Assembly: GCF_010550675.1 (NCBI RefSeq)
Contig: NZ_JAAGOA010000035.1
Coordinates: forward strand, 1 to 64,000
DNA length: 64,000 nucleotides
Source of the DNA: Phytoactinopolyspora halotolerans
GTDB taxonomy: Bacteria; Actinomycetota; Actinomycetes; Jiangellales; Jiangellaceae
Direction: 5' to 3'
A model generated the notes under the pieces. It had not been told where the DNA came from, made no database searches, and was given only the letters and a program-made list of their open reading frames with translations. The position numbers and the translations under genes were made by a program. This document shows, piece by piece, positions 1-64,000 of the stretch. The first letter of the stretch is position 1. Every line of letters begins with the position of its first letter.

Positions 1-1
1 C

Positions 2-106
2 CGGTTCAAGCAATGGCGCGGGATCGCCACCAGATACGACAAGTACGCCCGCACCTACCACGGCGGCGTCCTCCTGGCCGCCACCATCATCCTCGCCCGG
101 CCATGA
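2..106 (+). CDS. Transposase C-terminal fragment (IS5-like), cut by window edge
   Basis: Reading frame open from the window edge, 34 residues then TGA. The residues run RFKQWRGIATRYDKYARTY followed by a hydrophobic end (GVLLAATIILARP), which is the pattern of the extreme C-terminus of IS5-group DDE transposases (arginine/tyrosine-rich 'RYDK' segment, then a short hydrophobic helix). Whether the element is complete lies outside the window. No inverted repeat could be matched to its other end, so only the tail is claimed. Confidence 0.6.
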   Translation, partial: RFKQWRGIATRYDKYARTYHGGVLLAATIILARP

Positions 107-137
107 ATTAGGAGACACGCCCTAGGCGCGGGGTGGG

Positions 138-1712
138 CTACTCCGGGTGCCGGACGTCGACGATCAGGTCGTCGCCGAACTCCTGGACCCGCATCGGGAA
201 CTCTCCCCGAACGCCGATGGCCCAGGTGAGGACACCCTCGAAGTCGCCTACCCGGACAATCTCTGTGATCGCCGAGGTGCCTGTACCCGGTAGCCGGTCC
301 GGTCCGGTGTAGGTCTGCTCGGCGTCACCGGTGCGCTCGCGCCCGGACGCATGCTCCATCCGCACCAGGATGGTCGCGTCGCCGCTGACGTCGACGACAC
401 GGCCCGATCCAGGCTCCTCGACCGGACCGTCGACGTACGACACCTCGTATCCCGGCACCTCGTCGCCGCGGAACCGGAACGCGACCCGGTCATATCCGGC
501 GTGCAGCCCGCTGTCCACCGCCGTCAGCAATTTGACGTCGTCCGTCGGGGCAGCGCTCTCCGGAGCGGTGTTCACCTCTGGTAGCACCGAGGTGGGTTCG
601 CCCCGGGCGTCCAGCACGGTCACCATCCGCCCGTCGGACGTGTAGCCGATGACGTGTTCAGTCTCGGACTGCCCGATCGGCATCGCCCATCCACGCACGT
701 CAGCAGAGGCGACCTCGGTTGGGCGGAAGCCAGCCGTGCCCGCCCCTTCGGTACCGGCGAGGATGCGCGCCAGCCCGGGCGCGGCGAAGCCGCCGATCGC
801 TCCGTTCCCGCCCGGTACGTCGAGTCGACCCACCGAGAGCCGACGGTCCGCGTCGGGGGCCCAACAGGCGGGATCGCCTTCGTCGCCGTTGGCCCGGGCC
901 ACCAGGCACAGCTCCGACCCGGAACGTACAGCGATCACGGCAAAGGGCTGTTCCTGGCTGTCATAGCGGGCAACGACCGTGCGCTCGCCGTTCGCGTCGT
1001 TGTCCCCGCCGTCTTGTCCATCGGTCTCACCGTCGCCGTCCGGCGACGCCGGCTCGGCGTTAGTAGGTGCAGGTTCCGCGAAGTCCAGATGCTCGATCAT
1101 CCGGTCGAGCACCTGTGTCGTCGATTCGAAGTCCTGATCCGGACGTTCATGGGTGGAGGCGATCAGTGCACCGTCGGCTTGGTAGATCACCCACACGTAC
1201 GCCAGGGTGCCCTCGTCCAGCAGCCCTTCGCCGGTCGCCTCGTGCAGGACGGCTACTGCTTCCCGGTCGGCGACGGTGGCGGAGTCGCGCGAGCGAACCC
1301 GTCCGAAGGACTCGGACGACGACGCGTCCTCGAAGGTCACGTCACTGCGGTTGAACACGATTGCAGCGTCCGGTTCGGTCCCCTCCTCCGGCGTGACCGG
1401 CTCCGGATCGAAGAGGGAGCATGCCGCGACCACGTCGCCGGGGTTCGTGTGCCAGTCGTCCGGGTAGGCGACCGAGTACCCGGCTTCGCCGTTGACGCAA
1501 TCCTGCAGCGCACGCGTCGGCCCGGGACTCGATGTCGGCGACGAGTCGCTGCTGGCCGTGTCCGTCGGCCCGGGCGAAGCGGTCTCGTCCGGGGTCGGTT
1601 CCGGAGTGTCCCCGGCATCATCGTCCGCGTCGCCGCAGGCTGCGACCGCGAGCACCGCGACCGCGCTCATCGCTCCGACTCTCCGCAGACCGCGTAACCG
1701 ATGATCCTGCAT
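138..1712 (-). CDS. Secreted lipoprotein with C-terminal AMIN-like domain
   Basis: 524 residues. A short basic N-terminus, hydrophobic stretch and lipobox (VAAC, Cys26) predict a lipoprotein exported and anchored to the membrane outer face. Two low-complexity Asp/Glu/Pro/Ser/Thr linkers (about 27-65 and 225-243) separate a middle domain from a C-terminal beta-rich domain (about 393-524) that looks like the actinobacterial AMIN-like domain, thought to bind envelope polysaccharide or peptidoglycan. No catalytic motif is visible. It lies next to a transposase remnant and 57 bp downstream of the amidohydrolase gene on the same strand. Function is unknown; the lipoprotein call is firm and the AMIN-like call moderate. 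Confidence 0.75.
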   Translation of the reverse strand: MQDHRLRGLRRVGAMSAVAVLAVAACGDADDDAGDTPEPTPDETASPGPTDTASSDSSPTSSPGPTRALQDCVNGEAGYSVAYPDDWHTNPGDVVAACSLFDPEPVTPEEGTEPDAAIVFNRSDVTFEDASSSESFGRVRSRDSATVADREAVAVLHEATGEGLLDEGTLAYVWVIYQADGALIASTHERPDQDFESTTQVLDRMIEHLDFAEPAPTNAEPASPDGDGETDGQDGGDNDANGERTVVARYDSQEQPFAVIAVRSGSELCLVARANGDEGDPACWAPDADRRLSVGRLDVPGGNGAIGGFAAPGLARILAGTEGAGTAGFRPTEVASADVRGWAMPIGQSETEHVIGYTSDGRMVTVLDARGEPTSVLPEVNTAPESAAPTDDVKLLTAVDSGLHAGYDRVAFRFRGDEVPGYEVSYVDGPVEEPGSGRVVDVSGDATILVRMEHASGRERTGDAEQTYTGPDRLPGTGTSAITEIVRVGDFEGVLTWAIGVRGEFPMRVQEFGDDLIVDVRHPE

Positions 1713-1769
1713 ACAGCCCCGGTATCCGGACCCTGGGTGCGCGAAACGGGTACCGGCTCAGGCCGCGGC

Positions 1770-3272
1770 TCATGAGTTCCGGCGGATTGAGAAGTCACAC
1801 CAGGTGAAACGACCGGCCAGCAGCGTCGCCGTGACCGGCATCCGGCGGAGTTCGTCCGGCGAACACGCGAACGGGTCGCGATCGACGACGACGAGATCCG
1901 CAGGATCCCCGACGACGACACCGGAGCGACCGCGGCTGCTGGCGGCGAGAGCGACGCCGATCGGCAGCCGTTGCTCGGGGTGCCACGGCGCCCGGTTGTC
2001 CCGGCTTCGGCTCGTTGCCGAGGCGATGGCCTGCCAGGGATCGAGCGGCGCCACCGGAGCGTCGGATCCAAGACGCAATGTCGCGCCGGCCGCGTGCAGC
2101 GACGCGAACGGGAACGCTCGCCCGGTACGCCCGTGCCAGTAGCGCTCGGCGATGTCCCGGTCGTCCATCGCGTGTTCTGGTTGCACGCTGGCGACCAGCC
2201 CGAGCGTCGCGAACCGGGCGACGTCGTCCTCGCGCAGCAACTGGGCGTGCTCGATGGCGCCGGTCATACCCAGGTCTTCGAACGTATCGAGCACCTCGGT
2301 GTTGGCCCGGTCTCCGATTGCGTGCACCGCGGCGCCGATGCCGTTGGCGCCCGCGCGCTGCAGAAGCGCGCGCAGTTCCTCGACCGGAACGCTGGACACT
2401 CCGCAGGCGTGCGGCGCGGCCGGGTCCAGGCCGGGATACGGGTCCCAGCACAGCGCCGTGCGGGTGTTCAGCGAACCGTCGACGACCACCTTGAGCGGAC
2501 CCATGGTCACCAGCCCGGACGGTTCGAGGTCCATCCCGGTGCGCAGCCCTGCTGCGATCGCGTCATCCAACCGGTCCGGCCACACCGATGCCTCGACCCG
2601 CAGCGTCCGTACACCTGCGCTGACCCGTGCCGGCCACTCGGTCGCATTGTCCGCGTTCTCGAAATCCACAATCCCGACGACGCCCCGACGCGCAGCCGCT
2701 TCGGCAGCCTCGCGGTATGCGTCCACGGGCATTGTGCTGCGCATCCGGACACGGTCGAGGGCGTCGATCCACTCCGTCTCGCGCACCAACCCGGACGGCG
2801 GCGGCTCGACCTCCAGCAGCTCGGCTGCGCGCGTGTTCAACCATGCGCAGTGCAGATCGCTGCCGATGAGCACCACCGGCACGGACGGTGCCACGGCGTC
2901 GAGGTCGGGCAACGACGGTGTGTCCGGCCAGAGCGCGTCCCGGAACCCGTAGCCGGTCAGCGATTCACCTTCGGCGAGCGACGACTCGGCGAGTGCCGAC
3001 CGGACGAGGCCGAGTGCTTCGGCGGCGCTGCGCGCACCGGAGAGGTCGAAACGTCGACGCTGCTCGACCCATTGTGTGAAGTGGACGTGGCAGTCCCACA
3101 GCCCGGGTCCGACGAAGCGCCCGTCGAGCCGGATCTCGTCCCGGCCGGTTCCGTCGAGCGTGCCCGCAGGACCGATCTCCGCGATGCGACCGCCACTCAG
3201 CAGCACATCGCGCGTGCCGTCGGCGCCGAACGGGCGGGCATCCCGGAGGACGAGATCAGGCGTGTCGCACAT
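1770..3272 (-). CDS. Amidohydrolase family protein (YtcJ-like)
   Basis: 500 residues, the usual length for the YtcJ/amidohydrolase-3 group. The N-terminal beta-sandwich leads to the first metal motif CHVHF (His62, His64) after the typical 'GPGLWDCHVH' turn. A later HAIGDRAN motif supplies another metal histidine and GSDAPV the aspartate near the C-terminus. Family members hydrolyse N-acyl or cyclic amide substrates with a mono- or binuclear metal centre in the cytoplasm; the substrate cannot be read from sequence. A clear ribosome site (AAGGGAG, 4 bases before ATG) fixes the start. Monocistronic or loosely coupled to the downstream lipoprotein. Confidence 0.88.
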   Translation of the reverse strand: MCDTPDLVLRDARPFGADGTRDVLLSGGRIAEIGPAGTLDGTGRDEIRLDGRFVGPGLWDCHVHFTQWVEQRRRFDLSGARSAAEALGLVRSALAESSLAEGESLTGYGFRDALWPDTPSLPDLDAVAPSVPVVLIGSDLHCAWLNTRAAELLEVEPPPSGLVRETEWIDALDRVRMRSTMPVDAYREAAEAAARRGVVGIVDFENADNATEWPARVSAGVRTLRVEASVWPDRLDDAIAAGLRTGMDLEPSGLVTMGPLKVVVDGSLNTRTALCWDPYPGLDPAAPHACGVSSVPVEELRALLQRAGANGIGAAVHAIGDRANTEVLDTFEDLGMTGAIEHAQLLREDDVARFATLGLVASVQPEHAMDDRDIAERYWHGRTGRAFPFASLHAAGATLRLGSDAPVAPLDPWQAIASATSRSRDNRAPWHPEQRLPIGVALAASSRGRSGVVVGDPADLVVVDRDPFACSPDELRRMPVTATLLAGRFTWCDFSIRRNS

Positions 3273-3349
3273 GGTGCTCCCTTCGGGTCAAGGCCGCCAC
3301 CAGCGTAGTCGGCGGTCGACCGTGGTTGGCTGGTGAGGCGTGCAGTTGA

Positions 3350-3553
3350 TCAGGATGACCCGCCGCTGGCGATGCCGCGCCTGGCCCGCTCCCCACGCAA
3401 ACCCCTCCCCTGGTTGATCGCCTGTTGCGAGGCGTCGACGTCGACCTGCTCACCCACCTGCGCCGCGAACACCGCTGCCATGAGCTTCTCCAGCACCGCG
3501 AACAGGTCGACACGTTCCGCATCGTCCACCGCACAGACAGCCCTCGAGCCCAT
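3350..3553 (-). CDS. Possible small hypothetical protein
   Basis: 67-codon frame in the 311-base gap between the amidohydrolase and a lipoprotein gene. Its composition is protein-like (alternating hydrophobic and acidic residues, e.g. VDLFAVLEKLMAAVFAAQ, a good amphipathic helix) but there is no strong ribosome site and no family I recognise; the last 20 residues are Gly/Arg-rich. It could be a remnant of a longer gene or a chance frame. Nothing else is seen in this gap. Confidence 0.25.
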   Translation of the reverse strand: MGSRAVCAVDDAERVDLFAVLEKLMAAVFAAQVGEQVDVDASQQAINQGRGLRGERARRGIASGGSS

Positions 3554-3583
3554 CCGACTCTTCTGACGCTGAATCGGTTCCTC

Positions 3584-4159
3584 TCAGCATTCGCGCTCCA
3601 CATGAAGCTCGATCGGCCCCAAGACTTCGCGCGATCGGCCTCCGTCGTCGGCATATGCGATCCGGACCCGGTCTATCGACGCGACCGCATCGTCCAGCTT
3701 GAACACGGTGGCGAGCACCCACTCCTCCCCCGGTTCGATGGTCTCGCCCACCGCGGGCCGCCGCGCGTCCCACGCCTGCGATTCTTCGGCATCCCGGGGC
3801 GGGCGGCCTGATCCGTTGGCGGGTTGAAGTGTGGTCGTGCCGTCCTGACCGGGAGTGGGAATCTCCAGAAGGGCCGCCTCGACTAGCTCCATTCCCACCG
3901 GATTGACGGCCGTGACCGCGCTGATCGTCACGGACCGTTCCCCAGTGTTGGTGATGATCTCGTTGTTCAGCGTCACCCACGGGCTCCTCGTGAGGGCGTC
4001 ACAGACACCAAGCACCGCTCCCGGTTCGTCGAGTTCTTCTATGTCCTCGGCCACCGCACCGGTGCCTCCACCGAACACCAGCTCGCCCCTGTCGCCCGAG
4101 CAACCCAAGACAGCCAGAACGATCAGCATAGGCGCCCAGACCACCAGTCGGCGGGTCAT
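3584..4159 (-). CDS. Hypothetical lipoprotein
   Basis: 191 residues from the ATG that places MTRR before a hydrophobic core and the lipobox VLGC (Cys20); an upstream in-frame start would add 29 residues that spoil the signal peptide, so the inner start is chosen. The mature part is beta-rich, with a segment 'VTLNNEIITNTGERSVTISAV' type pattern reminiscent of Ig-like accessory domains in which a conserved sequence contrasts 'normal' and 'new' traits; no catalytic residues are evident. It lies just downstream of the rhamnogalacturonan lyase gene on the same strand, with about 100 bp between. Function unknown. Confidence 0.7.
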   Translation of the reverse strand: MTRRLVVWAPMLIVLAVLGCSGDRGELVFGGGTGAVAEDIEELDEPGAVLGVCDALTRSPWVTLNNEIITNTGERSVTISAVTAVNPVGMELVEAALLEIPTPGQDGTTTLQPANGSGRPPRDAEESQAWDARRPAVGETIEPGEEWVLATVFKLDDAVASIDRVRIAYADDGGRSREVLGPIELHVEREC

Positions 4160-4256
4160 CTCGAGGTTCGGCCTCGGCACGCGCGGGACTCCGCGATTCC
4201 CCTCCAGCGTCACTGCTGAAGCATAGCCATGCCGACTCCGGCGCACACTGAAAGCG

Positions 4257-6587
4257 TTACCTCCTCGCCCCGGTGGCAGGCTCGAGAGCCGGGCTGCCCG
4301 CGTACGAGATATCCGGGTGAGGCGGCGTCGTCATGCCGTCGCCGAGGAAGTAGTCGACGTGGTGGGACTGCATGTACCCCTTGAGCGTCATGGCGTTGCG
4401 ATACGCAGGGTTGTGCGCGAGCGTGTACAGGCGGGTGTCGGTCGGGTGATCCGTCGTGAAGATGATCAACTCGTTGTAGTCGCCGTTGGCGTACACTGCC
4501 TCTTCCCGCCAGTCTCCGAGGATGTCGCCGACGAGGGCCGGGTTATTGCGCGGACCATTCACTGCTCCGTAATGCCAGACGCTCAGCAGCCGCGGCAGCG
4601 CATTGGTCGGGGTCGGGTTGTTCCAGTCCCACTTCTCGAACTTGCCGTCGTTGAGCAGCTCCATCAGGATGTCACCGTCCCACCACAGGCCCAGTTGCGG
4701 CCACGGCTGCAGCGAGGTGTCCGGTTCGGTGAGCTGGTTCGATGGCGCGTTGTAGAGACCGTCGAAGGACCAGACCTCCATGCCCGGGAACCTCGGGTCG
4801 ATGTCACCGGCCATCCCCCGCCCCACGTCGGGTGATCCGGATCCGGCATGCTGCCAGATCATGGCACCGTCGCTCGGGTCGTAGTAGTACTCGCGCAGAC
4901 CGCTCGGATTGTTCTGCTGGACCGCGAATCCTTCGAGGCCCGGCCGGCTCGGATCCATGTCGGCGATGTGGAATCGGTCGCCGTGCACGATGCCCTGCGG
5001 GCCCAATGAGTAGCGCAGGCTGCCGTCGCCGTCGAGCACGAATCCGATCTCGGCGACCTCGTCCGTGCCGTCACCGTCCACGTCGATGATGCGGGTGTTG
5101 TGCCCGTCCGGCGCATCCTGGTTGCCGCGCAGCCACTTCCACTCCATGCTGACGTCGCTGCCGTCGAAGTTCCAGGCGGTCATCATGAGGTTGAAGCCGC
5201 CGTTGCCGACCCGGTTCTTCATATAGGCCACCAGACTCGGCGTCGACCCGTCCAGATAACCCACGCCGAACCGGGCGTACATCGGGCCGTCCGACAGGTA
5301 GTCCGTGGGCACCTGAGCAGAGTCGCGCATCGCGCCCGTCTGCCCGTCGAGAATGGCGACGAACTGGTGGTTGTCATCGGGGTGGCTGAATGTGGTTCCG
5401 TCTCCGAACGTGACACCGTTGGCGATGCGCAGCGCGACCTCGGCCCGCCCGTCGCTGTCGAAGTCGTAGACAGTCACGCCGTCGTTGTGACCGACGTCGA
5501 TGGTGGACGAGCCGCCCTCGATGTTGTTCCGGTCCGTGCTGTTCGGCCCCATGTCGACCTCCCAGAGGAGTTGTCCGTCTCTGGTGTAGGCCTCGATCTT
5601 CTGGTGCGGGGAGGCGTGCCGATCCACCACGAACTCATACTCGCCGTCGCCGGTGAGGTCACCAACCCACGCGTAGTCGATGCGGGCGCCGTGACGCAGC
5701 GGGACCCGGACCACGGGCTCGGTGTCGTTGTTGGCGGGCAACGTGAACGCCCCGCTCGGCGGCTGCTCCGCCCCGTCGACCACGGGACGCACCCGGTAGG
5801 TGTTCGACCGGCTCAGGTCCGCGGTCGAGTCGACGAAGTTGGTGCCCCCGGTCAGGACGCTGGAGTTCAAGCGTACTTCGGCTCCCCCGCCGGTGGACCG
5901 GTACACGTTGAAGCCGATGCCGTCCGGGTCCAGCCCCAGCAACCGCCAGCTCACCAGCACCTCGGTGCTGCTGGAGCGCACCGCTACTACCCCACGATCA
6001 AGGTTCTCCATCGGCCCGGCATCTGGCTCTGGCTGTGACGATCCGTCGTCGACCTCGATCAGCTGCCACTGCTGGTTCGCGCCGCCGGTGTCGTCGTACT
6101 GGGAGATCCGAGCGCCGTCGGCGGTGGACCGCTCCCACACATCCAGCACCTTTCCGCTGTGCCGGTTGACGAGTTTCACGTATCCGCCGTCCGTATCGAG
6201 GGCCTCGAACTGCTGGTTCGGCCCGCCGTTGCCAGCCCACTGGACGACCTGTGCACCGTTTTCGGTCGATCTCTCGAAGACGTCGATGACCTTGCCACTG
6301 TGCCGGGCCATCAACCGGTAATGGCCGTCGCCGACATCGATGAACCTGAACTGCTGGTTGGGCGCGTCGTGGCGGGTTTGCTGGACGATCTCGGCCCCGT
6401 CCTCGACGGAGGCATCCGCGACCTCGATGGCCTTGCCACTGTGCCGGGACTCCAGCACGTACCAGGCGCCGGTGTCGATATCCGCCGCGTGAGCGGCGGA
6501 CGACACGACGACCACCATCGCAGCCACCATTGCGAACGCCCCGGCGACCAACGCCGCGATCGAGGCTCTCGACCATCTCGTCATCAT
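4257..6587 (-). CDS. Secreted rhamnogalacturonan lyase (PL11) with N-terminal ricin-type lectin domain
   Basis: 776 residues. Signal peptide about 1-34 (cleavage after AHA). Residues about 36-176 form a ricin-type beta-trefoil with three repeats of the SRHSGK..(I/L)(D/E)V and QQF/QQW pattern, a carbohydrate-binding module. About 195-280 is a fibronectin-like segment, and about 285-765 matches the PL11 propeller: repeated calcium-binding DxDxDG turns (DLTGDGEYEF, DFDSDGRAEV, DVDGDGTDEV) and the C-terminal GDWREEAVY and TLAHNPAYR motifs. The family cleaves rhamnogalacturonan I of pectin by beta-elimination outside the cell. Two adjacent ATGs follow GGAGG; the second (3 bases in) has the better spacing. 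A LacI-type operator lies about 20 bp upstream. Confidence 0.92.
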   Translation of the reverse strand: MMTRWSRASIAALVAGAFAMVAAMVVVVSSAAHAADIDTGAWYVLESRHSGKAIEVADASVEDGAEIVQQTRHDAPNQQFRFIDVGDGHYRLMARHSGKVIDVFERSTENGAQVVQWAGNGGPNQQFEALDTDGGYVKLVNRHSGKVLDVWERSTADGARISQYDDTGGANQQWQLIEVDDGSSQPEPDAGPMENLDRGVVAVRSSSTEVLVSWRLLGLDPDGIGFNVYRSTGGGAEVRLNSSVLTGGTNFVDSTADLSRSNTYRVRPVVDGAEQPPSGAFTLPANNDTEPVVRVPLRHGARIDYAWVGDLTGDGEYEFVVDRHASPHQKIEAYTRDGQLLWEVDMGPNSTDRNNIEGGSSTIDVGHNDGVTVYDFDSDGRAEVALRIANGVTFGDGTTFSHPDDNHQFVAILDGQTGAMRDSAQVPTDYLSDGPMYARFGVGYLDGSTPSLVAYMKNRVGNGGFNLMMTAWNFDGSDVSMEWKWLRGNQDAPDGHNTRIIDVDGDGTDEVAEIGFVLDGDGSLRYSLGPQGIVHGDRFHIADMDPSRPGLEGFAVQQNNPSGLREYYYDPSDGAMIWQHAGSGSPDVGRGMAGDIDPRFPGMEVWSFDGLYNAPSNQLTEPDTSLQPWPQLGLWWDGDILMELLNDGKFEKWDWNNPTPTNALPRLLSVWHYGAVNGPRNNPALVGDILGDWREEAVYANGDYNELIIFTTDHPTDTRLYTLAHNPAYRNAMTLKGYMQSHHVDYFLGDGMTTPPHPDISYAGSPALEPATGARR

Positions 6588-6605
6588 GACCTCCCTGGCA
6601 TGGAC

Positions 6606-6620
6606 AGCAAGCGCTTTCCG
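6606..6620 (-). promoter_or_regulatory. Putative LacI/CRE-like operator before the PL11 gene
   Basis: On the gene strand the bases read CGGAAAGCGCTTGCT, with a perfect central palindrome AAGCGCTT. This is the core shape of LacI-family and catabolite-response operators (central CG, flanking A/T). It sits 19-33 bases upstream of the lyase start, suited to repression by road-block. No LacI gene is adjacent, so the cognate regulator is unknown. Confidence 0.45.
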
Positions 6621-6819
6621 GCAACGTGCTGCATCATTGGTTCACGGTCAACGGATCCGGACAAATGCGTGCACACTACTGCGCATGACCGTCGCCCAGC
6701 CGTCAGCTGGGTCTGCCTAGACTGCGACCCATACTGCGACGTGTGCGCCGACGAGGTACCTGATCGAAGGGCCAAACGCGTGATCTTGTGCCAGTCCCCT
6801 AAAGGATCCAGGGGGTGCT

Positions 6820-7353
6820 GTGCGTCTTGAGGGCATGGGCGACGAGAGATCAGACGGCGGTCACGACGGATTCGACGACTGGTACGTACAAGCCTTCCCG
6901 CAAGTGCGCGGCGCGTTGGCGCTGGCGATCGGGGACGCCGACCTCGCCGAGGAAGCCGCGGCAGAGGCGTTCACGCGAGCGCTGGTGAGCTGGCGCAAGG
7001 TCCATGCACTGGACTCACCGACGGGCTGGGTCTACGCGACCGCGCTCAATCATGTCCGGTCGACGCTGCGGCGGCTACGGCTGGAACGGCGACATCAGCA
7101 GCGCCTACGTGCCGGGCCGAGGTCGTACCAACCGCCGCCGGAACCGGAGCCGGCGCTATGGCGCGCCGTCGCGGAGTTGCCGCCGCGGACACGCGAGGCA
7201 GTCGCGCTGAGATACGTCGCCGACCTTTCCGAAGCCCAAGTAGCAGCCGTCATGGGAGTCAGTGCTGGAACGGTAGCCGCGACGCTGCATCAGGCGCGCC
7301 GGCGGCTCGCGCAGATCCTGGCTGACGACGTCGACAAGGAGCGGACACGATGA
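6820..7353 (+). CDS. ECF-type RNA polymerase sigma factor
   Basis: 177 residues from GTG (preceded by AGGGGGT with good spacing); an ATG five codons in is an alternative. Region 2 (about 22-90) carries the DADLAEEAAAEAFTRALVSW helix and the GWVYATALNHVRSTLRRLR segment of sigma-70 region 2, and region 4 (about 115-170) the PPRTREAVALRYVADLSEAQ start and a helix-turn-helix (VAAVMGVSAGTVAATLHQAR). It resembles the SigE-like actinobacterial group with short interdomain linker. Its stop overlaps the start of the next gene (ATGA), so the two are translationally coupled; that partner is the likely regulator. Confidence 0.88.
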   Translation: MRLEGMGDERSDGGHDGFDDWYVQAFPQVRGALALAIGDADLAEEAAAEAFTRALVSWRKVHALDSPTGWVYATALNHVRSTLRRLRLERRHQQRLRAGPRSYQPPPEPEPALWRAVAELPPRTREAVALRYVADLSEAQVAAVMGVSAGTVAATLHQARRRLAQILADDVDKERTR

Positions 7354-8456
7354 GCACGATCGGTGACGAGAAACTGGCAGAGCTGCGGTCGATGGTGGAG
7401 ACACGCCCCGCTCCTCCGCCCGCAGAAATCCATGCACGCGCGGCGACGCTTCGCCGGGTACGACGTCGCCGCCGGATCGGCGTAGCGACGACGATCGGGG
7501 TTGCCGGACTGGTGACGGCCTCGATCGCGGCCTTCTCGCCATCCATTGACCAAGACGGCGAAACGATCCCCTGGGTGCTCGGTGCGCCGCCAGCGAGCGC
7601 CGCCAGCACCAACTGCCACTACTTCGGCGGACCTAGCGACCTCCTCGAGCCCACCGACGTCCGTGCCGACCTGGTGTACCTGCCGCCGGACGGCACGGTC
7701 GACGCCCCGCTGCAGACGGTCTCGGCGACCGAAACACAGGTCGAGTGCCCGTTGTCGGACCTGGACGCCGTCGGTTTGCGGCGCGATGCAGAGGGCAACG
7801 TCGAAGCGGCTATCTCGGTGTACGGACCGACGCTCGGCCGGTACGAGCCGGTGGATGGTCGCTCCCAGGAAGTATCGATGCGCGAAGGTAGTGGCTACCT
7901 GCTGACTTGGGACGAGTCCGCATCGCAACTGGCACTCAACTGGTCCGAGGACGGCTCGTGGTGGGCGGCCCAGGCAGTCGGTCTGGACGCGGATGAGCTA
8001 TTGGACGTGATGGAGGCGATCCGCATCGACCACGATCAGGTCGTCGCGTCGTCGTTCCTGGACGGTTTCGAGGTGGTCGTTCCGCAATCCCTGGTCGGGA
8101 AGGACGTGCACGAGTGGAGCGTGAGCTACGGCCGTCCAGACGAAGAGCCGCTGCTCAACCTCATCGTGTCGAGCGCGACAAGTTCCCCGGCTGAGGCCAG
8201 GGTGGTCTCGGTACCCGGCGCCATCCCGGCCGAAGTCGTGGCCGATGACCCGTCGGTCTCGGGGTTCGGGGTCTTCGAGCCGTCCGTGGCCGGTGCCAGC
8301 TCCCTGAGCTGGGATACACCCGACGGGCGCCGCTTCGAGCTGCAATTCACCGGCGACACGGGCCTTGGGGAAGCGCTGGACATCGCCGAGTCTCTCGGTC
8401 GCATCTCGACGAGCGACAAGCACATCACCGACGCATGGCTACACCCCGAGTACTGA
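7350..8456 (+). CDS. Single-pass membrane protein coupled to ECF sigma factor (possible anti-sigma)
   Basis: 368 residues. A cytoplasmic N-terminus of about 45 residues ends in a strongly basic RRVRRRRR stop, followed by one membrane helix (about 48-67, GVATTIGVAGLVTASIAAF) and a large outer domain of about 300 residues. The topology and the 4-base overlap with the sigma gene are those of a membrane anti-sigma factor. No HxxxCxxC zinc motif is visible in the short cytoplasmic part, so it would be a non-ZAS type or simply a co-expressed sensor. Outer domain not recognised. Confidence 0.7.
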   Translation: MSTIGDEKLAELRSMVETRPAPPPAEIHARAATLRRVRRRRRIGVATTIGVAGLVTASIAAFSPSIDQDGETIPWVLGAPPASAASTNCHYFGGPSDLLEPTDVRADLVYLPPDGTVDAPLQTVSATETQVECPLSDLDAVGLRRDAEGNVEAAISVYGPTLGRYEPVDGRSQEVSMREGSGYLLTWDESASQLALNWSEDGSWWAAQAVGLDADELLDVMEAIRIDHDQVVASSFLDGFEVVVPQSLVGKDVHEWSVSYGRPDEEPLLNLIVSSATSSPAEARVVSVPGAIPAEVVADDPSVSGFGVFEPSVAGASSLSWDTPDGRRFELQFTGDTGLGEALDIAESLGRISTSDKHITDAWLHPEY

Positions 8457-8522
8457 AGGTGGCGTGTGCGCGTCGGGATGGGCTCGTCGTCGCCTCACCA
8501 CCCGTCCGGTCCGACGCTCCGC

Positions 8523-10907
<2,385 letters not shown>

Positions 10908-11080
10908 CGTCTCTCCATCTGATACCCGGGTGCCTTCGCCGTGTGGTCTCGGCGTCGCCTGCCTCGATCTAACCATTCTCGAGGTCATGCACGGACCCGC
11001 GCACGCAGCTGATCCCGAGATGCGCGATCTCGGGGTCAGCCGTGCGTGGCTTCGCCGGCATACGGCGCGGGTTGAACGGA

Positions 11081-11491
11081 TCAGGTCAGTTGCTGAATGC
11101 GCACCGTGTTGCCGGCGGGGTCGCGGAAGGCGCAATCGCGGGCGCCCCACGGCTGGTCGGTGGGCTCTTGCATGACTTCGGCGCCGCTGGCCTGAACCCG
11201 ATCGAAGACTCCGTCGACATCGTGGGTGGCCAGCATGATGGCGGCGTACGTCCCCTTGGCCATCATCTCGGTGATGGTGCGCCGTTCCTCGTCGGTGATG
11301 CCGGGGTCGGCTGCCGGCGGCGTCAGCACGATGTTCATCTCCGGCCGGCCCGGAGGCCCGACGGTGATCCAGCGCATCCCGTCGTATCCGACGTCCTTGC
11401 GGACCTCGAAACCGAGAGCGTCGCAGTAGAACGCCATGGCGGCGTCCGGGTCGTCATGCGGCAGGAAGCTCGCGTTGATGATGATGTCCAT
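11081..11491 (-). CDS. VOC (glyoxalase/bleomycin-resistance fold) family protein
   Basis: 136 residues from the ATG of MDIIINASFLPHDD. One beta-alpha-beta-beta-beta repeat starts with DPDAAMAFYCDALGFEV and a second ends in the typical FRDPAGNTVRIQQ. Members bind a metal and catalyse isomerisation, ring-cleavage or drug binding; the substrate is open. The start lies 5 bases after the stop of the AraC-type gene, so the regulator and enzyme are co-transcribed, and the regulator probably controls this pair. Confidence 0.88.
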   Translation of the reverse strand: MDIIINASFLPHDDPDAAMAFYCDALGFEVRKDVGYDGMRWITVGPPGRPEMNIVLTPPAADPGITDEERRTITEMMAKGTYAAIMLATHDVDGVFDRVQASGAEVMQEPTDQPWGARDCAFRDPAGNTVRIQQLT

Positions 11492-11496
11492 GGCAG

Positions 11497-11946
11497 TCAC
11501 GCTAGTTGCGGGTGGGTGACCGGCGCTTCTCGATTCCTGATCGGTCTGGTCACCTGCTTCGCCACGCATGGCGGCATACCCGCGGTCACACGCGTCACCT
11601 GCTGCCGATAGGTGCTGGGTGGCACGCCGACCAGCTCGGTGAACCGGGTGCTGAAGGTTCCCAGCGACGAGCAGCCGACCGTGAAACAGACCTCGGTGAC
11701 GCTGAGATCGCCGCGTCGCAGCAGCGCCATCGCACGCTCGATGCGCCGCGTCATCAGGTAACTGTAGGGCGACTCCCCGTAGGCCCGTCGGAACATGCGG
11801 CTCAGGTGTCCGGCCGACATGTTCACACCGCGTGCCAGCGCCTCGACGTCCAACGGCTGCGCGTATTCGCGATCGATACGGTCGCGGACCCGGCGCAGCA
11901 GGACGAGGTCACGGAGGTGCTGAGCAGCAGCAGGATTGCCGGTCAC
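11497..11946 (-). CDS. AraC family transcriptional regulator (HTH domain only)
   Basis: 149 residues, consisting almost wholly of the double helix-turn-helix of AraC/XylS proteins: first HTH in DVEALARGVNMSAGHLSRMF, linker with SPYSYLMTRRIERAMALL, second HTH in SVTEVCFTVGCSSLGTFSTRF ending in GVPPSTYR. No N-terminal ligand-binding domain is present, so it resembles the small stand-alone AraC regulators commonly found beside VOC genes. First gene of a two-gene unit with the downstream VOC protein. Confidence 0.9.
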   Translation of the reverse strand: MTGNPAAAQHLRDLVLLRRVRDRIDREYAQPLDVEALARGVNMSAGHLSRMFRRAYGESPYSYLMTRRIERAMALLRRGDLSVTEVCFTVGCSSLGTFSTRFTELVGVPPSTYRQQVTRVTAGMPPCVAKQVTRPIRNREAPVTHPQLA

Positions 11947-12038
11947 GTATCACATGCTGCCACGGCCCGACGGAAGTTGCCTAGCGCACCCGTGCCCGCG
12001 CCTGCGCATTCGCCCGCCCCTACGCCCGGAGCCCGACC

Positions 12039-12581
12039 CTACGCCCGCGCCCGCGCTCGGGCCCGGTGTCGCCGAACCGCTGCCCTGTTTGCGCATCGGA
12101 CGGAGCAGTACTGCTGACGTCCGTTACGGGTGATGTCAACGACGACGGCCGTGCACGGATCCCCGTGAGCCTGTCCTGCAGCGCATCGTCTGAGGCGATG
12201 CATGCCCCGGGTGGTGAGATGGAGTGCCGTGCCCACGCTGATGATCGCGAGGAGCACGTCCGGCAGCGACTGATGTTCATCGCGATAGTGCAAGTGCCAG
12301 CCTTCCTCGTGGTGATTCGTCAGCCGCGGGTACGCGGCGGCAGCGGCCATGTGAGCGTTCAGGAGTGAGGCCCGCTCCTCCGGGTCTGCGGCGTCGACGA
12401 CGGTCAGCCAGTCGTCGATCACCCGCCGGGTGCGCGGGTGATCGTCTGGTGCTTCGGGGAACTCCATGGTCATGCCGAACCGGCGCATCCGTGCGTCGAT
12501 CCCGCGGCGATCCGCGGGCCAGTCGTTGGCCAGTGACGCGGCGAGTAGCACCGCATACTCGCCGTAAGGGTTGAGATGCAC
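12039..12581 (-). CDS. ABATE/CGNR zinc-finger protein
   Basis: 180 residues. The N-terminal two thirds match the ABATE (putative stress-induced transcription regulator) domain; the C-terminus has the zinc finger with C...VDITRNGRQQYCSVRCANR, a variant of the CGNR motif (Cys-X4 spacing seen as GDPCTAVVVDI then CSVRC), a DNA-binding element. The protein ends in a repetitive RRHRARARARA tail encoded by a GC-rich simple repeat. Likely a transcription regulator, target unknown. Confidence 0.8.
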   Translation of the reverse strand: MHLNPYGEYAVLLAASLANDWPADRRGIDARMRRFGMTMEFPEAPDDHPRTRRVIDDWLTVVDAADPEERASLLNAHMAAAAAYPRLTNHHEEGWHLHYRDEHQSLPDVLLAIISVGTALHLTTRGMHRLRRCAAGQAHGDPCTAVVVDITRNGRQQYCSVRCANRAAVRRHRARARARA

Positions 12582-12606
12582 AACGCCATTACATCACGCT
12601 GGGCAC

Positions 12607-12861
12607 ATGACATCTCCCGAAGTTCACGATCAGGACGCCCGGACTCAGCCACCTGGACTCCACGAGCACGGGTGGCTGGTGGAGTCGAGCCACGCGACCT
12701 CGGAGGGGCGCGTGCTGTACGTACGCTGTGACCGGTGTGGAACCCTGCGTGTCGATCTCCAGCACCACATGCACCTTCCGCCCGTCGCGCTCAGCGTGGA
12801 TGTACGTTCGGCGCGGCACGGCCATGAGCCGACCGGCGGACTCCGGCATTGTGGGGTCTAG
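12607..12861 (+). CDS. Small hypothetical protein with CxxC motif
   Basis: 84 residues from ATG. The middle reads HGWLVESSHATSEGRVLYVR then CDRCG, a beta-hairpin plus zinc-knuckle pattern seen in short actinobacterial proteins of unknown role. It diverges from the CGNR gene (26 bp between starts) and its last four bases overlap the end of the convergent oxidoreductase gene. The overlapping frame on the other strand is arginine-rich and less protein-like. Confidence 0.55.
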   Translation: MTSPEVHDQDARTQPPGLHEHGWLVESSHATSEGRVLYVRCDRCGTLRVDLQHHMHLPPVALSVDVRSARHGHEPTGGLRHCGV

Positions 12862-13685
12862 GTCAGCAGGACCTCGGTGATGGCACGGTATCCCGACATC
12901 GGGTCCTCCCCAAGCGCCTGGACACATACGTGGTCGGCTCCGGAGTCCAGATGCGCGGTGATGCTGCCCGCCACCGCGTCCGGCTCGCCGTGCGGGGCGA
13001 GCGCGTCGATCAGCCGGTCGCTGCCGCCGCCCGCCACGTCGTCGTCGGTGTAGCCCAGGCGCCGAAGGTTGGTCACATAGTTGGTGAGCCGCAGGTACGG
13101 GTTGCTCACGGCCCGCCGGCCCAGTGCCCGGGCCCGGGCGGCGTCGGTATCGACCACCACCTTCTGCTCGGGTGCGAGCAGGGCCTCGGCCCCCATGAGC
13201 TCACGCGCCTGCCTCGTATGCTCCGGCGTGGTCAGATACGGGTGCGCCCCGGCGGTGCGCTGCCCCGCCAGCCGCAGCATCTTCGGCCCCAGAGCGGCCA
13301 ACGCCCGGCCGGAGGCGGGAACGCCGTGCCGGTCGAGCTCGTCCAGGTAGGCGACCACCGTGTCGTACGGACGTCGGTACGCGCCGGTCGCCTCGGGATG
13401 GCCGATCCCCACGCCGAGCAGGAAACGACCCGGGTGCCGAGCCACGATGCGGTGATAGGACTGTGCTGCGGCGCCGGCGTCGACAGCCCAGATGTTCACG
13501 ATCCCCGTCGCCACCACGATGTTCTCCGTGGCGTCCAGAAGCTCCTCAGCGAGCCGGAGATCCCCGGGCGGAGAACCGCCGATCCAGATCGCACCGTACC
13601 CGAGCCGCTCGATCTCGACGGCGAAGTCGCTGTCCAGAACACCCGCCCGCTGCCATATCCCGATAACACCAAGATCGACACTCAT
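12858..13685 (-). CDS. LLM-class F420-dependent oxidoreductase (TIGR03620-like)
   Basis: 275 residues from the ATG of MSVDLGVIGIWQRAG; an upstream extension of 31 residues lacks a ribosome site and is rejected. Luciferase-like TIM barrel: FAVEIERLGYGAIWIGGSP, an RFLLGVGIGHPEA phosphate-binding loop and the C-terminal HLDSGADHVCVQALG segment. The family uses coenzyme F420 (or FMN) for hydride transfer in the cytoplasm, and is abundant in actinomycetes. Substrate unknown. Downstream of the YdeI-like gene, separated by 89 bp. Confidence 0.88.
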   Translation of the reverse strand: MSVDLGVIGIWQRAGVLDSDFAVEIERLGYGAIWIGGSPPGDLRLAEELLDATENIVVATGIVNIWAVDAGAAAQSYHRIVARHPGRFLLGVGIGHPEATGAYRRPYDTVVAYLDELDRHGVPASGRALAALGPKMLRLAGQRTAGAHPYLTTPEHTRQARELMGAEALLAPEQKVVVDTDAARARALGRRAVSNPYLRLTNYVTNLRRLGYTDDDVAGGGSDRLIDALAPHGEPDAVAGSITAHLDSGADHVCVQALGEDPMSGYRAITEVLLT

Positions 13686-13774
13686 GCCACACCATAACCA
13701 CGTCGACGACGGCAGTAATTCCATCGTCCGCGAACCGACGCCGAACCGCCAGATCCGGAATCGACGCCGGTGTC

Positions 13775-14218
13775 TCACGAACTCAGTGCGGCCAGCACCT
13801 TCTGCACTCGGCGGTTGCGTGTCTCTTCGGTTTTGGCATCCAGGATGGACTCAGCATGCTGACGCTGCTTGCTGTACGACAGGGCAGCCCAGGCCTCGGA
13901 TGCCGACGGGTTGTCGGCGAGGACTTCGGCCAGGGCCTCAGGCACCTCGACTGTGCGTGGGGCATCGTCCACCTCAAGAGTCACCTCGACCTCGTCACCA
14001 GCGCCACGGCCGGTCGCCGCCCGGGTAGCGGCGTTGAACGAGATCAGGAATCTCCCGCCCATCGAACTGATGGTGTTGCGGTAGCTGTACTCGCCGTCGA
14101 TCGTCACGACCACCGGCACCCGCTTTCCGCGCCCGAATCCGAGCACGACGTCTTCCGGCACGACGATGCCGACGTTATTACCGCCGCTCGCCCACAGGGT
14201 CGTCCTGAACGTAGCCAT
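13775..14218 (-). CDS. DUF1905 / YdeI-OmpD-associated family protein
   Basis: 147 residues. N-terminal DUF1905 beta-barrel (about 1-85, with GNNVGIVVPEDVV, GKRVPVVVTIDG and YRNTISSMGGRFLISF) and a C-terminal helical YdeI/OmpD-associated segment (about 95-145: EALAEVLADNPSASEAWAAL, SYSKQRQHAESILDAKTEETR). Proteins with this arrangement are linked to bacteriocin or stress protection in other bacteria, without a known mechanism. Divergent from the alpha/alpha-toroid gene. Confidence 0.88.
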   Translation of the reverse strand: MATFRTTLWASGGNNVGIVVPEDVVLGFGRGKRVPVVVTIDGEYSYRNTISSMGGRFLISFNAATRAATGRGAGDEVEVTLEVDDAPRTVEVPEALAEVLADNPSASEAWAALSYSKQRQHAESILDAKTEETRNRRVQKVLAALSS

Positions 14219-14359
14219 GAACGTCTCCTCAGTCAGATCAGTGTGTAAGAGGTGGACTCGGGCAGAAGGCGATTCTCATCGCGGCGGAGAGGGTGACATT
14301 CCTGTGCAGGTGGCTGAACCCTACGCTCGGCCGATCGCGGCCGTGGCACTCTGGATGCC

Positions 14360-15238
14360 ATGACCGCGACGACCGACGTACGGAGGTGGCTGCGGACATC
14401 TCGCGACCCCGCGATCCGCCACCTGGCGGGCGACGCATCCGCTGACGTCTTGGCCAGCCCGCGGGTCCAGACTCTGTTGCGGTTTCCCGACACACATCCC
14501 TACACGAAATGGTGGGGAACGCATTGGCGGCTGGTCGCGTTGGCCGACTTGGCAACACCGCCCGGTACCGGCGGGTTGGACGACGGTGTCGAACGGGAGC
14601 TGTCGTGGCTCACGTCTCCTGCCCACCGACGCGGCATCCGCACGATCGCTGGCTTGACCCGCCGCTGTGCCTCACAGGAAGGCAACGCGGTGTACGCGCT
14701 GTCGCTGCTCGGCTTTGCCGGTGAACCGGCGACGCGAACCCTGGTGGACGCGCTCCTGGAATGGCAATGGCCAGATGGAGGCTGGAACTGTGATGTCCGG
14801 GAGGACGCGCGACGATCGTCGTTCCATGAGACCGTCACACCCGCGATCGGCCTGGCCGTGTTCGCCGAAACGACCGGATGCGAAGATGCCCGGGCGGCTG
14901 CGCGCGACTCGGCGCAGCTATTGCTGGAGCACCGGCTGTTCCGCTCGACCAGGACCGACGAAGTGATCCATCCCTCCTGGATCAAGCTGCACTACCCGGC
15001 GTACTGGCACTACGACATCCTGCAGGGACTCCGCCTCCTCGAACTCCTCGGCATGCTAGGCGACCCGCGCGCCACCGAAGCACTCGATGTAGTCGAACGA
15101 TCGCGCCGGACAGATGGCCGGTTCAGCGGCCCCGCGTGGTGGTCCCACCGGCAACCCGACGCGGTCGACTGGGGACGCGGCCGCGACAACGAGATGCTGA
15201 ACCTCCGGGCGCAGTTGCTGCTTGTCGCCGACCGCTAA
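14360..15238 (+). CDS. Prenyltransferase/squalene-cyclase-like alpha/alpha-toroid protein
   Basis: 292 residues. Helical repeats with a QW-type motif LEWQWPDGGWNCD and a later RTDGRFSGPAWW place it in the terpenoid-cyclase/prenyltransferase alpha/alpha-toroid superfamily. It is about half the length of squalene-hopene cyclase and lacks a visible DxDD catalytic acid, so it is not a full cyclase. No signal peptide or membrane helix. Stands alone; no terpene biosynthesis genes nearby. Function unknown. Confidence 0.72.
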   Translation: MTATTDVRRWLRTSRDPAIRHLAGDASADVLASPRVQTLLRFPDTHPYTKWWGTHWRLVALADLATPPGTGGLDDGVERELSWLTSPAHRRGIRTIAGLTRRCASQEGNAVYALSLLGFAGEPATRTLVDALLEWQWPDGGWNCDVREDARRSSFHETVTPAIGLAVFAETTGCEDARAAARDSAQLLLEHRLFRSTRTDEVIHPSWIKLHYPAYWHYDILQGLRLLELLGMLGDPRATEALDVVERSRRTDGRFSGPAWWSHRQPDAVDWGRGRDNEMLNLRAQLLLVADR

Positions 15239-15413
15239 GACTTCGCTGCCGCCCCGCCGCCATCGATCTGCTGACGATTTAGCGTCGTCTTGTGGAGGCC
15301 TTCAACGTGCCATGCTCGGCGTCGCTGGACCACGCGGTCGTCAAGACCGAACTTCGCCCGGCCCGCCAACGGTTCATGCGGCAGCCTCTCGCCATCTCTG
15401 CGACTGGTCTTGA

Positions 15414-15929
15414 TCATGGACGCAGCCAAGTTTGGCGCGGCTTGTAGCCGCTGCGGCGTAGCCAGTGCTCGGTGTACAGAATCCGGTCCGGCGTAATGAT
15501 CGTGAGCGGGTCGGTGGGTGGCTCGTCTAGGGACCGTCCCCGTTCGACGTGATCGCATTGCCAGCGGAAGGCCTCCCAATAGCCTTCCGCCTCGGGATCG
15601 TCTCGCTCGAGAGTACGTGCTGTGCCGAATAGCTGCGCACCGCGACTGCTGGCTTGGCCGACCAGTGGGGCGAAGATCCCCGCCGAGACTCTGGGATCAC
15701 GACGCAGGTTCCGCGATTTGGGTGAGTCGTTCCAGCTGGTGTAGAAGATTTCGAACCCGAGGCTGGAGTAGCGAACGGGTGTGGCTGCCGGCGCTCCGTT
15801 CGGGTCCACGGTGGCGATGACTGCCATATTCTGGCTGGAGAGCAGGTTGAGGATTCGTTCTTCGAGGTGTTCGCGGTCGAGTTCCCCGTCGGGGGTGGGG
15901 CCTGCAAGCCAGGTGTTAGTCAGCGGCAT
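15414..15929 (-). CDS. Pyridoxamine 5'-phosphate oxidase-like FMN protein
   Basis: 171 residues. Split-barrel flavin-binding fold: NMAVIATVDPNGAPAATPVR (strands 1-2), FEIFYTSWNDSPKSRNLRRD (with the S..K/R phosphate-binding stretch) and DPRVSAGIF. Such proteins reduce small molecules with FMN or F420, or bind haem. Genus of substrate open. The 175 bases on the 3' side, up to the toroid gene, hold no gene I can support. Confidence 0.85.
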   Translation of the reverse strand: MPLTNTWLAGPTPDGELDREHLEERILNLLSSQNMAVIATVDPNGAPAATPVRYSSLGFEIFYTSWNDSPKSRNLRRDPRVSAGIFAPLVGQASSRGAQLFGTARTLERDDPEAEGYWEAFRWQCDHVERGRSLDEPPTDPLTIITPDRILYTEHWLRRSGYKPRQTWLRP

Positions 15930-16121
15930 CGCCCCAGGATCTCAGCCGCGCGGAGCTGGTCGCCGCACCAGTCTGGCAGCGCCGCGTCATCGTTGACCTG
16001 TGCCGGTCGGGCGGAAGGCGGCTGGAGAGCGGTTCAGCCCTCAGCGGCGGTGAGGGCGCGACCACGCTCCGCCGATCCGCCACACGGCGGTTGTCCGACA
16101 CCGCCGGCACCAGCCTGACCG

Positions 16122-16493
16122 CTATGTGGCGTACAGGTCGTCGCGCTCCACGTTCAGATAGACCGTGCCGTTGTCGACGCGCTCGATCTGATCACCTGCG
16201 ACGTACACATCGACAGGCGACATTGTGCGCGACGCTTTCAAGTAGCCCAGCCGACGGAGCCGTTCCGCCAGTTGGGGCGGCATGTCTGAACCTCCGGTGA
16301 AAGCTCGGCCCAATTCCTGCACCATGTCCGTGCGTTCATCCATGAGCTGCCCGGCGCTGGTGTCGGCACCCAGATCACCCATCTTGAGATCCTCGACCGA
16401 GCCAAGTTCCTGCCCGCTACGGTCGAGCACGCGCATGCCCTCGCGGACCTCCGCCATCGGGCCCGAGCGGCCGCTCTCCGATGTCCCGGCCAT
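16122..16493 (-). CDS. PRC-barrel-like / DUF2171 protein
   Basis: 123 residues from the ATG preceded by a near-perfect ribosome site (GGGGGAGG, 6 bases away), which decides against a 34-residue longer frame. The segment VREGMRVLDRSGQELGSVED is the start of a PRC-barrel/DUF2171 fold, and the end (VDVYVAGDQIERVDNGTVYL) closes the barrel. Such small cytoplasmic proteins are often stress-linked. Monocistronic. Confidence 0.75.
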   Translation of the reverse strand: MAGTSESGRSGPMAEVREGMRVLDRSGQELGSVEDLKMGDLGADTSAGQLMDERTDMVQELGRAFTGGSDMPPQLAERLRRLGYLKASRTMSPVDVYVAGDQIERVDNGTVYLNVERDDLYAT

Positions 16494-16619
16494 CGTGCGC
16501 CTCCCCCGTGCTGAATCGTGTATCGGTGCGTCTACCGGCACAGATACCCTCCGCCGACGGACGGAAACGCCACCCGCGCGGGGCGCCGACGACACTCGTG
16601 GTGTGGTGACGTTGGTGGC

Positions 16620-16900
16620 CTACTCCGCCGCCGCAAGGCGGAGCGCCATGTACTGCCGGCCGAGTAGCTGGATGGTGAACGTGCCCGGTAGACGTCGATC
16701 CGCTGCATGCTCGCGTGTGTGATCCATGGCTTCGAGTAGTCGTAGAAGTCCAAGCAGTTGTGGATCGAGATCAGGTGACCGGCGTGATCGTTCTCGACGA
16801 CGACAGCGGGCAGGCACTCCCAGTCCTCGATGCCCTTCTCGACTGAGTACGGATGCGATGCATCATCGTCCTTGGCGATCCGCGGGGTCCACGCTGTCAT
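16620..16900 (-). pseudogene. Hypothetical gene interrupted by a frameshift
   Basis: Reading from ATG, the frame gives MTAWTPRIAKDDDASHP, then LISIHNCLDFYDYSKPWITH and MQRIDVYR in well-behaved protein sequence up to about position 16690, after which it turns into Ser/Arg-rich noise. The -1 frame takes over exactly there with TFTIQLLGRQYMALRLAAAE and a stop. The join DVYR/GTFTIQLLG is natural, so one base change (or a sequencing error) breaks a gene of about 93 codons. Family not recognised. Divergent from the acetyltransferase gene with only 16 bp between starts. Confidence 0.55.
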
Positions 16901-16916
16901 GTGCGACGCTGTCGCC

Positions 16917-17387
16917 ATGGGTGATGTTGTGGTCCGAGGGAGCACGCCGCAGGATGTGCGGGAGCTGGCGAGGCTGAAAACCGAGAGGGCGCAATTGGAC
17001 CGCGAGCCACCGCGGGACGTTCAGGTCGCATTTGCGAAGCACCTCGACGACTGGATTGCCGCTCAGGGCGACGCATTGTTGTGCCGGGTTGCAGACATCG
17101 GCGGAACACTCGTCGGGATGGCCTGGATGGTTGTCTACGAGCGCGTCCCCGACCTGCACGATCGGCACAGGCTGACTGGAGACATCCAGAGCGTCTTCGT
17201 GACGGCGAAACATCGTGGGCTCGGCATCGGCGCTGCTCTCATCCAGGCGCTCTGCCAGCAGGCCGACGCACGTGGGGTGCGTCGTGTCACGGTGAGCGCC
17301 AACGATCTGGCCCTCCCGCTGTACCGGTCAGCTGGTTTCAGCCCGTCGCCACACCTCCTCGAACGCCATCATCCAGGCCGGTTGTGA
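16917..17387 (+). CDS. GNAT family N-acetyltransferase
   Basis: 156 residues from ATG. Acetyl-CoA-binding motif A is VFVTAKHRGLGIGAALIQAL (RGLGIG matches R/Q-x-x-G-x-G/A), preceded by the beta-4 strand GDIQSVFV and followed by the motif B LYRSAGF. Transfers acetyl from acetyl-CoA to an amine of an unknown acceptor (drug, peptide or metabolite). Stands alone. Confidence 0.9.
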   Translation: MGDVVVRGSTPQDVRELARLKTERAQLDREPPRDVQVAFAKHLDDWIAAQGDALLCRVADIGGTLVGMAWMVVYERVPDLHDRHRLTGDIQSVFVTAKHRGLGIGAALIQALCQQADARGVRRVTVSANDLALPLYRSAGFSPSPHLLERHHPGRL

Positions 17388-17777
17388 TCAGCTGCCCCAC
17401 GGCAGCGGAGGGCTGCACGGAGCGGCGGCTGACTCCTCGAAACTCGCCGGCCCACCTGGAGACGGCGAGCTGGCCGCATCCGACAGCTCGAAACTCCGCG
17501 TAACGGGCTTCGCCCAGGGCCGCGGCGTCCGGCGGCGCACACCAGGAAGTGAGGTCTCCACCTGGGAGAACACGCGATCGTGCGGACAATTCCTATCGAC
17601 CGACCAGCCCACCGGCGAACGGCAGCCCCGATGAATCCGTGTCGCGGTCGCGGTCTACCTGTGCAACGTGGCTGCGGAAGGGATAGCGATGGCCTGGACC
17701 CAGCAGGGCGAGCTACGGGCACCGGACAGAGTACGGGCAGATGGCCCGTACTGCCCGATCATCATGGGGTTCCGAGC
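17388..17777 (+). other. Intergenic region, no gene recognised
   Basis: 390 bases. Contains two copies of TCGAAACTC about 50 bases apart and ordinary GC-rich sequence. Frames on both strands are short, arginine- or proline-rich and lack ribosome sites. Confidence 0.4.
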
Positions 17778-18137
17778 ATGGCGGTGATCGAAGACGTTCT
17801 GCCGCTGGGTACCGAACTGGAACGCTCTTACCGGGCGTACGTGCGCGGCGCGTTGAAGTTCCGCGTCGGTCAGATCGTCTATGTGGCGTTCACCCTCGAC
17901 GAGAGCGTGATGGGTTTCGCGTTCCCCAAGGAGGAGCGCGCAGCCCTGGTCTCAAGCGAGCCGCACAAGTTCCAGATGCCGTCACCATCAGAGATGCGCT
18001 TCAACTGGGTCCATGCCCACCTTGCCGCGCTGGACCCGACCGAGGCCCGTGAACTCGTCGTCGACGCTTGGCGCATGGTCGTCCCCAAGAAGCTCTCCCG
18101 CGCCTACGACCTCGCCCATCCCAACGGCCCGGGCTGA
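17778..18137 (+). CDS. MmcQ/YjbR family DNA-binding protein
   Basis: 119 residues from ATG of MAVIEDVLPLG. Matches the YjbR/MmcQ 'CyaY-like' fold: LKFRVGQIVYVAFTLDE, MGFAFPKEERAALV, FNWVHAHLAALDPTEARELV and the closing DAWRMVVPKKL. Members are small proteins thought to bind DNA; role unclear. Single gene. Confidence 0.88.
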   Translation: MAVIEDVLPLGTELERSYRAYVRGALKFRVGQIVYVAFTLDESVMGFAFPKEERAALVSSEPHKFQMPSPSEMRFNWVHAHLAALDPTEARELVVDAWRMVVPKKLSRAYDLAHPNGPG

Positions 18138-18627
18138 TCCCCCGTCGACGTGGGGAGACCGACCGGCCCAGAGGGGTCAGCGGCACTGAGTCAACCTCGC
18201 GGCGCAAGCGCCATATGAATCGTGCCCGAGACGAAGTGGGGGCAGACTCCGACCTGCCGCCCGGCACGCGCCCAGACCTACCTCGACGCACTCCGCGGAC
18301 GATGATCAGCACGGATCCCCCGCCCGGGACCCGTGGGTACGATCGTCCAAGCGCCTGATCACCACCGCTCAACGACTCCTAGGCGGCCGCTCGCCTACCG
18401 CGGCCATGCTGCAGATGTCGCCCGACCGCACGCTGGCCGACATCGAGCGGCGCGGCCTGGTCGAACAGCTTCGCCCCATCACCCAGTCTTCCTGGGAAGA
18501 AGACGGCATACTCCACCAGCGACCAGGTCCTCTGTGAAGCGCCGGCGCCGAACGTTGCGGACTTAGACGCCCCGGCCGTCGGCGCAGGGAATCGGGGAGA
18601 TTTCCCGGCGGTGCAATACTCTCCTCC
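18138..18627 (+). other. Intergenic region with a possible decayed reading frame
   Basis: 490 bases. A plus-strand frame running through about 18301-18537 reads like protein (for example SKRLITTAQRLLGG, then TLADIERRGLVEQLRPITQS) and stops at TGA, but it has no convincing start and its upstream part is noise, so it may be the tail of a lost gene. I cannot name a family. No ECF42-type promoter motif was found in front of the next gene. Confidence 0.3.
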
Positions 18628-18978
18628 ATGAGGTATGCCTTGTTGATCTGCAATGACGAGACGATCTCGCCGAGTCACGAGGAAATGAACGCGGATCCGG
18701 TGAACCAAGCCTGGAGTGCGGATCTGGAGCGGCGTCAGGCAGAGCTTTACGGCGCGCGGTTGCGGCCGGTCGCCGAGGCGACGACGGTGAGGGTCCGCAA
18801 TGGCGAGACGCTGATCTCCGATGGGCCGTTCGCCGAGACCAAGGACTTCGTCGGCGGTGTGGTGTTCGTCGACTGCGCCGATCTTGACGAGGCGATCGCG
18901 ATCGCCAAGGGGCACCCGTATGCCCTGCACGGCAGCGTCGAGATCCGTCCAGTCTGGGAAGATGACCAACCCCGATAA
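18628..18978 (+). CDS. YCII-related (DGPF) protein of an ECF42 locus
   Basis: 116 residues. Ferredoxin-like YciI fold with the defining motif [26 protein letters not shown] at the start. Proteins of this type are constant neighbours of ECF42 sigma factors; their role (enzyme or sensor) is not established. The stop overlaps the start of the sigma gene by 17 bases, giving tight coupling. Confidence 0.92.
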
Positions 18979-20191
18979 TCCCGACGATGTGGCACGGGCC
19001 GTCGATGCGGCGTATCGGGAGGAATGGGGTCAGGTCGTTGCGACGCTGATCGGATTGACCCGCGACTGGGACCTCGCCGAGGACTGCGCGCAAGACGCGT
19101 TCGCGGCAGCGCTGACAACCTGGCCGAGGGACGGGATACCGAGCCGGCCGGGTGCGTGGCTCACGGCCACGGCGCGCAATCGGGCCACTGATCGGCTGCG
19201 GCGGGATAAGGCGGGTCAGGCGAAGTTGCGGCAGCTGGCCGTGTTGGCCCGTGACGAGCCGCAGGAGCCGAACCTGGAAGAGATTCCGGACGAGCGGCTG
19301 CGGTTGATCTTCACCTGCTGTCATCCGGCGCTGCCGTTCGAGGCACGGATCGCGCTCACGCTGCGCACCCTCTCGGGTTTGACTACTCCGGAGATCGCGA
19401 AGGCATTCCTCACCACCGAAACGACGATGGCGCAACGTCTAGTGCGGGCGAAGCGCAAGATCACTAATGCCGGCATTCCGTACCGGGTTCCATCGGCCGA
19501 TCTGCTTCCCGAGCGGCTGAACACCGTCCTGGCCGTCCTGTATTTGATCTTCAATGCCGGGTACGACGAACACGACGAGGCCCGGGCGCTGACCACCGAA
19601 GCGATCCACCTCGCCCGAGTCCTGGTCCGACTGATGCCGAATGAAGCCGAACCGCGTGGGCTGCTGGCCTTGATGCTGCTGAACGAGGCCAGACGGGCAA
19701 CCCGTACCGACAATGGCGTGCTGGTCAGCCTCGAAGATCAAGATCGCACTAAGTGGGATCGATCCTTGATCGACGAAGGCGTCGCCGTCCTCGACCAGGC
19801 AATGGCTATGGGGAGGAGCGGGCCCTACCAGGTACAGGCCGCGATCGCCGCCTGCCACGCGACGGCACGCGACGCCAAGGGCACCGACTGGGAGCAGATC
19901 GCGACCCTCTACTCCGAGCTGGGCCGCCTGGCGCCGTCGCCGGTGGTCGAGCTCAACCGTGCCGTGGCCGTTGCGATGGCCTACGGCATCCCGTCCGGTC
20001 TCGCCCTGGTGAATGAGCTGGCCGAGTCCGGCCGGCTGGATGGCTACTACCTGCTGCCGGCGACTCGGGCCGACCTGCTCCGCCGGGCTGGTCGGCTGGC
20101 AGAGGCCAAGGGCGCCTATGAGGAGGCGCTCCGACTTGCCCCGACCGAGCCGGAACGACGCTATCTGACCCGCCGGCTGCAGCGTCTTTGA
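18962..20191 (+). CDS. ECF42-type sigma factor with C-terminal TPR extension
   Basis: 409 residues from the ATG inside the end of the YCII gene. Regions 2 and 4 occupy about 1-180 ([55 protein letters not shown] as HTH). The following 200 residues form the helical TPR-like tail ([50 protein letters not shown]) that replaces an anti-sigma factor in this group and is needed for activity in the studied member. Together with the DGPF neighbour this is a classic ECF42 pair. Confidence 0.93.
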
Positions 20192-20207
20192 GAATTTTCG
20201 CGAGTGA

Positions 20208-20234
20208 TGTCGATCCCTTCTCGTCCTGTTCGTC
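20208..20234 (+). promoter_or_regulatory. Candidate ECF42-dependent promoter
   Basis: TGTCGA (20208-20213), 17 bases, then CGTC (20231-20234). This matches the reported ECF42 motif (TGTCGA at -35, CGA/CGTC-like at -10) and lies 36 bases before the MFS exporter ATG, directly downstream of the sigma gene. The location makes the exporter and the DUF899 gene the probable regulon of the locus. Confidence 0.6.
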
Positions 20235-20270
20235 GGTGGGTCAAAACCCGACGAGACAAGGGAACGACCA

Positions 20271-21668
20271 ATGTCACACGCACTAGCTGAAACCCAGACC
20301 CGCACCGTCGCCGCGCCGAGCCGGCGAATCACGAGAAACCTGGTGCTGGCCATGGCCTGTGCAGCCATAGCCATGGTCAGCATCGACATCGCCATCGTGA
20401 ATGTGGCGTTGCCTTCTATTCAGGCAGAGTTCGGCGTCGGTCACGGCATGCTGCAGTGGGTCGTCGTCGCGTATAGCCTGCTACTCGGTGGATTCCTGCT
20501 CTTCGGCGGAAGGTTAGCCGACAGGCTGGGCCAACGGCGCGTCTTCATCATCGGACTAGCCACCTTTACTGGGGCGTCGTTTCTGGCCGGAGTGGCACAG
20601 CAAGCCGACGTGTTGATCGCGGCCCGCACTGTTCAAGGCTTCGGCGCCGCGCTGATCGCTCCGACCGCCCTCTCATTGATCGCCGTCACGTTCACCGAGG
20701 GACCCGAGCGGGAGCGCGCTCTCGGCATCTTCGGTGCCGTCGGCGGAATCGCCGCGTCGGCCGGGGTGGTCGCCAGCGGGCTACTGACAGCCGGGCCTGG
20801 CTGGCGCTGGGCCTTTTACATCAACGTTCCCACCGGACTGATGTTGATCTTGCTCGGGGCGGCTTTCGCCCCCGGTCGGACCGGCGATCGGAAGACCAGA
20901 CTCGATATCGCCGGAGCGATCACCGTGACCGGCAGCCTGCTGTTGTTCATCTACGCGCTGCACCACGCCGCCGGCCACAGCTGGCTTTCCGGGTCGACGC
21001 TGGCGCTCTTTGCCGCCGCAGCCATACTGATGGTGGCGTTCGTACGGATCGAGGCCCGCGCCAAGGCCCCGCTCGTACCGGCCGCAACACTGCGCAACCG
21101 GTCCCTCATCAGCTCCAACCTGACCGCGTTCCTGGCGAGCTGTGCATTCCTCGCGTTCATCTTCATCGGCTCGCTGCTGATGCAGCAGGCGTTGGGCTAC
21201 TCACCGATCGACACGGGCCTAGCGTGGCTGGCGACCACGGCCACCATCTTTCCGGTCGCCATCATCGGAGGTCGGCTTGTTGCCAAGGTCGGTCTCCGCC
21301 GACTGCTGATCACGGGACTCGTCCTCTTCGCCGCCGCCGCCCTGTGGCTGGCTCGGGTCCCGAGCGACGGGAGCTACGTGACCGACGTGCTGCCGGCGTT
21401 TGTGCTAGCCGGAATCGGCTTCGGACTTGTTGAACCCGCTCTCCAGATCGGCGCATTGACCGGGGTAGCCGAGGAGGACACGGGCCTGGCCTCCGGCCTG
21501 ATCGAGACCATGCGCGAAGTTGGGGGCGCCGCCGGAGTCGCCGGGGTATCCACCGTGCTGGTGGCAGGGTCCGGAATCGGCGGATTCCACACGGCCTTCC
21601 TAATCATGGCCGCCCTCCTGGTCCTCGGCATGATCAGCGCAAGCCTGGGACACACTCGCCGCGCATGA
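20271..21668 (+). CDS. MFS transporter, DHA2 family (drug/proton antiporter)
   Basis: 465 residues with about 14 hydrophobic segments. Start of helix 1 is followed by VNVALPSIQAEF, motif A is GGRLADRLGQRRVF, and the motif GAVGGIAASAGVVASGLLTAGP lies at the antiporter helix 5; all typical of EmrB/QacA-type exporters. Probably pumps a toxic compound using the proton gradient. Placed behind a candidate ECF42 promoter and followed by DUF899, so it looks like the effector of the sigma locus. Confidence 0.9.
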   Translation: MSHALAETQTRTVAAPSRRITRNLVLAMACAAIAMVSIDIAIVNVALPSIQAEFGVGHGMLQWVVVAYSLLLGGFLLFGGRLADRLGQRRVFIIGLATFTGASFLAGVAQQADVLIAARTVQGFGAALIAPTALSLIAVTFTEGPERERALGIFGAVGGIAASAGVVASGLLTAGPGWRWAFYINVPTGLMLILLGAAFAPGRTGDRKTRLDIAGAITVTGSLLLFIYALHHAAGHSWLSGSTLALFAAAAILMVAFVRIEARAKAPLVPAATLRNRSLISSNLTAFLASCAFLAFIFIGSLLMQQALGYSPIDTGLAWLATTATIFPVAIIGGRLVAKVGLRRLLITGLVLFAAAALWLARVPSDGSYVTDVLPAFVLAGIGFGLVEPALQIGALTGVAEEDTGLASGLIETMREVGGAAGVAGVSTVLVAGSGIGGFHTAFLIMAALLVLGMISASLGHTRRA

Positions 21669-21716
21669 CACTCAACGATCCGCATAATCACTCCCCACTA
21701 CCGACAGGAGAACACC

Positions 21717-22436
21717 ATGAACATCGTCGATCGGGCGACCTTCGAGGCCGAACTTGATCAACTACGAGCCCGGGAGAAGGCCCACACCAGGGAGGGAGAT
21801 GCAATCGCCGCGGCGCGCCGTCGCCTGCCCGTGGTCGAGGTCGATGCGAGCCTGACGCTGGTCGGGCCGGACGGGCCGACCACACTGCTCGCGGCGTTCG
21901 AGGGACGCAGCCAGCTCATCGCCTTCTACTTCATGTGGCACCATGCATCGTCGGCCGCCGACGTATGCGAGGGCTGCACGTTCTACACCGGTCAGGTCCG
22001 CGAGTTATCCATCCTGCACTCTCGCGACGCGACGTTCGCGGTGTTGTGTCAGGGCCCGTACGCCGAAAGCCGCCGGTATCGCGACTTCATGGGCTGGGAC
22101 ATGCCGTGGTATTCGGCGCAGGAGTCCGCGGCGGAGCTGCTGGCCGGACGCCAGGTCGGCATGTTCTACCTGGTCTGCTATGTCCGGAAGGGCGAGCGCG
22201 TCTTCGAGACCTACTCCACCAGCGGACGGGGCGTGGAGGCGATGGACAACAGCTACGGCCTACTGGACCTCTCCCGTTTCGGCCGGCAAGAGCCATGGGA
22301 GAACTCACCGGACGGCTCGCCGCAGGAGTGGGGGAACGAGTCCGGCAACCCGCACCCGTACCGGGTGGGCGGGCGGCCGATCGCACAATGGACACGGCTC
22401 TCGGCCGGTCACATGGACCCGCTGACCCAGGACTGA
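21717..22436 (+). CDS. DUF899 family thioredoxin-like protein
   Basis: 239 residues, ribosome site AGGAGAA before ATG. Family marks are LIAFYFMWHHA, the CEGC pair (Cys in a CxxC) in VCEGCTFYTGQV, YRDFMGWDMPWYSA and GLLDLSRFGRQEPWE. Thioredoxin-like fold; catalysis not known. Third gene behind the candidate ECF42 promoter, 48 bp after the exporter. Confidence 0.88.
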   Translation: MNIVDRATFEAELDQLRAREKAHTREGDAIAAARRRLPVVEVDASLTLVGPDGPTTLLAAFEGRSQLIAFYFMWHHASSAADVCEGCTFYTGQVRELSILHSRDATFAVLCQGPYAESRRYRDFMGWDMPWYSAQESAAELLAGRQVGMFYLVCYVRKGERVFETYSTSGRGVEAMDNSYGLLDLSRFGRQEPWENSPDGSPQEWGNESGNPHPYRVGGRPIAQWTRLSAGHMDPLTQD

Positions 22437-22782
22437 ACCCTCTCAGATCATTCGGACGCGAGAGTGCACGTCGGTCCCCATGATCTACGCCGTTGCGCCG
22501 GTCAACGAGGACAGCCCGCCAGCCGCGTGGTGACGGCTCGTCGCCGCCGGTGATCAGCGACGTCGTGAAGCTCCAGTCGTCGCACGGGACGAACAAGAAG
22601 CTGGATTCCCGTCGTCCCGTCGTGCGAGCTGCCATCGCTGTCGGCGCAGGGCGGTAACGTCGCCCCGACATGACGGCACGTCGTCCTTCGTCCGTTTGCC
22701 AGGATCAGAACGGGTCGTGCCCATGGGCCGGCACGGAAGAGGAACGAGATGAGTTTCGGGTGCGGGAGAGGCAGGGTTGGCC
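22437..22782 (+). other. Intergenic region, no gene recognised
   Basis: 346 bases between DUF899 and the arginase-like gene. Overlapping frames on the minus strand are arginine- and serine-rich with no ribosome site. A weak hairpin (CTCTC...GAGAG, around 22440-22465) follows DUF899 and may be its terminator. Nothing else seen. Confidence 0.35.
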
Positions 22783-23685
22783 ATGGTAGATCGGGAACGG
22801 ACGCTGGCATTGCTGGACGCGCCGTCCAACCTGGGGCTGCGGCCGCCGGCTGAAGGGCTGGTACCCGGGTGCTACAAGGCTCCTGGTGTGCTGCGCGACG
22901 CCGGGCTGCTGGACCGGCTCGGAGCGGTCGAGGCCGGCGTGGTGACCGCGGGCCGGTACCGCCCGGACTGGACGCCGGGTGTGGTCCGCAACGAGGCGGC
23001 GATCGCCGCGCACTCGCGGCGTCTGGCCAACCGGGTCCAAGCCCTGCTTCACCGACACAACCTTCCCGTGGTGCTCGGTGGCGACTGCAGCATTCTGGTG
23101 GGCATCGGCCTGGCGCTGCGACGGGTGGGACGGTTCGGCCTGGTCTCGCTGGACGGCCTCGACTACCGGCATCCGGGGAACATGCCGGATCGGGTCGGGG
23201 CCATGGGCGGGGAGAGCCTCGCTGTGGTCACCGGTCTCGGCGGGGCGCTGGCCGAGCTGGACGGTCTACGCCCCTACCTGCGGTCGGCGGACACGGTCGC
23301 GATGGGTATCCGCCCGGACGACGAGTGCGCGGACGAGGCGGCGGGCAACGGCCTTCACCTCGTCGACGCGATCGAGGTGTCGAATGACCCGGCCGCCGCG
23401 GCCGCGCGAGCACTCGACGTGGTGGAACGCGCCGACCTGGACGGATTCTGGATCCACGTCGACGCTGACGTGCTGGATCCGGAGCTGATGCCGGCGGTCG
23501 ACGCCCCAGACCCGGGCGGGCTGACGTTCGACCAGCTCACCACGGTGCTGCGGGTCCTGCTCGGATCGCCGGGCGTCGTCGGTATCGACCTGACGATCTA
23601 CGACCCGGACCTCGATCCGGACCTGAGCGGCGGGCGACGGCTGGCGGATCTGCTCGCAGACGTCCTGGCAGGGACGGGCCAATGA
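22783..23685 (+). CDS. Arginase/agmatinase-fold protein with altered metal site
   Basis: 300 residues from ATG (TTG two codons earlier is possible). The ureohydrolase fold is clear: GPC-like entry, VVLGGDCSILVGIG, FGLVSLDGLDYRHP, and FWIHVDADVLDPELMPAVDA ahead of PGGLTFDQL. Active arginases carry GGDHS, DAHxD and DxD; here the first is GGDCS and the second DGLDY, so two metal-ligand histidines are replaced (Cys, Leu) while the DxD pair stays. It may be inactive, use a different metal, or be a formiminoglutamase-like variant. See finding. Confidence 0.82.
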   Translation: MVDRERTLALLDAPSNLGLRPPAEGLVPGCYKAPGVLRDAGLLDRLGAVEAGVVTAGRYRPDWTPGVVRNEAAIAAHSRRLANRVQALLHRHNLPVVLGGDCSILVGIGLALRRVGRFGLVSLDGLDYRHPGNMPDRVGAMGGESLAVVTGLGGALAELDGLRPYLRSADTVAMGIRPDDECADEAAGNGLHLVDAIEVSNDPAAAAARALDVVERADLDGFWIHVDADVLDPELMPAVDAPDPGGLTFDQLTTVLRVLLGSPGVVGIDLTIYDPDLDPDLSGGRRLADLLADVLAGTGQ

Positions 23686-23763
23686 GGTCGACCTCGTGAC
23701 GCAATCCGGCACCACGCGTGGGGGATCGACCGATGGCCGATCCCCCACGTCACCGGATCAGAC

Positions 23764-26700
23764 TCAGCCGCAGTGTGCGGCGTCGTACGGCATCTCCTCC
23801 GTGCGGGTGTCTCCAGTCGTCACGCCCGTGACCGTCACGGTCGCGACCCCTGCCGACACGGCACTCTCTTCGGTCATGAACCGCGCCGACTTCGAGCGCC
23901 CCGGATTCACGTCGTCCCATGACTTCTCACCGTAGGCGGTCGAGACATGCACGGCGACCTGCTCATCGTCGTCGTTCGTGACGGACGTGCGCAGCATGAC
24001 CTTCGGTCCCACGCATTCCGTCCATGCCTCGACGGTGAACTCCGGCTGGGCGATCAGGTCGAAGGTGAAGCTCTCCGTCTCCGACGTTCGACCGGAAAGA
24101 TCCGTCGCCGCGTAGCGCACTTCGTACTCACCTCCGGCGAGCGCGATGGTGGCCTCGTGGCTGGCGGTGGCCGCTCCGTCGGCGACGTCGGTGTGCGTGC
24201 TCTGCACCAGTTCACCGTCCTGGTAGATGTCCGCGGAAATGCTCTTCAGGCCGACATCGTCGGACGCGTCGACGTTCACGGTCACCTCATTGGCGGAAAC
24301 GTCACCGGCCGGAGACGTGAGCGACACCGTCGGCGCCTCCATGTCACCATCGAACATCCACCGCTGGTTGGCGTCGCCGGAGCACCACCAGAGTGCGATG
24401 CGGGTGCCGTTCGACGTTGCCGCTTCCCACGCATCCATGCAGACGCCCGTTACCGCGCTGCGGATCGATCCGTCCGGTTGAATCTCCCATTTCTGCGTCT
24501 CGGCGCCGGTGCAGTCCTGCGTCACGATTGCGGTTCCGGTTCCGGTGCCGCCGCCCTGTGTGCCGAGGCACGTGCTGCCATCGAAGACGGTCAGCTCACC
24601 GTCGGCTGTGACCGTGATGCGCTGGTTCGCCTCCCCGTGGCAGTCGAAGAGGATCGCTTGCGTCCCCACATCAGTGGAGTCACCCGGAACCGTAAGGCAG
24701 CGCTCCGAGGCAACACCGATGACCTTCGCGTAGCGGATCTCCGCCTCCGTGATCTCGAAGGAGACTGTGACCGGCTCCGATGCGTCGTTGCCCGTCACGG
24801 TTGCCGTATACGACCCGATCACAAGATCGGTCGCCTCGATGGCCGCCTCGGCGCCGGCGTCCACGGTCGCGGTGGAGCTGAAAACGGCCTCGCCTGCGCC
24901 GTCGGCTACCTCCACCGAATACGTGACCTCATCCGGCGTGGGGTTCCCGATCGTCAAGGCGGCGACGCCCGTGCCGTTGCCGGGAGTGGAAGCACGCTCC
25001 TCAGTGACGGTGACAACCGGGGAGGCCGGTCGCTCGGCATGGATGCGAATGGTGATCGTCGTGGTCACCGCGTTTGCCGCAGACTGCGCCTGGATGTCGG
25101 CCGTGAAGGTTCCCGCCGTCGTCGGAGTTCCCGAAATGGTGCCATCCTCGGCGAGCGTCAGCCCGTCCGGCAGAGCTCCGTCGATCACGTCGAAGGTGGG
25201 CGAACCCGTCGCCTTGAGCTCGTAGGAATAGGGCACGTCCACGACACCGGCCGGCACGTCGACGTCCGTGAACTCGGCCAGGGTGCGGCGCACCAGATCG
25301 GTCGAGGCAGCCGACACCTCACCGCTCTCGGTGACGACGAAGAGGTGATACGTGCCCGCTTCCGACGGCAGCTCGATACTGGTCGCGTCCCCCGGCGCCG
25401 CTGTCATGGTGTCGCCGGAAGCGAAATCGGTCGTGCCTTCAGGCGCGAGCCAGATGGTCGCCGACGCATCACCCGTGCCACGGATCGGGATCGAGGTTGC
25501 CGAGCCGTCAGCTTCCACGCTGGCAGGCAGCACATGGTCGGGCGACATCGTCGCCTCCGCCCCCAGAAGGTCGCGATAGGCGGGCTCGAGACCGGAATTC
25601 GCCGTGACCGCGTACGCCGCGAGGGGCCAGACCGCGTCCTCGTACACCATGATGGGCTCGATGTGGCTGTCCGGCGGGTCGTTGGCGTACTTGTTCCACA
25701 CCGTCGCCCACGTGTTCGTGATCGTCAGATTGTGCTTGGATCCCCAGTCTTCGGAGTTGATCGTGTATGTCACGCCGTCGGAGATGTCGAGTACGTTACT
25801 GTCGAACGTGATGTAGGCGGACGCCTCGTCGGCGTGCAACCCGTACGTGTGGCCGGCCCGCACGCCGTCGATGTAGTTGTGCGAGATGATGGTGTCCGGC
25901 TGTGCGCCGAGAGTATAGACAGGACCGGTATCGTTCCGGTCGTTCACCGTGTCGATGAACTCGTTGTATCGGATGCTGTTGTTCCTCGCGACGGTGGTGG
26001 GGTTTCCCGGTTCGATCGAGCCGGGGGACCCGTTGAAGTTCCACCAGCCCCAGCCCATCGAGATGCCGGCCCACGACGTCTTCTCGATCACGTTGTGCTC
26101 GAAGGTCATCGTGTCGACGAAGAAGGCGCCGACCGCTGGGGAGCCAAGGAACAGCTTCGCGCTGTCGTACACGTAGTTGTTGGTGATCTGGATGTTCGTC
26201 GGAGCGCCCTCGACATCCGCGGGAAACTTCTCCTTGTTGTCTTCTGCCGCGTCGCCGATGTACACGTGCTGCGGGTGGCCGACGTTGATCGCTGTGCCGC
26301 CGATGTCTCTCGTCACGTTTCCGGTGAGCTGGGAGTCGACCACGTCATTGATGAGCGATATGCCGTCAGCTCCGGTGTGCTCGACCCGGTTGCGTTCAAG
26401 GGAGATGTTCGCTGCGCTGGTCACCTCGATGGCGGCGGGCTGCAGGTCGACGTTCCGGTAGTGGTAGACATGGAAGTTGCCGTGCACATAGGCGGAGTTG
26501 ATGATGTTCGCCTGCTGCGCCTGCTTGAACGAGGCACCGTCGACTTCGGCGAGGTCCCAGTCGGTGTGCCGCACGGTGATGCCCTCGAAGCTGAGGTCGT
26601 GAACGCGGTCGGTCGTCGAGGTCCCTGCGACGCTCAGGACGGTCTCGACGTTGCCCGGAGCGAAGACGGAGGCCGTGGCCATATCCTCGGACTCGGCCTT

Positions 26701-27588
26701 GTAGTAGTACACGGTCTTGGCGTCGCGGTCGTAGTAGAACTCGCCGGGCTCATCGAGAAACTCGTAGGCGTTCATGAGCTTGTGGCTGCCGCGGACCTGG
26801 AAGTTGCCGTTGAAGGCGCCGGCCGCGATCGCGGCGCCCGGCTGCTGAAACAGCAGCACGCGGCTTGTCCCGTCCTCACTGGTGGTGACATCGCGCACAC
26901 CCACGATCGCCGTGGTCCAGGTGGTGGCCGTCTGGATCTCCATATCCTCGGCGTTGCCGCTGATCTCCGGCACATCGCTCAGCGCGTACCTCGCGCCGTC
27001 GCACTCGGTGCCCGACTCCCATGCCCACGGTGCCTGCCCCGCTGTGATCGTGTACTCGCCGTAGCATCCCTGTGACGACACGTTCTTGTATGCCATCACC
27101 GCACGCTGATCGTTGACGTAAAGGGCGCGGAGCTTGTCCGCCCGATCCAGCGGCGCCGACCAGATGTCTCCGTCGTGCTGCGTCCAGCCGGAGATCTCGG
27201 CGCCTGCCTCGAGCACCGGCGTCTCGTTCTCGAACGCCGAGTAGATCACCCGATGACCGTTCGAGCCCGAATCCTCGGGACCGAACTCGACCGTAGAGTC
27301 GACAGGGTACGAGCCGCCACGCAGGTAGACGTGGATGTCACCGGACATGTCCGCGTTGACCTCGCGCACCGCGTCTCTCGCGCGATCAAGCGTCCGAAAT
27401 GGGGCCTCCAGCGTGCCCGCGTTCGAGTCGTCACCGTCGGGAGCGACATAGAACGCGTTTTCGGCGGGTGCCGCCGAAGCCGGCGTCGGAATGCCGACGA
27501 GCGCGACCACGAGTGCGACCACCGTTGCCACCAGAGCGGTACAGGCTCGAAGCCCATACCGATCCGGCGCCTCTGCTGTTTTGATCAT
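23764..27588 (-). CDS. Very large secreted beta-helix protein with Ig-like and ricin-lectin domains
   Basis: 1274 residues from the ATG of MIKTAEAPDRYG (GAAGGAG upstream). Signal peptide about 1-40, then the DUF1565-type start FYVAPDGDDSNAGTLEAPF and a right-handed parallel beta-helix of roughly 330-630 (many N-x-I, asparagine ladders such as NNYVYD, NVLDIS). A He_PIG-like Ig domain follows (about 775-845, LPDGLTLAEDGTISGTP), a FIVAR/CARDB-like strand region, a ricin-type lectin (about 950-1080 with QxW/NQRW repeats) and a C-terminal Ig-like domain. Beta-helices of this kind cleave polysaccharides, probably pectic or hemicellulosic. Expressed behind the promoter/operator module shared with the importer. 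Confidence 0.85.
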   Translation of the reverse strand: MIKTAEAPDRYGLRACTALVATVVALVVALVGIPTPASAAPAENAFYVAPDGDDSNAGTLEAPFRTLDRARDAVREVNADMSGDIHVYLRGGSYPVDSTVEFGPEDSGSNGHRVIYSAFENETPVLEAGAEISGWTQHDGDIWSAPLDRADKLRALYVNDQRAVMAYKNVSSQGCYGEYTITAGQAPWAWESGTECDGARYALSDVPEISGNAEDMEIQTATTWTTAIVGVRDVTTSEDGTSRVLLFQQPGAAIAAGAFNGNFQVRGSHKLMNAYEFLDEPGEFYYDRDAKTVYYYKAESEDMATASVFAPGNVETVLSVAGTSTTDRVHDLSFEGITVRHTDWDLAEVDGASFKQAQQANIINSAYVHGNFHVYHYRNVDLQPAAIEVTSAANISLERNRVEHTGADGISLINDVVDSQLTGNVTRDIGGTAINVGHPQHVYIGDAAEDNKEKFPADVEGAPTNIQITNNYVYDSAKLFLGSPAVGAFFVDTMTFEHNVIEKTSWAGISMGWGWWNFNGSPGSIEPGNPTTVARNNSIRYNEFIDTVNDRNDTGPVYTLGAQPDTIISHNYIDGVRAGHTYGLHADEASAYITFDSNVLDISDGVTYTINSEDWGSKHNLTITNTWATVWNKYANDPPDSHIEPIMVYEDAVWPLAAYAVTANSGLEPAYRDLLGAEATMSPDHVLPASVEADGSATSIPIRGTGDASATIWLAPEGTTDFASGDTMTAAPGDATSIELPSEAGTYHLFVVTESGEVSAASTDLVRRTLAEFTDVDVPAGVVDVPYSYELKATGSPTFDVIDGALPDGLTLAEDGTISGTPTTAGTFTADIQAQSAANAVTTTITIRIHAERPASPVVTVTEERASTPGNGTGVAALTIGNPTPDEVTYSVEVADGAGEAVFSSTATVDAGAEAAIEATDLVIGSYTATVTGNDASEPVTVSFEITEAEIRYAKVIGVASERCLTVPGDSTDVGTQAILFDCHGEANQRITVTADGELTVFDGSTCLGTQGGGTGTGTAIVTQDCTGAETQKWEIQPDGSIRSAVTGVCMDAWEAATSNGTRIALWWCSGDANQRWMFDGDMEAPTVSLTSPAGDVSANEVTVNVDASDDVGLKSISADIYQDGELVQSTHTDVADGAATASHEATIALAGGEYEVRYAATDLSGRTSETESFTFDLIAQPEFTVEAWTECVGPKVMLRTSVTNDDDEQVAVHVSTAYGEKSWDDVNPGRSKSARFMTEESAVSAGVATVTVTGVTTGDTRTEEMPYDAAHCG

Positions 27589-27813
27589 GGTTTGCTCTTC
27601 TCCTTCGGTGTTCGGGACGGCCTTGTAGCCGTCTCGTACGTTGACCACCAGCGGATCCGATTCGGCGCCGGACTGGCTATCACGGACCAGAGACGCGTCC
27701 CGAGCCGACCGTCGCCAATCCCGCGATCAGCGCGGCCGGCCACAGTGCTCGCCGCTTCACTCTGCTCACCGTTCAGAAAGTGGCCGGTTCGCCGGGTCGC
27801 CAGATTGTGGCAA

Positions 27814-27843
27814 AACATAACTCGTATGACGTATGCCGTCAAT
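27814..27843 (-). promoter_or_regulatory. Promoter with FadR/GntR operator for the beta-helix gene
   Basis: On the minus strand: -35 TTGACG (27842-27837), 17-base spacer, -10 TATGTT (27819-27814). The operator TGACGTATGCCGTCA (27827-27841 on the plus strand) overlaps the -35 and spacer. The 27-base block is repeated almost unchanged in front of the importer. The expected start leaves a long leader of about 220 bases before the ATG. Confidence 0.65.
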
Positions 27844-28043
27844 GGGCGGGAAACCATCACATGCCTGATTACGGTGCCCTGGACGCAGGGTGACCGGCGG
27901 AGATGTGACGGCATCGCGCCGCGGACTTATAGCGGTCCCGCTATGCCCGAGTGGTCAGCCGGACCGGACGACGCGGCGCTCCGCGACGGCGGGCCTATGA
28001 CGATCTCGGTGTTGACGCTCGGCGCGCCTGACAACCGGCAGGC

Positions 28044-28814
28044 TCAACGCTTCAACCGGTCGGGATCACCCTGTCCGCTGCGGCGCACAAGCCATGCCTC
28101 CGTGATGTGGCTGAACATCGCTTCCGCGGCACCGTCGGGATCGTGCGCCGCGATGCGCTCGTATATGCGACGGTGGCCTTGGTTGGACGCGACGCAGAGG
28201 GCCCGTTCGGTCCTGCCGACGTAGCGGGCAGTGCTGTTGGCTTGCCGCTCGAGAGCGCGTATGACCGCTCGGGCCAGGCGGTTGCCAGACGCCTGCATGA
28301 CGGTGTCGTGGAAGGCGAGGTCGTGCTCGCCATAGGTCACGGGGTCGCCGACGAGTTCGTCCATCCGGTCGACGAGTGTGCGCAACTGGTCGACGATCTC
28401 CGGGGTGGCCAGCCGTGCTGCGACGTGCGCCATGTCGGACTCGAGCAAGCGGCGCGTCACCACCAGATCATCGAGGATCGCGAGGCTCTCATCCTCGGCG
28501 ATGGTCGCCGCGAGGACGAGTTCGTCCAGCATGTTCCAGGACGTCGACGGTTGGACCACGGTCCCCGCCCCCTGGCGGATCTTCACCAGACCCTTCTCCT
28601 GGAGAATCTTGACGGCTTCGCGGATCACGGTTCGACTGACCGAGAATGCCTCGCAGAGGGCGGGCTCCGGCGGCAGTAACTCTCCCGGCGGAAGCTGGCC
28701 GCGGACGATCCGCTGCACCATCTCAGCGGTGACCGCTTTGGCAAGGTTGGTCGGTCGCTGTGCCCAAGCGAACGGGGCCTCAGCGTTCGTGGTCGGTAGT
28801 TGCGATGCCGTCAT
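28044..28814 (-). CDS. FadR/GntR-family transcriptional regulator (FCD domain)
   Basis: 256 residues from the ATG three bases after GGAGGG; the 12-residue longer frame lacks a site. N-terminal winged HTH (about 20-85: LLPPEPALCEAFSVSRTVIR and ILQEKGLVKIRQGAGTVV), then the helical FCD ligand-binding domain with its histidine/aspartate metal residues (DLAFHDTVMQASGNRL; EHD, HRRIYERI). Binds small carboxylates or sugar acids. Divergent from the importer operon; the operator between them probably controls both, and a copy controls the beta-helix gene. Confidence 0.92.
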   Translation of the reverse strand: MTASQLPTTNAEAPFAWAQRPTNLAKAVTAEMVQRIVRGQLPPGELLPPEPALCEAFSVSRTVIREAVKILQEKGLVKIRQGAGTVVQPSTSWNMLDELVLAATIAEDESLAILDDLVVTRRLLESDMAHVAARLATPEIVDQLRTLVDRMDELVGDPVTYGEHDLAFHDTVMQASGNRLARAVIRALERQANSTARYVGRTERALCVASNQGHRRIYERIAAHDPDGAAEAMFSHITEAWLVRRSGQGDPDRLKR

Positions 28815-28862
28815 GTTCCCTCCGCTGACGCCGCGGGAAAGCGGTGCCACAGGTCTACGCAG

Positions 28863-28906
28863 ATTATAGTCACACTATTGACGTAATACGTCATACGAGT
28901 TACGTT
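28863..28906 (+). promoter_or_regulatory. Divergent promoters sharing a palindromic FadR/GntR operator
   Basis: Plus-strand promoter for the importer operon: TTGACG (28878-28883), 17-base spacer, TACGTT (28901-28906). The operator TGACGTAATACGTCA (28879-28893) is a perfect palindrome around a central A and overlaps this -35. On the minus strand a perfect TATAAT (28868-28863) serves the regulator gene, so the operator also sits over its -35 region. Binding would repress both directions. Confidence 0.7.
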
Positions 28907-28963
28907 TTCCGGCAATGTGCTGATAGTCAGTCATCCACCTGGCCCCTCGGGAAGTGAGCAGCA

Positions 28964-30247
28964 ATGAAGCAGCGAGCATTGTGGTCCGCCGTCGTGGTAA
29001 GCGGCTTGGCGCTGGCTGGATGTGGTGCCGCCTCGGATTCCGGATCCACCTCCGGCGACGCGGAAGGCGGCGATGGCGAAGGCCGGCTTGTGGTCTGGGA
29101 CTGGAAGTCGGGGGACGAGTCCGCAGCCACCTACATTGAACAAGCCAAGGCTGACTTCGCGGAGAAGCACCCGAACGTCGAGGTGGAGTTCGTGGCCCAG
29201 CCGTTCGACCAGTACTACACCCTGCTGGGTGGGGCGATCCAGACCGGCTCGGGCCCCGACGTCATCCTCTTCAACGGAGGAGGGCAGATCCGCGACCGGG
29301 CCGATTCACTTGTCCCGCTCGACGACTATCTCGCCGAGGATCAAGATCGCCTCGCGGGGTGGGATGCGTTCACCGAGGACGGCCAGATCTATGCCGCGCC
29401 GGTGACGCTGCAGGGCCACCCGATCTACTACAACAGGGCACTCTACGAGCAAGCCGGCCTCGATCCCGACAACCCCGCGGCCACCTGGGACGAGTTCGTC
29501 AGCAACTGTGAGTCGATCACCGACGCGACCGGCGCCACATGCTTCGCTCTGGGCAACCAGGAGGGCATCGGCATCGAGTTCTTCCTCTCCGCGCTAGGCT
29601 CCGCCGTTCTCAGCCCGCAGGAGTACGACGACTGGATCGCAGGGGATCGGGACTGGAGCTCTCCCAACGTCAAGCGGATCTTCGAGCTGTGGACAGAAGT
29701 CGACGACGCCGGGCTGAACAGCGAGGCGCCCAACTCCACCGCGATGTTCAACGACTCATTCGCCATCTTCCAGTCTGGAGAAGCCTCCCACGTGATCGGG
29801 CTGATGTCGGACGTCGGTCACTGGAAGGACTTCAGCGAGTTCCTCGGCGCGGAGAACGTCGGTGTCATGCAAGCCCCGGTCGTCGAGCAAGGTGCGGCGC
29901 CGAATCTTCCGTACGACGGCGGCATCGGGTACGCGGTCGCCGAATGGACCAGCGATCCGGAGCTGGCCGCAGACCTCGTCCGGTCGTTGACATCCACTGC
30001 CGCGCTGGAGGCGTTCTTCGCCGACGCCGGGGCGATCGCAGCGGACACGACCATCGACGCATCGAGCGCCGGTCCGTCGGTCGCCACCATCATCGCTGAA
30101 CTCGAGAATGGCCGGCCCGCCCTGCACGTGGCCCTGTCGTCGGAAACGCTGGAGTTGATGGGGCGGCTGTCGCAGCAGCTGTTGAGCGGCTCGGCCACCG
30201 TTGACGAGGCAGTGGAGCAGCTGGCCGCCAGCGATCAGGCGGGCTGA
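28964..30247 (+). CDS. Sugar ABC transporter substrate-binding lipoprotein
   Basis: 427 residues. Signal peptide with lipobox ALAGC (Cys20), then the family 1 extracellular solute-binding fold: RLVVWDWKSGDESA, HPNVEVEFVAQPFDQ, GPDVILFNGG and PVTLQGHPIYYNRALYEQAG. Captures a mono- or oligosaccharide outside the membrane and hands it to the permeases downstream (4 bp and overlapping). Expressed from the operator-controlled promoter; substrate probably derived from the beta-helix enzyme. Confidence 0.93.
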   Translation: MKQRALWSAVVVSGLALAGCGAASDSGSTSGDAEGGDGEGRLVVWDWKSGDESAATYIEQAKADFAEKHPNVEVEFVAQPFDQYYTLLGGAIQTGSGPDVILFNGGGQIRDRADSLVPLDDYLAEDQDRLAGWDAFTEDGQIYAAPVTLQGHPIYYNRALYEQAGLDPDNPAATWDEFVSNCESITDATGATCFALGNQEGIGIEFFLSALGSAVLSPQEYDDWIAGDRDWSSPNVKRIFELWTEVDDAGLNSEAPNSTAMFNDSFAIFQSGEASHVIGLMSDVGHWKDFSEFLGAENVGVMQAPVVEQGAAPNLPYDGGIGYAVAEWTSDPELAADLVRSLTSTAALEAFFADAGAIAADTTIDASSAGPSVATIIAELENGRPALHVALSSETLELMGRLSQQLLSGSATVDEAVEQLAASDQAG

Positions 30248-30251
30248 CAGC

Positions 30252-31187
30252 GTGCCGATCGGAAGCTCGACCTTGTCGGTCCGCCCGGACACAGCCAGGC
30301 GGACCGGCAACGGTAAACCCCGGCGGGCGCGCGCAGAGCGATTCGCGCCCTACATCCTGGTTGCTCCAGCCGTCCTGATCATCGTGGCGCTGCGGCTGTA
30401 CCCGCTGGTTCGCGGCGTGAACTTCTCCTTCACCGGCGACGGCGTGCTCAACGGGCAGCTCGTGGGTCTGGACAACTACATGACGCTGTTCGACGACCCA
30501 CTGTTCCGGCAGGCCATGCGGAACGTGGCGTTGCTGGTGCTGCTGCTGCCGGTGGCGGTCGCCATTCCGGGCCTGCTGGCTACGTTCATCTATCTGCGCG
30601 TCCCAGGACACCGGTTGTACCGGGTCGTCTACTTCTTTCCGGCCGTGCTGTCACCGGTGATCGTCGGTGCGATCTTCAACCTCCTGCTGGCATACGGCGG
30701 CCCCTTCAACACCTTGCTCGGGGCAATCGGCCTCGGCCCGGTCGACTGGCTCGGCGATCGACGAGTCGCCATGTTCACCGTCGTCGGTGTCCATGTGTGG
30801 GCGACCTTCGGCATGGCGCTGGTCGTGTTCCTCGCCGGATTCGCGACATTGAACTCGTCGCTCCTCGACGCCGCGCGGGTGGACGGGGCGTCACTTGCCC
30901 AGGAGATCTGGCATGTCATCATCCCAGGGCTGGCTCGCACGATTCAGTTCGTCTTCGTCACGACGATGATCGGGATGCTCACCGCGATGTTCGGTCTGCT
31001 CTTCGTGATGACCAACGGCGGTCCGGAAGGGTCGACCTACCTGCCTGAGTACTACATCTGGATTCAGCAGGGACAGATGAACCGCCCGGCGTTGGCCTCG
31101 GCCGCGTCCGCGGTGCTGTTCGTGGTCATGCTCGTGGTGGGGCTGCTGCAGATCAGCGTGCTGCGGCGGTCGGGCAGGGAGGACTGA
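30252..31187 (+). CDS. Sugar ABC transporter permease (CUT1, MalF-like)
   Basis: 311 residues from GTG, 4 bases after the stop of the binding protein. Six membrane segments and the permease EAA loop with DAARVDGASLAQEIWHVIIP (EAA-x3-G-x9-I-x-LP pattern). Forms the translocation pore with the second permease. Its stop overlaps the next start (TGATG). No ATPase gene follows. Confidence 0.92.
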   Translation: MPIGSSTLSVRPDTARRTGNGKPRRARAERFAPYILVAPAVLIIVALRLYPLVRGVNFSFTGDGVLNGQLVGLDNYMTLFDDPLFRQAMRNVALLVLLLPVAVAIPGLLATFIYLRVPGHRLYRVVYFFPAVLSPVIVGAIFNLLLAYGGPFNTLLGAIGLGPVDWLGDRRVAMFTVVGVHVWATFGMALVVFLAGFATLNSSLLDAARVDGASLAQEIWHVIIPGLARTIQFVFVTTMIGMLTAMFGLLFVMTNGGPEGSTYLPEYYIWIQQGQMNRPALASAASAVLFVVMLVVGLLQISVLRRSGRED

Positions 31188-32014
31188 TGAGCGGCGTGCG
31201 GGCAGGCAGATGGCTGATCGCCGTCCCTATGGCGATACTCGCGCTGGCGACGATCTACCCGCTGGTGTTCACCACGAACGTCGCCATGAAGACGCGGCAC
31301 GAGTACATCCTCGACCGGTTCTCTCCGGCCGGCGCACTTCGGTGGGAGAACGTCGCCTCCGCATGGGGCAACGCCGGAATGGCCGGCTACTTCGTCAACT
31401 CGCTCATCGTGGTGAGCTGCGCGGTGGCACTGCTGCTCCTGTTCGGATCCATGGCAGGCTTCGCGTTGAGCAAGCTCCGCTTTCGCGGCTCGCGCCTCTT
31501 GTTCCTTGGCATTCTCGCGGCGCTGTTCATCCCGTTCCAGGTCATCATGGTGCCGCTCGCCCGGACGATGGCCGACGCCGGGCTGATCGACACCTATCCA
31601 GGCCTGGTCCTGGCATACGTGGCGCAGTTCCTCCCATTCACGATCTTCCTGATGACGAGCTTCTACGCCGGCATCCCGGACGAGATCATCGACGCGGCCA
31701 GGATCGACGGCAACACGCTCTACGGGGTCTACCGGCGGATCATGCTTCCGATGGGCACGCCGGCGCTGCTGTCCGTGGGCATCCTCAACACGCTGTTCTG
31801 CTGGAACGACGTGCTCATATCGCTGGTGATGATGCCATCGGCGGAGAACCGCACGCTGATGGTCGGGGTCACCGCACTACGGGGCCAGTACTCAGACGAC
31901 ATCCCGACGTTCGCAGCCGGCGTTCTGATCGCGGCGCTGCCCGTGCTGCTCATCTACCTGTTTTTCCAGAGACAGATCGCTGATGGCATCACCGCCGGTT
32001 CCACGAAGGGCTGA
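31187..32014 (+). CDS. Sugar ABC transporter permease (CUT1, MalG-like)
   Basis: 275 residues, start overlaps the stop of the previous permease. Six helices and an EAA loop DAARIDGNTLYGVYRRIMLP. Pairs with the preceding permease. The final residues (FFQRQIADGITAGSTKG) are the usual MalG-type tail. The enolase gene follows one base after the stop. Confidence 0.92.
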   Translation: MSGVRAGRWLIAVPMAILALATIYPLVFTTNVAMKTRHEYILDRFSPAGALRWENVASAWGNAGMAGYFVNSLIVVSCAVALLLLFGSMAGFALSKLRFRGSRLLFLGILAALFIPFQVIMVPLARTMADAGLIDTYPGLVLAYVAQFLPFTIFLMTSFYAGIPDEIIDAARIDGNTLYGVYRRIMLPMGTPALLSVGILNTLFCWNDVLISLVMMPSAENRTLMVGVTALRGQYSDDIPTFAAGVLIAALPVLLIYLFFQRQIADGITAGSTKG

Positions 32015-32015
32015 C

Positions 32016-33251
32016 ATGAAGATCACTGGGTTTCGCACCCTGACCACGGTTCAGGAGTGGGGCCGTCCAGTCGGTGATGTCAACGGCGTCATCAGCGATG
32101 GGGTGGTCACGGTGCCGATCGTCGTGGTCGACACCGACGAAGGAATCTCCGGTAGCGGCCTGGGACCATCCGTTGAAGCCGAATCGATCTTCGCCGCGAT
32201 CGACGGCGAGGACCCGCGCGGCGTCTCCGCGCTCTACGATCGCATGCTTCGCCAGACGTTCAAGGTCGGTCACGCGGGTGCCGTGTTCGGGACCATCGGG
32301 GCCTTCGACACCGCGCTGTGGGACATCAAAGCTCAAGCCGCCGGGGAGCCACTCTGGAGGCTCCTCGGCGGTCGCGAAAGAGCTGTCCCCGCGTACGCGT
32401 CGGGCATCGACATCGGACTCACCGACAGTGAGCTCGTATCGGCCTACGAGGCTTACGCCGAGCACGGACTCAAAGCGGCCAAGCTCAAGGGCGGCCTCGA
32501 CGTGGAGGAGGATCTGCGCCGGCTGACCTTGGTGCGAGACGTGCTGGGCGAGGCCCACGGCCTGCGGCCCGGCCTGATGCTCGACGCGAACGAGTCGTGG
32601 ACGCGCAAGCAGGCGGTTCGTCATGTCTGCGAGTTAGAACGAACCCTGGATCTGACGTGGGTGGAGGAGCCGGTTCGACGCTGGGATGCCGAAGGTCTGG
32701 CCATTGTAGGCCGGGGTATCCGGGCTTCCGTGGCGAGTGGTGAGAACCTCACCGGTCTCGAACAATACCGTCCGCTGCTCGCCGCGGGGGCGATCGACAT
32801 TGTCCAGGCAGCCGCAGTCTGGGGAGTGACCCATTTCTTGCGGGTGTCAGCCCTCGCTCACGCTCATGACCTGCCGGTCAGCCCGATCGGGAGCATTCCG
32901 GTCGGCCTGCTGCACGCCGCGACATCGGTGCCCAACCACCTCGCCAGCGAGCTCCAAGACTTGCGGCCGCCGGTTGGGGTGTCCGTCGACCTGCATGTGG
33001 AGGACGGCATGTTCGTCCTCGGGGACTCCGCGGGTTTAGGCATCACGATCGACGAGGACGACATCGCTGCCGCAGCACGCCGGGCAGGCGCCCCGGCCAA
33101 CAGCGGCCCACACGTCCGCCCGGAGCGTGCCGGGAAGCGACTGCTGGCCGTCACCGACGGCGATACCGTACCGCGACCGCACCCTGGCCCGTCTCTGCCA
33201 GACCTTGCCGCCACACGCCCTGATGAGACGTCCTCCACGCCCTATTGGTGA
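32016..33251 (+). CDS. Mandelate racemase/muconate lactonizing (enolase superfamily) protein
   Basis: 411 residues. Catalytic KxK motif AAKLKGG in strand 2, and metal ligands at DANES, WVEEPVR and SGENLTG; a two-domain capping-plus-TIM-barrel enzyme of the sugar-acid dehydratase/racemase type. Last gene of the importer operon, which implies it acts on the imported acid or lactone. The last ~45 residues (from about RRAGAPANSGP) are Pro/Arg/Asp-rich and unlike a family C-terminus, which normally ends near 370; this tail sits at the boundary with the element debris and may have been altered by it. Confidence 0.85.
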   Translation: MKITGFRTLTTVQEWGRPVGDVNGVISDGVVTVPIVVVDTDEGISGSGLGPSVEAESIFAAIDGEDPRGVSALYDRMLRQTFKVGHAGAVFGTIGAFDTALWDIKAQAAGEPLWRLLGGRERAVPAYASGIDIGLTDSELVSAYEAYAEHGLKAAKLKGGLDVEEDLRRLTLVRDVLGEAHGLRPGLMLDANESWTRKQAVRHVCELERTLDLTWVEEPVRRWDAEGLAIVGRGIRASVASGENLTGLEQYRPLLAAGAIDIVQAAAVWGVTHFLRVSALAHAHDLPVSPIGSIPVGLLHAATSVPNHLASELQDLRPPVGVSVDLHVEDGMFVLGDSAGLGITIDEDDIAAAARRAGAPANSGPHVRPERAGKRLLAVTDGDTVPRPHPGPSLPDLAATRPDETSSTPYW

Positions 33252-33340
33252 CCATTCCAGTAGCCCGGTCACCCGAAGGGTGGAGCGCGTACCCCCGGTT
33301 TGCCTCACGTGCGAACGCTCCTCGCAGCCGAGGTCCCACT

Positions 33341-33391
33341 GTGATCTACGCGAAGTGCGTCGATGGCGACGCAGCCCGCAAATCGCACCAG
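33341..33391 (+). pseudogene. Tyrosine recombinase C-terminal scrap
   Basis: Short stretch translating VIYAKCVDGDAARK, close to IYAKCIDGDTARN at the end of the recombinase fragment 2.7 kb downstream (about 88 percent identity over 38 bases). The tyrosine in IYAKC is the catalytic nucleophile in such integrases. It has no start and is frame-connected to nothing useful. Marks the left side of an element wreck. Confidence 0.55.
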
Positions 33392-33433
33392 GTGCACCTG
33401 TCGACCACGCCGCCAAATGCGACGATTCAGCCC

Positions 33434-34339
33434 ATGGCACAGACACATGTGTGGGACTGGACAACACACTCGTCGTATACAGATCCGAGCCGGCATGCTG
33501 GCTTGCTCGAAGCCGTCCCGGCGGACATTTCCGGGCTTTCGGCCGTCGCCCGCAACGTGATCATCCACTACCGGGCGTCCGAAGCGGATTTGCCGATGGC
33601 GACTCGAGACGACATCAATCTGCGCTGGCTCTCGGCCCTTCTCGACGCCGACCAGGCCCGCCACGGCATGCCACTGCCCGAACCCCGCGCCGAAGTCGCG
33701 CGGGTGCAGGGATGTTGCCGCGACCACACGCTGTTCTGTGTCGCTGCGCTCCGCCAGCTTGGCATTCCGGCGCGCTCGCTCGTCGGCTTCTCGAACTATT
33801 CCGGCGACGACTACAACAATGATCATGTGATCGTGCAGACGTACGACGGCGTTTCAGATCGATGGATCCGGTTCGATCCGGAGATCGAGACACCGCCCGA
33901 CCGGCTTCCCGATCCACACGACATCGAGTCCGGGAAGAACGCACCGTTCCAGACAGCCGCCGAAGTCTGGCAAGGCTATCGCTCCGGAGGGCTCGATCCT
34001 TCACTCTTCGGCACAGGCCCCGGCTCGTCGATCGGCGGCGCATGGTTCATCCGGAACTATGTCCTGCTGCAACTGGCCCATCGCTACAGCGACGAACTGC
34101 TGCTCTGGGACGCGTGGGGCGGGATGAGCCTGCCCGGCGACGTCGAAGACCCAGAGGTAGCCAGGCTGGTCGATGAGGTGGCCGAGCAGCTCGTAGCAGC
34201 CGAGGCCGGCGACTCTACCGTCGACGACGCGTTGCTGGCTCGCTACCGCGATGACGAGCGTCTACACCCCGGTACGCGCATCACCCAACACTCCCCCTTC
34301 GGAGATCCACCTGTAACAGTCAACCTCCGTACGCGATGA
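33434..34339 (+). CDS. Transglutaminase-like domain protein
   Basis: 301 residues from the ATG of MAQTHVWDWTTHSS; longer frames run through the recombinase scrap and are not used. Cysteine-histidine-aspartate triad of the transglutaminase-like fold: QGCCRDHTLFCVAALRQ (Cys), NNDHVIVQ (His) and WIRFDPEIE (Asp). Members act as cysteine proteases or N-glycanases on peptides, cytoplasmic here as no signal is present. Lies within the element debris and may be cargo of the lost element. Confidence 0.8.
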   Translation: MAQTHVWDWTTHSSYTDPSRHAGLLEAVPADISGLSAVARNVIIHYRASEADLPMATRDDINLRWLSALLDADQARHGMPLPEPRAEVARVQGCCRDHTLFCVAALRQLGIPARSLVGFSNYSGDDYNNDHVIVQTYDGVSDRWIRFDPEIETPPDRLPDPHDIESGKNAPFQTAAEVWQGYRSGGLDPSLFGTGPGSSIGGAWFIRNYVLLQLAHRYSDELLLWDAWGGMSLPGDVEDPEVARLVDEVAEQLVAAEAGDSTVDDALLARYRDDERLHPGTRITQHSPFGDPPVTVNLRTR

Positions 34340-34977
34340 CCTGCTCGGGCGGTAAGGCCAAGCTATTCCGGCAGTTCGGATATCCGTCTCCGCCGGTAAG
34401 TGTCGGACGACCTACGTCGGCATCCACGGAACTGGTTCGCCCCGTTGATGTCGGTGCCCTAGCTTCCTCGGTCCGCTACGGTTTTCAGCGTGTAGAAACC
34501 TAACAACCGAGTGTGCGGCTGATGGAGCAGGCGGATGCGCAACCGCTCTCGTCGGGGATCAGGCGCTCGTTGTCGCTGCTATTCCATCCAATGCGCGCCG
34601 ATCAGGCTCGCCGCGACATCCGCCGGGCCAAGGTCGATCTCCGACGCTGCCCAGCGAGCCAGAACAGGGCAGATCGAGGACGCTCAACAGCCGCCGAACT
34701 CAGAAGCCGACCTAACCGCCCGGCACGGGTTGCTAGGTTGCACCGGGCTGCTCGCGGTGACAGCGTCCAGCCCGGACGAGCTCGAAGCGGCCATCGCTGA
34801 GGTCGAGCAGAATGCGCTGCAAGCCTCCTGCGAAACCCGACGGCTGCGCGGCCAACAGTCGCAAGATTCAACGCCGCCGCCGCTTTGCCGAATGGTGTAG
34901 GTATCAGCTGATCACGCAAGCCACCTTCGCTCCGGAGAAGCGCAACTGCGCGATCCGTGTCGGGTGAAGGCGCCGCT
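34340..34977 (+). other. Debris region between transglutaminase and lipoprotein
   Basis: 638 bases. The first 170 hold nothing recognisable; the middle carries the frameshifted SCO6880-like fragment listed separately; the last 75 read as short frames only. Confidence 0.4.
34513..34900 (+). pseudogene. Frameshifted fragment of SCO6880-family conjugation protein
   Basis: One frame gives FHPMRADQARRDIRRAKVDLR, then the next frame continues with ARTGQIEDAQQPPNSEADLT, RHGLLGCTGLLAVTAS, ELEAAIAEVEQNALQ and ASCETRRLRGQQSQ. These are in the right order for the C-terminal part of SCO6880-type proteins (a component of actinobacterial conjugative elements near the TraG/VirB4 genes). One frameshift near 34650 and missing ends make it a pseudogene. 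Confidence 0.65.
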
Positions 34978-35574
34978 CTATTCTTCACATCCAATCTCGT
35001 CCATCAAGAGTCGTGCGAGCTCACGCGACTCCTCAATGTCCCCGCCTCCGAAGGTGACTTCCTCGGTTACGCCGGGCATGCTAATGACCTCGTACACGTC
35101 ACCATGACAGCTGAATCGAACCATCTGTTCGCCCTCGACGGGACCCATCTCCATGCGGACGACCTCGGCGCGCACTCCGTCGATCATGATCTCGTCGATC
35201 AACTCTGCATCCCATGCGCTGACCTGACGTTCGTAGCCGTGGACGAAAGCCCGGCCACCGTGCCAGCCGCCATGGATCTGAGCTGACTTGTACTCGTCTT
35301 GTGCCCGACCCGGTTGGTCCACACCGATGGCTTCCAACTGGCCGATGAGCCGCGCCTCGAATGGATCTAGCGAATCCGGCGATGTCGGACCCGAACTTGG
35401 GCGCTCGACTGCTGCGCTTGGAGGCGCCGGATGGTCGGCCTGAGTCGCAGATTCGTCTCCCGATCCGCTCTCAGCCGTCGGAGCCACGTCGCCGTCACCG
35501 CAGCTCACCACGGCTCCTGTGCAGAGGCATCCGGCAAGAACAGTCGTCAGCACAGCGCGTTTGGTTCGCTTCAT
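34978..35574 (-). CDS. Hypothetical lipoprotein
   Basis: 198 residues from the ATG of MKRTKRAVLTT. Lipobox-like VVSC (Cys25) after the signal; an acidic Ser/Pro linker (about 30-60), then a folded part with WHGGRAFVHGYE and FSCHGDVYEV. Not recognised. Minus strand within the element debris; may be cargo or an ancestral gene spared by it. Confidence 0.65.
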   Translation of the reverse strand: MKRTKRAVLTTVLAGCLCTGAVVSCGDGDVAPTAESGSGDESATQADHPAPPSAAVERPSSGPTSPDSLDPFEARLIGQLEAIGVDQPGRAQDEYKSAQIHGGWHGGRAFVHGYERQVSAWDAELIDEIMIDGVRAEVVRMEMGPVEGEQMVRFSCHGDVYEVISMPGVTEEVTFGGGDIEESRELARLLMDEIGCEE

Positions 35575-35805
35575 AACAAGGGAACGCCGAGGCAGCGAGG
35601 ATGGTTTACGCTGGACGACAACCACTTACTCCCTCGACGCTTGAAGTGGCATGCAGCGCGGCCTCAGCGAGATGCGCGATGAATGCGCTCGATGTCCGTC
35701 AGAGCATCGCAATACTGCTGCTCATGCTTGGACACAGCTTCGCCATGCGTAGCGCGAAGCGCTTCCGCGGCCTCTACACAGACTCACCGCAATGTTTGCC
35801 GGCAC

Positions 35806-36147
35806 CTCGGCCGCTCCGGCACCACGGCCGACGGACGACTGTTCGTCGGCGAACGCAACACCGACCACCTACCAGCCTTCACCATGTTCCGCGTCTGGGC
35901 CAAGGCCAGGAAGACCGTGTTCGGTACGGGAGCCGAACATTCGCCGCTGGCTGCTCGCCCCTACGATCTGCGTCACGCGGGGGTATCGACATGGCTCAAC
36001 GCCGGCGTCGATGCCGCCCAGGTCGCGGAATGGGCAGGACACTCTATTGAAGTCCTGTTGAGGATCTACGCCAAGTGCATCGACGGCGACACAGCCCGCA
36101 ACCGCGCCATGATCGACCAAGCTCTCAGACGATCCACCGGAGACTGA
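35806..36147 (+). pseudogene. Tyrosine recombinase (integrase) C-terminal fragment
   Basis: Reading TADGRLFVGERN, then LAARPYDLRHAGVSTWLNAG, AGHSIEVLLRIYAKCIDGDT to the stop. It keeps three of the catalytic residues (R in DLRH, H in GHS, Y in RIYAKC) but the N-terminal half, including the DNA-binding and first arginine parts, is missing and no start exists. It ends 117 bases from the 3' end of tRNA-Glu, the classical integration spot. Confidence 0.8.
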
Positions 36148-36218
36148 AAACTTGCGCGCGTATTAGGCAGAAACAGTCGTGGGCAACCGGTCTCTCCCGG
36201 TGACGGCCGGACACAACA

Positions 36219-36260
36219 AGATCGCCCCTCACTCGCGTCTCCGCAGGTGAGGGGCGATCT
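36219..36260 (-). terminator. Intrinsic terminator after tRNA-Glu
   Basis: Perfect 14-base inverted repeat (AGATCGCCCCTCAC / GTGAGGGGCGATCT) with a 14-base loop, 5 bases beyond the 3' end of tRNA-Glu. High-GC hairpin without a clear U-tract, as usual in actinobacteria. Confidence 0.7.
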
Positions 36261-36264
36261 ACAG

Positions 36265-36340
36265 TGGTAGCCCCGACGGGATTCGAACCCGCGCTACCGC
36301 CTTGAGAGGGCGGCGTGCTAGGCCACTACACAACGGGGCC
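36265..36340 (-). tRNA. tRNA-Glu (anticodon CTC)
   Basis: 76 bases with CCA encoded. Acceptor GGCCCCG pairs with CGGGGCT (one G-U), anticodon stem CCGCC/GGCGG with loop CTCTCAA, T-arm GCGGGTTCGAATCCCGT. Followed by an intrinsic terminator; adjacent to the integrase fragment on its 3' side. Confidence 0.95.
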
Positions 36341-36438
36341 ATGCAGTCCGACGACACCCTGTGTCGCCCTCCGGAACTCTACCCGAGTTCCAGCAGCCCG
36401 CCAAATCGATCGATGAAGATCATTCGACGTGCTCTGCG

Positions 36439-36510
36439 CTGGGGTACCAGGACTCGAACCTAGACTAACTGAACCAGAATCAGTCGTGCTGCCGATTACA
36501 CCATACCCCA
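36439..36510 (-). tRNA. tRNA-Gln (anticodon CTG)
   Basis: 72 bases, CCA not encoded. Acceptor TGGGGTA pairs with TACCCCA, discriminator G; anticodon stem ACTGA/TCAGT with loop TTCTGGT; T-loop GGTTCGAGTCC. Lies upstream of tRNA-Glu and downstream of gltX, all on one strand; GluRS charges both in organisms with the transamidation route. Confidence 0.95.
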
Positions 36511-36619
36511 GTGCATCGGACGGGATCGCCGCCCGATCGCCCGGTAAGAATAGCCGCTCAACCACGCAGCTTCCAAACCGGCACGACGCGACCTAGATCA
36601 CGTCTCGTCGCTTCTCGGT

Positions 36620-38203
36620 CTACTTCTCATTCCGCTGATCGTTCGGGCCGCCGCTCGCCTCGTCGGCCACCGCTTCCGTCCGCGGCAACGCACGCTGCAG
36701 ACGCGCGAGCGTCTTCTCCCGCCCGAGCAGCTCCAGCGACTCGAACAGCGGCGGCGACACCCGACGTCCGGTCACCGCGACGCGCACCGGGCCGAACGCC
36801 AGCCGCGGCTTGAGCTCCAGGCCGTCCACCAGGGCCACGCGCAGCGCCTCCTCGATCGACTCCGTCGTCCACTCCTGCAACGGCTCCAGCGCACCAACGG
36901 CGGCTTCGAGGACCGGTTTCGCGTCCGGCTTCAGGACCTTCGCGGCGTCGGCCTCATCGAGCGTGAACGCGTCGTCCTCGACGAACAGGAAGCCGAGCAT
37001 GCCGACGCACTCGTCCAGCACCCCCATCCGCTCCTGCACCAGCGGCGTCGCGGCGCGCAGCAACTCCACCGACTCGGGCGTCGGCGGATGAGCCAACAAG
37101 CCTGCCTCCTGCAGGTGCTGGACCATCCGCTCGGCCAGATCGTTCGGGTCCAGGCGCCGCACCCAGATGCCGTTGATCGCCTCGGCCTTCTTCAGGTCGA
37201 AGCGCGCCGCGTTCGAGTTGACCCTTGTGATATCGAACGCCTCGGCCATCTCCTCGATCGAGAAGACCTCCTGATCCTCGCCGATCGACCAGCCCAGCAG
37301 CGCCAGGTAGTTCAGCAGCCCTTCACGCAGGAAACCCCGGTCGAGGTACATCTGCAGCGACGACTGCGGATCGCGCTTGGACAGCTTCTTGCCACCCTCG
37401 GCGGTCACCAGCGGTAGGTGCCCGAACCGCGGCATCGGCCCGGACGCGATGCCCAGCTCGCGCAGCGCCTCGTGCAGCACGATCTGCCGCGGCGTCGACG
37501 AGAGCAGATCCTCACCGCGCAGCACATGCGTGATCCCCATCAACGCGTCGTCGACGGGGTTCACCAGCGTGTACAGCGGATGCCCGTTCGCCCGTACCAG
37601 CACGTAGTCGAACAGGTTGTACTGGTCGACGCTGATCTCGCCGCGGATCAGGTCAGTGAAGGTGACGGTCTCATCGGGTGTGCGCATCCGCAGCACCGAC
37701 TCCCGCCCTTCCGCCTCGTACGCGGCGATCTGCTCCTCGCTCAAGTCCCGGCAGTGCCCGTCGTAGCCGCTGGGCTTGCCCGCCGCACGGGCCGCCTCAC
37801 GCCGCTCCTCCAGCTCTGCCGTCGTGCAGTAACACCGGTATGCTCTGCCGGCCTCGCGCAGCTGGGTGGCGACGTCGGCATAGATCTCCCGCCGCTCGGA
37901 CTGCCGGTACGGGCCGTGGTCGCCGCCGACCTCCGGGCCCTCGTCCCAGTCCAGCCCCAGCCAGCGCAGCGTCGCCAGCAGCGCCTCGTACGACTCCTCG
38001 GTGTCCCGCTCCGCGTCGGTGTCCTCGATCCGGAAGACGAACGTCCCCCCGAAGTGCCGTGCGAACGCCCAGTTGTAGAGCGCGGAACGGACCAGCCCGA
38101 CGTGCGGGTTTCCGGTCGGCGACGGGCAGAACCGGACGCGCACGTCCTTGGCGGCCAGATCACCCAGCACAAAGGCATCGGAAGAATCGACGCCGTCTGT
38201 CAC
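36620..38203 (-). CDS. gltX: Glutamyl-tRNA synthetase
   Basis: 527 residues from GTG placed 6 bases after AAGGTG (an in-frame GTG three codons earlier lacks such a site). Class I signature near the N-terminus [17 protein letters not shown] (HIGH-like, HVGL), zinc-like [12 protein letters not shown] segment, and the KMSKS equivalent KKLSKRDPQ. Charges tRNA-Glu, and in actinobacteria also mischarges tRNA-Gln for transamidation; both tRNAs lie just downstream on the same strand. Confidence 0.97.
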
Positions 38204-38370
38204 AGAAATCACCTTCGCATATCAATCGACCACAACATCAAACGACGGGCACGCCACCTAGCCGCCGCGCTCGCAGCCTCGGCACCCCGAGCGACAGGAA
38301 CTTGGCACCCTAGGAAGGGTACCGCCGCGACCACGGCCTGACAGAATAGTCTCGTTCGCCGCCCGTACAA

Positions 38371-38417
38371 GATCATGAACAGAAACCGTGCCATATGAAC
38401 GGTATGTGTTCATGATC
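38371..38417 (-). terminator. Hairpin with ATGATCAT-type arm after the FAH-family gene
   Basis: GATCATGAACA (38371-38381) pairs with TGTTCATGATC (38407-38417), and inner ACCGT with ACGGT. It follows the stop of the FAH-family gene by 19 bases and precedes gltX, so it is a likely terminator; it shares the GATCATG core with two other hairpins in this window. Confidence 0.6.
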
Positions 38418-38436
38418 ATGGGCTGAGGCTGCGGGG

Positions 38437-39219
38437 TCAGTCGTCCGCAACGACCCGGTTGCTGAGCACACCGATTCCGCCGATGGAGACGACCACATGG
38501 TCCCCGGCCTGCACCGGTCCGACACCCGCCGGCGTGCCCGTGAGGATCACGTCGCCGGGGAGCAGCGTGAATGCGTGGCTGATGTACGACACCAGCGACG
38601 GCACGTCGAACACCATCTGCGACGTCCGCCCCGACTGCCGCTGCTCGCCGTTGACCGTGCACCGCACCGTCAACTCGGACGGATCCAGATCGGTCTCGAT
38701 CCAGGGGCCCAGCGGGCAGGACGAGTCGAAGCCCTTCGCGCGGGCCCATTGGTTGTCGCTCCGCTGCACGTCCCGCGCCGTCACGTCGTTGGCGCAGGTG
38801 TATCCGAGGATCACATCCGCGACGCGTTCCTTCGGCAGGTCCTTGGCGATCCGCCCGATGACGACGGCCAACTCCGCCTCGTGGTGCACGTCGTTGGAGA
38901 AGCTCGGCAGCACGATCGGGTCGTCCGGGCCGATCACCGACGTGTTCGGCTTGAGGAAGAGCAGCGGCTGCTCCGGGACGTCGTTGCCGAGCTCCGACGC
39001 GTGCTCCACATAGTTGCGCCCGACCCCGATCACCTTGCTGCGGGGGATCACCGGCGCCAGTAATCGCACGTCGTCCAGCGCGAGCTTCTCTCCGGTCAGC
39101 TGTACAGGCTTGTAGAGCGGGTCGCCTTCCAACACGGCCAGTACGGTCTGACCGTCCGTGTCCTCACCGACCGCGCCGAAACGAGGATCGTCACCCGTCG
39201 TGAACCTTGCGATACGCAC
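38437..39219 (-). CDS. Fumarylacetoacetate hydrolase (FAH) family protein
   Basis: 260 residues from GTG. The family core is intact: IGVGRNYVEHASELGN, DVHHEAELAVVIGR with metal glutamates, YTCANDVTARDVQ with the metal aspartate, and TGTPAGVGPVQAGD near the end. Typical actinobacterial FAHD1/2-type: hydrolyses or decarboxylates beta-keto acids; not the full tyrosine-pathway enzyme. A single gene between gltX and a membrane protein. Confidence 0.92.
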   Translation of the reverse strand: MRIARFTTGDDPRFGAVGEDTDGQTVLAVLEGDPLYKPVQLTGEKLALDDVRLLAPVIPRSKVIGVGRNYVEHASELGNDVPEQPLLFLKPNTSVIGPDDPIVLPSFSNDVHHEAELAVVIGRIAKDLPKERVADVILGYTCANDVTARDVQRSDNQWARAKGFDSSCPLGPWIETDLDPSELTVRCTVNGEQRQSGRTSQMVFDVPSLVSYISHAFTLLPGDVILTGTPAGVGPVQAGDHVVVSIGGIGVLSNRVVADD

Positions 39220-39240
39220 CCATGGAGGTTATCTCGCCGA

Positions 39241-39762
39241 TCATGCCCGCGGACGAACCGGGCCGCTTCGGCCGGGCGGATTCCGGCGCCGTCGCAACGC
39301 GGATACCACATCTGAGTCCATCCGGGCGGCGACGGCAAGCCCGGCCACACCGACGACGACGATCGCCACGAGCAGACCCACGACGGCCGCCGTGTCGGAC
39401 ACCCGCTCCCCGATCAGCCAGCCCATCGCGACGGTCCAGACGCACACGATCCAGATCATCGACTGCGAGCAGATCTCCTGCCGCGTGGTCGCGTGCCGCG
39501 GTGTTCCGACGACGACGGCATAGCACGCGGCGACGACGGCGGCAGCCACCACGGTCATGCCGATCATCACACCGGTCATCCCGGCCACCCTGTGCCCGAG
39601 CAGCGCGGAGCCGACGACGGTCCCTGTGACGATGAGCGCCTTCGCGATCCAGACGACGATGACCAGCCCGACGACGGCAAGGATCGCACGCAGCACGGAC
39701 GACGACTCGTCACTCCCCCGTGCGCCCGTCCGTTCGTGGTCGTCGCGGCCCCGGACCTCCAT
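39241..39762 (-). CDS. Multi-pass membrane protein, hypothetical
   Basis: 173 residues. An acidic N-terminus (about 1-22), then four membrane helices (about 25-45, 52-75, 92-115, 120-145: for example AILAVVGLVIVVWIAKAL, GMTGVMIGMTVVAAAVVAAC) and a basic tail ending RRRRNPPGR. No motif found. Divergent from the glycosylase-family gene with 41 bp between. Confidence 0.75.
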   Translation of the reverse strand: MEVRGRDDHERTGARGSDESSSVLRAILAVVGLVIVVWIAKALIVTGTVVGSALLGHRVAGMTGVMIGMTVVAAAVVAACYAVVVGTPRHATTRQEICSQSMIWIVCVWTVAMGWLIGERVSDTAAVVGLLVAIVVVGVAGLAVAARMDSDVVSALRRRRNPPGRSGPVRPRA

Positions 39763-39803
39763 GGCTTCATGCTAGTGCCCGACCGTCTCCTACGCTGGTG
39801 AAC

Positions 39804-40715
39804 GTGCGATACCTCGACGAGCCGACGTGGCGTGCGCGCATGGCGGCGCACGAGCGACGCGTCGACGAGCTCGTCGCCGGCCACCTCGCCCGCCAGGAGC
39901 TCGGCCGCAAACATCCGGTCGAGGACTTCCTCTTCACCTACTACTCGTTCCGGCCGGCGCACCTGCGGCGCTGGCACCCGGGCGTCGGCGTTGTGCTGGG
40001 CGGCGATCCGCCCCACGCCGACTGGCGCGGATACCGGCGGGTGCCGGACGACGACGCGTCGGACGTCTCGGGAAATGACTCCAGAGATGGAGACTGCTCC
40101 TCCGGCGTCGCCGTCGACCCCGCGTTCGTCGAGCGACGGGCCTCCACCATCTCCTGGGTACACGGACTGCTCTCCGCGACGGCGTCCCGCCCGGCGTTCA
40201 CCGGTTGCTTCGGACTGCACGAGTGGGCGATGGTGTACCGGACCACGCCTGGTGAGCCACGGCACGAGAGCTGGCCGCTGAGGCTCGGCCACGCCGGCAC
40301 CGACGACGTGGTCGAGTCGCACCAGATCCGGTGCTCGCATTTCGACGCGTTCCGGTTCTTCACCGACGACGCACGGCCGCGCAACGCCGTGCAGCCGACG
40401 CGGCAGCGTCAGGTCGAGCTGGAGCAGCCCGGCTGTCTGCATGCCAACATGGACCTCTACAAATGGGCGTACAAACTGGCGCCGATCGTCCCCAGTGAGC
40501 TGGTCCTGGATGCGTTCATGCTGGCCAGGGAGATCCGCGAGCTGGACATGCGAGCGTCTCCGTACGATCTGCGGGACCTCGGCTACGAGCCGATCCCGAT
40601 CGAGACCCGCGAGGGCAAGGCACTCTACGCCGCCGCCCAACGGGCCTTCGCCGAACGTGCCACCGACCTTCGCCGCCGCCTGCTGGATGCCACCACCTCG
40701 CTCGTCAACACCTGA
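39804..40715 (+). CDS. Conserved protein annotated in its family as 3-methyladenine DNA glycosylase
   Basis: 303 residues from GTG. The pattern DFLFTYYSFRPAHLRRWHPG, GLHEWAMVYR, RCSHFDAFRFFT, CLHANMDLYKWAYKLAP is that of an actinobacterial family often labelled 3-methyladenine DNA glycosylase; the active-site basis for that label is not obvious, so the biochemical role is uncertain. Sequence is complete. Confidence 0.75.
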   Translation: MRYLDEPTWRARMAAHERRVDELVAGHLARQELGRKHPVEDFLFTYYSFRPAHLRRWHPGVGVVLGGDPPHADWRGYRRVPDDDASDVSGNDSRDGDCSSGVAVDPAFVERRASTISWVHGLLSATASRPAFTGCFGLHEWAMVYRTTPGEPRHESWPLRLGHAGTDDVVESHQIRCSHFDAFRFFTDDARPRNAVQPTRQRQVELEQPGCLHANMDLYKWAYKLAPIVPSELVLDAFMLAREIRELDMRASPYDLRDLGYEPIPIETREGKALYAAAQRAFAERATDLRRRLLDATTSLVNT

Positions 40716-40787
40716 ATCCAGCGCCCGTGACCACAGGTCGAGGTCATCGATCCCCACCTCGGAGTATCAAAAGATACAATTTCGAAG

Positions 40788-41231
40788 GTGAACAAGATCC
40801 GGGAGGCAAGGGAACGTGCCGGGCTCACGCAGGCCGAGCTTGCGGAGACCTCGGGTGTGGCGCGTCCCAATATCGCGGCGTACGAATCTGGCCTCCGTAG
40901 GCCGTCGCCTGCCATGTCACGGCGTCTCATTGAAGCTGCCAGGCCGAAGCCGCACACGTCCCTGGATGCGCACCGAGACGAGGTTCGCCGATTGGCCGAC
41001 GAGTTCGGGCTGGAGAATCCACGAGTCTTCGGGTCCGTCGCACGTGGCGATGACCGTCCCGGAAGCGACCTTGACCTGTTGGTGAGCGTACCGAAGGGCA
41101 AAGGGCTGTTCGCACTACTCGGGTTCGCACGGGCTGTCGAGGCCTTGCTCGGTGTGCGCGTCGACGTCGTCTCCGAGGGCGGGCTCGGGGACGGACACGC
41201 CCGCATCCGGCACGAAGCGGTGCCGGTGTGA
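40788..41231 (+). CDS. HTH-MNT nucleotidyltransferase antitoxin (HEPN-MNT type)
   Basis: 147 residues. N-terminal XRE-type helix-turn-helix (about 1-47: AGLTQAELAETSGVARPNIA) fused to a MNT nucleotidyltransferase domain (about 55-147) with the catalytic GSVARGDDRPGSDLDLLV (GSxARG, SDLD). In HEPN-MNT pairs this domain AMPylates the HEPN RNase toxin, and the added HTH suggests self-repression. The stop is overlapped by GTG of a short frame, after which only a truncated HEPN follows. Confidence 0.82.
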   Translation: MNKIREARERAGLTQAELAETSGVARPNIAAYESGLRRPSPAMSRRLIEAARPKPHTSLDAHRDEVRRLADEFGLENPRVFGSVARGDDRPGSDLDLLVSVPKGKGLFALLGFARAVEALLGVRVDVVSEGGLGDGHARIRHEAVPV

Positions 41232-41270
41232 GTTCCTGCGACGCGGCGTTCGCGGTGCAGGCTGCGATAG

Positions 41271-41405
41271 CAGAGGGACCAGCTCACACATGCCTACGAC
41301 GTGACCGACTACGAGATCGTGTGGGACACCCTCCAGAGTGACTTTCCCGACGTCCATCGATGTCTGCGCGAAATGCTGGGATATAGCGACGCTCCCGCGG
41401 TCTGA
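41271..41405 (+). pseudogene. Truncated HEPN toxin (C-terminal part)
   Basis: From QRDQLTHAYDVTDYEIV the frame continues through WDTLQSDFPDVHRCLREMLG to the stop. This is the end of a HEPN (DUF86) protein including the RNase motif R-x4-H (RDQLTH) but without the N-terminal two thirds; a stop (TAG) sits directly before it. The toxin of the MNT gene therefore appears lost by deletion, leaving an orphan antitoxin. Confidence 0.7.
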
Positions 41406-41452
41406 TGGCGGTTCCGCTGCGCCGATCCCGGGTTCTGCTAGGCCGCATCCCA

Positions 41453-42802
41453 TCACGTACGCACGCTGAGTATCACGTGGCAGCCATGCGCGGGCACCAG
41501 TGTCACGTTGCGCAGGCGCTGCCGTTCAGGTTCGTTTTGCTGTGGCCGGACGTCGTAGCGACGGAGCACGGCACGCAGTATCTCGGTTGCCTCCATCAGA
41601 GAGAAACCGGCACCCAGGCAGCGACGCGTGCCGCCGCCGAAGGGTATCCAGTTCGCCGAGGGCACTGTGTCGTCGCCCAGGAAGCGTTCGGGCCGGAAGA
41701 CGTGCGGATCGGGATAGAGCGTCGGATCCGCGTGGACCAGCCCGATGGCAGGCATGACCGTGGTGCCGCGCGGCAACCGGTAATCCGCAACCTCGTACGG
41801 CGCGGTCAACCGCCGGCCCACCTGGTAGATGACCGGGCGCAGCCGCAACGACTCCTTCGCCACCGCTTCCAGGTACGCCTCGCCGGCCTCGTCGTCGCTG
41901 TCGTCGGCGGCCGCCTGGGCCCGGCGCAGTACCACGGGATTGCGCGCCAGTTCATGGAACGCCCAGGCCAGGGCCGTCGCCGTCGTCTCGTGACCGGCCA
42001 GCAGCAGCGTCACCAGCTGATCGCGCAGCTCCGCGTCCGACCACGTCCCGGTCCGCAGCAGCTGGGACAGCACGTCGGTGCGACTCTCCAGATCCGTCCG
42101 GCGGCGCGCGGCGATCTCGTCGAAGAGGATGGTGTCGACCTCACGCTGGATGCGCCGGTAGCGCCGCCACGGCGGGTACCCCATCAGCCGCGGATAGAAG
42201 GCGGCCAGCATGATGACCGGGTTGACCTCGACGACGGCACCGACGAGCGGCCGCAACCGGGCCAATCGATCTGAGTCCGTCACGCCGAACACCACCTGCA
42301 GAATCACCTCGAGGGTGAGCGCACGCATGCGCTCATGCATCCGGACCGGCTGCTCGGTGGGCATGGCGGCGGCCACAGCGTCGGCGATCCGCGCGACCAT
42401 CCCCTGATAGCCGCGCAGCGCCCGCCCATGGAACGCCGGCATCAGCTGTTTCCGCAGCCGCAGGTGATCGTCCTCGTCGAGCACCATCAGCGAGTTCTCA
42501 CCCATGACGGCGGCCATGATGGTGTTGCCTTCGCCGGTGTGCACCACGTCGGTCGGCGCGGAGAATACCGCTCGGATGTCGTCCGGTCGGCTGAGCACGA
42601 CGACGACGCGCCCGCGCGGTATGAGCCGCAGGCAGAACACGTCCCCGTACCGGGCACGCAACGCCGGCAGCCACTGCGCGCGCCGTACCGCGAAGGCGGC
42701 GGTCTGCGCAGCCATCGGCCAGCGCGGACCTGGCGGCAGCTCACGCGCGGCCCGTCGATCAAGCGTGCGCGAGTCGAGCAACGGAGTCGGTTCACTCGTC
42801 AC
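41453..42802 (-). CDS. Cytochrome P450
   Basis: 449 residues. I-helix AGHETTATALAWAF (oxygen-activating AG-x-ET), K-helix ESLRLRP, PERF and the haem loop PFGGGTRRCLGAGF with the cysteine ligand. Bacterial P450 of the CYP-type with proline-rich start LPPGPRWPM; needs a ferredoxin and reductase from elsewhere, none are adjacent. Substrate unknown. Divergent from the MFS gene. Confidence 0.93.
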   Translation of the reverse strand: MTSEPTPLLDSRTLDRRAARELPPGPRWPMAAQTAAFAVRRAQWLPALRARYGDVFCLRLIPRGRVVVVLSRPDDIRAVFSAPTDVVHTGEGNTIMAAVMGENSLMVLDEDDHLRLRKQLMPAFHGRALRGYQGMVARIADAVAAAMPTEQPVRMHERMRALTLEVILQVVFGVTDSDRLARLRPLVGAVVEVNPVIMLAAFYPRLMGYPPWRRYRRIQREVDTILFDEIAARRRTDLESRTDVLSQLLRTGTWSDAELRDQLVTLLLAGHETTATALAWAFHELARNPVVLRRAQAAADDSDDEAGEAYLEAVAKESLRLRPVIYQVGRRLTAPYEVADYRLPRGTTVMPAIGLVHADPTLYPDPHVFRPERFLGDDTVPSANWIPFGGGTRRCLGAGFSLMEATEILRAVLRRYDVRPQQNEPERQRLRNVTLVPAHGCHVILSVRT

Positions 42803-43000
42803 GGCGGCCTCCCCATGGCAGGCGACTCAGTACCCACGATGCCGCGACCCGTCTCGCCGTACCAGCGGTCTGCCAACGGGGTCCGAAAACCGCCAGCGAA
42901 TGCGCCAGCACCGATCGAAGATGAGAGCGGCTCTGAACCGGTCTGTTCGCTGACTCGGTGTGTTCGGTGACGCCGGGCCGCACTCACGTGCATGCCCACA

Positions 43001-43048
43001 TCACGACACGGCCACTCCACGACACGACTACACCACGACACGACTACA
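43001..43048 (+). repeat. 16-base tandem repeat, three units
   Basis: TCACGACACGGCCACT, then two identical units CCACGACACGACTACA. It lies immediately upstream of the MFS gene, 16 bases from its start, within the 260 bases separating it from the P450 gene; could act as a regulator-binding array or be a slippage product. Confidence 0.6.
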
Positions 43049-43064
43049 CCGCGAGAGGACCCGG

Positions 43065-44324
43065 GTGCGCCGATACAAGCATGCCCTGAAGACAACCGAT
43101 TTCCGCCGACTGTGGTTGGGCGCCACGGTCTCCACGTGGGGCGACAGCATGACGTGGATCGCTCTGACGTGGATCGTGATATCGGGCCCCGGCGGCGCCG
43201 GCCGCCTCGGCATACTCGCAGTGTGCTACACAGCTCCGGTTGCGCTGGGCGGACTTGCAGCGGGCGTGGTGTTGGACAGATTCGACAAACGTACAGTGTT
43301 GATCACCGACAGTCTTCTACGCGCCGCAGTAGTATCGTCGATCCCGATTGCACTCGCCCTCGGCGCCATGCCCAGTTGGCTCCCCTTCGTGGTTGCGGGG
43401 ACTCACGGGCTGCTGAAGATGGTGCCGTTGGCGGGTTTTCCCGCCGCAATCCCGCAACTCGTCACCGATGATGACCTCGACGCCGCCAACGCCCTGGAGA
43501 ATCTCAGCTACGGTGTCGCCAGCGCCATCGGTCCCGCGTGCGCAGGCGTACTTGTCGCTCACATTGGCGCGGCCAACGTGTTGCTTATCGACAGTGCCTC
43601 CTTCCTCGTTTTCGCGGCAACCGCCGCCGTCGTTCGCCGGCCGATGCGACCGAGGCTCGCCAATGGTCCGGCGGATGGTCCGGCGGCCGGTGAGCCGGGC
43701 GCCGGCGCGCGGCGGCGGAAACCATCGCTCCGGCTGCTCTACAGGGATCGCATCATTGTCGCCACCACGGTGTCCTTCATGGCGTTCAACATCGCCGAAG
43801 GCATGCTGCTGGTCACCGCGCCGTGGCTCGCCGACAACCATCTCCCCGACGGTCCCGCCGCGCTCGGCCTACTGATGTCTGCCATGGCGGTCGGCGAACT
43901 CGTCGGTGCCGTTGCCGCTGGCCTATGCGCGCCGCGCCGATCGCACGTGCGCGCGATCGGCATCGTTCAAGGCGTCGCCGCGCTGGCGTTCCTGACGCTG
44001 CTCGCCTCCCCGCGCCAGGTCCTCGTGGCGGCGGGATTCTTCGCGATCGGCCTGCTCAGCGCGCCCATGACCGTGTGGGCTCAGTCGCTGCGGATGCGTC
44101 GCATTCCGCCGGCACTTCATGGCCGCGCCTTTGCCGGCCTGCGCACTCTGATGCAGGCCACCCCCGCGATCGGATCCGCCCTCGTCACTCCGCTGCTTGT
44201 CGGCGACCGGCTCGCCATCGCCACCGTCATCATGGTCGCCGTCGGGAGCATTCCAGCGCTCTACCTCATCTTCACTCGGGCCGACGCGGCCCAAGCCGAA
44301 TCACGGACGTCGGTCGCACACTGA
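43065..44324 (+). CDS. MFS transporter
   Basis: 419 residues from GTG with GAGAGGA upstream; the longer frame would read into the tandem repeat. About 12 hydrophobic segments; start LKTTDFRRLWLGATVSTWGD and loop VLDRFDKRTVLITD match the MFS 'enterobactin/macrolide exporter' type. Probably exports a small molecule by proton antiport; it is transcribed away from the P450 gene, so a link in one pathway is possible but unproven. Confidence 0.88.
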   Translation: MRRYKHALKTTDFRRLWLGATVSTWGDSMTWIALTWIVISGPGGAGRLGILAVCYTAPVALGGLAAGVVLDRFDKRTVLITDSLLRAAVVSSIPIALALGAMPSWLPFVVAGTHGLLKMVPLAGFPAAIPQLVTDDDLDAANALENLSYGVASAIGPACAGVLVAHIGAANVLLIDSASFLVFAATAAVVRRPMRPRLANGPADGPAAGEPGAGARRRKPSLRLLYRDRIIVATTVSFMAFNIAEGMLLVTAPWLADNHLPDGPAALGLLMSAMAVGELVGAVAAGLCAPRRSHVRAIGIVQGVAALAFLTLLASPRQVLVAAGFFAIGLLSAPMTVWAQSLRMRRIPPALHGRAFAGLRTLMQATPAIGSALVTPLLVGDRLAIATVIMVAVGSIPALYLIFTRADAAQAESRTSVAH

Positions 44325-44478
44325 TCGACCCGCCGTCCGGCTCGCCGAGTGGGGCGGTCGAGCACAACTCGGACATCGACCAGGCGCCGCTCTAGACTGA
44401 TCGGGTCCACCACCGGCAGATGCCGGAGCGTCGGCGCAGCAGTCCGGCCTCGCCGGTGAGCAGGCGTTCAGTTCACGT

Positions 44479-44497
44479 CGACGCGGCGTACGCGTCG
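44479..44497 (+). promoter_or_regulatory. Inverted repeat before the LacI gene (possible autoregulatory operator)
   Basis: CGACGCG and CGCGTCG, 5 bases apart, end 19 bases before the LacI start. Perfect 7-base arms; could be an operator for autorepression or a leader hairpin. Confidence 0.35.
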
Positions 44498-44516
44498 AGC
44501 GGTCGAGGGAGAGCAC

Positions 44517-45608
44517 GTGCAACGTCGAGCCACTGTCTACGACGTCGCGGCGCAGGCTGGGGTCTCCATCGCCACGGTCTCCTTCGTGTTCACCCAACCG
44601 GAACGTGTGAAGCAGACCACCCGGGACGCGGTGCTGGCCGCGGCGGGTGCGCTCGGATACGTCCCCAGCGCCAGCGCACGCGGCCTCGCGAAGGGGCGGA
44701 CCGGGGCGATCGGGCTCTACTCGTACGACTACCTGCTGGAGCCCTCGGCGTCCGACGTCCCGAGCTCCTCCTCGCCCGTCGCGTTCGCCGACGCGCACCC
44801 GCGGCTGTTCCCGCTCTACGCGGACGAGGTTCAGCGAGGGGTGCAGCTCGAATGCCGGCAACGTGGATATGCCGTCATGCTCGGAGCCGGGCGCACACCC
44901 GGCCATATGCCCTCGGTGATCGATGTCGCCGGCCGGGTCGACGGCCTCATCGCCTTCGCCGGATCGGCGCCGCCCGACGCCATCATCCAGGTGTCGAAGC
45001 GGATCCCCGTCGTCGAACTCGGCGGCGAATCGCGCGGAGAAGGCATCCGCACCGTCTTCGTCGACAACCGCACCGGCATGCGCCTGCTCACCGAACACCT
45101 CGTGCGGGACCACGGTCTTCGCCGCATCGTCTACCTGGGCGGACTCGGAACCCCAGAGTTCGTCGCCCGGTACGAAGGTTTTCGCGAGGCGTTGTCGGAG
45201 GCCGGGCTGCCGGTCCCCGCGCCCGTGCCGAGCCATCCCGGCGACGATCCGACGACGATCGCCGCGGTGACGCACTACGTCGGCACCCGGACGCTCCCCG
45301 ACGTCTTCGTCTGCTCCACCGACCAGGAAGCGCTGGTGGCCATCGACGCGCTCACCGCGGCCGGTCTCGACGTCCCCGCCGACGTCGCGGTGACGGGGTT
45401 CGACGGCATCCTGGCGGGCCGCCTGTCGCACCCCTACCTGACGACGGTCCGGCAACCGATGGAGGAGATCGGCCGGACTGCGGTGCGCATTCTCATCGAC
45501 GCCATGGACCAGCCCGGCGAGGGCGCCACGGAGCACGATCCGCTGTCGTCGGCGTTCGTGCTGGGCGAGAGCTGCGGGTGCCGGCCGGCCCAACACCACG
45601 TCGGCTGA
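44517..45608 (+). CDS. LacI family transcriptional regulator
   Basis: 363 residues from GTG behind GGAGAG. HTH in TVYDVAAQAGVSIATVSFVF, hinge helix SASARGLAKGRTG, then a periplasmic-binding core (IIQVSKRIPVVELGG; FVCSTDQEALVAIDAL; VTGFDGILAGRLSHPYLTTV). Sugar-responsive repressor. It precedes the importer and GH43 genes of locus 2 in the same direction and probably controls them. Confidence 0.93.
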   Translation: MQRRATVYDVAAQAGVSIATVSFVFTQPERVKQTTRDAVLAAAGALGYVPSASARGLAKGRTGAIGLYSYDYLLEPSASDVPSSSSPVAFADAHPRLFPLYADEVQRGVQLECRQRGYAVMLGAGRTPGHMPSVIDVAGRVDGLIAFAGSAPPDAIIQVSKRIPVVELGGESRGEGIRTVFVDNRTGMRLLTEHLVRDHGLRRIVYLGGLGTPEFVARYEGFREALSEAGLPVPAPVPSHPGDDPTTIAAVTHYVGTRTLPDVFVCSTDQEALVAIDALTAAGLDVPADVAVTGFDGILAGRLSHPYLTTVRQPMEEIGRTAVRILIDAMDQPGEGATEHDPLSSAFVLGESCGCRPAQHHVG

Positions 45609-45624
45609 CCCATCATCGTCTCGG

Positions 45625-45664
45625 CGCAAAGGCCTTGCGTGTGCCGTTGTTATGCGCTTAGATT
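45625..45664 (+). promoter_or_regulatory. Promoter with inverted-repeat operator for locus 2
   Basis: CGCAAAGGCCTTGCG (45625-45639), an inverted repeat with one mismatch, overlaps the -35 TTGCGT (45635-45640); 18-base spacer; -10 TAGATT (45659-45664). About 95 bases before the binding-protein gene. Suits LacI-family repression. Confidence 0.5.
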
Positions 45665-45758
45665 CCGACCATGCTCGCGCGCACTCGGCCGACTGAGGCG
45701 GCACCGGCGTGCGACGTCGACTGCGCACCGCAGTCGCACCCACGAGACGACAGGAGCA

Positions 45759-47036
45759 ATGATGGTCCGACGAATCGCGACAGTCGCGGCGATGGTCCCG
45801 CTGCTCGCCTTGGCCGCCTGCGGGCGCTCCGACGAGGACTCGTCCTCGCAGACCGCTGACGAGCTGTCAGCCGGTCCCGCAACCGGCACGATCAGCATCT
45901 GGGCTCAAGGCACCGAAGGAGAGGCGCTTCCCGAGTTCCTCGAGGAGTTCGAGGCGGAGAATCCCGATGTGAGCGTTAACGTCACGGCGATTCCCTGGGA
46001 CTCGGCCCAGAACAAGTACCAGACGGCCATCGCCGGCGGAACGACACCGGACATCGGCATGCTGGGCACCGACTGGATGCCCACGTTCGGCGACGCGCTG
46101 CGCCCCACCCCGGACGAGATCGACATGTCCGGGATGTTCCCGGCGAACGTGGAATCGACCAACCTCGACGGGACGCACTACGGCGTGCCGTGGTACGTCG
46201 AGACGCGTGTCATCTTCTACCGCACCGACCTGATGGAGCAGGCAGGGTTCGACACCTTCCCCACCACCTGGGACGGCTTCAAGGAGCTGGCCCGGGCGAT
46301 GCAGGAGGAGACGGGCGCGGAGTACGGAGTGAATCTGCCGGCCGGCGGCTGGAACGCGTTCCTCGGTCTGTTGCCGTTCGCCTGGTCGAACGGTGCCGAG
46401 ATCACGAACGCGGACCAGACCGAGTGGACGTTCGACTCCCCCGAGATCGTCGAGGCACTCGAATACGTCAACGGCTTCTTCACCGAAGGCATCGCCGACG
46501 CGACCCCCGACGACGAGCCGGGTGCCGCCGCAGCAGCCTTCGTGGACGGCAGGATCCCCATGATGATCACCGGACCCTGGGAGATCGGGCAGCTGACCGA
46601 GGCCGGCGGCGACGGGTTCGCAGACAAGTTCGCGGTCGCACCCATCCCGGCGTCGGAAGGATCCACGTCGACCTCGTTCACAGCGGGCGCCAACCTCGTC
46701 GTCTTCGAAAACTCGGAGAACCCGGACGCGGCGTGGAAGCTCGTCGAATGGCTGACCCGCCCGGAGACACAGGTCGCCTGGTTCGAGGCCACCACCGACC
46801 TCCCGTCCCAGGAGAGCGCCTGGACCGACAAGGCGTTGGCGGACGATCCCAAGGTGTCGGTCTTCGGCGAGCAGCTGCAGAGCGTGAAGACCGCGCCACC
46901 GCTGGAGACCTGGCCGCAGGTCTCCGACGCTGCGGACTCGCTGGTGGAGCAGATCGTCGCCAGCGGCAAGGACCCTGCGCAGGCCATGGCGGAGCTGCAG
47001 TCCACAGCCGAGTCGCTAGGAACCGGATCCGACTGA
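45759..47036 (+). CDS. Sugar ABC transporter substrate-binding lipoprotein
   Basis: 425 residues from one of two adjacent ATGs (AGGAG upstream favours the second). Lipobox LAAC (Cys ~21) and family 1 fold: ISIWAQGTEGEALPEFLEEF, NKYQTAIAGGTTPDIGMLGT, GVPWYVETRVIFYRTDLMEQ. The stop overlaps the start of the permease (TGATG). Locus 2 importer; the GH43 enzyme suggests xylo- or arabino-oligosaccharides as substrate. Confidence 0.93.
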   Translation: MMVRRIATVAAMVPLLALAACGRSDEDSSSQTADELSAGPATGTISIWAQGTEGEALPEFLEEFEAENPDVSVNVTAIPWDSAQNKYQTAIAGGTTPDIGMLGTDWMPTFGDALRPTPDEIDMSGMFPANVESTNLDGTHYGVPWYVETRVIFYRTDLMEQAGFDTFPTTWDGFKELARAMQEETGAEYGVNLPAGGWNAFLGLLPFAWSNGAEITNADQTEWTFDSPEIVEALEYVNGFFTEGIADATPDDEPGAAAAAFVDGRIPMMITGPWEIGQLTEAGGDGFADKFAVAPIPASEGSTSTSFTAGANLVVFENSENPDAAWKLVEWLTRPETQVAWFEATTDLPSQESAWTDKALADDPKVSVFGEQLQSVKTAPPLETWPQVSDAADSLVEQIVASGKDPAQAMAELQSTAESLGTGSD

Positions 47037-48007
47037 TGAGCACAGCCACCGGAGTGGCGGCCGCCGACGCGAATCGTCGCGCCGGCGGCCGCAGGCGCGG
47101 GCACAGTCGCGGGAACAGTCGCGGGCCGGTCGGCACGCGGCGCCGGGCGACGCTGGTCGCCTACCTGTTCGCGTTACCGTTCGTGCTGACGTTCAGCATC
47201 TTCATGCTGTTCCCACTGGTGTCGTCGCTGGCCCTGTCGTTCACCGACTTCACGAACCGGGACATCTCCAGCCCATTGGCGGTCGCCTTCGTCGGCGTCG
47301 ACCAGTACGCGGCACTGTTCGGCAACGATCAGTTCGTCCGCTCGATGCTCAACACGTTCTACTTTGTCGGCGTCGGCATACCGCTGACGATGATCGTCGC
47401 GCTCGCGCTCGCCGTCGCACTCAACAGCGGGATATCCCGTTTCCGCACTGCGTTCCGTCTCGGGTTCTTCGCGCCCGTCGTCACCAGCATCGTCGCGGTG
47501 GCCGTCGTCTGGCGGTTCATTCTGCAGCCCGACGGCCTGCTCAACACCGTCATCGGCTGGGCGGGGATCTCGGGCCCCGACTGGCTCAACGATCCGGCGT
47601 GGGCGATGCCGGCCATGATCCTGATGGCCGTCTGGCGGAACATGGGCACGCTCATGATCATCTTTTTGGCCGGCCTTCAACACGTCCCCCAGGACGTCCT
47701 GGAAGCGGCCCAAGTGGACGGAGCCTCGAGCCGGCAGCGCTTCTTCCGGGTCACCCTGCCGATCCTGCGCCCGACACTCCTCATCGGGGCCGTGCTGCTG
47801 TCGGTCGGCTATCTGCAGTTCTTCGAGGAGCCGTTCGTCATGACCGGAGGCGGTCCGCTCGACTCGACCTTGTCCATCAGCTACTTCACCTACAACCAGT
47901 TCGGCTTCGGCAACTACGGCCTGGCGTCCGCGGCTAGCTACATCCTGTTCGTCGCGATCGCGCTGCTGAGCATCGTCCAGTTCCGAGCCTTCCGATCGAA
48001 GGACTAG
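47036..48007 (+). CDS. Sugar ABC transporter permease (MalF-like)
   Basis: 323 residues. An unusual Arg/Gly-rich cytoplasmic start of about 40 residues (RRAGGRRRGHSRGNSRG) precedes six helices; EAA loop LEAAQVDGASSRQRFFRVTLP. Start overlaps the stop of the binding protein gene; the next permease follows 3 bases after its stop. No ATPase in the operon. Confidence 0.92.
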   Translation: MSTATGVAAADANRRAGGRRRGHSRGNSRGPVGTRRRATLVAYLFALPFVLTFSIFMLFPLVSSLALSFTDFTNRDISSPLAVAFVGVDQYAALFGNDQFVRSMLNTFYFVGVGIPLTMIVALALAVALNSGISRFRTAFRLGFFAPVVTSIVAVAVVWRFILQPDGLLNTVIGWAGISGPDWLNDPAWAMPAMILMAVWRNMGTLMIIFLAGLQHVPQDVLEAAQVDGASSRQRFFRVTLPILRPTLLIGAVLLSVGYLQFFEEPFVMTGGGPLDSTLSISYFTYNQFGFGNYGLASAASYILFVAIALLSIVQFRAFRSKD

Positions 48008-48010
48008 GCC

Positions 48011-48982
48011 GTGGCTGCTTCCCAGATCCGCGATACACGCGACGAACACCGCCCCGAAGACGGGCGGGACGAACCCAGCGGGCTGGGTTCGTCCGACGGC
48101 CCGACCGTACCCGACGGGCGAGGCCCACACGCCGCACGGAACATCCGGCGGCACGGGTCGCACCGGCCGTCTACCGGGCGCATACTGACCTACGCCCTCC
48201 TCATCGTGGCGCTTGTGGCGACATTCATGCCCTTCGCCTGGATGGTCCTCGGCTCGGTCAAGACACAGAGCGAGTTGCTCCGTCGGCCGCCGACCTGGTG
48301 GCCGGAATCGCCGACACCGGACAACTTCGCCGCGTGGTTCGTCGACCTCCAGATCGACCGTTTCTTCCTCAACAGCACCGTCGTGGCTGTGTTCACGGTC
48401 CTCGGCAACCTGCTGTTCTGCTCGATGGTCGGCTACGCGCTGGCCAAGATCGAGTTCGTCGGGAAGCGCGCACTGTTCGTGCTGGTCATGGTGACACTCA
48501 TGGTGCCGGGCGTGGTCACGTTCGTGCCGCTGTTCGTCGTGGTCAGCAAGCTCGGCATGGTCAGCACCTACCCGGCGCTGATCCTGCCGTTCCTGGCCAG
48601 CCCGCTCGGGGTTTTCCTGATGCGCCAGTTCATCATGGGCATACCTGACACGCTGATCGAGGCGGCTCGCATCGACGGCGCGGGCGAGATCCGTATCTTC
48701 GCCGGGATCGTGATGCCCCTGTGCGGAGCACCGCTCGCCACGCTGGCGATCCTGACCTTCCTCAGCTCCTGGAACAACTTCCTCTGGCCGCTCGTCGTCG
48801 CTCAGAACGAAGACATGTACACCCTGCCCGTCGCGCTCTCGCTGTATTCCACCGGCCAGAACGCGACGAACTACGGGATCCTGCTCGCCGGCTCGGTGCT
48901 GGTCATCACCCCAGTGCTGGTGCTGTTCGTGGCGCTGCAGCGCTACTTCGTCCAAGGAATCGCCATGACAGGAATCAAGTGA
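48011..48982 (+). CDS. Sugar ABC transporter permease (MalG-like)
   Basis: 323 residues from GTG. A polar N-terminus of about 55 residues, then six helices with EAA loop EAARIDGAGEIRIFAGIVMP. Four bases (GTGA) overlap the GH43 start. Forms the pore with the previous permease. Confidence 0.92.
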   Translation: MAASQIRDTRDEHRPEDGRDEPSGLGSSDGPTVPDGRGPHAARNIRRHGSHRPSTGRILTYALLIVALVATFMPFAWMVLGSVKTQSELLRRPPTWWPESPTPDNFAAWFVDLQIDRFFLNSTVVAVFTVLGNLLFCSMVGYALAKIEFVGKRALFVLVMVTLMVPGVVTFVPLFVVVSKLGMVSTYPALILPFLASPLGVFLMRQFIMGIPDTLIEAARIDGAGEIRIFAGIVMPLCGAPLATLAILTFLSSWNNFLWPLVVAQNEDMYTLPVALSLYSTGQNATNYGILLAGSVLVITPVLVLFVALQRYFVQGIAMTGIK

Positions 48983-50520
48983 CCGCTACTTCCGAAGGAA
49001 CCCATCCCATGCCGGCAGCGACTCACGCGGTCTCTGCTGATGTCCATCCGGTATCCGCTGAGACACATCCCGTCATCGCCGGTTTCCACCCTGATCCGAG
49101 CATCTGCCGGGCGGGTCACGACTACTACCTCGCGACGTCGTCGTTCGAATACTTCCCGGGTGTGCCACTGTTCCACAGCCGCGATCTCGTCAGCTGGGAG
49201 CTGATCGGCAACATCCTCGACCGGCCAAGCCAGTTTCCGCCCGGCGCCGGCGACAGCAGGGGCATCTACGCACCTACGCTGCGGCATCACGACGGCCGGT
49301 TCTGGCTCATCACGACGGACGTGTCACGCGGCCGGGGGCACATCATCGTGACGGCCGAGAACCCGCGCGGCCCGTGGTCGGATCCGGTATACGTCGACGG
49401 CTCGTCCGGCATCGACCCGGACATCGCCTGGGACGACACCGGGACCTGCTACCTGACCTGGTGCTCGAACGACCCCGCGACCACAGGCCTCGCCCAGGCC
49501 GCCGTCGACCCCGAGAAGGGAATCCTGCTGGAAGAACCCCGCCTCGTCTGGACGGGCACCGGCCTGGCATGGCCGGAGGCGCCTCATCTGTACGCCGTGA
49601 ACGGCTGGTGGTATCTGGTCATCGCCGAGGGCGGCACCGAGCGGGGGCATTGCGTATCGGTGGCCCGGTCGCGCAGCGTGACCGGGCCGTTCGAGGGCGC
49701 TGAGCACAATCCCGTCTTCAGCCACCGCAGCACCCGGCATCCCGTGCAGAACGTCGGTCACGCGGATCTGGTGCAGCGTCCGGACGGTGAGTGGGCAGCC
49801 GTCTACCTCGGCACGCGACCACGCGGCACGACGCCGCACTTTCACGTCAACGGACGGGAGACCTTCCTCTCCGGCGTCGACTGGGTGGATGGATGGCCCG
49901 CGTTCGACGAATCCCGGTTCGAGCTGCCCGCGCCGGACCACTCCTTCGTCGAGCACTTCCCCGCTGCGCGTCTGCATCCACGCTGGGTCTCGCCCAGCGC
50001 CGTCCCGGAGGCGATCACCGCGCCCGACCACGGTCAGGGCATCTGTCTGCGAGCCGCTTCGGACGGCGACGACGAGCCGGGCATGCTCGCCTTCCGTGTG
50101 CTCGACCACGTATGGTCGGCCACGGCCCGGGTGCGGCTGGACGCCGGCTCGTTCCGCCTGGCGCTGCGGCTGGACAGCCGACATTGGTGCGCGATCGACG
50201 CGACCCCGGACACGATCCGTGCCGTGTTGTGCATCGGTGGGCTGGAGACCCAGCTGGCCACGGCCAAACCCGACGACGGAGACAGTCCCGACGACGGCAC
50301 GGTCACGCTGAGCATCGAGGCACGTCGGCCGTCGTCCGAAGGACCCGATGACGTGGCGCTCGGCTTCGAGTCGAGGGAGGGGTACCGCACGCTGGCGACG
50401 TTCGACGGCAGATACCTCTCCACCGAGGTCGCCGGCGGGTTCACCGGGCGCGTCATCGGACTGCAGGCGCTCCGCGGCACACCCACGGTGCAGAAGGTCA
50501 CGTACACGAGCGGACCCTGA
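48979..50520 (+). CDS. GH43 family beta-xylosidase/alpha-arabinofuranosidase (cytoplasmic)
   Basis: 513 residues from GTG coupled by GTGA overlap to the permease; an ATG ten codons inside is an alternative. The five-bladed propeller begins with GFHPDPSICRAG (catalytic base Asp39), a transition-state aspartate in GIDPDIAWDD and the acid glutamate in WPEAPHLYAV. About 330-513 is the GH43 C-terminal beta-sandwich. No signal peptide, so it cleaves imported oligosaccharides. Odd start: a His-Pro/Val-Ser repeat (residues ~8-31, THPMPAATHAVSADVHP) of unknown purpose. Confidence 0.88.
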   Translation: MTATSEGTHPMPAATHAVSADVHPVSAETHPVIAGFHPDPSICRAGHDYYLATSSFEYFPGVPLFHSRDLVSWELIGNILDRPSQFPPGAGDSRGIYAPTLRHHDGRFWLITTDVSRGRGHIIVTAENPRGPWSDPVYVDGSSGIDPDIAWDDTGTCYLTWCSNDPATTGLAQAAVDPEKGILLEEPRLVWTGTGLAWPEAPHLYAVNGWWYLVIAEGGTERGHCVSVARSRSVTGPFEGAEHNPVFSHRSTRHPVQNVGHADLVQRPDGEWAAVYLGTRPRGTTPHFHVNGRETFLSGVDWVDGWPAFDESRFELPAPDHSFVEHFPAARLHPRWVSPSAVPEAITAPDHGQGICLRAASDGDDEPGMLAFRVLDHVWSATARVRLDAGSFRLALRLDSRHWCAIDATPDTIRAVLCIGGLETQLATAKPDDGDSPDDGTVTLSIEARRPSSEGPDDVALGFESREGYRTLATFDGRYLSTEVAGGFTGRVIGLQALRGTPTVQKVTYTSGP

Positions 50521-50558
50521 CACCGGCGAGGGCGAACTATCGAAGGTGGCGGCTGAGG

Positions 50559-51668
50559 TCAGGGGACGCGGTGCAGCCACTCCTCGGTGCCGAACTTGGT
50601 CGCCACCCGGTCCCGGGCCAGCGCCAGCGTCCGCTCGTCCAGTGCCTCCTGGGCGAGCCCGTATCGGGACCGGAACGTGCTCACCATGCGGTCGATGACG
50701 TCCGCCCGGGCCAGGCCGGTCTGGCTGCGCAGCGGATCGACCCGTTTGACCGCGCTCTTGGTGCCCTTGTCGGACAGCTTCTCCCGCCCGATGCGCAACA
50801 CTTCCAGCATCTTCGCCGCGTCGATGTCGTACGCCATGGTGGTGTGGTGCAGCACGACGCCGCCGGCCAGCCGTTTCTGCGCCGCGCCGGCGATCTTCCC
50901 GGCCGGCGAGGTGATGTCGTTGATCGGCTGGTAGGTCGCCTCGATCCCGAGCTCGTTCAGCGCACCCACCACCCAGTCGTCGAGGAAAGCGTAGGAATCG
51001 ATGAACGACAGCCCGGACACCAACGACTCCGGCACGTACAGCGAGTACGTGATGGTGTTGCCCGGCTCGACGAACATCGCGCCGCCGCCGCTGATCCGGC
51101 GCACCACGCTCACGTCGTGCTTGGCGGCACCGTCCAGGTCGACCTCGTTGCGCACCGACTGGAAGCTGCCGATGATGACGGCGTTCGACGCCCACTCCCA
51201 CACCCGCAGCGTCGGCGGCCGCTCCCCCGCACCCACCTGTTCGGCCAGCACCTCGTCCAGCGCCATCTGGGTGGCGGGATCGCGTGGCTCGTCGTGCAGG
51301 AAATGCCACTCGTGATCGGTCCAGGTGGTCGCACCGGTCACCGCACGACGCACCGCGACGGCTACCGCGTCGGCCGAGAAGCCCAGCGTCACCGCACCGT
51401 CCAGCACCGCCTGCACCCTGGCCGAGAGTTGCGCCGCCGGCGCGGCGACCGAGACACCGGCCAGCGCCGTGTTGATCCGCTCCAGCGCGTCGTCGGGCTC
51501 GAGAAAGAAGTCACCGCTGATGGTGGCCTTCTCGATGACGTCCCCGTTCAGCACGAGGTCAGCCACCACGAGTTTGCCGCCCGGCACCTTGTATTCACCA
51601 TGCACATCCGATCCAACCGCCGCCCGGGCGGCACTGTTCCAGCGCGCGCTGTGATCTACAGCGCTCAC
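50559..51668 (-). CDS. Lipoate-protein ligase with accessory domain at the N-terminus
   Basis: 369 residues from GTG (overlap GTGA with the following gene). About 1-85 resemble the LplA accessory (C-terminal) domain, placed first here (GGKLVVADLVLNGDVIEKAT; FFLEPDDALERIN). The ligase core follows: PTLRVWEWASNAVIIGSFQS, VVRRISGGGAMFVEPGN (RRxSGGG lipoate loop) and LAGGVVLHHTTMAYDID with the lysine loop GKIAGAAQKR. Attaches lipoate to E2 and H proteins. Co-transcribed downstream of the flavin oxidoreductase. Confidence 0.88.
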   Translation of the reverse strand: MSAVDHSARWNSAARAAVGSDVHGEYKVPGGKLVVADLVLNGDVIEKATISGDFFLEPDDALERINTALAGVSVAAPAAQLSARVQAVLDGAVTLGFSADAVAVAVRRAVTGATTWTDHEWHFLHDEPRDPATQMALDEVLAEQVGAGERPPTLRVWEWASNAVIIGSFQSVRNEVDLDGAAKHDVSVVRRISGGGAMFVEPGNTITYSLYVPESLVSGLSFIDSYAFLDDWVVGALNELGIEATYQPINDITSPAGKIAGAAQKRLAGGVVLHHTTMAYDIDAAKMLEVLRIGREKLSDKGTKSAVKRVDPLRSQTGLARADVIDRMVSTFRSRYGLAQEALDERTLALARDRVATKFGTEEWLHRVP

Positions 51669-52726
51669 CGCCCGGAGGCGAAGGCTCGGGCCAAATCACG
51701 GGTCAGTTCGCCGGCCGCCATCTCACGGGTACAGGGTGCGTTCTGCCCGGCCCACAGCGGCGAGAAATCGGCGCTGCCGTTCCGTTCCGCCACCGCTCGC
51801 AACGGCGCCACGGCCGCCGTCGCCAGCGGGAACTCCGGGGTGTCGGTACGTAGCGGCCCGAGCTCGCGGATGGCTCGGTTCACGATCCCTCGTGCGGGTC
51901 GCCCGGTGAACACATTGGCGAGCGCCGTGTGCCGTGCGTCGTCGCCGGCCAGCGCCTGCCGATGAAGGTCGCCGATGGTCGACTCGGGACAGCGCAGGTA
52001 GGCCGTGCCGACCTGAACGCCCGCCGCGCCCAGCGCCAACGCGGCAGCCACGCCCGCCGCATCCGCGATCCCACCGGCGGCGATCACGGGCACCTGCACG
52101 GCACGGACGATCTGCGGCACCAGCGCCATCGTTCCGACCTGCGTGGTGACGTCGTCGGACAGGAACATGCCACGGTGCCCTCCGGCCTCGAGCCCCTGGG
52201 CGATGATCGCGTCCACGCCGCGTTCCTCCAGCCACCGCGCCTCCTCGACAGTGGTCGCCGAGGCGAGCACCCGTGCCCCGGTCGCCTTGACCCGCGCCAG
52301 CAGATCCGTCGACGGCAGCCCGAAGTGAAAGCTGACGATTTCAGGCTGGGCTTCGGCGACGACGTCCGCGGCAGCATGATCGAAGGGTGCGCGGACCGGT
52401 CCGGGAACGGTCTGTTCGGGGTCGATTCCCAGCTCGTCGTAGTACGGTGCCAGAACCGCCCGCCAGTGCGCCTCGCGCTCGACATCCGGGATCGGCATGG
52501 CGTGGCAGAAGAAGTTGAGGTTGACCGGACCGTCGCTCCGGGAGCGGAACGCCTCCACTTCGGCTCGGATCCCGGGCGGCGTGAGCATCGCACAGGGCAG
52601 CGAGCCGAGACCGCCCGCGTTGGAGACTGCCGCCGCCAGCTCGGAATCCTGCGCACCTGCCATGGGCGCCTGAATGATCGGCAGCTCGATCCCGAGCACG
52701 TCCGAGAGCGGCCTGTCTGTCTCCAC
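51665..52726 (-). CDS. Nitronate monooxygenase-like FMN enzyme (NMO/FabK family)
   Basis: 353 residues. TIM-barrel FMN enzyme: LGIELPIIQAPMAGAQ at the start, SFHFGLPSTDLLARVKATG, VDAIIAQGLEAGGHRGMF (FMN-phosphate loop) and VPVIAAGGIADAAGV. Detoxifies nitronates or reduces enoyl groups; which is not clear. First gene before lplA, the four-base overlap suggests one operon. Confidence 0.88.
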   Translation of the reverse strand: METDRPLSDVLGIELPIIQAPMAGAQDSELAAAVSNAGGLGSLPCAMLTPPGIRAEVEAFRSRSDGPVNLNFFCHAMPIPDVEREAHWRAVLAPYYDELGIDPEQTVPGPVRAPFDHAAADVVAEAQPEIVSFHFGLPSTDLLARVKATGARVLASATTVEEARWLEERGVDAIIAQGLEAGGHRGMFLSDDVTTQVGTMALVPQIVRAVQVPVIAAGGIADAAGVAAALALGAAGVQVGTAYLRCPESTIGDLHRQALAGDDARHTALANVFTGRPARGIVNRAIRELGPLRTDTPEFPLATAAVAPLRAVAERNGSADFSPLWAGQNAPCTREMAAGELTRDLARAFASGR

Positions 52727-52748
52727 TCCAACACCATAATGGCCCTCT

Positions 52749-52802
52749 CATGATCATCAACGGCTAGCCGCGTTATCGCCGGTCTAGCCGTTGATGATCA
52801 TG
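52749..52802 (-). terminator. Perfect 19-base hairpin after the glucanase gene
   Basis: CATGATCATCAACGGCTAG (52749-52767) and CTAGCCGTTGATGATCATG (52784-52802) with a 16-base loop; 14 bases beyond the stop of the glucanase gene. Shares the ATGATCATC core with hairpins at 38371 and 62852. Confidence 0.75.
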
Positions 52803-52816
52803 GGGAGGGGATGGAG

Positions 52817-55800
52817 CTATTCGTTGATGATGAGCTCGAACGTGGACGTCGTGTTCTTGATGTCCTGATGGTTGTTGCTCATCTGCAGGTTGGTGAAGAC
52901 AGCAGAGCCCACCGCCGGCCCCTGCCCCTGCTCGGGCATCTCGTTCACCCAGATGCCGAATCCGGACTTGGCGTCGAACGCATCACCGCTCTTCTGCGCC
53001 CCGGTGATGGTGACGTCGGTGAACACCGTGTCCGTGACCGGATTCAGCGGCTGACCGCCCTGATAGCCGGTCTGGAACATGATCCCGGAGTACGTCGGGT
53101 CGATGATGTCCAGGTTGTTCACCCGGATGCCCTGGAACTCCTTCGACGCCGAGAAGATCCACATCCCCGGGAACGTCTGGTTGCCCCAGAAGTGCCCGCC
53201 GGCCCGTACGATCGAGATGTCCTCGAACCGGGTGGGCGGATCGGCGCCGAACCCGTCCATCGGAATGCCGAAGTCCAGCGAGCTGATGGTGATGCCCGAA
53301 TACACCAGCGTGTCCGCGACGTAGATGTTGCGGAACGTGTTGCCGTACCCGCCGTAGACGGCCACGCCGGCCGCGCGCCAGGTCAGGATGGAGGTCAGGT
53401 TCTCGTAGACGTTCCCGGTCTGGTCGCCGCCGCCTGCGTCGGTCGCCGCGAACAGCGCGAAGCTGTCATCCCCGGACGCCCGCGACTCGATATTGCTGAC
53501 CAGGTTGTTCGAGCTGCCGTTGGTCATGTTGAGCGCGTCGGCGAACAGGTTGCGGGTGCGCGAGTTGGTGATGGTCATGTTGTCGGTGTTGGAACCCCAG
53601 TACATGCACACCATGTGTTCGACCCAGATGTCGTCGATGGTGATGTCCGAGACGTTCTGGAAGTCGAACACCTTACCCGGACCGTCGATGCGACTCGTGT
53701 AGTTGCCGAAGTAGGCGAACCCGGAGAACGTCGAACCGTTCACCGACGGGTCGACCCGGAAGCCCACGTCCGTGTTGTTCTGCGACGCCGGCGCGTGGAA
53801 GCGGGTGAACCACGGCCCGGCTCCGATGATCTCCACCGGTCTGCCGTATACCTGGAACTTCTGCGCCGTCTGGTAGTCGCCGGGCGGGAGGTAGACGCCC
53901 AGCAGCTCACCCGACGTGTCCATCCGGAACCGGTCCAGCGCGCTCTGCACGTCCTGATGGCCGAATCCGTCCGGCTCGATGTACCGGCTCGGGTCCGGGT
54001 TGGCGATGACCTCGGCCTGCTCCAGGCTGATGAAGTCGATCGCGTACCAGGACGCCCCGTTGCCGGCGTCCTTCTGCAGCCGGATGGTACTGCCGGCCGG
54101 GACGGCCCGATCCAGCATCACGTTCGCCTCGTCGTAGATGTGCCGCGGCGGACCCGCCGACGGAGAGTTCACCGGGCTGGCCTCGTCGCCGTAAAGCCAG
54201 GCGAACTTCGAGGTCAGCGTGATCGGCATGAGGAACTCGCCGTCCACATACACGTTCAGCGTCTCGGTGATCCCGCCACCGCCGGGCGCGTCCGGAATGG
54301 AGAACCGGGTGACCAGGGTGTTGGTGCTGGCCCGCGTGGTGAACTCGACGTACTCGCCGGTGCCGTCCAGGGTCACCGCGCGCCGGCCGGACGCCTCACC
54401 GGCGGGGTCGCCGATGGTCCGGTTCGGCCCCACCACCTGTGCTCCTCCACCGACGACGCCGTCCTCCGCCTCGTACATGTCGTACGGCATGCTGGCGCCA
54501 CGGCCGTCACCGCCCACGAACAGGGATCGCGAAGTGGTGTTGTTGCCCTGCTTCTCCTCCAGCTCGTTCGCGTCCGGCTCCAGTTCGACCTCCACCGAGT
54601 ATCTCCCGTCGGTCGCGGTCCAGGTTCCGAGCTCGATCGGGTCGGTGGTCGCGCCGGCCGCGATGCTGCCGGAATGGCTCCCGGACAGGGTCCGGACGGG
54701 TTCGCCGGTCGCGCCGTCGGTCACGGTCAGGCCGATACCATGCGCGCCCTCGGCCGTCGCGATGTTGCCCTGGTTGCGGATCGCCACCGAGAACGTCACG
54801 TCGTCACCGGCACGCGGCGTGCTGGGCGACCAGGTGACGGCAGACGCGACCAGATCCGACGTCTCCTCCTCCGGCACCGGCGTGCCATAGACCTCGAATT
54901 CAGCCACCTGTCCGTTGGGCGCGCCGCTGTTCGCGGTGAACTGCAGGCGCAACTCCGCCACGGTTGCGGAGACCGGAATGGTCACGGCGTTGCCGGTGGC
55001 AGGGTCGAACGCGTAGGTGTCCGACTCGACGACGGTGCTGAACGACGACGCACCCTGCTCGCGACCGAGCACCTGCAACGTCTGGGTGCGCGCGGCCCAC
55101 ACGTCGTCCGGGTTCAACTTCAGCACGACGGCGGTCACGTCCGCGTCCATGCCGAGATCGACGGTCAGCGTGCTCGGGTACGCACCCGGAGCGCCCTCCC
55201 AGTAGGTGGTGCGGTCGCCGTCGTTGGCGTTCGATGCGACGTAGGTGTGCACCGTCGACGACGCGCTGATCGGCTGCCCAGCGGCCAGTTCGGTGCCGTC
55301 GGGTGGATCCGGATCAGGGTCGGGATCGGGGTCGGGGTCCGGGTCGGGGCCGCCCCCGCCGGGGCCGTAAACCTCCAGTTCGGAGAGCTGGCCCGCCGGC
55401 CAGACCGTATTGCCGGTGAATCGGACCCGCACGTAGCGGGCTTCGGTCGACTCGAACGAGAGCTCCACGGAGTTCTGTCCGCCCGGGTCGAAGACGTGGT
55501 CGGCGGAGCCCACGATGGTGGAGAAGGACGAGCCGTCGGTGCTGCCCTGGATCTCCAGGGTCTGGGTCCGGGTCTCCCAGCCCGACGCCGGGAGTTTCAG
55601 CACCACCGTGTCGACGTCCGTCGAAGCGCCGAGGTCGACCTGGATCCACTGCGGGAACGCGTGGTTGGCGCTCTCCCAGTAGGTGCTCTGGTCGCCGTCG
55701 GCGGCGTTGGCGGCGACGTAGACATCGGTGTGGCTGCTCGCCGTCATCGGCCTGCCTGCGGCCAGGTTGGCCTGATCGGCTGCCGTTCCCGGCACGACCA

Positions 55801-55909
55801 GGGCGGCGACGAGGACGAGGAGTGCGGACAGGGCAGTGCCGAGTATGCGTCCGAGGACACGTGAACGACGGCGCGGATGGGCAGGGTCGGGCGGTCTCGA
55901 CAGCGACAT
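52817..55909 (-). CDS. Secreted multi-domain beta-helix glucanase, GH87/mycodextranase-like
   Basis: 1030 residues from ATG (GGAGGG 8 bases upstream). Signal peptide about 1-45; two F5/8-type (CBM32) discoidin domains (about 50-190 and 210-345) joined by a Pro-Asp repeat linker (PDPDPDPDPDPDPDPP); a CARDB-like domain (about 350-470); a CBM35-like module (MYEAEDGVVGGGAQVVG); then a right-handed beta-helix to the end with YWGSNTDNMTITNSRTRNLF and ADALNMTNGSSNNL. This domain order is that of bacterial alpha-1,3-glucanases (mycodextranases). GH87 call is moderate; the locus (GH13 alpha-glucosidase) supports an alpha-glucan substrate. Confidence 0.75.
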   Translation of the reverse strand: MSLSRPPDPAHPRRRSRVLGRILGTALSALLVLVAALVVPGTAADQANLAAGRPMTASSHTDVYVAANAADGDQSTYWESANHAFPQWIQVDLGASTDVDTVVLKLPASGWETRTQTLEIQGSTDGSSFSTIVGSADHVFDPGGQNSVELSFESTEARYVRVRFTGNTVWPAGQLSELEVYGPGGGGPDPDPDPDPDPDPDPPDGTELAAGQPISASSTVHTYVASNANDGDRTTYWEGAPGAYPSTLTVDLGMDADVTAVVLKLNPDDVWAARTQTLQVLGREQGASSFSTVVESDTYAFDPATGNAVTIPVSATVAELRLQFTANSGAPNGQVAEFEVYGTPVPEEETSDLVASAVTWSPSTPRAGDDVTFSVAIRNQGNIATAEGAHGIGLTVTDGATGEPVRTLSGSHSGSIAAGATTDPIELGTWTATDGRYSVEVELEPDANELEEKQGNNTTSRSLFVGGDGRGASMPYDMYEAEDGVVGGGAQVVGPNRTIGDPAGEASGRRAVTLDGTGEYVEFTTRASTNTLVTRFSIPDAPGGGGITETLNVYVDGEFLMPITLTSKFAWLYGDEASPVNSPSAGPPRHIYDEANVMLDRAVPAGSTIRLQKDAGNGASWYAIDFISLEQAEVIANPDPSRYIEPDGFGHQDVQSALDRFRMDTSGELLGVYLPPGDYQTAQKFQVYGRPVEIIGAGPWFTRFHAPASQNNTDVGFRVDPSVNGSTFSGFAYFGNYTSRIDGPGKVFDFQNVSDITIDDIWVEHMVCMYWGSNTDNMTITNSRTRNLFADALNMTNGSSNNLVSNIESRASGDDSFALFAATDAGGGDQTGNVYENLTSILTWRAAGVAVYGGYGNTFRNIYVADTLVYSGITISSLDFGIPMDGFGADPPTRFEDISIVRAGGHFWGNQTFPGMWIFSASKEFQGIRVNNLDIIDPTYSGIMFQTGYQGGQPLNPVTDTVFTDVTITGAQKSGDAFDAKSGFGIWVNEMPEQGQGPAVGSAVFTNLQMSNNHQDIKNTTSTFELIINE

Positions 55910-56006
55910 GACAGGTACCCTCCGGGACGGACGGGGAACTGGTGCAGGATTCTGCCGGCGTCTTGCGGGCCGTGATGCCCGCACTTGGTGATGATCTGTA
56001 CAGATC

Positions 56007-56053
56007 TTGCGTAATGTTGCCGAGATATTACAGACGCCTTTGGGAGGAGTCAA
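56007..56053 (-). promoter_or_regulatory. Promoter and LacI-type operator for the glucanase gene
   Basis: Minus strand: -35 TTGACT (56053-56048), 17-base spacer, -10 TAATAT (56030-56025), near-consensus. The site TTGCGTAA (56007-56014) falls just downstream of the expected start, a typical repression position. Leader of about 110 bases to the ATG. Confidence 0.7.
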
Positions 56054-56135
56054 TGCTCCATGGCGACGGCCCGGATAAAGGGCCACCTAGTCGGCGTCAT
56101 GTATAGGTTCCACCGACCCGCCGGCCTGAAAGAAC

Positions 56136-56143
56136 TTGCGTAG
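56136..56143 (+). promoter_or_regulatory. LacI-type half-site before the regulator gene
   Basis: TTGCGTAG, matching TTGCGTAA and TTGCGCAA elsewhere in the locus, 22 bases before the LacI start. Suggests autoregulation. Confidence 0.4.
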
Positions 56144-56164
56144 AGATGCCGTATGGTTGCAGTC

Positions 56165-57193
56165 ATGGCAGGACGACTGACTGAGGTTGCAGCGAAGGTA
56201 GGCGTCAGCGAGGCAACGGTGAGCCGGGTACTCAACGGCCGGCCGGGTGTCTCCGAGGCGACCCGCGACGCCGTGCTCACCGCACTGGACGTGCTGGGAT
56301 ATGAGCGGCCGACCAAATTGCGCGGCGAACGCGCCCGGCTGGTCGGACTGGTCCTGCCGGAACTGCAGAACCCCATCTTCCCCGCCTTCGCCGACGTAGT
56401 CAGCAGTCTGCTGGCCAAACAGGGGCTGACGCCCGTGCTCTGCACGCAGACCGTCGGCGGAGGCGTGACCGAGGCCGACTATATCGAGCTGCTGTTCCAG
56501 CAACACGTCTCCGGTGTCCTGTTCGCCGGTGGCCTCTACAGCGGCAAGGAGGGCGAACACGGTCACTACGAGCGGCTGGTGGAACGCAAGCTTCCGACCG
56601 TCATGGTGAACGCGGGCGTGGAGGGACTGCCGTTTCCGCGAGTCTCCTGCGACGATGCGGCCGCTGCCGAGCTCGCCGTCCGACATCTGCTCTCCCTCGG
56701 CCACACCAGGATCGGCCTGGTCCTGGGACCGCACGACCATGTACCGTCGCTGCGCCGGCTCGATGCGGCGCACGCCGCCATGGCGGCCGCGGGCCTGGAA
56801 CTCGAGGAGGAGCTGATCGAGAACGCGATGCACTCGCTCGAGGGCGGACAGGCCGCGACCAGCAGGTTGATCAGGCGCGGTGCCACCGGAGTGCTGTGCG
56901 CGAGCGATCCCATGGCGCTCGGCGCCGTCCGCGCGGCCAAACGCGCCGGTCTGACGGTGCCCGCGGACTTCTCGGTCGTGGGCTATGACGACTCGGCGTT
57001 CATGAACTGCACCGAGCCGCCGCTCACCACGGTCCGGCAACCCATCGATGCCATGGGCAAGGCGGCCGTCGACATCCTGGTCGGACTCGTCGACGGCAAC
57101 ACCGTCGAACCGGACGAGCTGCTCTTCGCTCCGGAACTGGTGGTCCGGAACTCGACCGGCCCTGTCCCCGCCAGGCGGCCCCGCACCACCTAG
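56165..57193 (+). CDS. LacI family transcriptional regulator of locus 3
   Basis: 342 residues from the ATG of MAGRLTEVAAKVG. HTH in LTEVAAKVGVSEATVSRVLN, hinge in KLRGERARLVG, core with QTVGGGVTEADYIELLFQQ, HLLSLGHTRIGLVLGP and SVVGYDDSAFMNCTEPPLTT. Repressor of the alpha-glucan genes on both sides; it is divergent from the glucanase gene and precedes the GH13 and importer genes. Confidence 0.95.
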   Translation: MAGRLTEVAAKVGVSEATVSRVLNGRPGVSEATRDAVLTALDVLGYERPTKLRGERARLVGLVLPELQNPIFPAFADVVSSLLAKQGLTPVLCTQTVGGGVTEADYIELLFQQHVSGVLFAGGLYSGKEGEHGHYERLVERKLPTVMVNAGVEGLPFPRVSCDDAAAAELAVRHLLSLGHTRIGLVLGPHDHVPSLRRLDAAHAAMAAAGLELEEELIENAMHSLEGGQAATSRLIRRGATGVLCASDPMALGAVRAAKRAGLTVPADFSVVGYDDSAFMNCTEPPLTTVRQPIDAMGKAAVDILVGLVDGNTVEPDELLFAPELVVRNSTGPVPARRPRTT

Positions 57194-57535
57194 GACGTCG
57201 CAAGAACTCTGGTCATCGTCAAGGGCCGCGGTTGATTCGGCAGCAGTAGCACTCCCGGGACTCCCCTTCCAAGAGCTGACCCCTTCCCTGGCTTCCCTTT
57301 CCGATCGGGGCACGACACGGTGCACCGGCCCGCGCCGCCTGCCCGGAACTGCCTGGCCCCACGCGCCCACCCGACAGGGCTCGGCCGACCTGCGCCCGCC
57401 GGCCCATCACGCGAAGCGCGCCCACTCGCCGGCGTCATCCGCGTTACCCCCGACCTAGACATCGGGCAAATCAAGTTCCTGCAAGATTCTGTCTAACTCT
57501 TGCGCAATCATGTCGTCCTCATTAACGTGACCGCC
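57194..57535 (+). other. Intergenic region before the GH13 gene
   Basis: 342 bases. No gene; a long frame on the minus strand is a shadow. The right end carries the LacI operator listed separately. No strong -35/-10 pair could be assigned. Confidence 0.4.
57481..57507 (+). promoter_or_regulatory. LacI operator before the GH13/importer operon
   Basis: GCAAGA (57481-57486) and TCTTGC (57498-57503) form an inverted repeat with 11 bases between, and TTGCGCAA (57500-57507) is a perfect palindromic half-site pair. It sits 29 bases before the GH13 start. Same core as at 56007 and 56136. Confidence 0.6.
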
Positions 57536-59281
57536 ATGACTCAGCAACCTCCCGTCGACACTCAGCCAGCCGGCTGGTGGCGGTCAGCCGCCATCTACCA
57601 GGTCTACGTCCGCAGCTTCGCCGACGGGAACGGCGACGGCACCGGTGATCTCGCCGGCGTCCGCTCGCGTCTGCCGTACCTGCGCGACCTCGGTGTCGAC
57701 GCGATCTGGTTCACCCCGTGGTACCCGTCGCCCATGGCCGACGGCGGCTACGACATCTCCGACTATCGCTCGATCGACCCGGCCTTAGGGACGCTGGCCG
57801 AGGCGGAGCAGCTCATCGCCGAAGCGGCGGCCATGGGCATCCGCACCATCGTCGACATCGTCCCCAACCACGTCTCCGACCAGCATCCATGGTTCCAGGC
57901 CGCGCTGGCCGCGAGCGCCGGCTCCCCCGAGCGGGAGCGGTTCTGGTTCCACCCGGGCCGCGGCGTCGACGGCGAGGAACCGCCCAACGGGTGGACGTCG
58001 CACTTCGGCGGGCGCGCCTGGACCCGCACCAAGGACGCCGACGGACGTCCCGGCGAGTGGTACCTCCACCTGTTCGCCCCGGAGCAGCCCGACCTGAACT
58101 GGAACCATCCGGATGTCCGTCGTGAGCACGAGGAGATCCTGCGGTTCTGGTTCGATCGCGGCGTCGCCGGTGTGCGGATCGATTCCGCCGCGCTGCTGGT
58201 CAAGCACCCGGAGCTGCCGGAGATCGACGAGGGCCACGGTCCCGGCGAACACGTCCACGTGGACCGGGACGAATTGCACGACATCTACCGCGGCTGGCGT
58301 GCCGTCGCCGACGGGTACGGCGACAGCAGCCCCGGGCCACGCGCCCTGATCGGCGAGGTCTGGCTGCCGGATCCCGAGCGGATGGCGCGATACCTGCGAC
58401 CGGACGAGATGCACCTGGCCTTCAACTTCCCGTTTCTGACCTGCCCGTGGGACCCCGATCGGTTTCGGGAGACGATCGACGCCACGCTGCGTACCCATGC
58501 CGCTGTCGGCGCGCCGGCCACCTGGGTGCTCTCCAACCACGACGTCACCCGGCCGGTCACCCGATACGGCCGCGCGGACACGTCGTTCGCGTTCGAGACC
58601 AAACGCGCCGGTGTCCCGTCCGACCTCACCCTGGGGTTGCGACGAGCGCGTGCGGCCGCGCTGCTGGCCATGGCGCTGCCCGGCGCGGTCTACATCTACC
58701 AGGGTGAGGAACTCGGGCTGCCCGAGGTGGAGGACATCGCCCCGCACCGGCGCCAAGATCCGATGTACTTCCGCTCCGGCGGCGTCGACCCCGGCCGGGA
58801 CGGAGCCCGCGTACCGATGCCATGGAGCGGCGAGGCACCGCCGTACGGTTTCACCCACGGCAGCGGCACCACGGATGGCAACGCGGTGAAGAGCGGCGCG
58901 ACGGAAACCTGGCTGCCCCAACCCGAAGGCTGGGCGGATCTGACCGCGGAGGCGCAGGCGGCAGACCCGGACTCGACGCTGTGGCTGTACCGGCAGGCGC
59001 TGCGGATCAGGCGCGCGGAGACCGGTCTGCGCGGCCCGGGCGCCGCCCACGGTGCCGGCGAGAACGCAAGCCGAGATGCCGTCCAAGGTAGAGGGCACCT
59101 GCACTGGCTGCAGGCGTCGGCAGGGGTGCTCGCCTTCACCCGCGGCGACCGGTTCGGATGCGTCGTCAACATGTCCGCGTCCCCGATCGACCTCCCGCCA
59201 CACCAGGACGTCCTCTTGTCCAGCGCCCAGCTCGACGACGGGCGGCTGCCCTGCGACACCACCGCCTGGCTCCACCTGTGA
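57536..59281 (+). CDS. GH13 alpha-glucosidase, cytoplasmic
   Basis: 581 residues from ATG. TIM-barrel with GH13 regions: DAIWFTPWYPSPMADGGYDI, RTIVDIVPNHVSD (region I), GVRIDSAALLV (nucleophile Asp), LIGEVWLPDPERM (acid Glu) and WVLSNHDVTRP (transition-state Asp). This subtype hydrolyses short alpha-glucans or disaccharides from the non-reducing end. No signal peptide; acts on imported sugars. First gene of the operon; binding protein starts 94 bp downstream. Confidence 0.93.
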   Translation: MTQQPPVDTQPAGWWRSAAIYQVYVRSFADGNGDGTGDLAGVRSRLPYLRDLGVDAIWFTPWYPSPMADGGYDISDYRSIDPALGTLAEAEQLIAEAAAMGIRTIVDIVPNHVSDQHPWFQAALAASAGSPERERFWFHPGRGVDGEEPPNGWTSHFGGRAWTRTKDADGRPGEWYLHLFAPEQPDLNWNHPDVRREHEEILRFWFDRGVAGVRIDSAALLVKHPELPEIDEGHGPGEHVHVDRDELHDIYRGWRAVADGYGDSSPGPRALIGEVWLPDPERMARYLRPDEMHLAFNFPFLTCPWDPDRFRETIDATLRTHAAVGAPATWVLSNHDVTRPVTRYGRADTSFAFETKRAGVPSDLTLGLRRARAAALLAMALPGAVYIYQGEELGLPEVEDIAPHRRQDPMYFRSGGVDPGRDGARVPMPWSGEAPPYGFTHGSGTTDGNAVKSGATETWLPQPEGWADLTAEAQAADPDSTLWLYRQALRIRRAETGLRGPGAAHGAGENASRDAVQGRGHLHWLQASAGVLAFTRGDRFGCVVNMSASPIDLPPHQDVLLSSAQLDDGRLPCDTTAWLHL

Positions 59282-59374
59282 AACATGGCCCGGCACACAC
59301 ATCACCGAGTACGCCGCAAGAACCGGGCACACATCGATGAGTGCAACGAAGCACCGAGGATGAGGAGAGAACAG

Positions 59375-60802
59375 ATGAGGAGAATACGCATCGGCGTCGC
59401 GACGGCCGCCGTCTTCGCGGTCACCCTGATGACCGCCTGCGGTTCCGGCGACGAGCCGGACGACGTCAGCGACGCGGGCGACGCCGGCAGCTCCGGAGAC
59501 TCCGGGAACGGCACGGACGACGGCGAAGCCGGCGGTGAACCGGTCACCATCAGCGTGAGCAACCTGCCTCCGAGCACCGAGTCGGCCACCCGGGAGGCGT
59601 TTCTCGCCCGGGTCGAAGAGTTCGAAGAGGCGAACCCGGACATCACCGTCGAGCCGAAGGAGTACGAGTGGGACGTCACCACCTTCGCCGCACAGCTCGC
59701 CGGCGGCACGCTGCCCACCACCTTCGAGTTCCCGTTCACCGACGGCAAGGCGCTGATCGAGCGCGGCCAGCTGGCCGACATCACCGCTGAGGTCGAGGAC
59801 CTGCCCTACGCCGCCGAGTTCAACCCGAGCGTGCTTGACGTCGCCCAGGATGAGGCGGGCAACATCTATGCCGTCCCGAGCGCCGCCTACGGCATGGGGC
59901 TGCACTATAACCGGGCGCTGTTCGAGGAGGCCGGGCTCGACCCGGATCAGCCGCCCACCAGCTGGGATGAGGTCCGCGAGTACGCCGACGCCATCGCCGA
60001 GGAGACCGGGCAGGCCGGGTTCGCGCAGATGACGCAGAACAACACCGGCGGCTGGATACTCACCACGCTCACCTACGCGTTGGGCGGGCGGATGGAGGAA
60101 GGCGTCGGCGAGGACGTCACGGCGACTCTCGACAACGACGGCGCCCGCCGCGCCCTCGGCCTGTTGCAGTCGATGCGCTGGGAGGACGACTCGATGGGGG
60201 ACAACTTCCTGTATGACTGGGGCACCATCAACCAGGCGTTCGCGGCCGGCCAGGTGGGCATGTACATCGGCGGTTCCGACGTCTACAACAGCCTCGTCAC
60301 CGAGAACGGCATCGATCCGGACGACTACGGGTTGACCGTCCTCCCGCTGGAGGGCGACGACGCCGGCGTGCTGGGCGGCGGCACCATCGTCGGCGTACGC
60401 CCGGACGCTTCGGAGGCCGAACGTGCCGCCGCGGTCAAGTGGATCGACTTCTACTACATGAGCAAGCTGACCGACGAGGAGTCCGCCGTCGCCGACGCCG
60501 AGGCGCTGGCCGCCAACGATGCGCCGATCGGCACACCGACGCTGCCCGTCTTCGACGAGGAGCAGTTGGCCAAGTCCGACGCCTGGGTGGCCGACTACGT
60601 CAACGTCCCGCTGGAGCAGATGATGCCGTTCAAGGAGAACATCCTCAGCCAGCCGTTGGTCCCCGAACCTCCGGTCAAGGCACAGGACCTCTACGCCGAG
60701 CTCGACTCGGTGGTCCAGGCCGTCCTCACCGAGGAGGACGCTGACATCGACCGCCTGCTGACCACCGCGAACGATAACGTCAGCGCTCTGCTGAGCCGCT
60801 GA
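59375..60802 (+). CDS. Sugar ABC transporter substrate-binding lipoprotein
   Basis: 475 residues from the second ATG (GGAGAG spaced correctly); the first is only five codons away. Lipobox MTAC (Cys ~20) then an Asp/Gly/Ser linker and family 1 fold (ISVSNLPPSTESATREAFLA, AVPSAAYGMGLHYNRALFEE). Longer than the other two binding proteins. Captures alpha-gluco-oligosaccharide by context. Confidence 0.92.
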   Translation: MRRIRIGVATAAVFAVTLMTACGSGDEPDDVSDAGDAGSSGDSGNGTDDGEAGGEPVTISVSNLPPSTESATREAFLARVEEFEEANPDITVEPKEYEWDVTTFAAQLAGGTLPTTFEFPFTDGKALIERGQLADITAEVEDLPYAAEFNPSVLDVAQDEAGNIYAVPSAAYGMGLHYNRALFEEAGLDPDQPPTSWDEVREYADAIAEETGQAGFAQMTQNNTGGWILTTLTYALGGRMEEGVGEDVTATLDNDGARRALGLLQSMRWEDDSMGDNFLYDWGTINQAFAAGQVGMYIGGSDVYNSLVTENGIDPDDYGLTVLPLEGDDAGVLGGGTIVGVRPDASEAERAAAVKWIDFYYMSKLTDEESAVADAEALAANDAPIGTPTLPVFDEEQLAKSDAWVADYVNVPLEQMMPFKENILSQPLVPEPPVKAQDLYAELDSVVQAVLTEEDADIDRLLTTANDNVSALLSR

Positions 60803-60815
60803 CGCGGGGGTCGGA

Positions 60816-61703
60816 GTGAGCGCAACGATACGTTGGGTGCGGCACGGCGGGCTCAGCACGCTGCTCCTGCTGCTGCCGCTCCTGCTCGCCTTCGGCTACT
60901 TCGGCTGGTACCCGATCGGTCGAGCCGTCGTCATGAGCTTTCAGGAGACCAACCTGGTCACCGAGCCGGTCTGGGTAGGCCTGGACAACTTCCGCAGCGT
61001 CCTCGCCGACCCGCTGTTCTGGACGTCGGTACGCAATACCGCCTACTTCACCGTGCTCGCCCTGCTGTTCGGCTACCCGATCCCGCTGGTGCTGGCGGTG
61101 CTCATGAGCGAGGTCAGACGGTACAAGGGGCTGTTCAGCGCCCTGGCCTACCTGCCCGTGGTGGTGCCGCCGGTGGTGGCCGTGCTGCTCTGGCGCGTCT
61201 TCTATGATGCGAGCTCGAGCGGCGTGTTCAACACCATTCTGGGCTGGTTCGGGCTGGGACCGTTCCCGTGGATCCAGGACGCGTCGTCGGCGATGCCGTC
61301 GTTGGTGTTACAGGCGACGTGGTCGAACGCCGGCGCGACGGTCATCATCTACCTGGCGGCGCTGACGTCGGTCCGCACCGAGCTCTACGACGCGGCCGAG
61401 GTCGACGGTGCCGGAGTCTGGGGCAAGATCTGGAACGTGACGTTGCCGCAGTTGCGCGGCATCCTGCTGATCACGCTGATCCTTCAGGTGATCGCCACGT
61501 TCCAGATCTTCACCGAGCCGTACCTGATGACCGGTGGTGGGCCGAACAACGCGACGACGACGGTCCTGCTGCAGATCTACGACTACGCGTTCCGTTTCGG
61601 CGATTACGGCGCCGCGACCGCGTTGTCGTTGCTGCTTGCCCTCTTCCTCGCGGTGATGTCGGCCGTGTACTTCCGCCTCACACGATCCTGGAGCACAACA
61701 TGA
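60816..61703 (+). CDS. Sugar ABC transporter permease (MalF-like)
   Basis: 295 residues from GTG. Six helices; EAA loop YDAAEVDGAGVWGKIWNVTLP. Stop overlaps the start of the second permease (ATGA). Member of the alpha-glucan importer. Confidence 0.92.
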   Translation: MSATIRWVRHGGLSTLLLLLPLLLAFGYFGWYPIGRAVVMSFQETNLVTEPVWVGLDNFRSVLADPLFWTSVRNTAYFTVLALLFGYPIPLVLAVLMSEVRRYKGLFSALAYLPVVVPPVVAVLLWRVFYDASSSGVFNTILGWFGLGPFPWIQDASSAMPSLVLQATWSNAGATVIIYLAALTSVRTELYDAAEVDGAGVWGKIWNVTLPQLRGILLITLILQVIATFQIFTEPYLMTGGGPNNATTTVLLQIYDYAFRFGDYGAATALSLLLALFLAVMSAVYFRLTRSWSTT

Positions 61704-62794
61704 CCCGCGCAGCAGGCCTCGGGCGGGACCCGGGCGACATCGGCGCAGCGTCGCCCTCGAGCACAGGAACGACCACAGGCACGACGACGGGTGCGGGCAC
61801 GAGCACAGGCGCGGGCCCGCAGCGACCCGCGTCGTCTGGAGGGAAGCCACCCCGCCGCCGGACGGCACGCGGACGGGCGGCACGCGGGCGAACCTCCCGC
61901 GGGCCGTCGGCGCCTGCCACCGACCGCGGATTCCTGTCCGACTTCGACTGGCGGCGCCCCCACGTGCGGTGGACGATGCGCGGCGCGCACAGCCTGCTGC
62001 TCATCGGCTTGGTGGTCGGCTGCGTCGGACCGATGCTATGGCTGACCAAGGCGGCGATCAGCACCACCCAGGACACGCTGCGGGCGCCCATGGAGCTGTG
62101 GCCCAGCGGCGTCGACTGGGACAATCTCTCCACGGCTTGGAACCAGGCCGAGATCAGCACCTACTTCGCCAACACGGTGTGGGTGGCGCTGGGTTCGTGG
62201 TTCTTCCAACTGCTCGTCGCGACAACGGGCGGGTACGTCCTGGCGGTGCTGCGCCCCGCATACGCCCGGGTGATCACCGGGGCGGTGCTGGCGACGCTGT
62301 TCTTGCCTGGCGTCATCGTGCTGGTGCCGCTGTTTCTCACCGTGCTCGACCTGCCGTTACTGAACGTCTCGCTGCTCAACACCTACTGGGCGGTGTGGTT
62401 GCCCGCCGGGGCCAACGCGTTCAACGTCCTGCTGGTCAAGCGGTTCATGGACAGCCTGCCCGGGGATGTCTTCGAGGCTGCCCGGATGGATGGGGCGGGA
62501 CCGCTGCGGATGTTGTGGTCCGTGGCGCTGCCGATGTCGAAGCCGGTCCTCGGTGTGGTGTCGATCTTCGCCGTGTTGAACGCGTGGAAGGACTTTCTAT
62601 GGCCGCTGATCGTCCTCCCGGAGCCGACGATGCAGCCTCTGTCGGTGCGGTTACCGATCATCCGCGACACCGTGGAACTCGACGTCTTCCTGGCGGCGTT
62701 GCTGATCTCGATGGCGCTGCCGATCGCGATCTTCCTGGTGTTCCAGCGGCTGTTCCTGCGCAACGCGGGCCTCGGGGGTGCGGTCAAGGGTTAG
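61700..62794 (+). CDS. Sugar ABC transporter permease (MalG-like) with long low-complexity N-terminus
   Basis: 364 residues. About 75 residues of Ser/Thr/Gly then Arg-rich low complexity (SSTGTTTGTTTGAGTSTG; RRRTARGRAARGRTSRG) precede the first helix (GAHSLLLIGLVVGCVGPML). Five further helices and EAA loop EAARMDGAGPLRMLWSVALP. The tail is unusual for the family and probably cytoplasmic. Confidence 0.9.
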   Translation: MTRAAGLGRDPGDIGAASPSSTGTTTGTTTGAGTSTGAGPQRPASSGGKPPRRRTARGRAARGRTSRGPSAPATDRGFLSDFDWRRPHVRWTMRGAHSLLLIGLVVGCVGPMLWLTKAAISTTQDTLRAPMELWPSGVDWDNLSTAWNQAEISTYFANTVWVALGSWFFQLLVATTGGYVLAVLRPAYARVITGAVLATLFLPGVIVLVPLFLTVLDLPLLNVSLLNTYWAVWLPAGANAFNVLLVKRFMDSLPGDVFEAARMDGAGPLRMLWSVALPMSKPVLGVVSIFAVLNAWKDFLWPLIVLPEPTMQPLSVRLPIIRDTVELDVFLAALLISMALPIAIFLVFQRLFLRNAGLGGAVKG

Positions 62795-62851
62795 CCTCCA
62801 CACCCTCTTCATCTCCTCTCCCCCTCTCCTCTGTCCTCCCTTCCCCCGCGA

Positions 62852-62915
62852 CTCCCCATGATCATCAACGATGGGCCGACCGTGGTACACCCCAGTCGTC
62901 GATGATCATGGGGAG
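62852..62915 (-). terminator. Hairpin with ATGATCAT core between permease and citramalate synthase
   Basis: CTCCCCATGATCATCAACG and CGTCGATGATCATGGGGAG, 19-base arms with one mismatch and a 26-base loop; it lies between two converging genes, so may serve both. Third member of the repeat family (see 38371, 52749). Confidence 0.75.
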
Positions 62916-62921
62916 TTGCGG

Positions 62922-64000
62922 TCAGGAGACGCGGTCGGCGCCCTGCCGGAGCAGACCGTAGGTGACACCGTCGACGAGCGCCTCCCAGGAAGCCTCGATG
63001 ATGTTGGCGCCGATGCCGACCGTCTCCCAGGACGACTCTCCGTCGGTCATCTCGACCAGCACCCGGGTGATGGCATCCGTTCCATGCGAGGCGTCCAGGA
63101 TGCGCACCCGGAAGTCGATCAACTCGATCTTGGCGATCTCCGGGTACAGCGTGCCGATGGCTGCACGCAGCGCGTGATCCAGCGCGTTGACCGGACCGTT
63201 CCCTTCGCCGGTCACCACGGCCCGCTCGCCTCCGGCACGCAGCTTCACCGTGGCTTCGCTCGCCGCCTCGCTGCCCGGGCGAGACTCGGTGATGACCCGC
63301 CATGCCTCGACCTCGAAGAACCGCGTGCGCTCCCCCTCGACCTCCTCGCGGAGCAGCAGTTCGAACGACGCGTCCGCGGCCTCGAAGGTATAGCCGGAGG
63401 CTTCCAGCTCCTTGACTCGCTGAGTGATCCGTCCGACCAGCTCCCGGTTGTCGGACAGGTCGAATCCCAGCTCGCGGCCCTTCAGCTCGACGCTGGCCCG
63501 GCCGGCCATGTCCGAGACGAGCATCCGCATGTCGTTGCCGACCAGCGAGGGGTCCGTGTGCTGGTACAGGTCAGGGTCGACCTTGATGGCGCTGGCATGC
63601 AGGCCGGCCTTGTGCGCGAACGCGCTGGAACCGACATAGGGCTGGCGCGAGTACGGCACGATGTTGGTGAGCTCGGAGACCGCGTGCGCGATCCGGGTGG
63701 ACTCGCGCAGCGCCCCGGCCGGCAGCACCTGACGTTCCCGCTTGAGCTCCAGGTTGGCGACGACGGTGAGCAGGTCCGCGTTGCCGGTGCGCTCGCCGGT
63801 GCCGTTGATGGTGCCCTGCATGTGGGTGGCACCCGCGTCGATCGCGGCGAGCGAGTTGGCAACGGCGCAGCCGGTGTCGTTGTGCGCATGGATACCGAGC
63901 CGGGCGCCGGTGGCGTCGGCGACCGCGGCCACCGTGGCGCGCACGTCGTCGGGGAGCATTCCGCCGTTGGTGTCGCAGAGCACCACGACATCGGCCCCGG
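62922..64000 (-). CDS. cimA: Citramalate synthase, partial (start beyond window)
   Basis: C-terminal about 359 residues present. DRE-TIM metallolyase with metal-binding HAHND (GIHAHNDTGCAVANS) and EGTGERTGNADL-like segment (INGTGERTGNADLLTVV), followed by YVGSSAFAHKAGLHASAI and a C-terminal LeuA-dimer domain (YPEIAKIELIDFRVRILDA). Makes citramalate from pyruvate and acetyl-CoA for isoleucine synthesis; can be confused with 2-isopropylmalate synthase homologues, but the motif set favours CimA. Confidence 0.92.
   Translation of the reverse strand, partial: GADVVVLCDTNGGMLPDDVRATVAAVADATGARLGIHAHNDTGCAVANSLAAIDAGATHMQGTINGTGERTGNADLLTVVANLELKRERQVLPAGALRESTRIAHAVSELTNIVPYSRQPYVGSSAFAHKAGLHASAIKVDPDLYQHTDPSLVGNDMRMLVSDMAGRASVELKGRELGFDLSDNRELVGRITQRVKELEASGYTFEAADASFELLLREEVEGERTRFFEVEAWRVITESRPGSEAASEATVKLRAGGERAVVTGEGNGPVNALDHALRAAIGTLYPEIAKIELIDFRVRILDASHGTDAITRVLVEMTDGESSWETVGIGANIIEASWEALVDGVTYGLLRQGADRVS

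Follow-up and report, generated by a model that had tools for sequence, protein, structure and literature searches.

Two near-identical copies of a 31-base promoter-operator block occur in the window (the whole stretch of 64,000 nucleotides of Phytoactinopolyspora halotolerans DNA that was analysed), one facing a gene for a secreted GH141-like protein and the other facing a sugar importer operon, within inverted repeats that flank the gene of a GntR regulator. We consider it highly probable that this regulator is a local autorepressor of the FadR subfamily that is released by a sugar acid and that jointly controls the GH141-like protein, the importer and an enolase-superfamily (MR/MLE) enzyme.

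The two promoter-operator blocks and the genes that they face

The block that faces the GH141-like gene is located at 27812..27842 on the reverse strand (-35 TTGACG 27842-27837, -10 TATGTT 27819-27814), and the block that faces the importer is located at 28878..28908 on the forward strand (-35 TTGACG 28878-28883, -10 TACGTT 28901-28906). Read towards its gene, each copy consists of TTGACG, a 17-base spacer and TATGTT (GH141 side) or TACGTT (importer side), with the positions, hexamers and spacer that a sequence-only reading of this DNA had given; the same reading had placed a TATAAT for the regulator opposite the second module, and this probable -10 of the regulator is present at 28863..28868 on the reverse strand. 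A strict pattern picks up TATACT/TATAGT at a comparable position in 21-23 of the relatives and leaves the others unmatched. The shared block, estimated earlier at about 27 bases, is real, but its true length is 31 bases (TTGACG(GC/TA)ATACGTCATACGAGTTA(T/C)GTTTT), 28 of them identical between the two copies, and it lies inside a longer inverted repeat that had been missed; the pattern TTGACGNNATACGTCATACGAGTTAYGTTTT matches both places (27812-27842, reverse strand, and 28878-28908, forward strand) with zero mismatches, while 100 shuffles of the window gave 0 matches to the 31-base pattern, even at 3 mismatches. The 15-base operator TGACG...CGTCA that had been described as overlapping the -35 is likewise found at both places, as TGACGTAATACGTCA at 28879..28893 (forward strand), with its left arm overlapping the -35, and as its counterpart at 27827-27841 (reverse strand); the full symmetry over all 15 bases bar the centre belongs to the importer copy only, the GH141-side palindrome being TGACG-GCATA-CGTCA.

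The prediction of a small regulon with few genomic sites is borne out by the genome, where two strong sites occur, both in the window: the 31-base block is found twice only in 7.3 Mb, and no place besides these two matches the 27-base form with up to 3 mismatches. The loose form TGACG-N5-CGTCA occurs at 30 places genome-wide, so that specificity resides only in the longer block, and we rejected the loose form as a genome-wide finder of the regulon. Looser matching of the core in the same genome gave 16 places for the 17-mer with 3 mismatches (7 for the reversed control) and 41 places for GACGTCATACGTCA with 2 mismatches (17 for the control), none of which is a further convincing operator site; the sole exact GACGTCATACGTCA elsewhere in the genome (C45) overlaps a predicted coding sequence. 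When 297 genomes drawn from across the class were scanned for the 19-base core, allowing at most 2 mismatches, 23 places in 16 genomes matched, versus 3 for the reversed pattern.

The secreted GH141-like beta-helix protein with its ricin-type lectin domain is encoded at 23764..27588 on the reverse strand (PF21231, PF00652), and its earlier count of 1274 residues is correct if the start is the ATG at 27588. Its assignment to GH141 follows from PF21231 at 36.6 bits (cut-off 27) and from BT_1002 (5mqp, E 4e-40); the essential Asp pair, D523 and D564 of BT1002, corresponds to D573 and D607 (numbering of the 1294-residue ORF), which are conserved in 37/39 and 39/39 aligned sequences, respectively. 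The insertion domain, the beta-helix and both Asp residues are shared with the characterised members of the family (BT1002 alpha-L-fucosidase, Xyn141E endo-xylanase, Wf141 endo-fucanases; PMC12786026, PMC5593877), to which the window protein adds the ricin-type lectin domain.

On the other side, the forward strand encodes the sugar-binding lipoprotein of an ABC importer (28964..30247; PF01547), two importer permeases (30201..32014, i.e. 30201-31187, with an uncertain start codon, and 31187-32014; PF00528) and the MR/MLE enzyme (32016..33251; PF13378, PF02746). The importer operon is without an ATPase gene; in actinobacteria, a single ATPase commonly serves several sugar importers. In the alignment of the MR/MLE enzyme, the metal ligands D226, E252 and E278 of L-talarate/galactarate dehydratase and also its K195/K197 are present both in the window protein and in 76 relatives, whereas the His-Asp dyad (D301, H328) is replaced by A and I in the window and by A/S/G and I/V in 76/76 relatives. 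The enzyme thus shares the fold, the three metal ligands and the K-x-K motif with L-talarate/galactarate dehydratase and the MR-subgroup acid-sugar dehydratases, but differs in its missing dyad, and it scores far below the cut-off of the L-talarate/galactarate dehydratase NCBIfam model; since the dyad is lost throughout, we rejected the name talarate/galactarate dehydratase as not justified. Together with its relatives, the enzyme makes up a group of the enolase superfamily whose active site is unusual.

Operator structure and origin of the second copy

The comparison covers 80 fetched loci with relatives of the regulator (about 69-78% identity) from Jiangella, Micromonospora, Nonomuraea, Streptomyces, Saccharothrix, Actinoplanes, Glycomyces and other genera; the loci were gathered via the regulator and include many close relatives (Micromonospora), so the counts that follow are not independent. 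The core CGTCATACG is present in 76/80 loci, a short distance upstream of the gene for the orthologous GntR/FCD regulator, which indicates that the 31-base block is an operator; CGTCATACGARTTAY is present in 67/80 and a perfect TGACG-N5-CGTCA in 62/80. Over 75 distinct sites, the columns of the core dyad ACGTCATACGA, located at 27822..27832 (reverse strand) on the GH141 side and at 28888..28898 (forward strand) on the importer side, are almost invariant, while TTGACG is conserved well, but less. The constant element is ACGT-CAT-ACG(A/T), its centre lying seven bases downstream of the centre of the 15-base palindrome. The palindrome and the core are thus two overlapping dyads, of which the palindrome comes first and has its right half in common with the core; the whole can be read as a series of ACGT boxes with a 7-base period (ACGT nnn ACGT CAT ACGA GTT ACGT). 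In Streptomyces loci L067, L068, L074, L089, L090, L092-L094 and L096, two tandem core units occur 18 bases apart, near 7903-7960.

The first alternative is that the regulator dimer occupies TGACG-N5-CGTCA, centred at 28886, with the conserved CATACGAGTTAYGT being mainly promoter sequence or a secondary half-site. It is this frame, and not the core, that is the most symmetric over the 75 sites, and the single dyads of the Micromonospora esterase genes occupy the same place relative to the -35; nevertheless, the left arm is TTGCCG in Nonomuraea, is missing in Herbidospora, is lost or changed in others and is absent from the second tandem unit of Streptomyces (ATACGTCATACGAGTT), while ACGTCATACG stays, and every single-dyad site, including the TTTGACGTATGACGTC of the Micromonospora esterase genes, has the CAT/ATG centre of the core and not the variable centre of the palindrome. 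We therefore regard this alternative as unlikely, though it survives best; the variation among relatives favours ACGTCATACGA, which, and not TGACG..CGTCA, is the best-conserved dyad.

The sequence-only reading had also tied the GH141-like protein and the importer to one regulator, a link that recurs among the relatives, mostly as operon membership. The importer and MR/MLE genes follow the divergent operator in most relatives, and 39 GH141-like genes are found in the loci: 20 directly after the MR/MLE gene, 7 about 1-1.5 kb further on the same strand and 12 that stand alone. A strict core lies within 900 bases upstream of 4/12 stand-alone genes (L036, L052, L067, L079), the chance of which is about 0.007 per gene by our own estimate; the 8/12 without it, which count against joint control, are nearly all from Streptomyces. 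A second class of targets consists of secreted ricin-lectin/feruloyl-esterase proteins (8jh8, E 5e-70), whose genes have their own core or dyad at the -35 in 25/39 matches; most of those near the regulator in Micromonospora have a core of their own. The arrangement of genes and cores in the relatives thus lends independent support to the predicted regulon link. The Micromonospora ricin-lectin/feruloyl-esterase genes (L027 8872-10353 and equivalents) converge on the regulator gene, with a single-dyad operator at the -35.

The repeat finder places two collinear inverted repeats on either side of the regulator gene: a source copy at 28802..28919 (forward strand), which comprises the divergent promoter region together with the first part of the regulator gene, and a decayed, inverted duplicate at 27801..27917 (reverse strand), which comprises the intergenic region and the first codons of the regulator (MTAS). 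The far end of the duplicate, GCGATGCCGTCA, is the reverse complement of TGACGGCATCGC, from the regulator start ATG ACG GCA TCG (MTAS), and the MTAS remnant and its original lie 75 and 76 bases from the block; among 1000 flank shuffles 1 scored as high, the matching offset not being counted. Given the aligned repeat and the MTAS remnant, the best reading of the GH141 promoter is that it arose by inverted duplication of the divergent promoter, and that the block has been preserved (28/31) while the rest decays. The closest relatives of the window GH141 protein (85-87%) are found in L022, G006 and G018; two of these, L022 and G006, have the gene in the importer operon, immediately behind the MR/MLE gene. 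Judged from relatives only, the ancestral position of the gene would be in the operon, and the rearrangement would have brought it to the regulator's side. Within 33245-36147, at about 33.2-33.5 kb and 35.7-36.1 kb, ORF translations contain the stretches YAKCVDGD and YAKCIDGD, which resemble the C-terminus of a phage-type integrase and flank a transglutaminase-like gene, located where relatives have the GH141 gene; they are perhaps traces of rearrangement.

The GH141-side copy could alternatively be a relic of this duplication that exerts no control, with the gene being driven from elsewhere. Its position inside a decayed duplicate would fit a relic, as would the leader of about 220 bases to the ATG, which counts against joint control; however, only the 31-base block has stayed nearly intact while its flanks decayed, its hexamers and spacing are kept, it holds the sole consensus promoter detected in 27500-29100, and other stand-alone GH141-like genes also carry the core, so that we judge a relic improbable.

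The regulator and its mode of control

The regulator (28044..28814, reverse strand; 256 aa from its ATG) is a GntR/FCD protein of the FadR subfamily, with PF00392 (E 2e-19) followed by PF07729 (E 8e-26), both over the cut-off; the single GntR regulator that had been proposed is thus FadR-type, with two operator copies. Its closest solved relative is DgoR of E. coli (7c7e, E 2e-22), and the DgoR residues D146, H150, H195 and R102 align with D177, H181, H226 and R133 (numbering of the 268-residue ORF). The operon of DgoR also encodes an enolase-superfamily dehydratase. The window regulator is distant from DgoR in sequence, its operon has an ABC importer and a secreted glycosidase, and its operator is probably different. 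DgoR itself is a repressor of a sugar-acid catabolic operon, with sites that overlap the promoter (PMC7674646), and since its metal ligands D146/H150/H195 and R102 are conserved in the window regulator, the inducer is probably a sugar acid.

Sites of the FadR subfamily are of the form GT-N3-AC, and many have additional boxes at a distance of 7-12 bases from their centre (Suvorova et al. 2015, PMC4494728). The window system resembles the divergons of this subfamily in its GntR winged helix and FCD domain, in its dyad (CGT-CAT-ACG in both copies and upstream of 76/80 orthologues), in its boxes at such a distance and in the location of the site between a divergent regulator and structural operon; it differs in its outer bases, which are ACGT/ACGA and do not match the common TKGT/ACMA, and in its seven-base ACGT spacing.

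The mechanism that we favour would operate as follows. Without inducer, a regulator dimer would sit on ACGT-CAT-ACGA, aided by the flanking ACGT boxes, which lie seven bases away on each side. It would thereby cover the importer and GH141 promoters from -35 to -10, along with the -35 region of the regulator's own promoter. A sugar acid from the catabolism of the imported sugar, probably the substrate of the MR/MLE enzyme or a close relative of it, would bind the FCD metal site and free the DNA, leading to joint induction of the importer, the MR/MLE enzyme and the secreted GH141-lectin protein. Close relatives have the GH141 gene in the importer operon; in this lineage it lies beside the regulator, under the inverted duplicate promoter. 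The sequence of the sites, their uniqueness and conservation, the duplication and the gene content are direct results; we infer binding, repression, the class of the inducer, the substrate and the direction of the rearrangement; repression is the likeliest mode because the site spans the -35 to -10, and autoregulation is likely because the TATAAT at 28868-28863 puts the regulator's own -35 region under the same operator.

Some FadR-type proteins act as activators, and the regulator might activate these promoters; yet a protein bound over the -35 to -10 normally blocks RNA polymerase, and DgoR, the closest relative with a solved structure, represses from promoter-overlapping sites (PMC7674646), which makes activation very improbable. 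That a different regulator binds the operator and the GntR protein is a bystander, the pairing resting on circumstantial neighbourhood, is the most doubtful reading of all, as site and regulator co-occur across many genera with one to a few sites per genome, the core still adjoins the regulator where the importer differs (L036, L058), and CGT-N3-ACG fits the GT-N3-AC pattern of the subfamily (PMC4494728).

Substrate and meaning of the regulon

The claim that shared control fixes the substrate link is overstated, as GH141 spans alpha-L-fucosidase, endo-xylanase and endo-fucanases (PMC12786026). The substrate is likely a plant-wall glycan: the feruloyl-esterase partners suggest feruloylated wall glycans, and the fuconolactonase-like neighbours in L022 suggest fucose, the neighbours in relatives including L-fuconolactonase-like, aldo/keto reductase and GH95 genes. 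L-fucose is counted against by these same esterase partners and by the fucose-type genes of the own genome, which lie in a separate cluster without the operator. This cluster (C34:46000-62000; L194, 7154-11865) contains a fuconolactonase-like amidohydrolase, an aldo/keto reductase, a second MR/MLE enzyme and, by eye, a GH29-like ORF, and is a probable L-fucose pathway. The window itself looks like a carbohydrate-use region; judging from ORF translations only, 45639-50520 and 56153-62794 hold more clusters for sugar import, in which LacI-type regulators accompany enzymes of GH43-like and GH13-like type.

The architecture of the switch is ordinary for FadR-subfamily regulators, and the orthologous group is widely conserved. 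In the literature searched, we found no description of this orthologous group, its operator or its regulon, and a search for the core sequence and for an actinobacterial GntR regulator with fucose, feruloyl esterase or rhamnogalacturonan returned no matching regulon. Only tentatively do we propose an undescribed, broad actinomycete regulon, in which a sugar-acid-sensing FadR-type repressor with a composite operator of ACGT boxes at a 7-base period would join an importer, GH141 or feruloyl-esterase proteins and an enolase-superfamily enzyme without the His-Asp dyad into a pathway for plant-wall sugars.

With a defined operator, an unlabelled cluster that is repeated in many actinomycetes becomes a testable regulon; the operator allows a prediction of the importer that each secreted enzyme (GH141, feruloyl esterase) feeds, and offers a way towards the substrate of the enolase-superfamily enzyme, whose active site is unusual. 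The inverted duplication of a divergent promoter would, in addition, be a way to hold a gene that lies outside the operon in its regulon.
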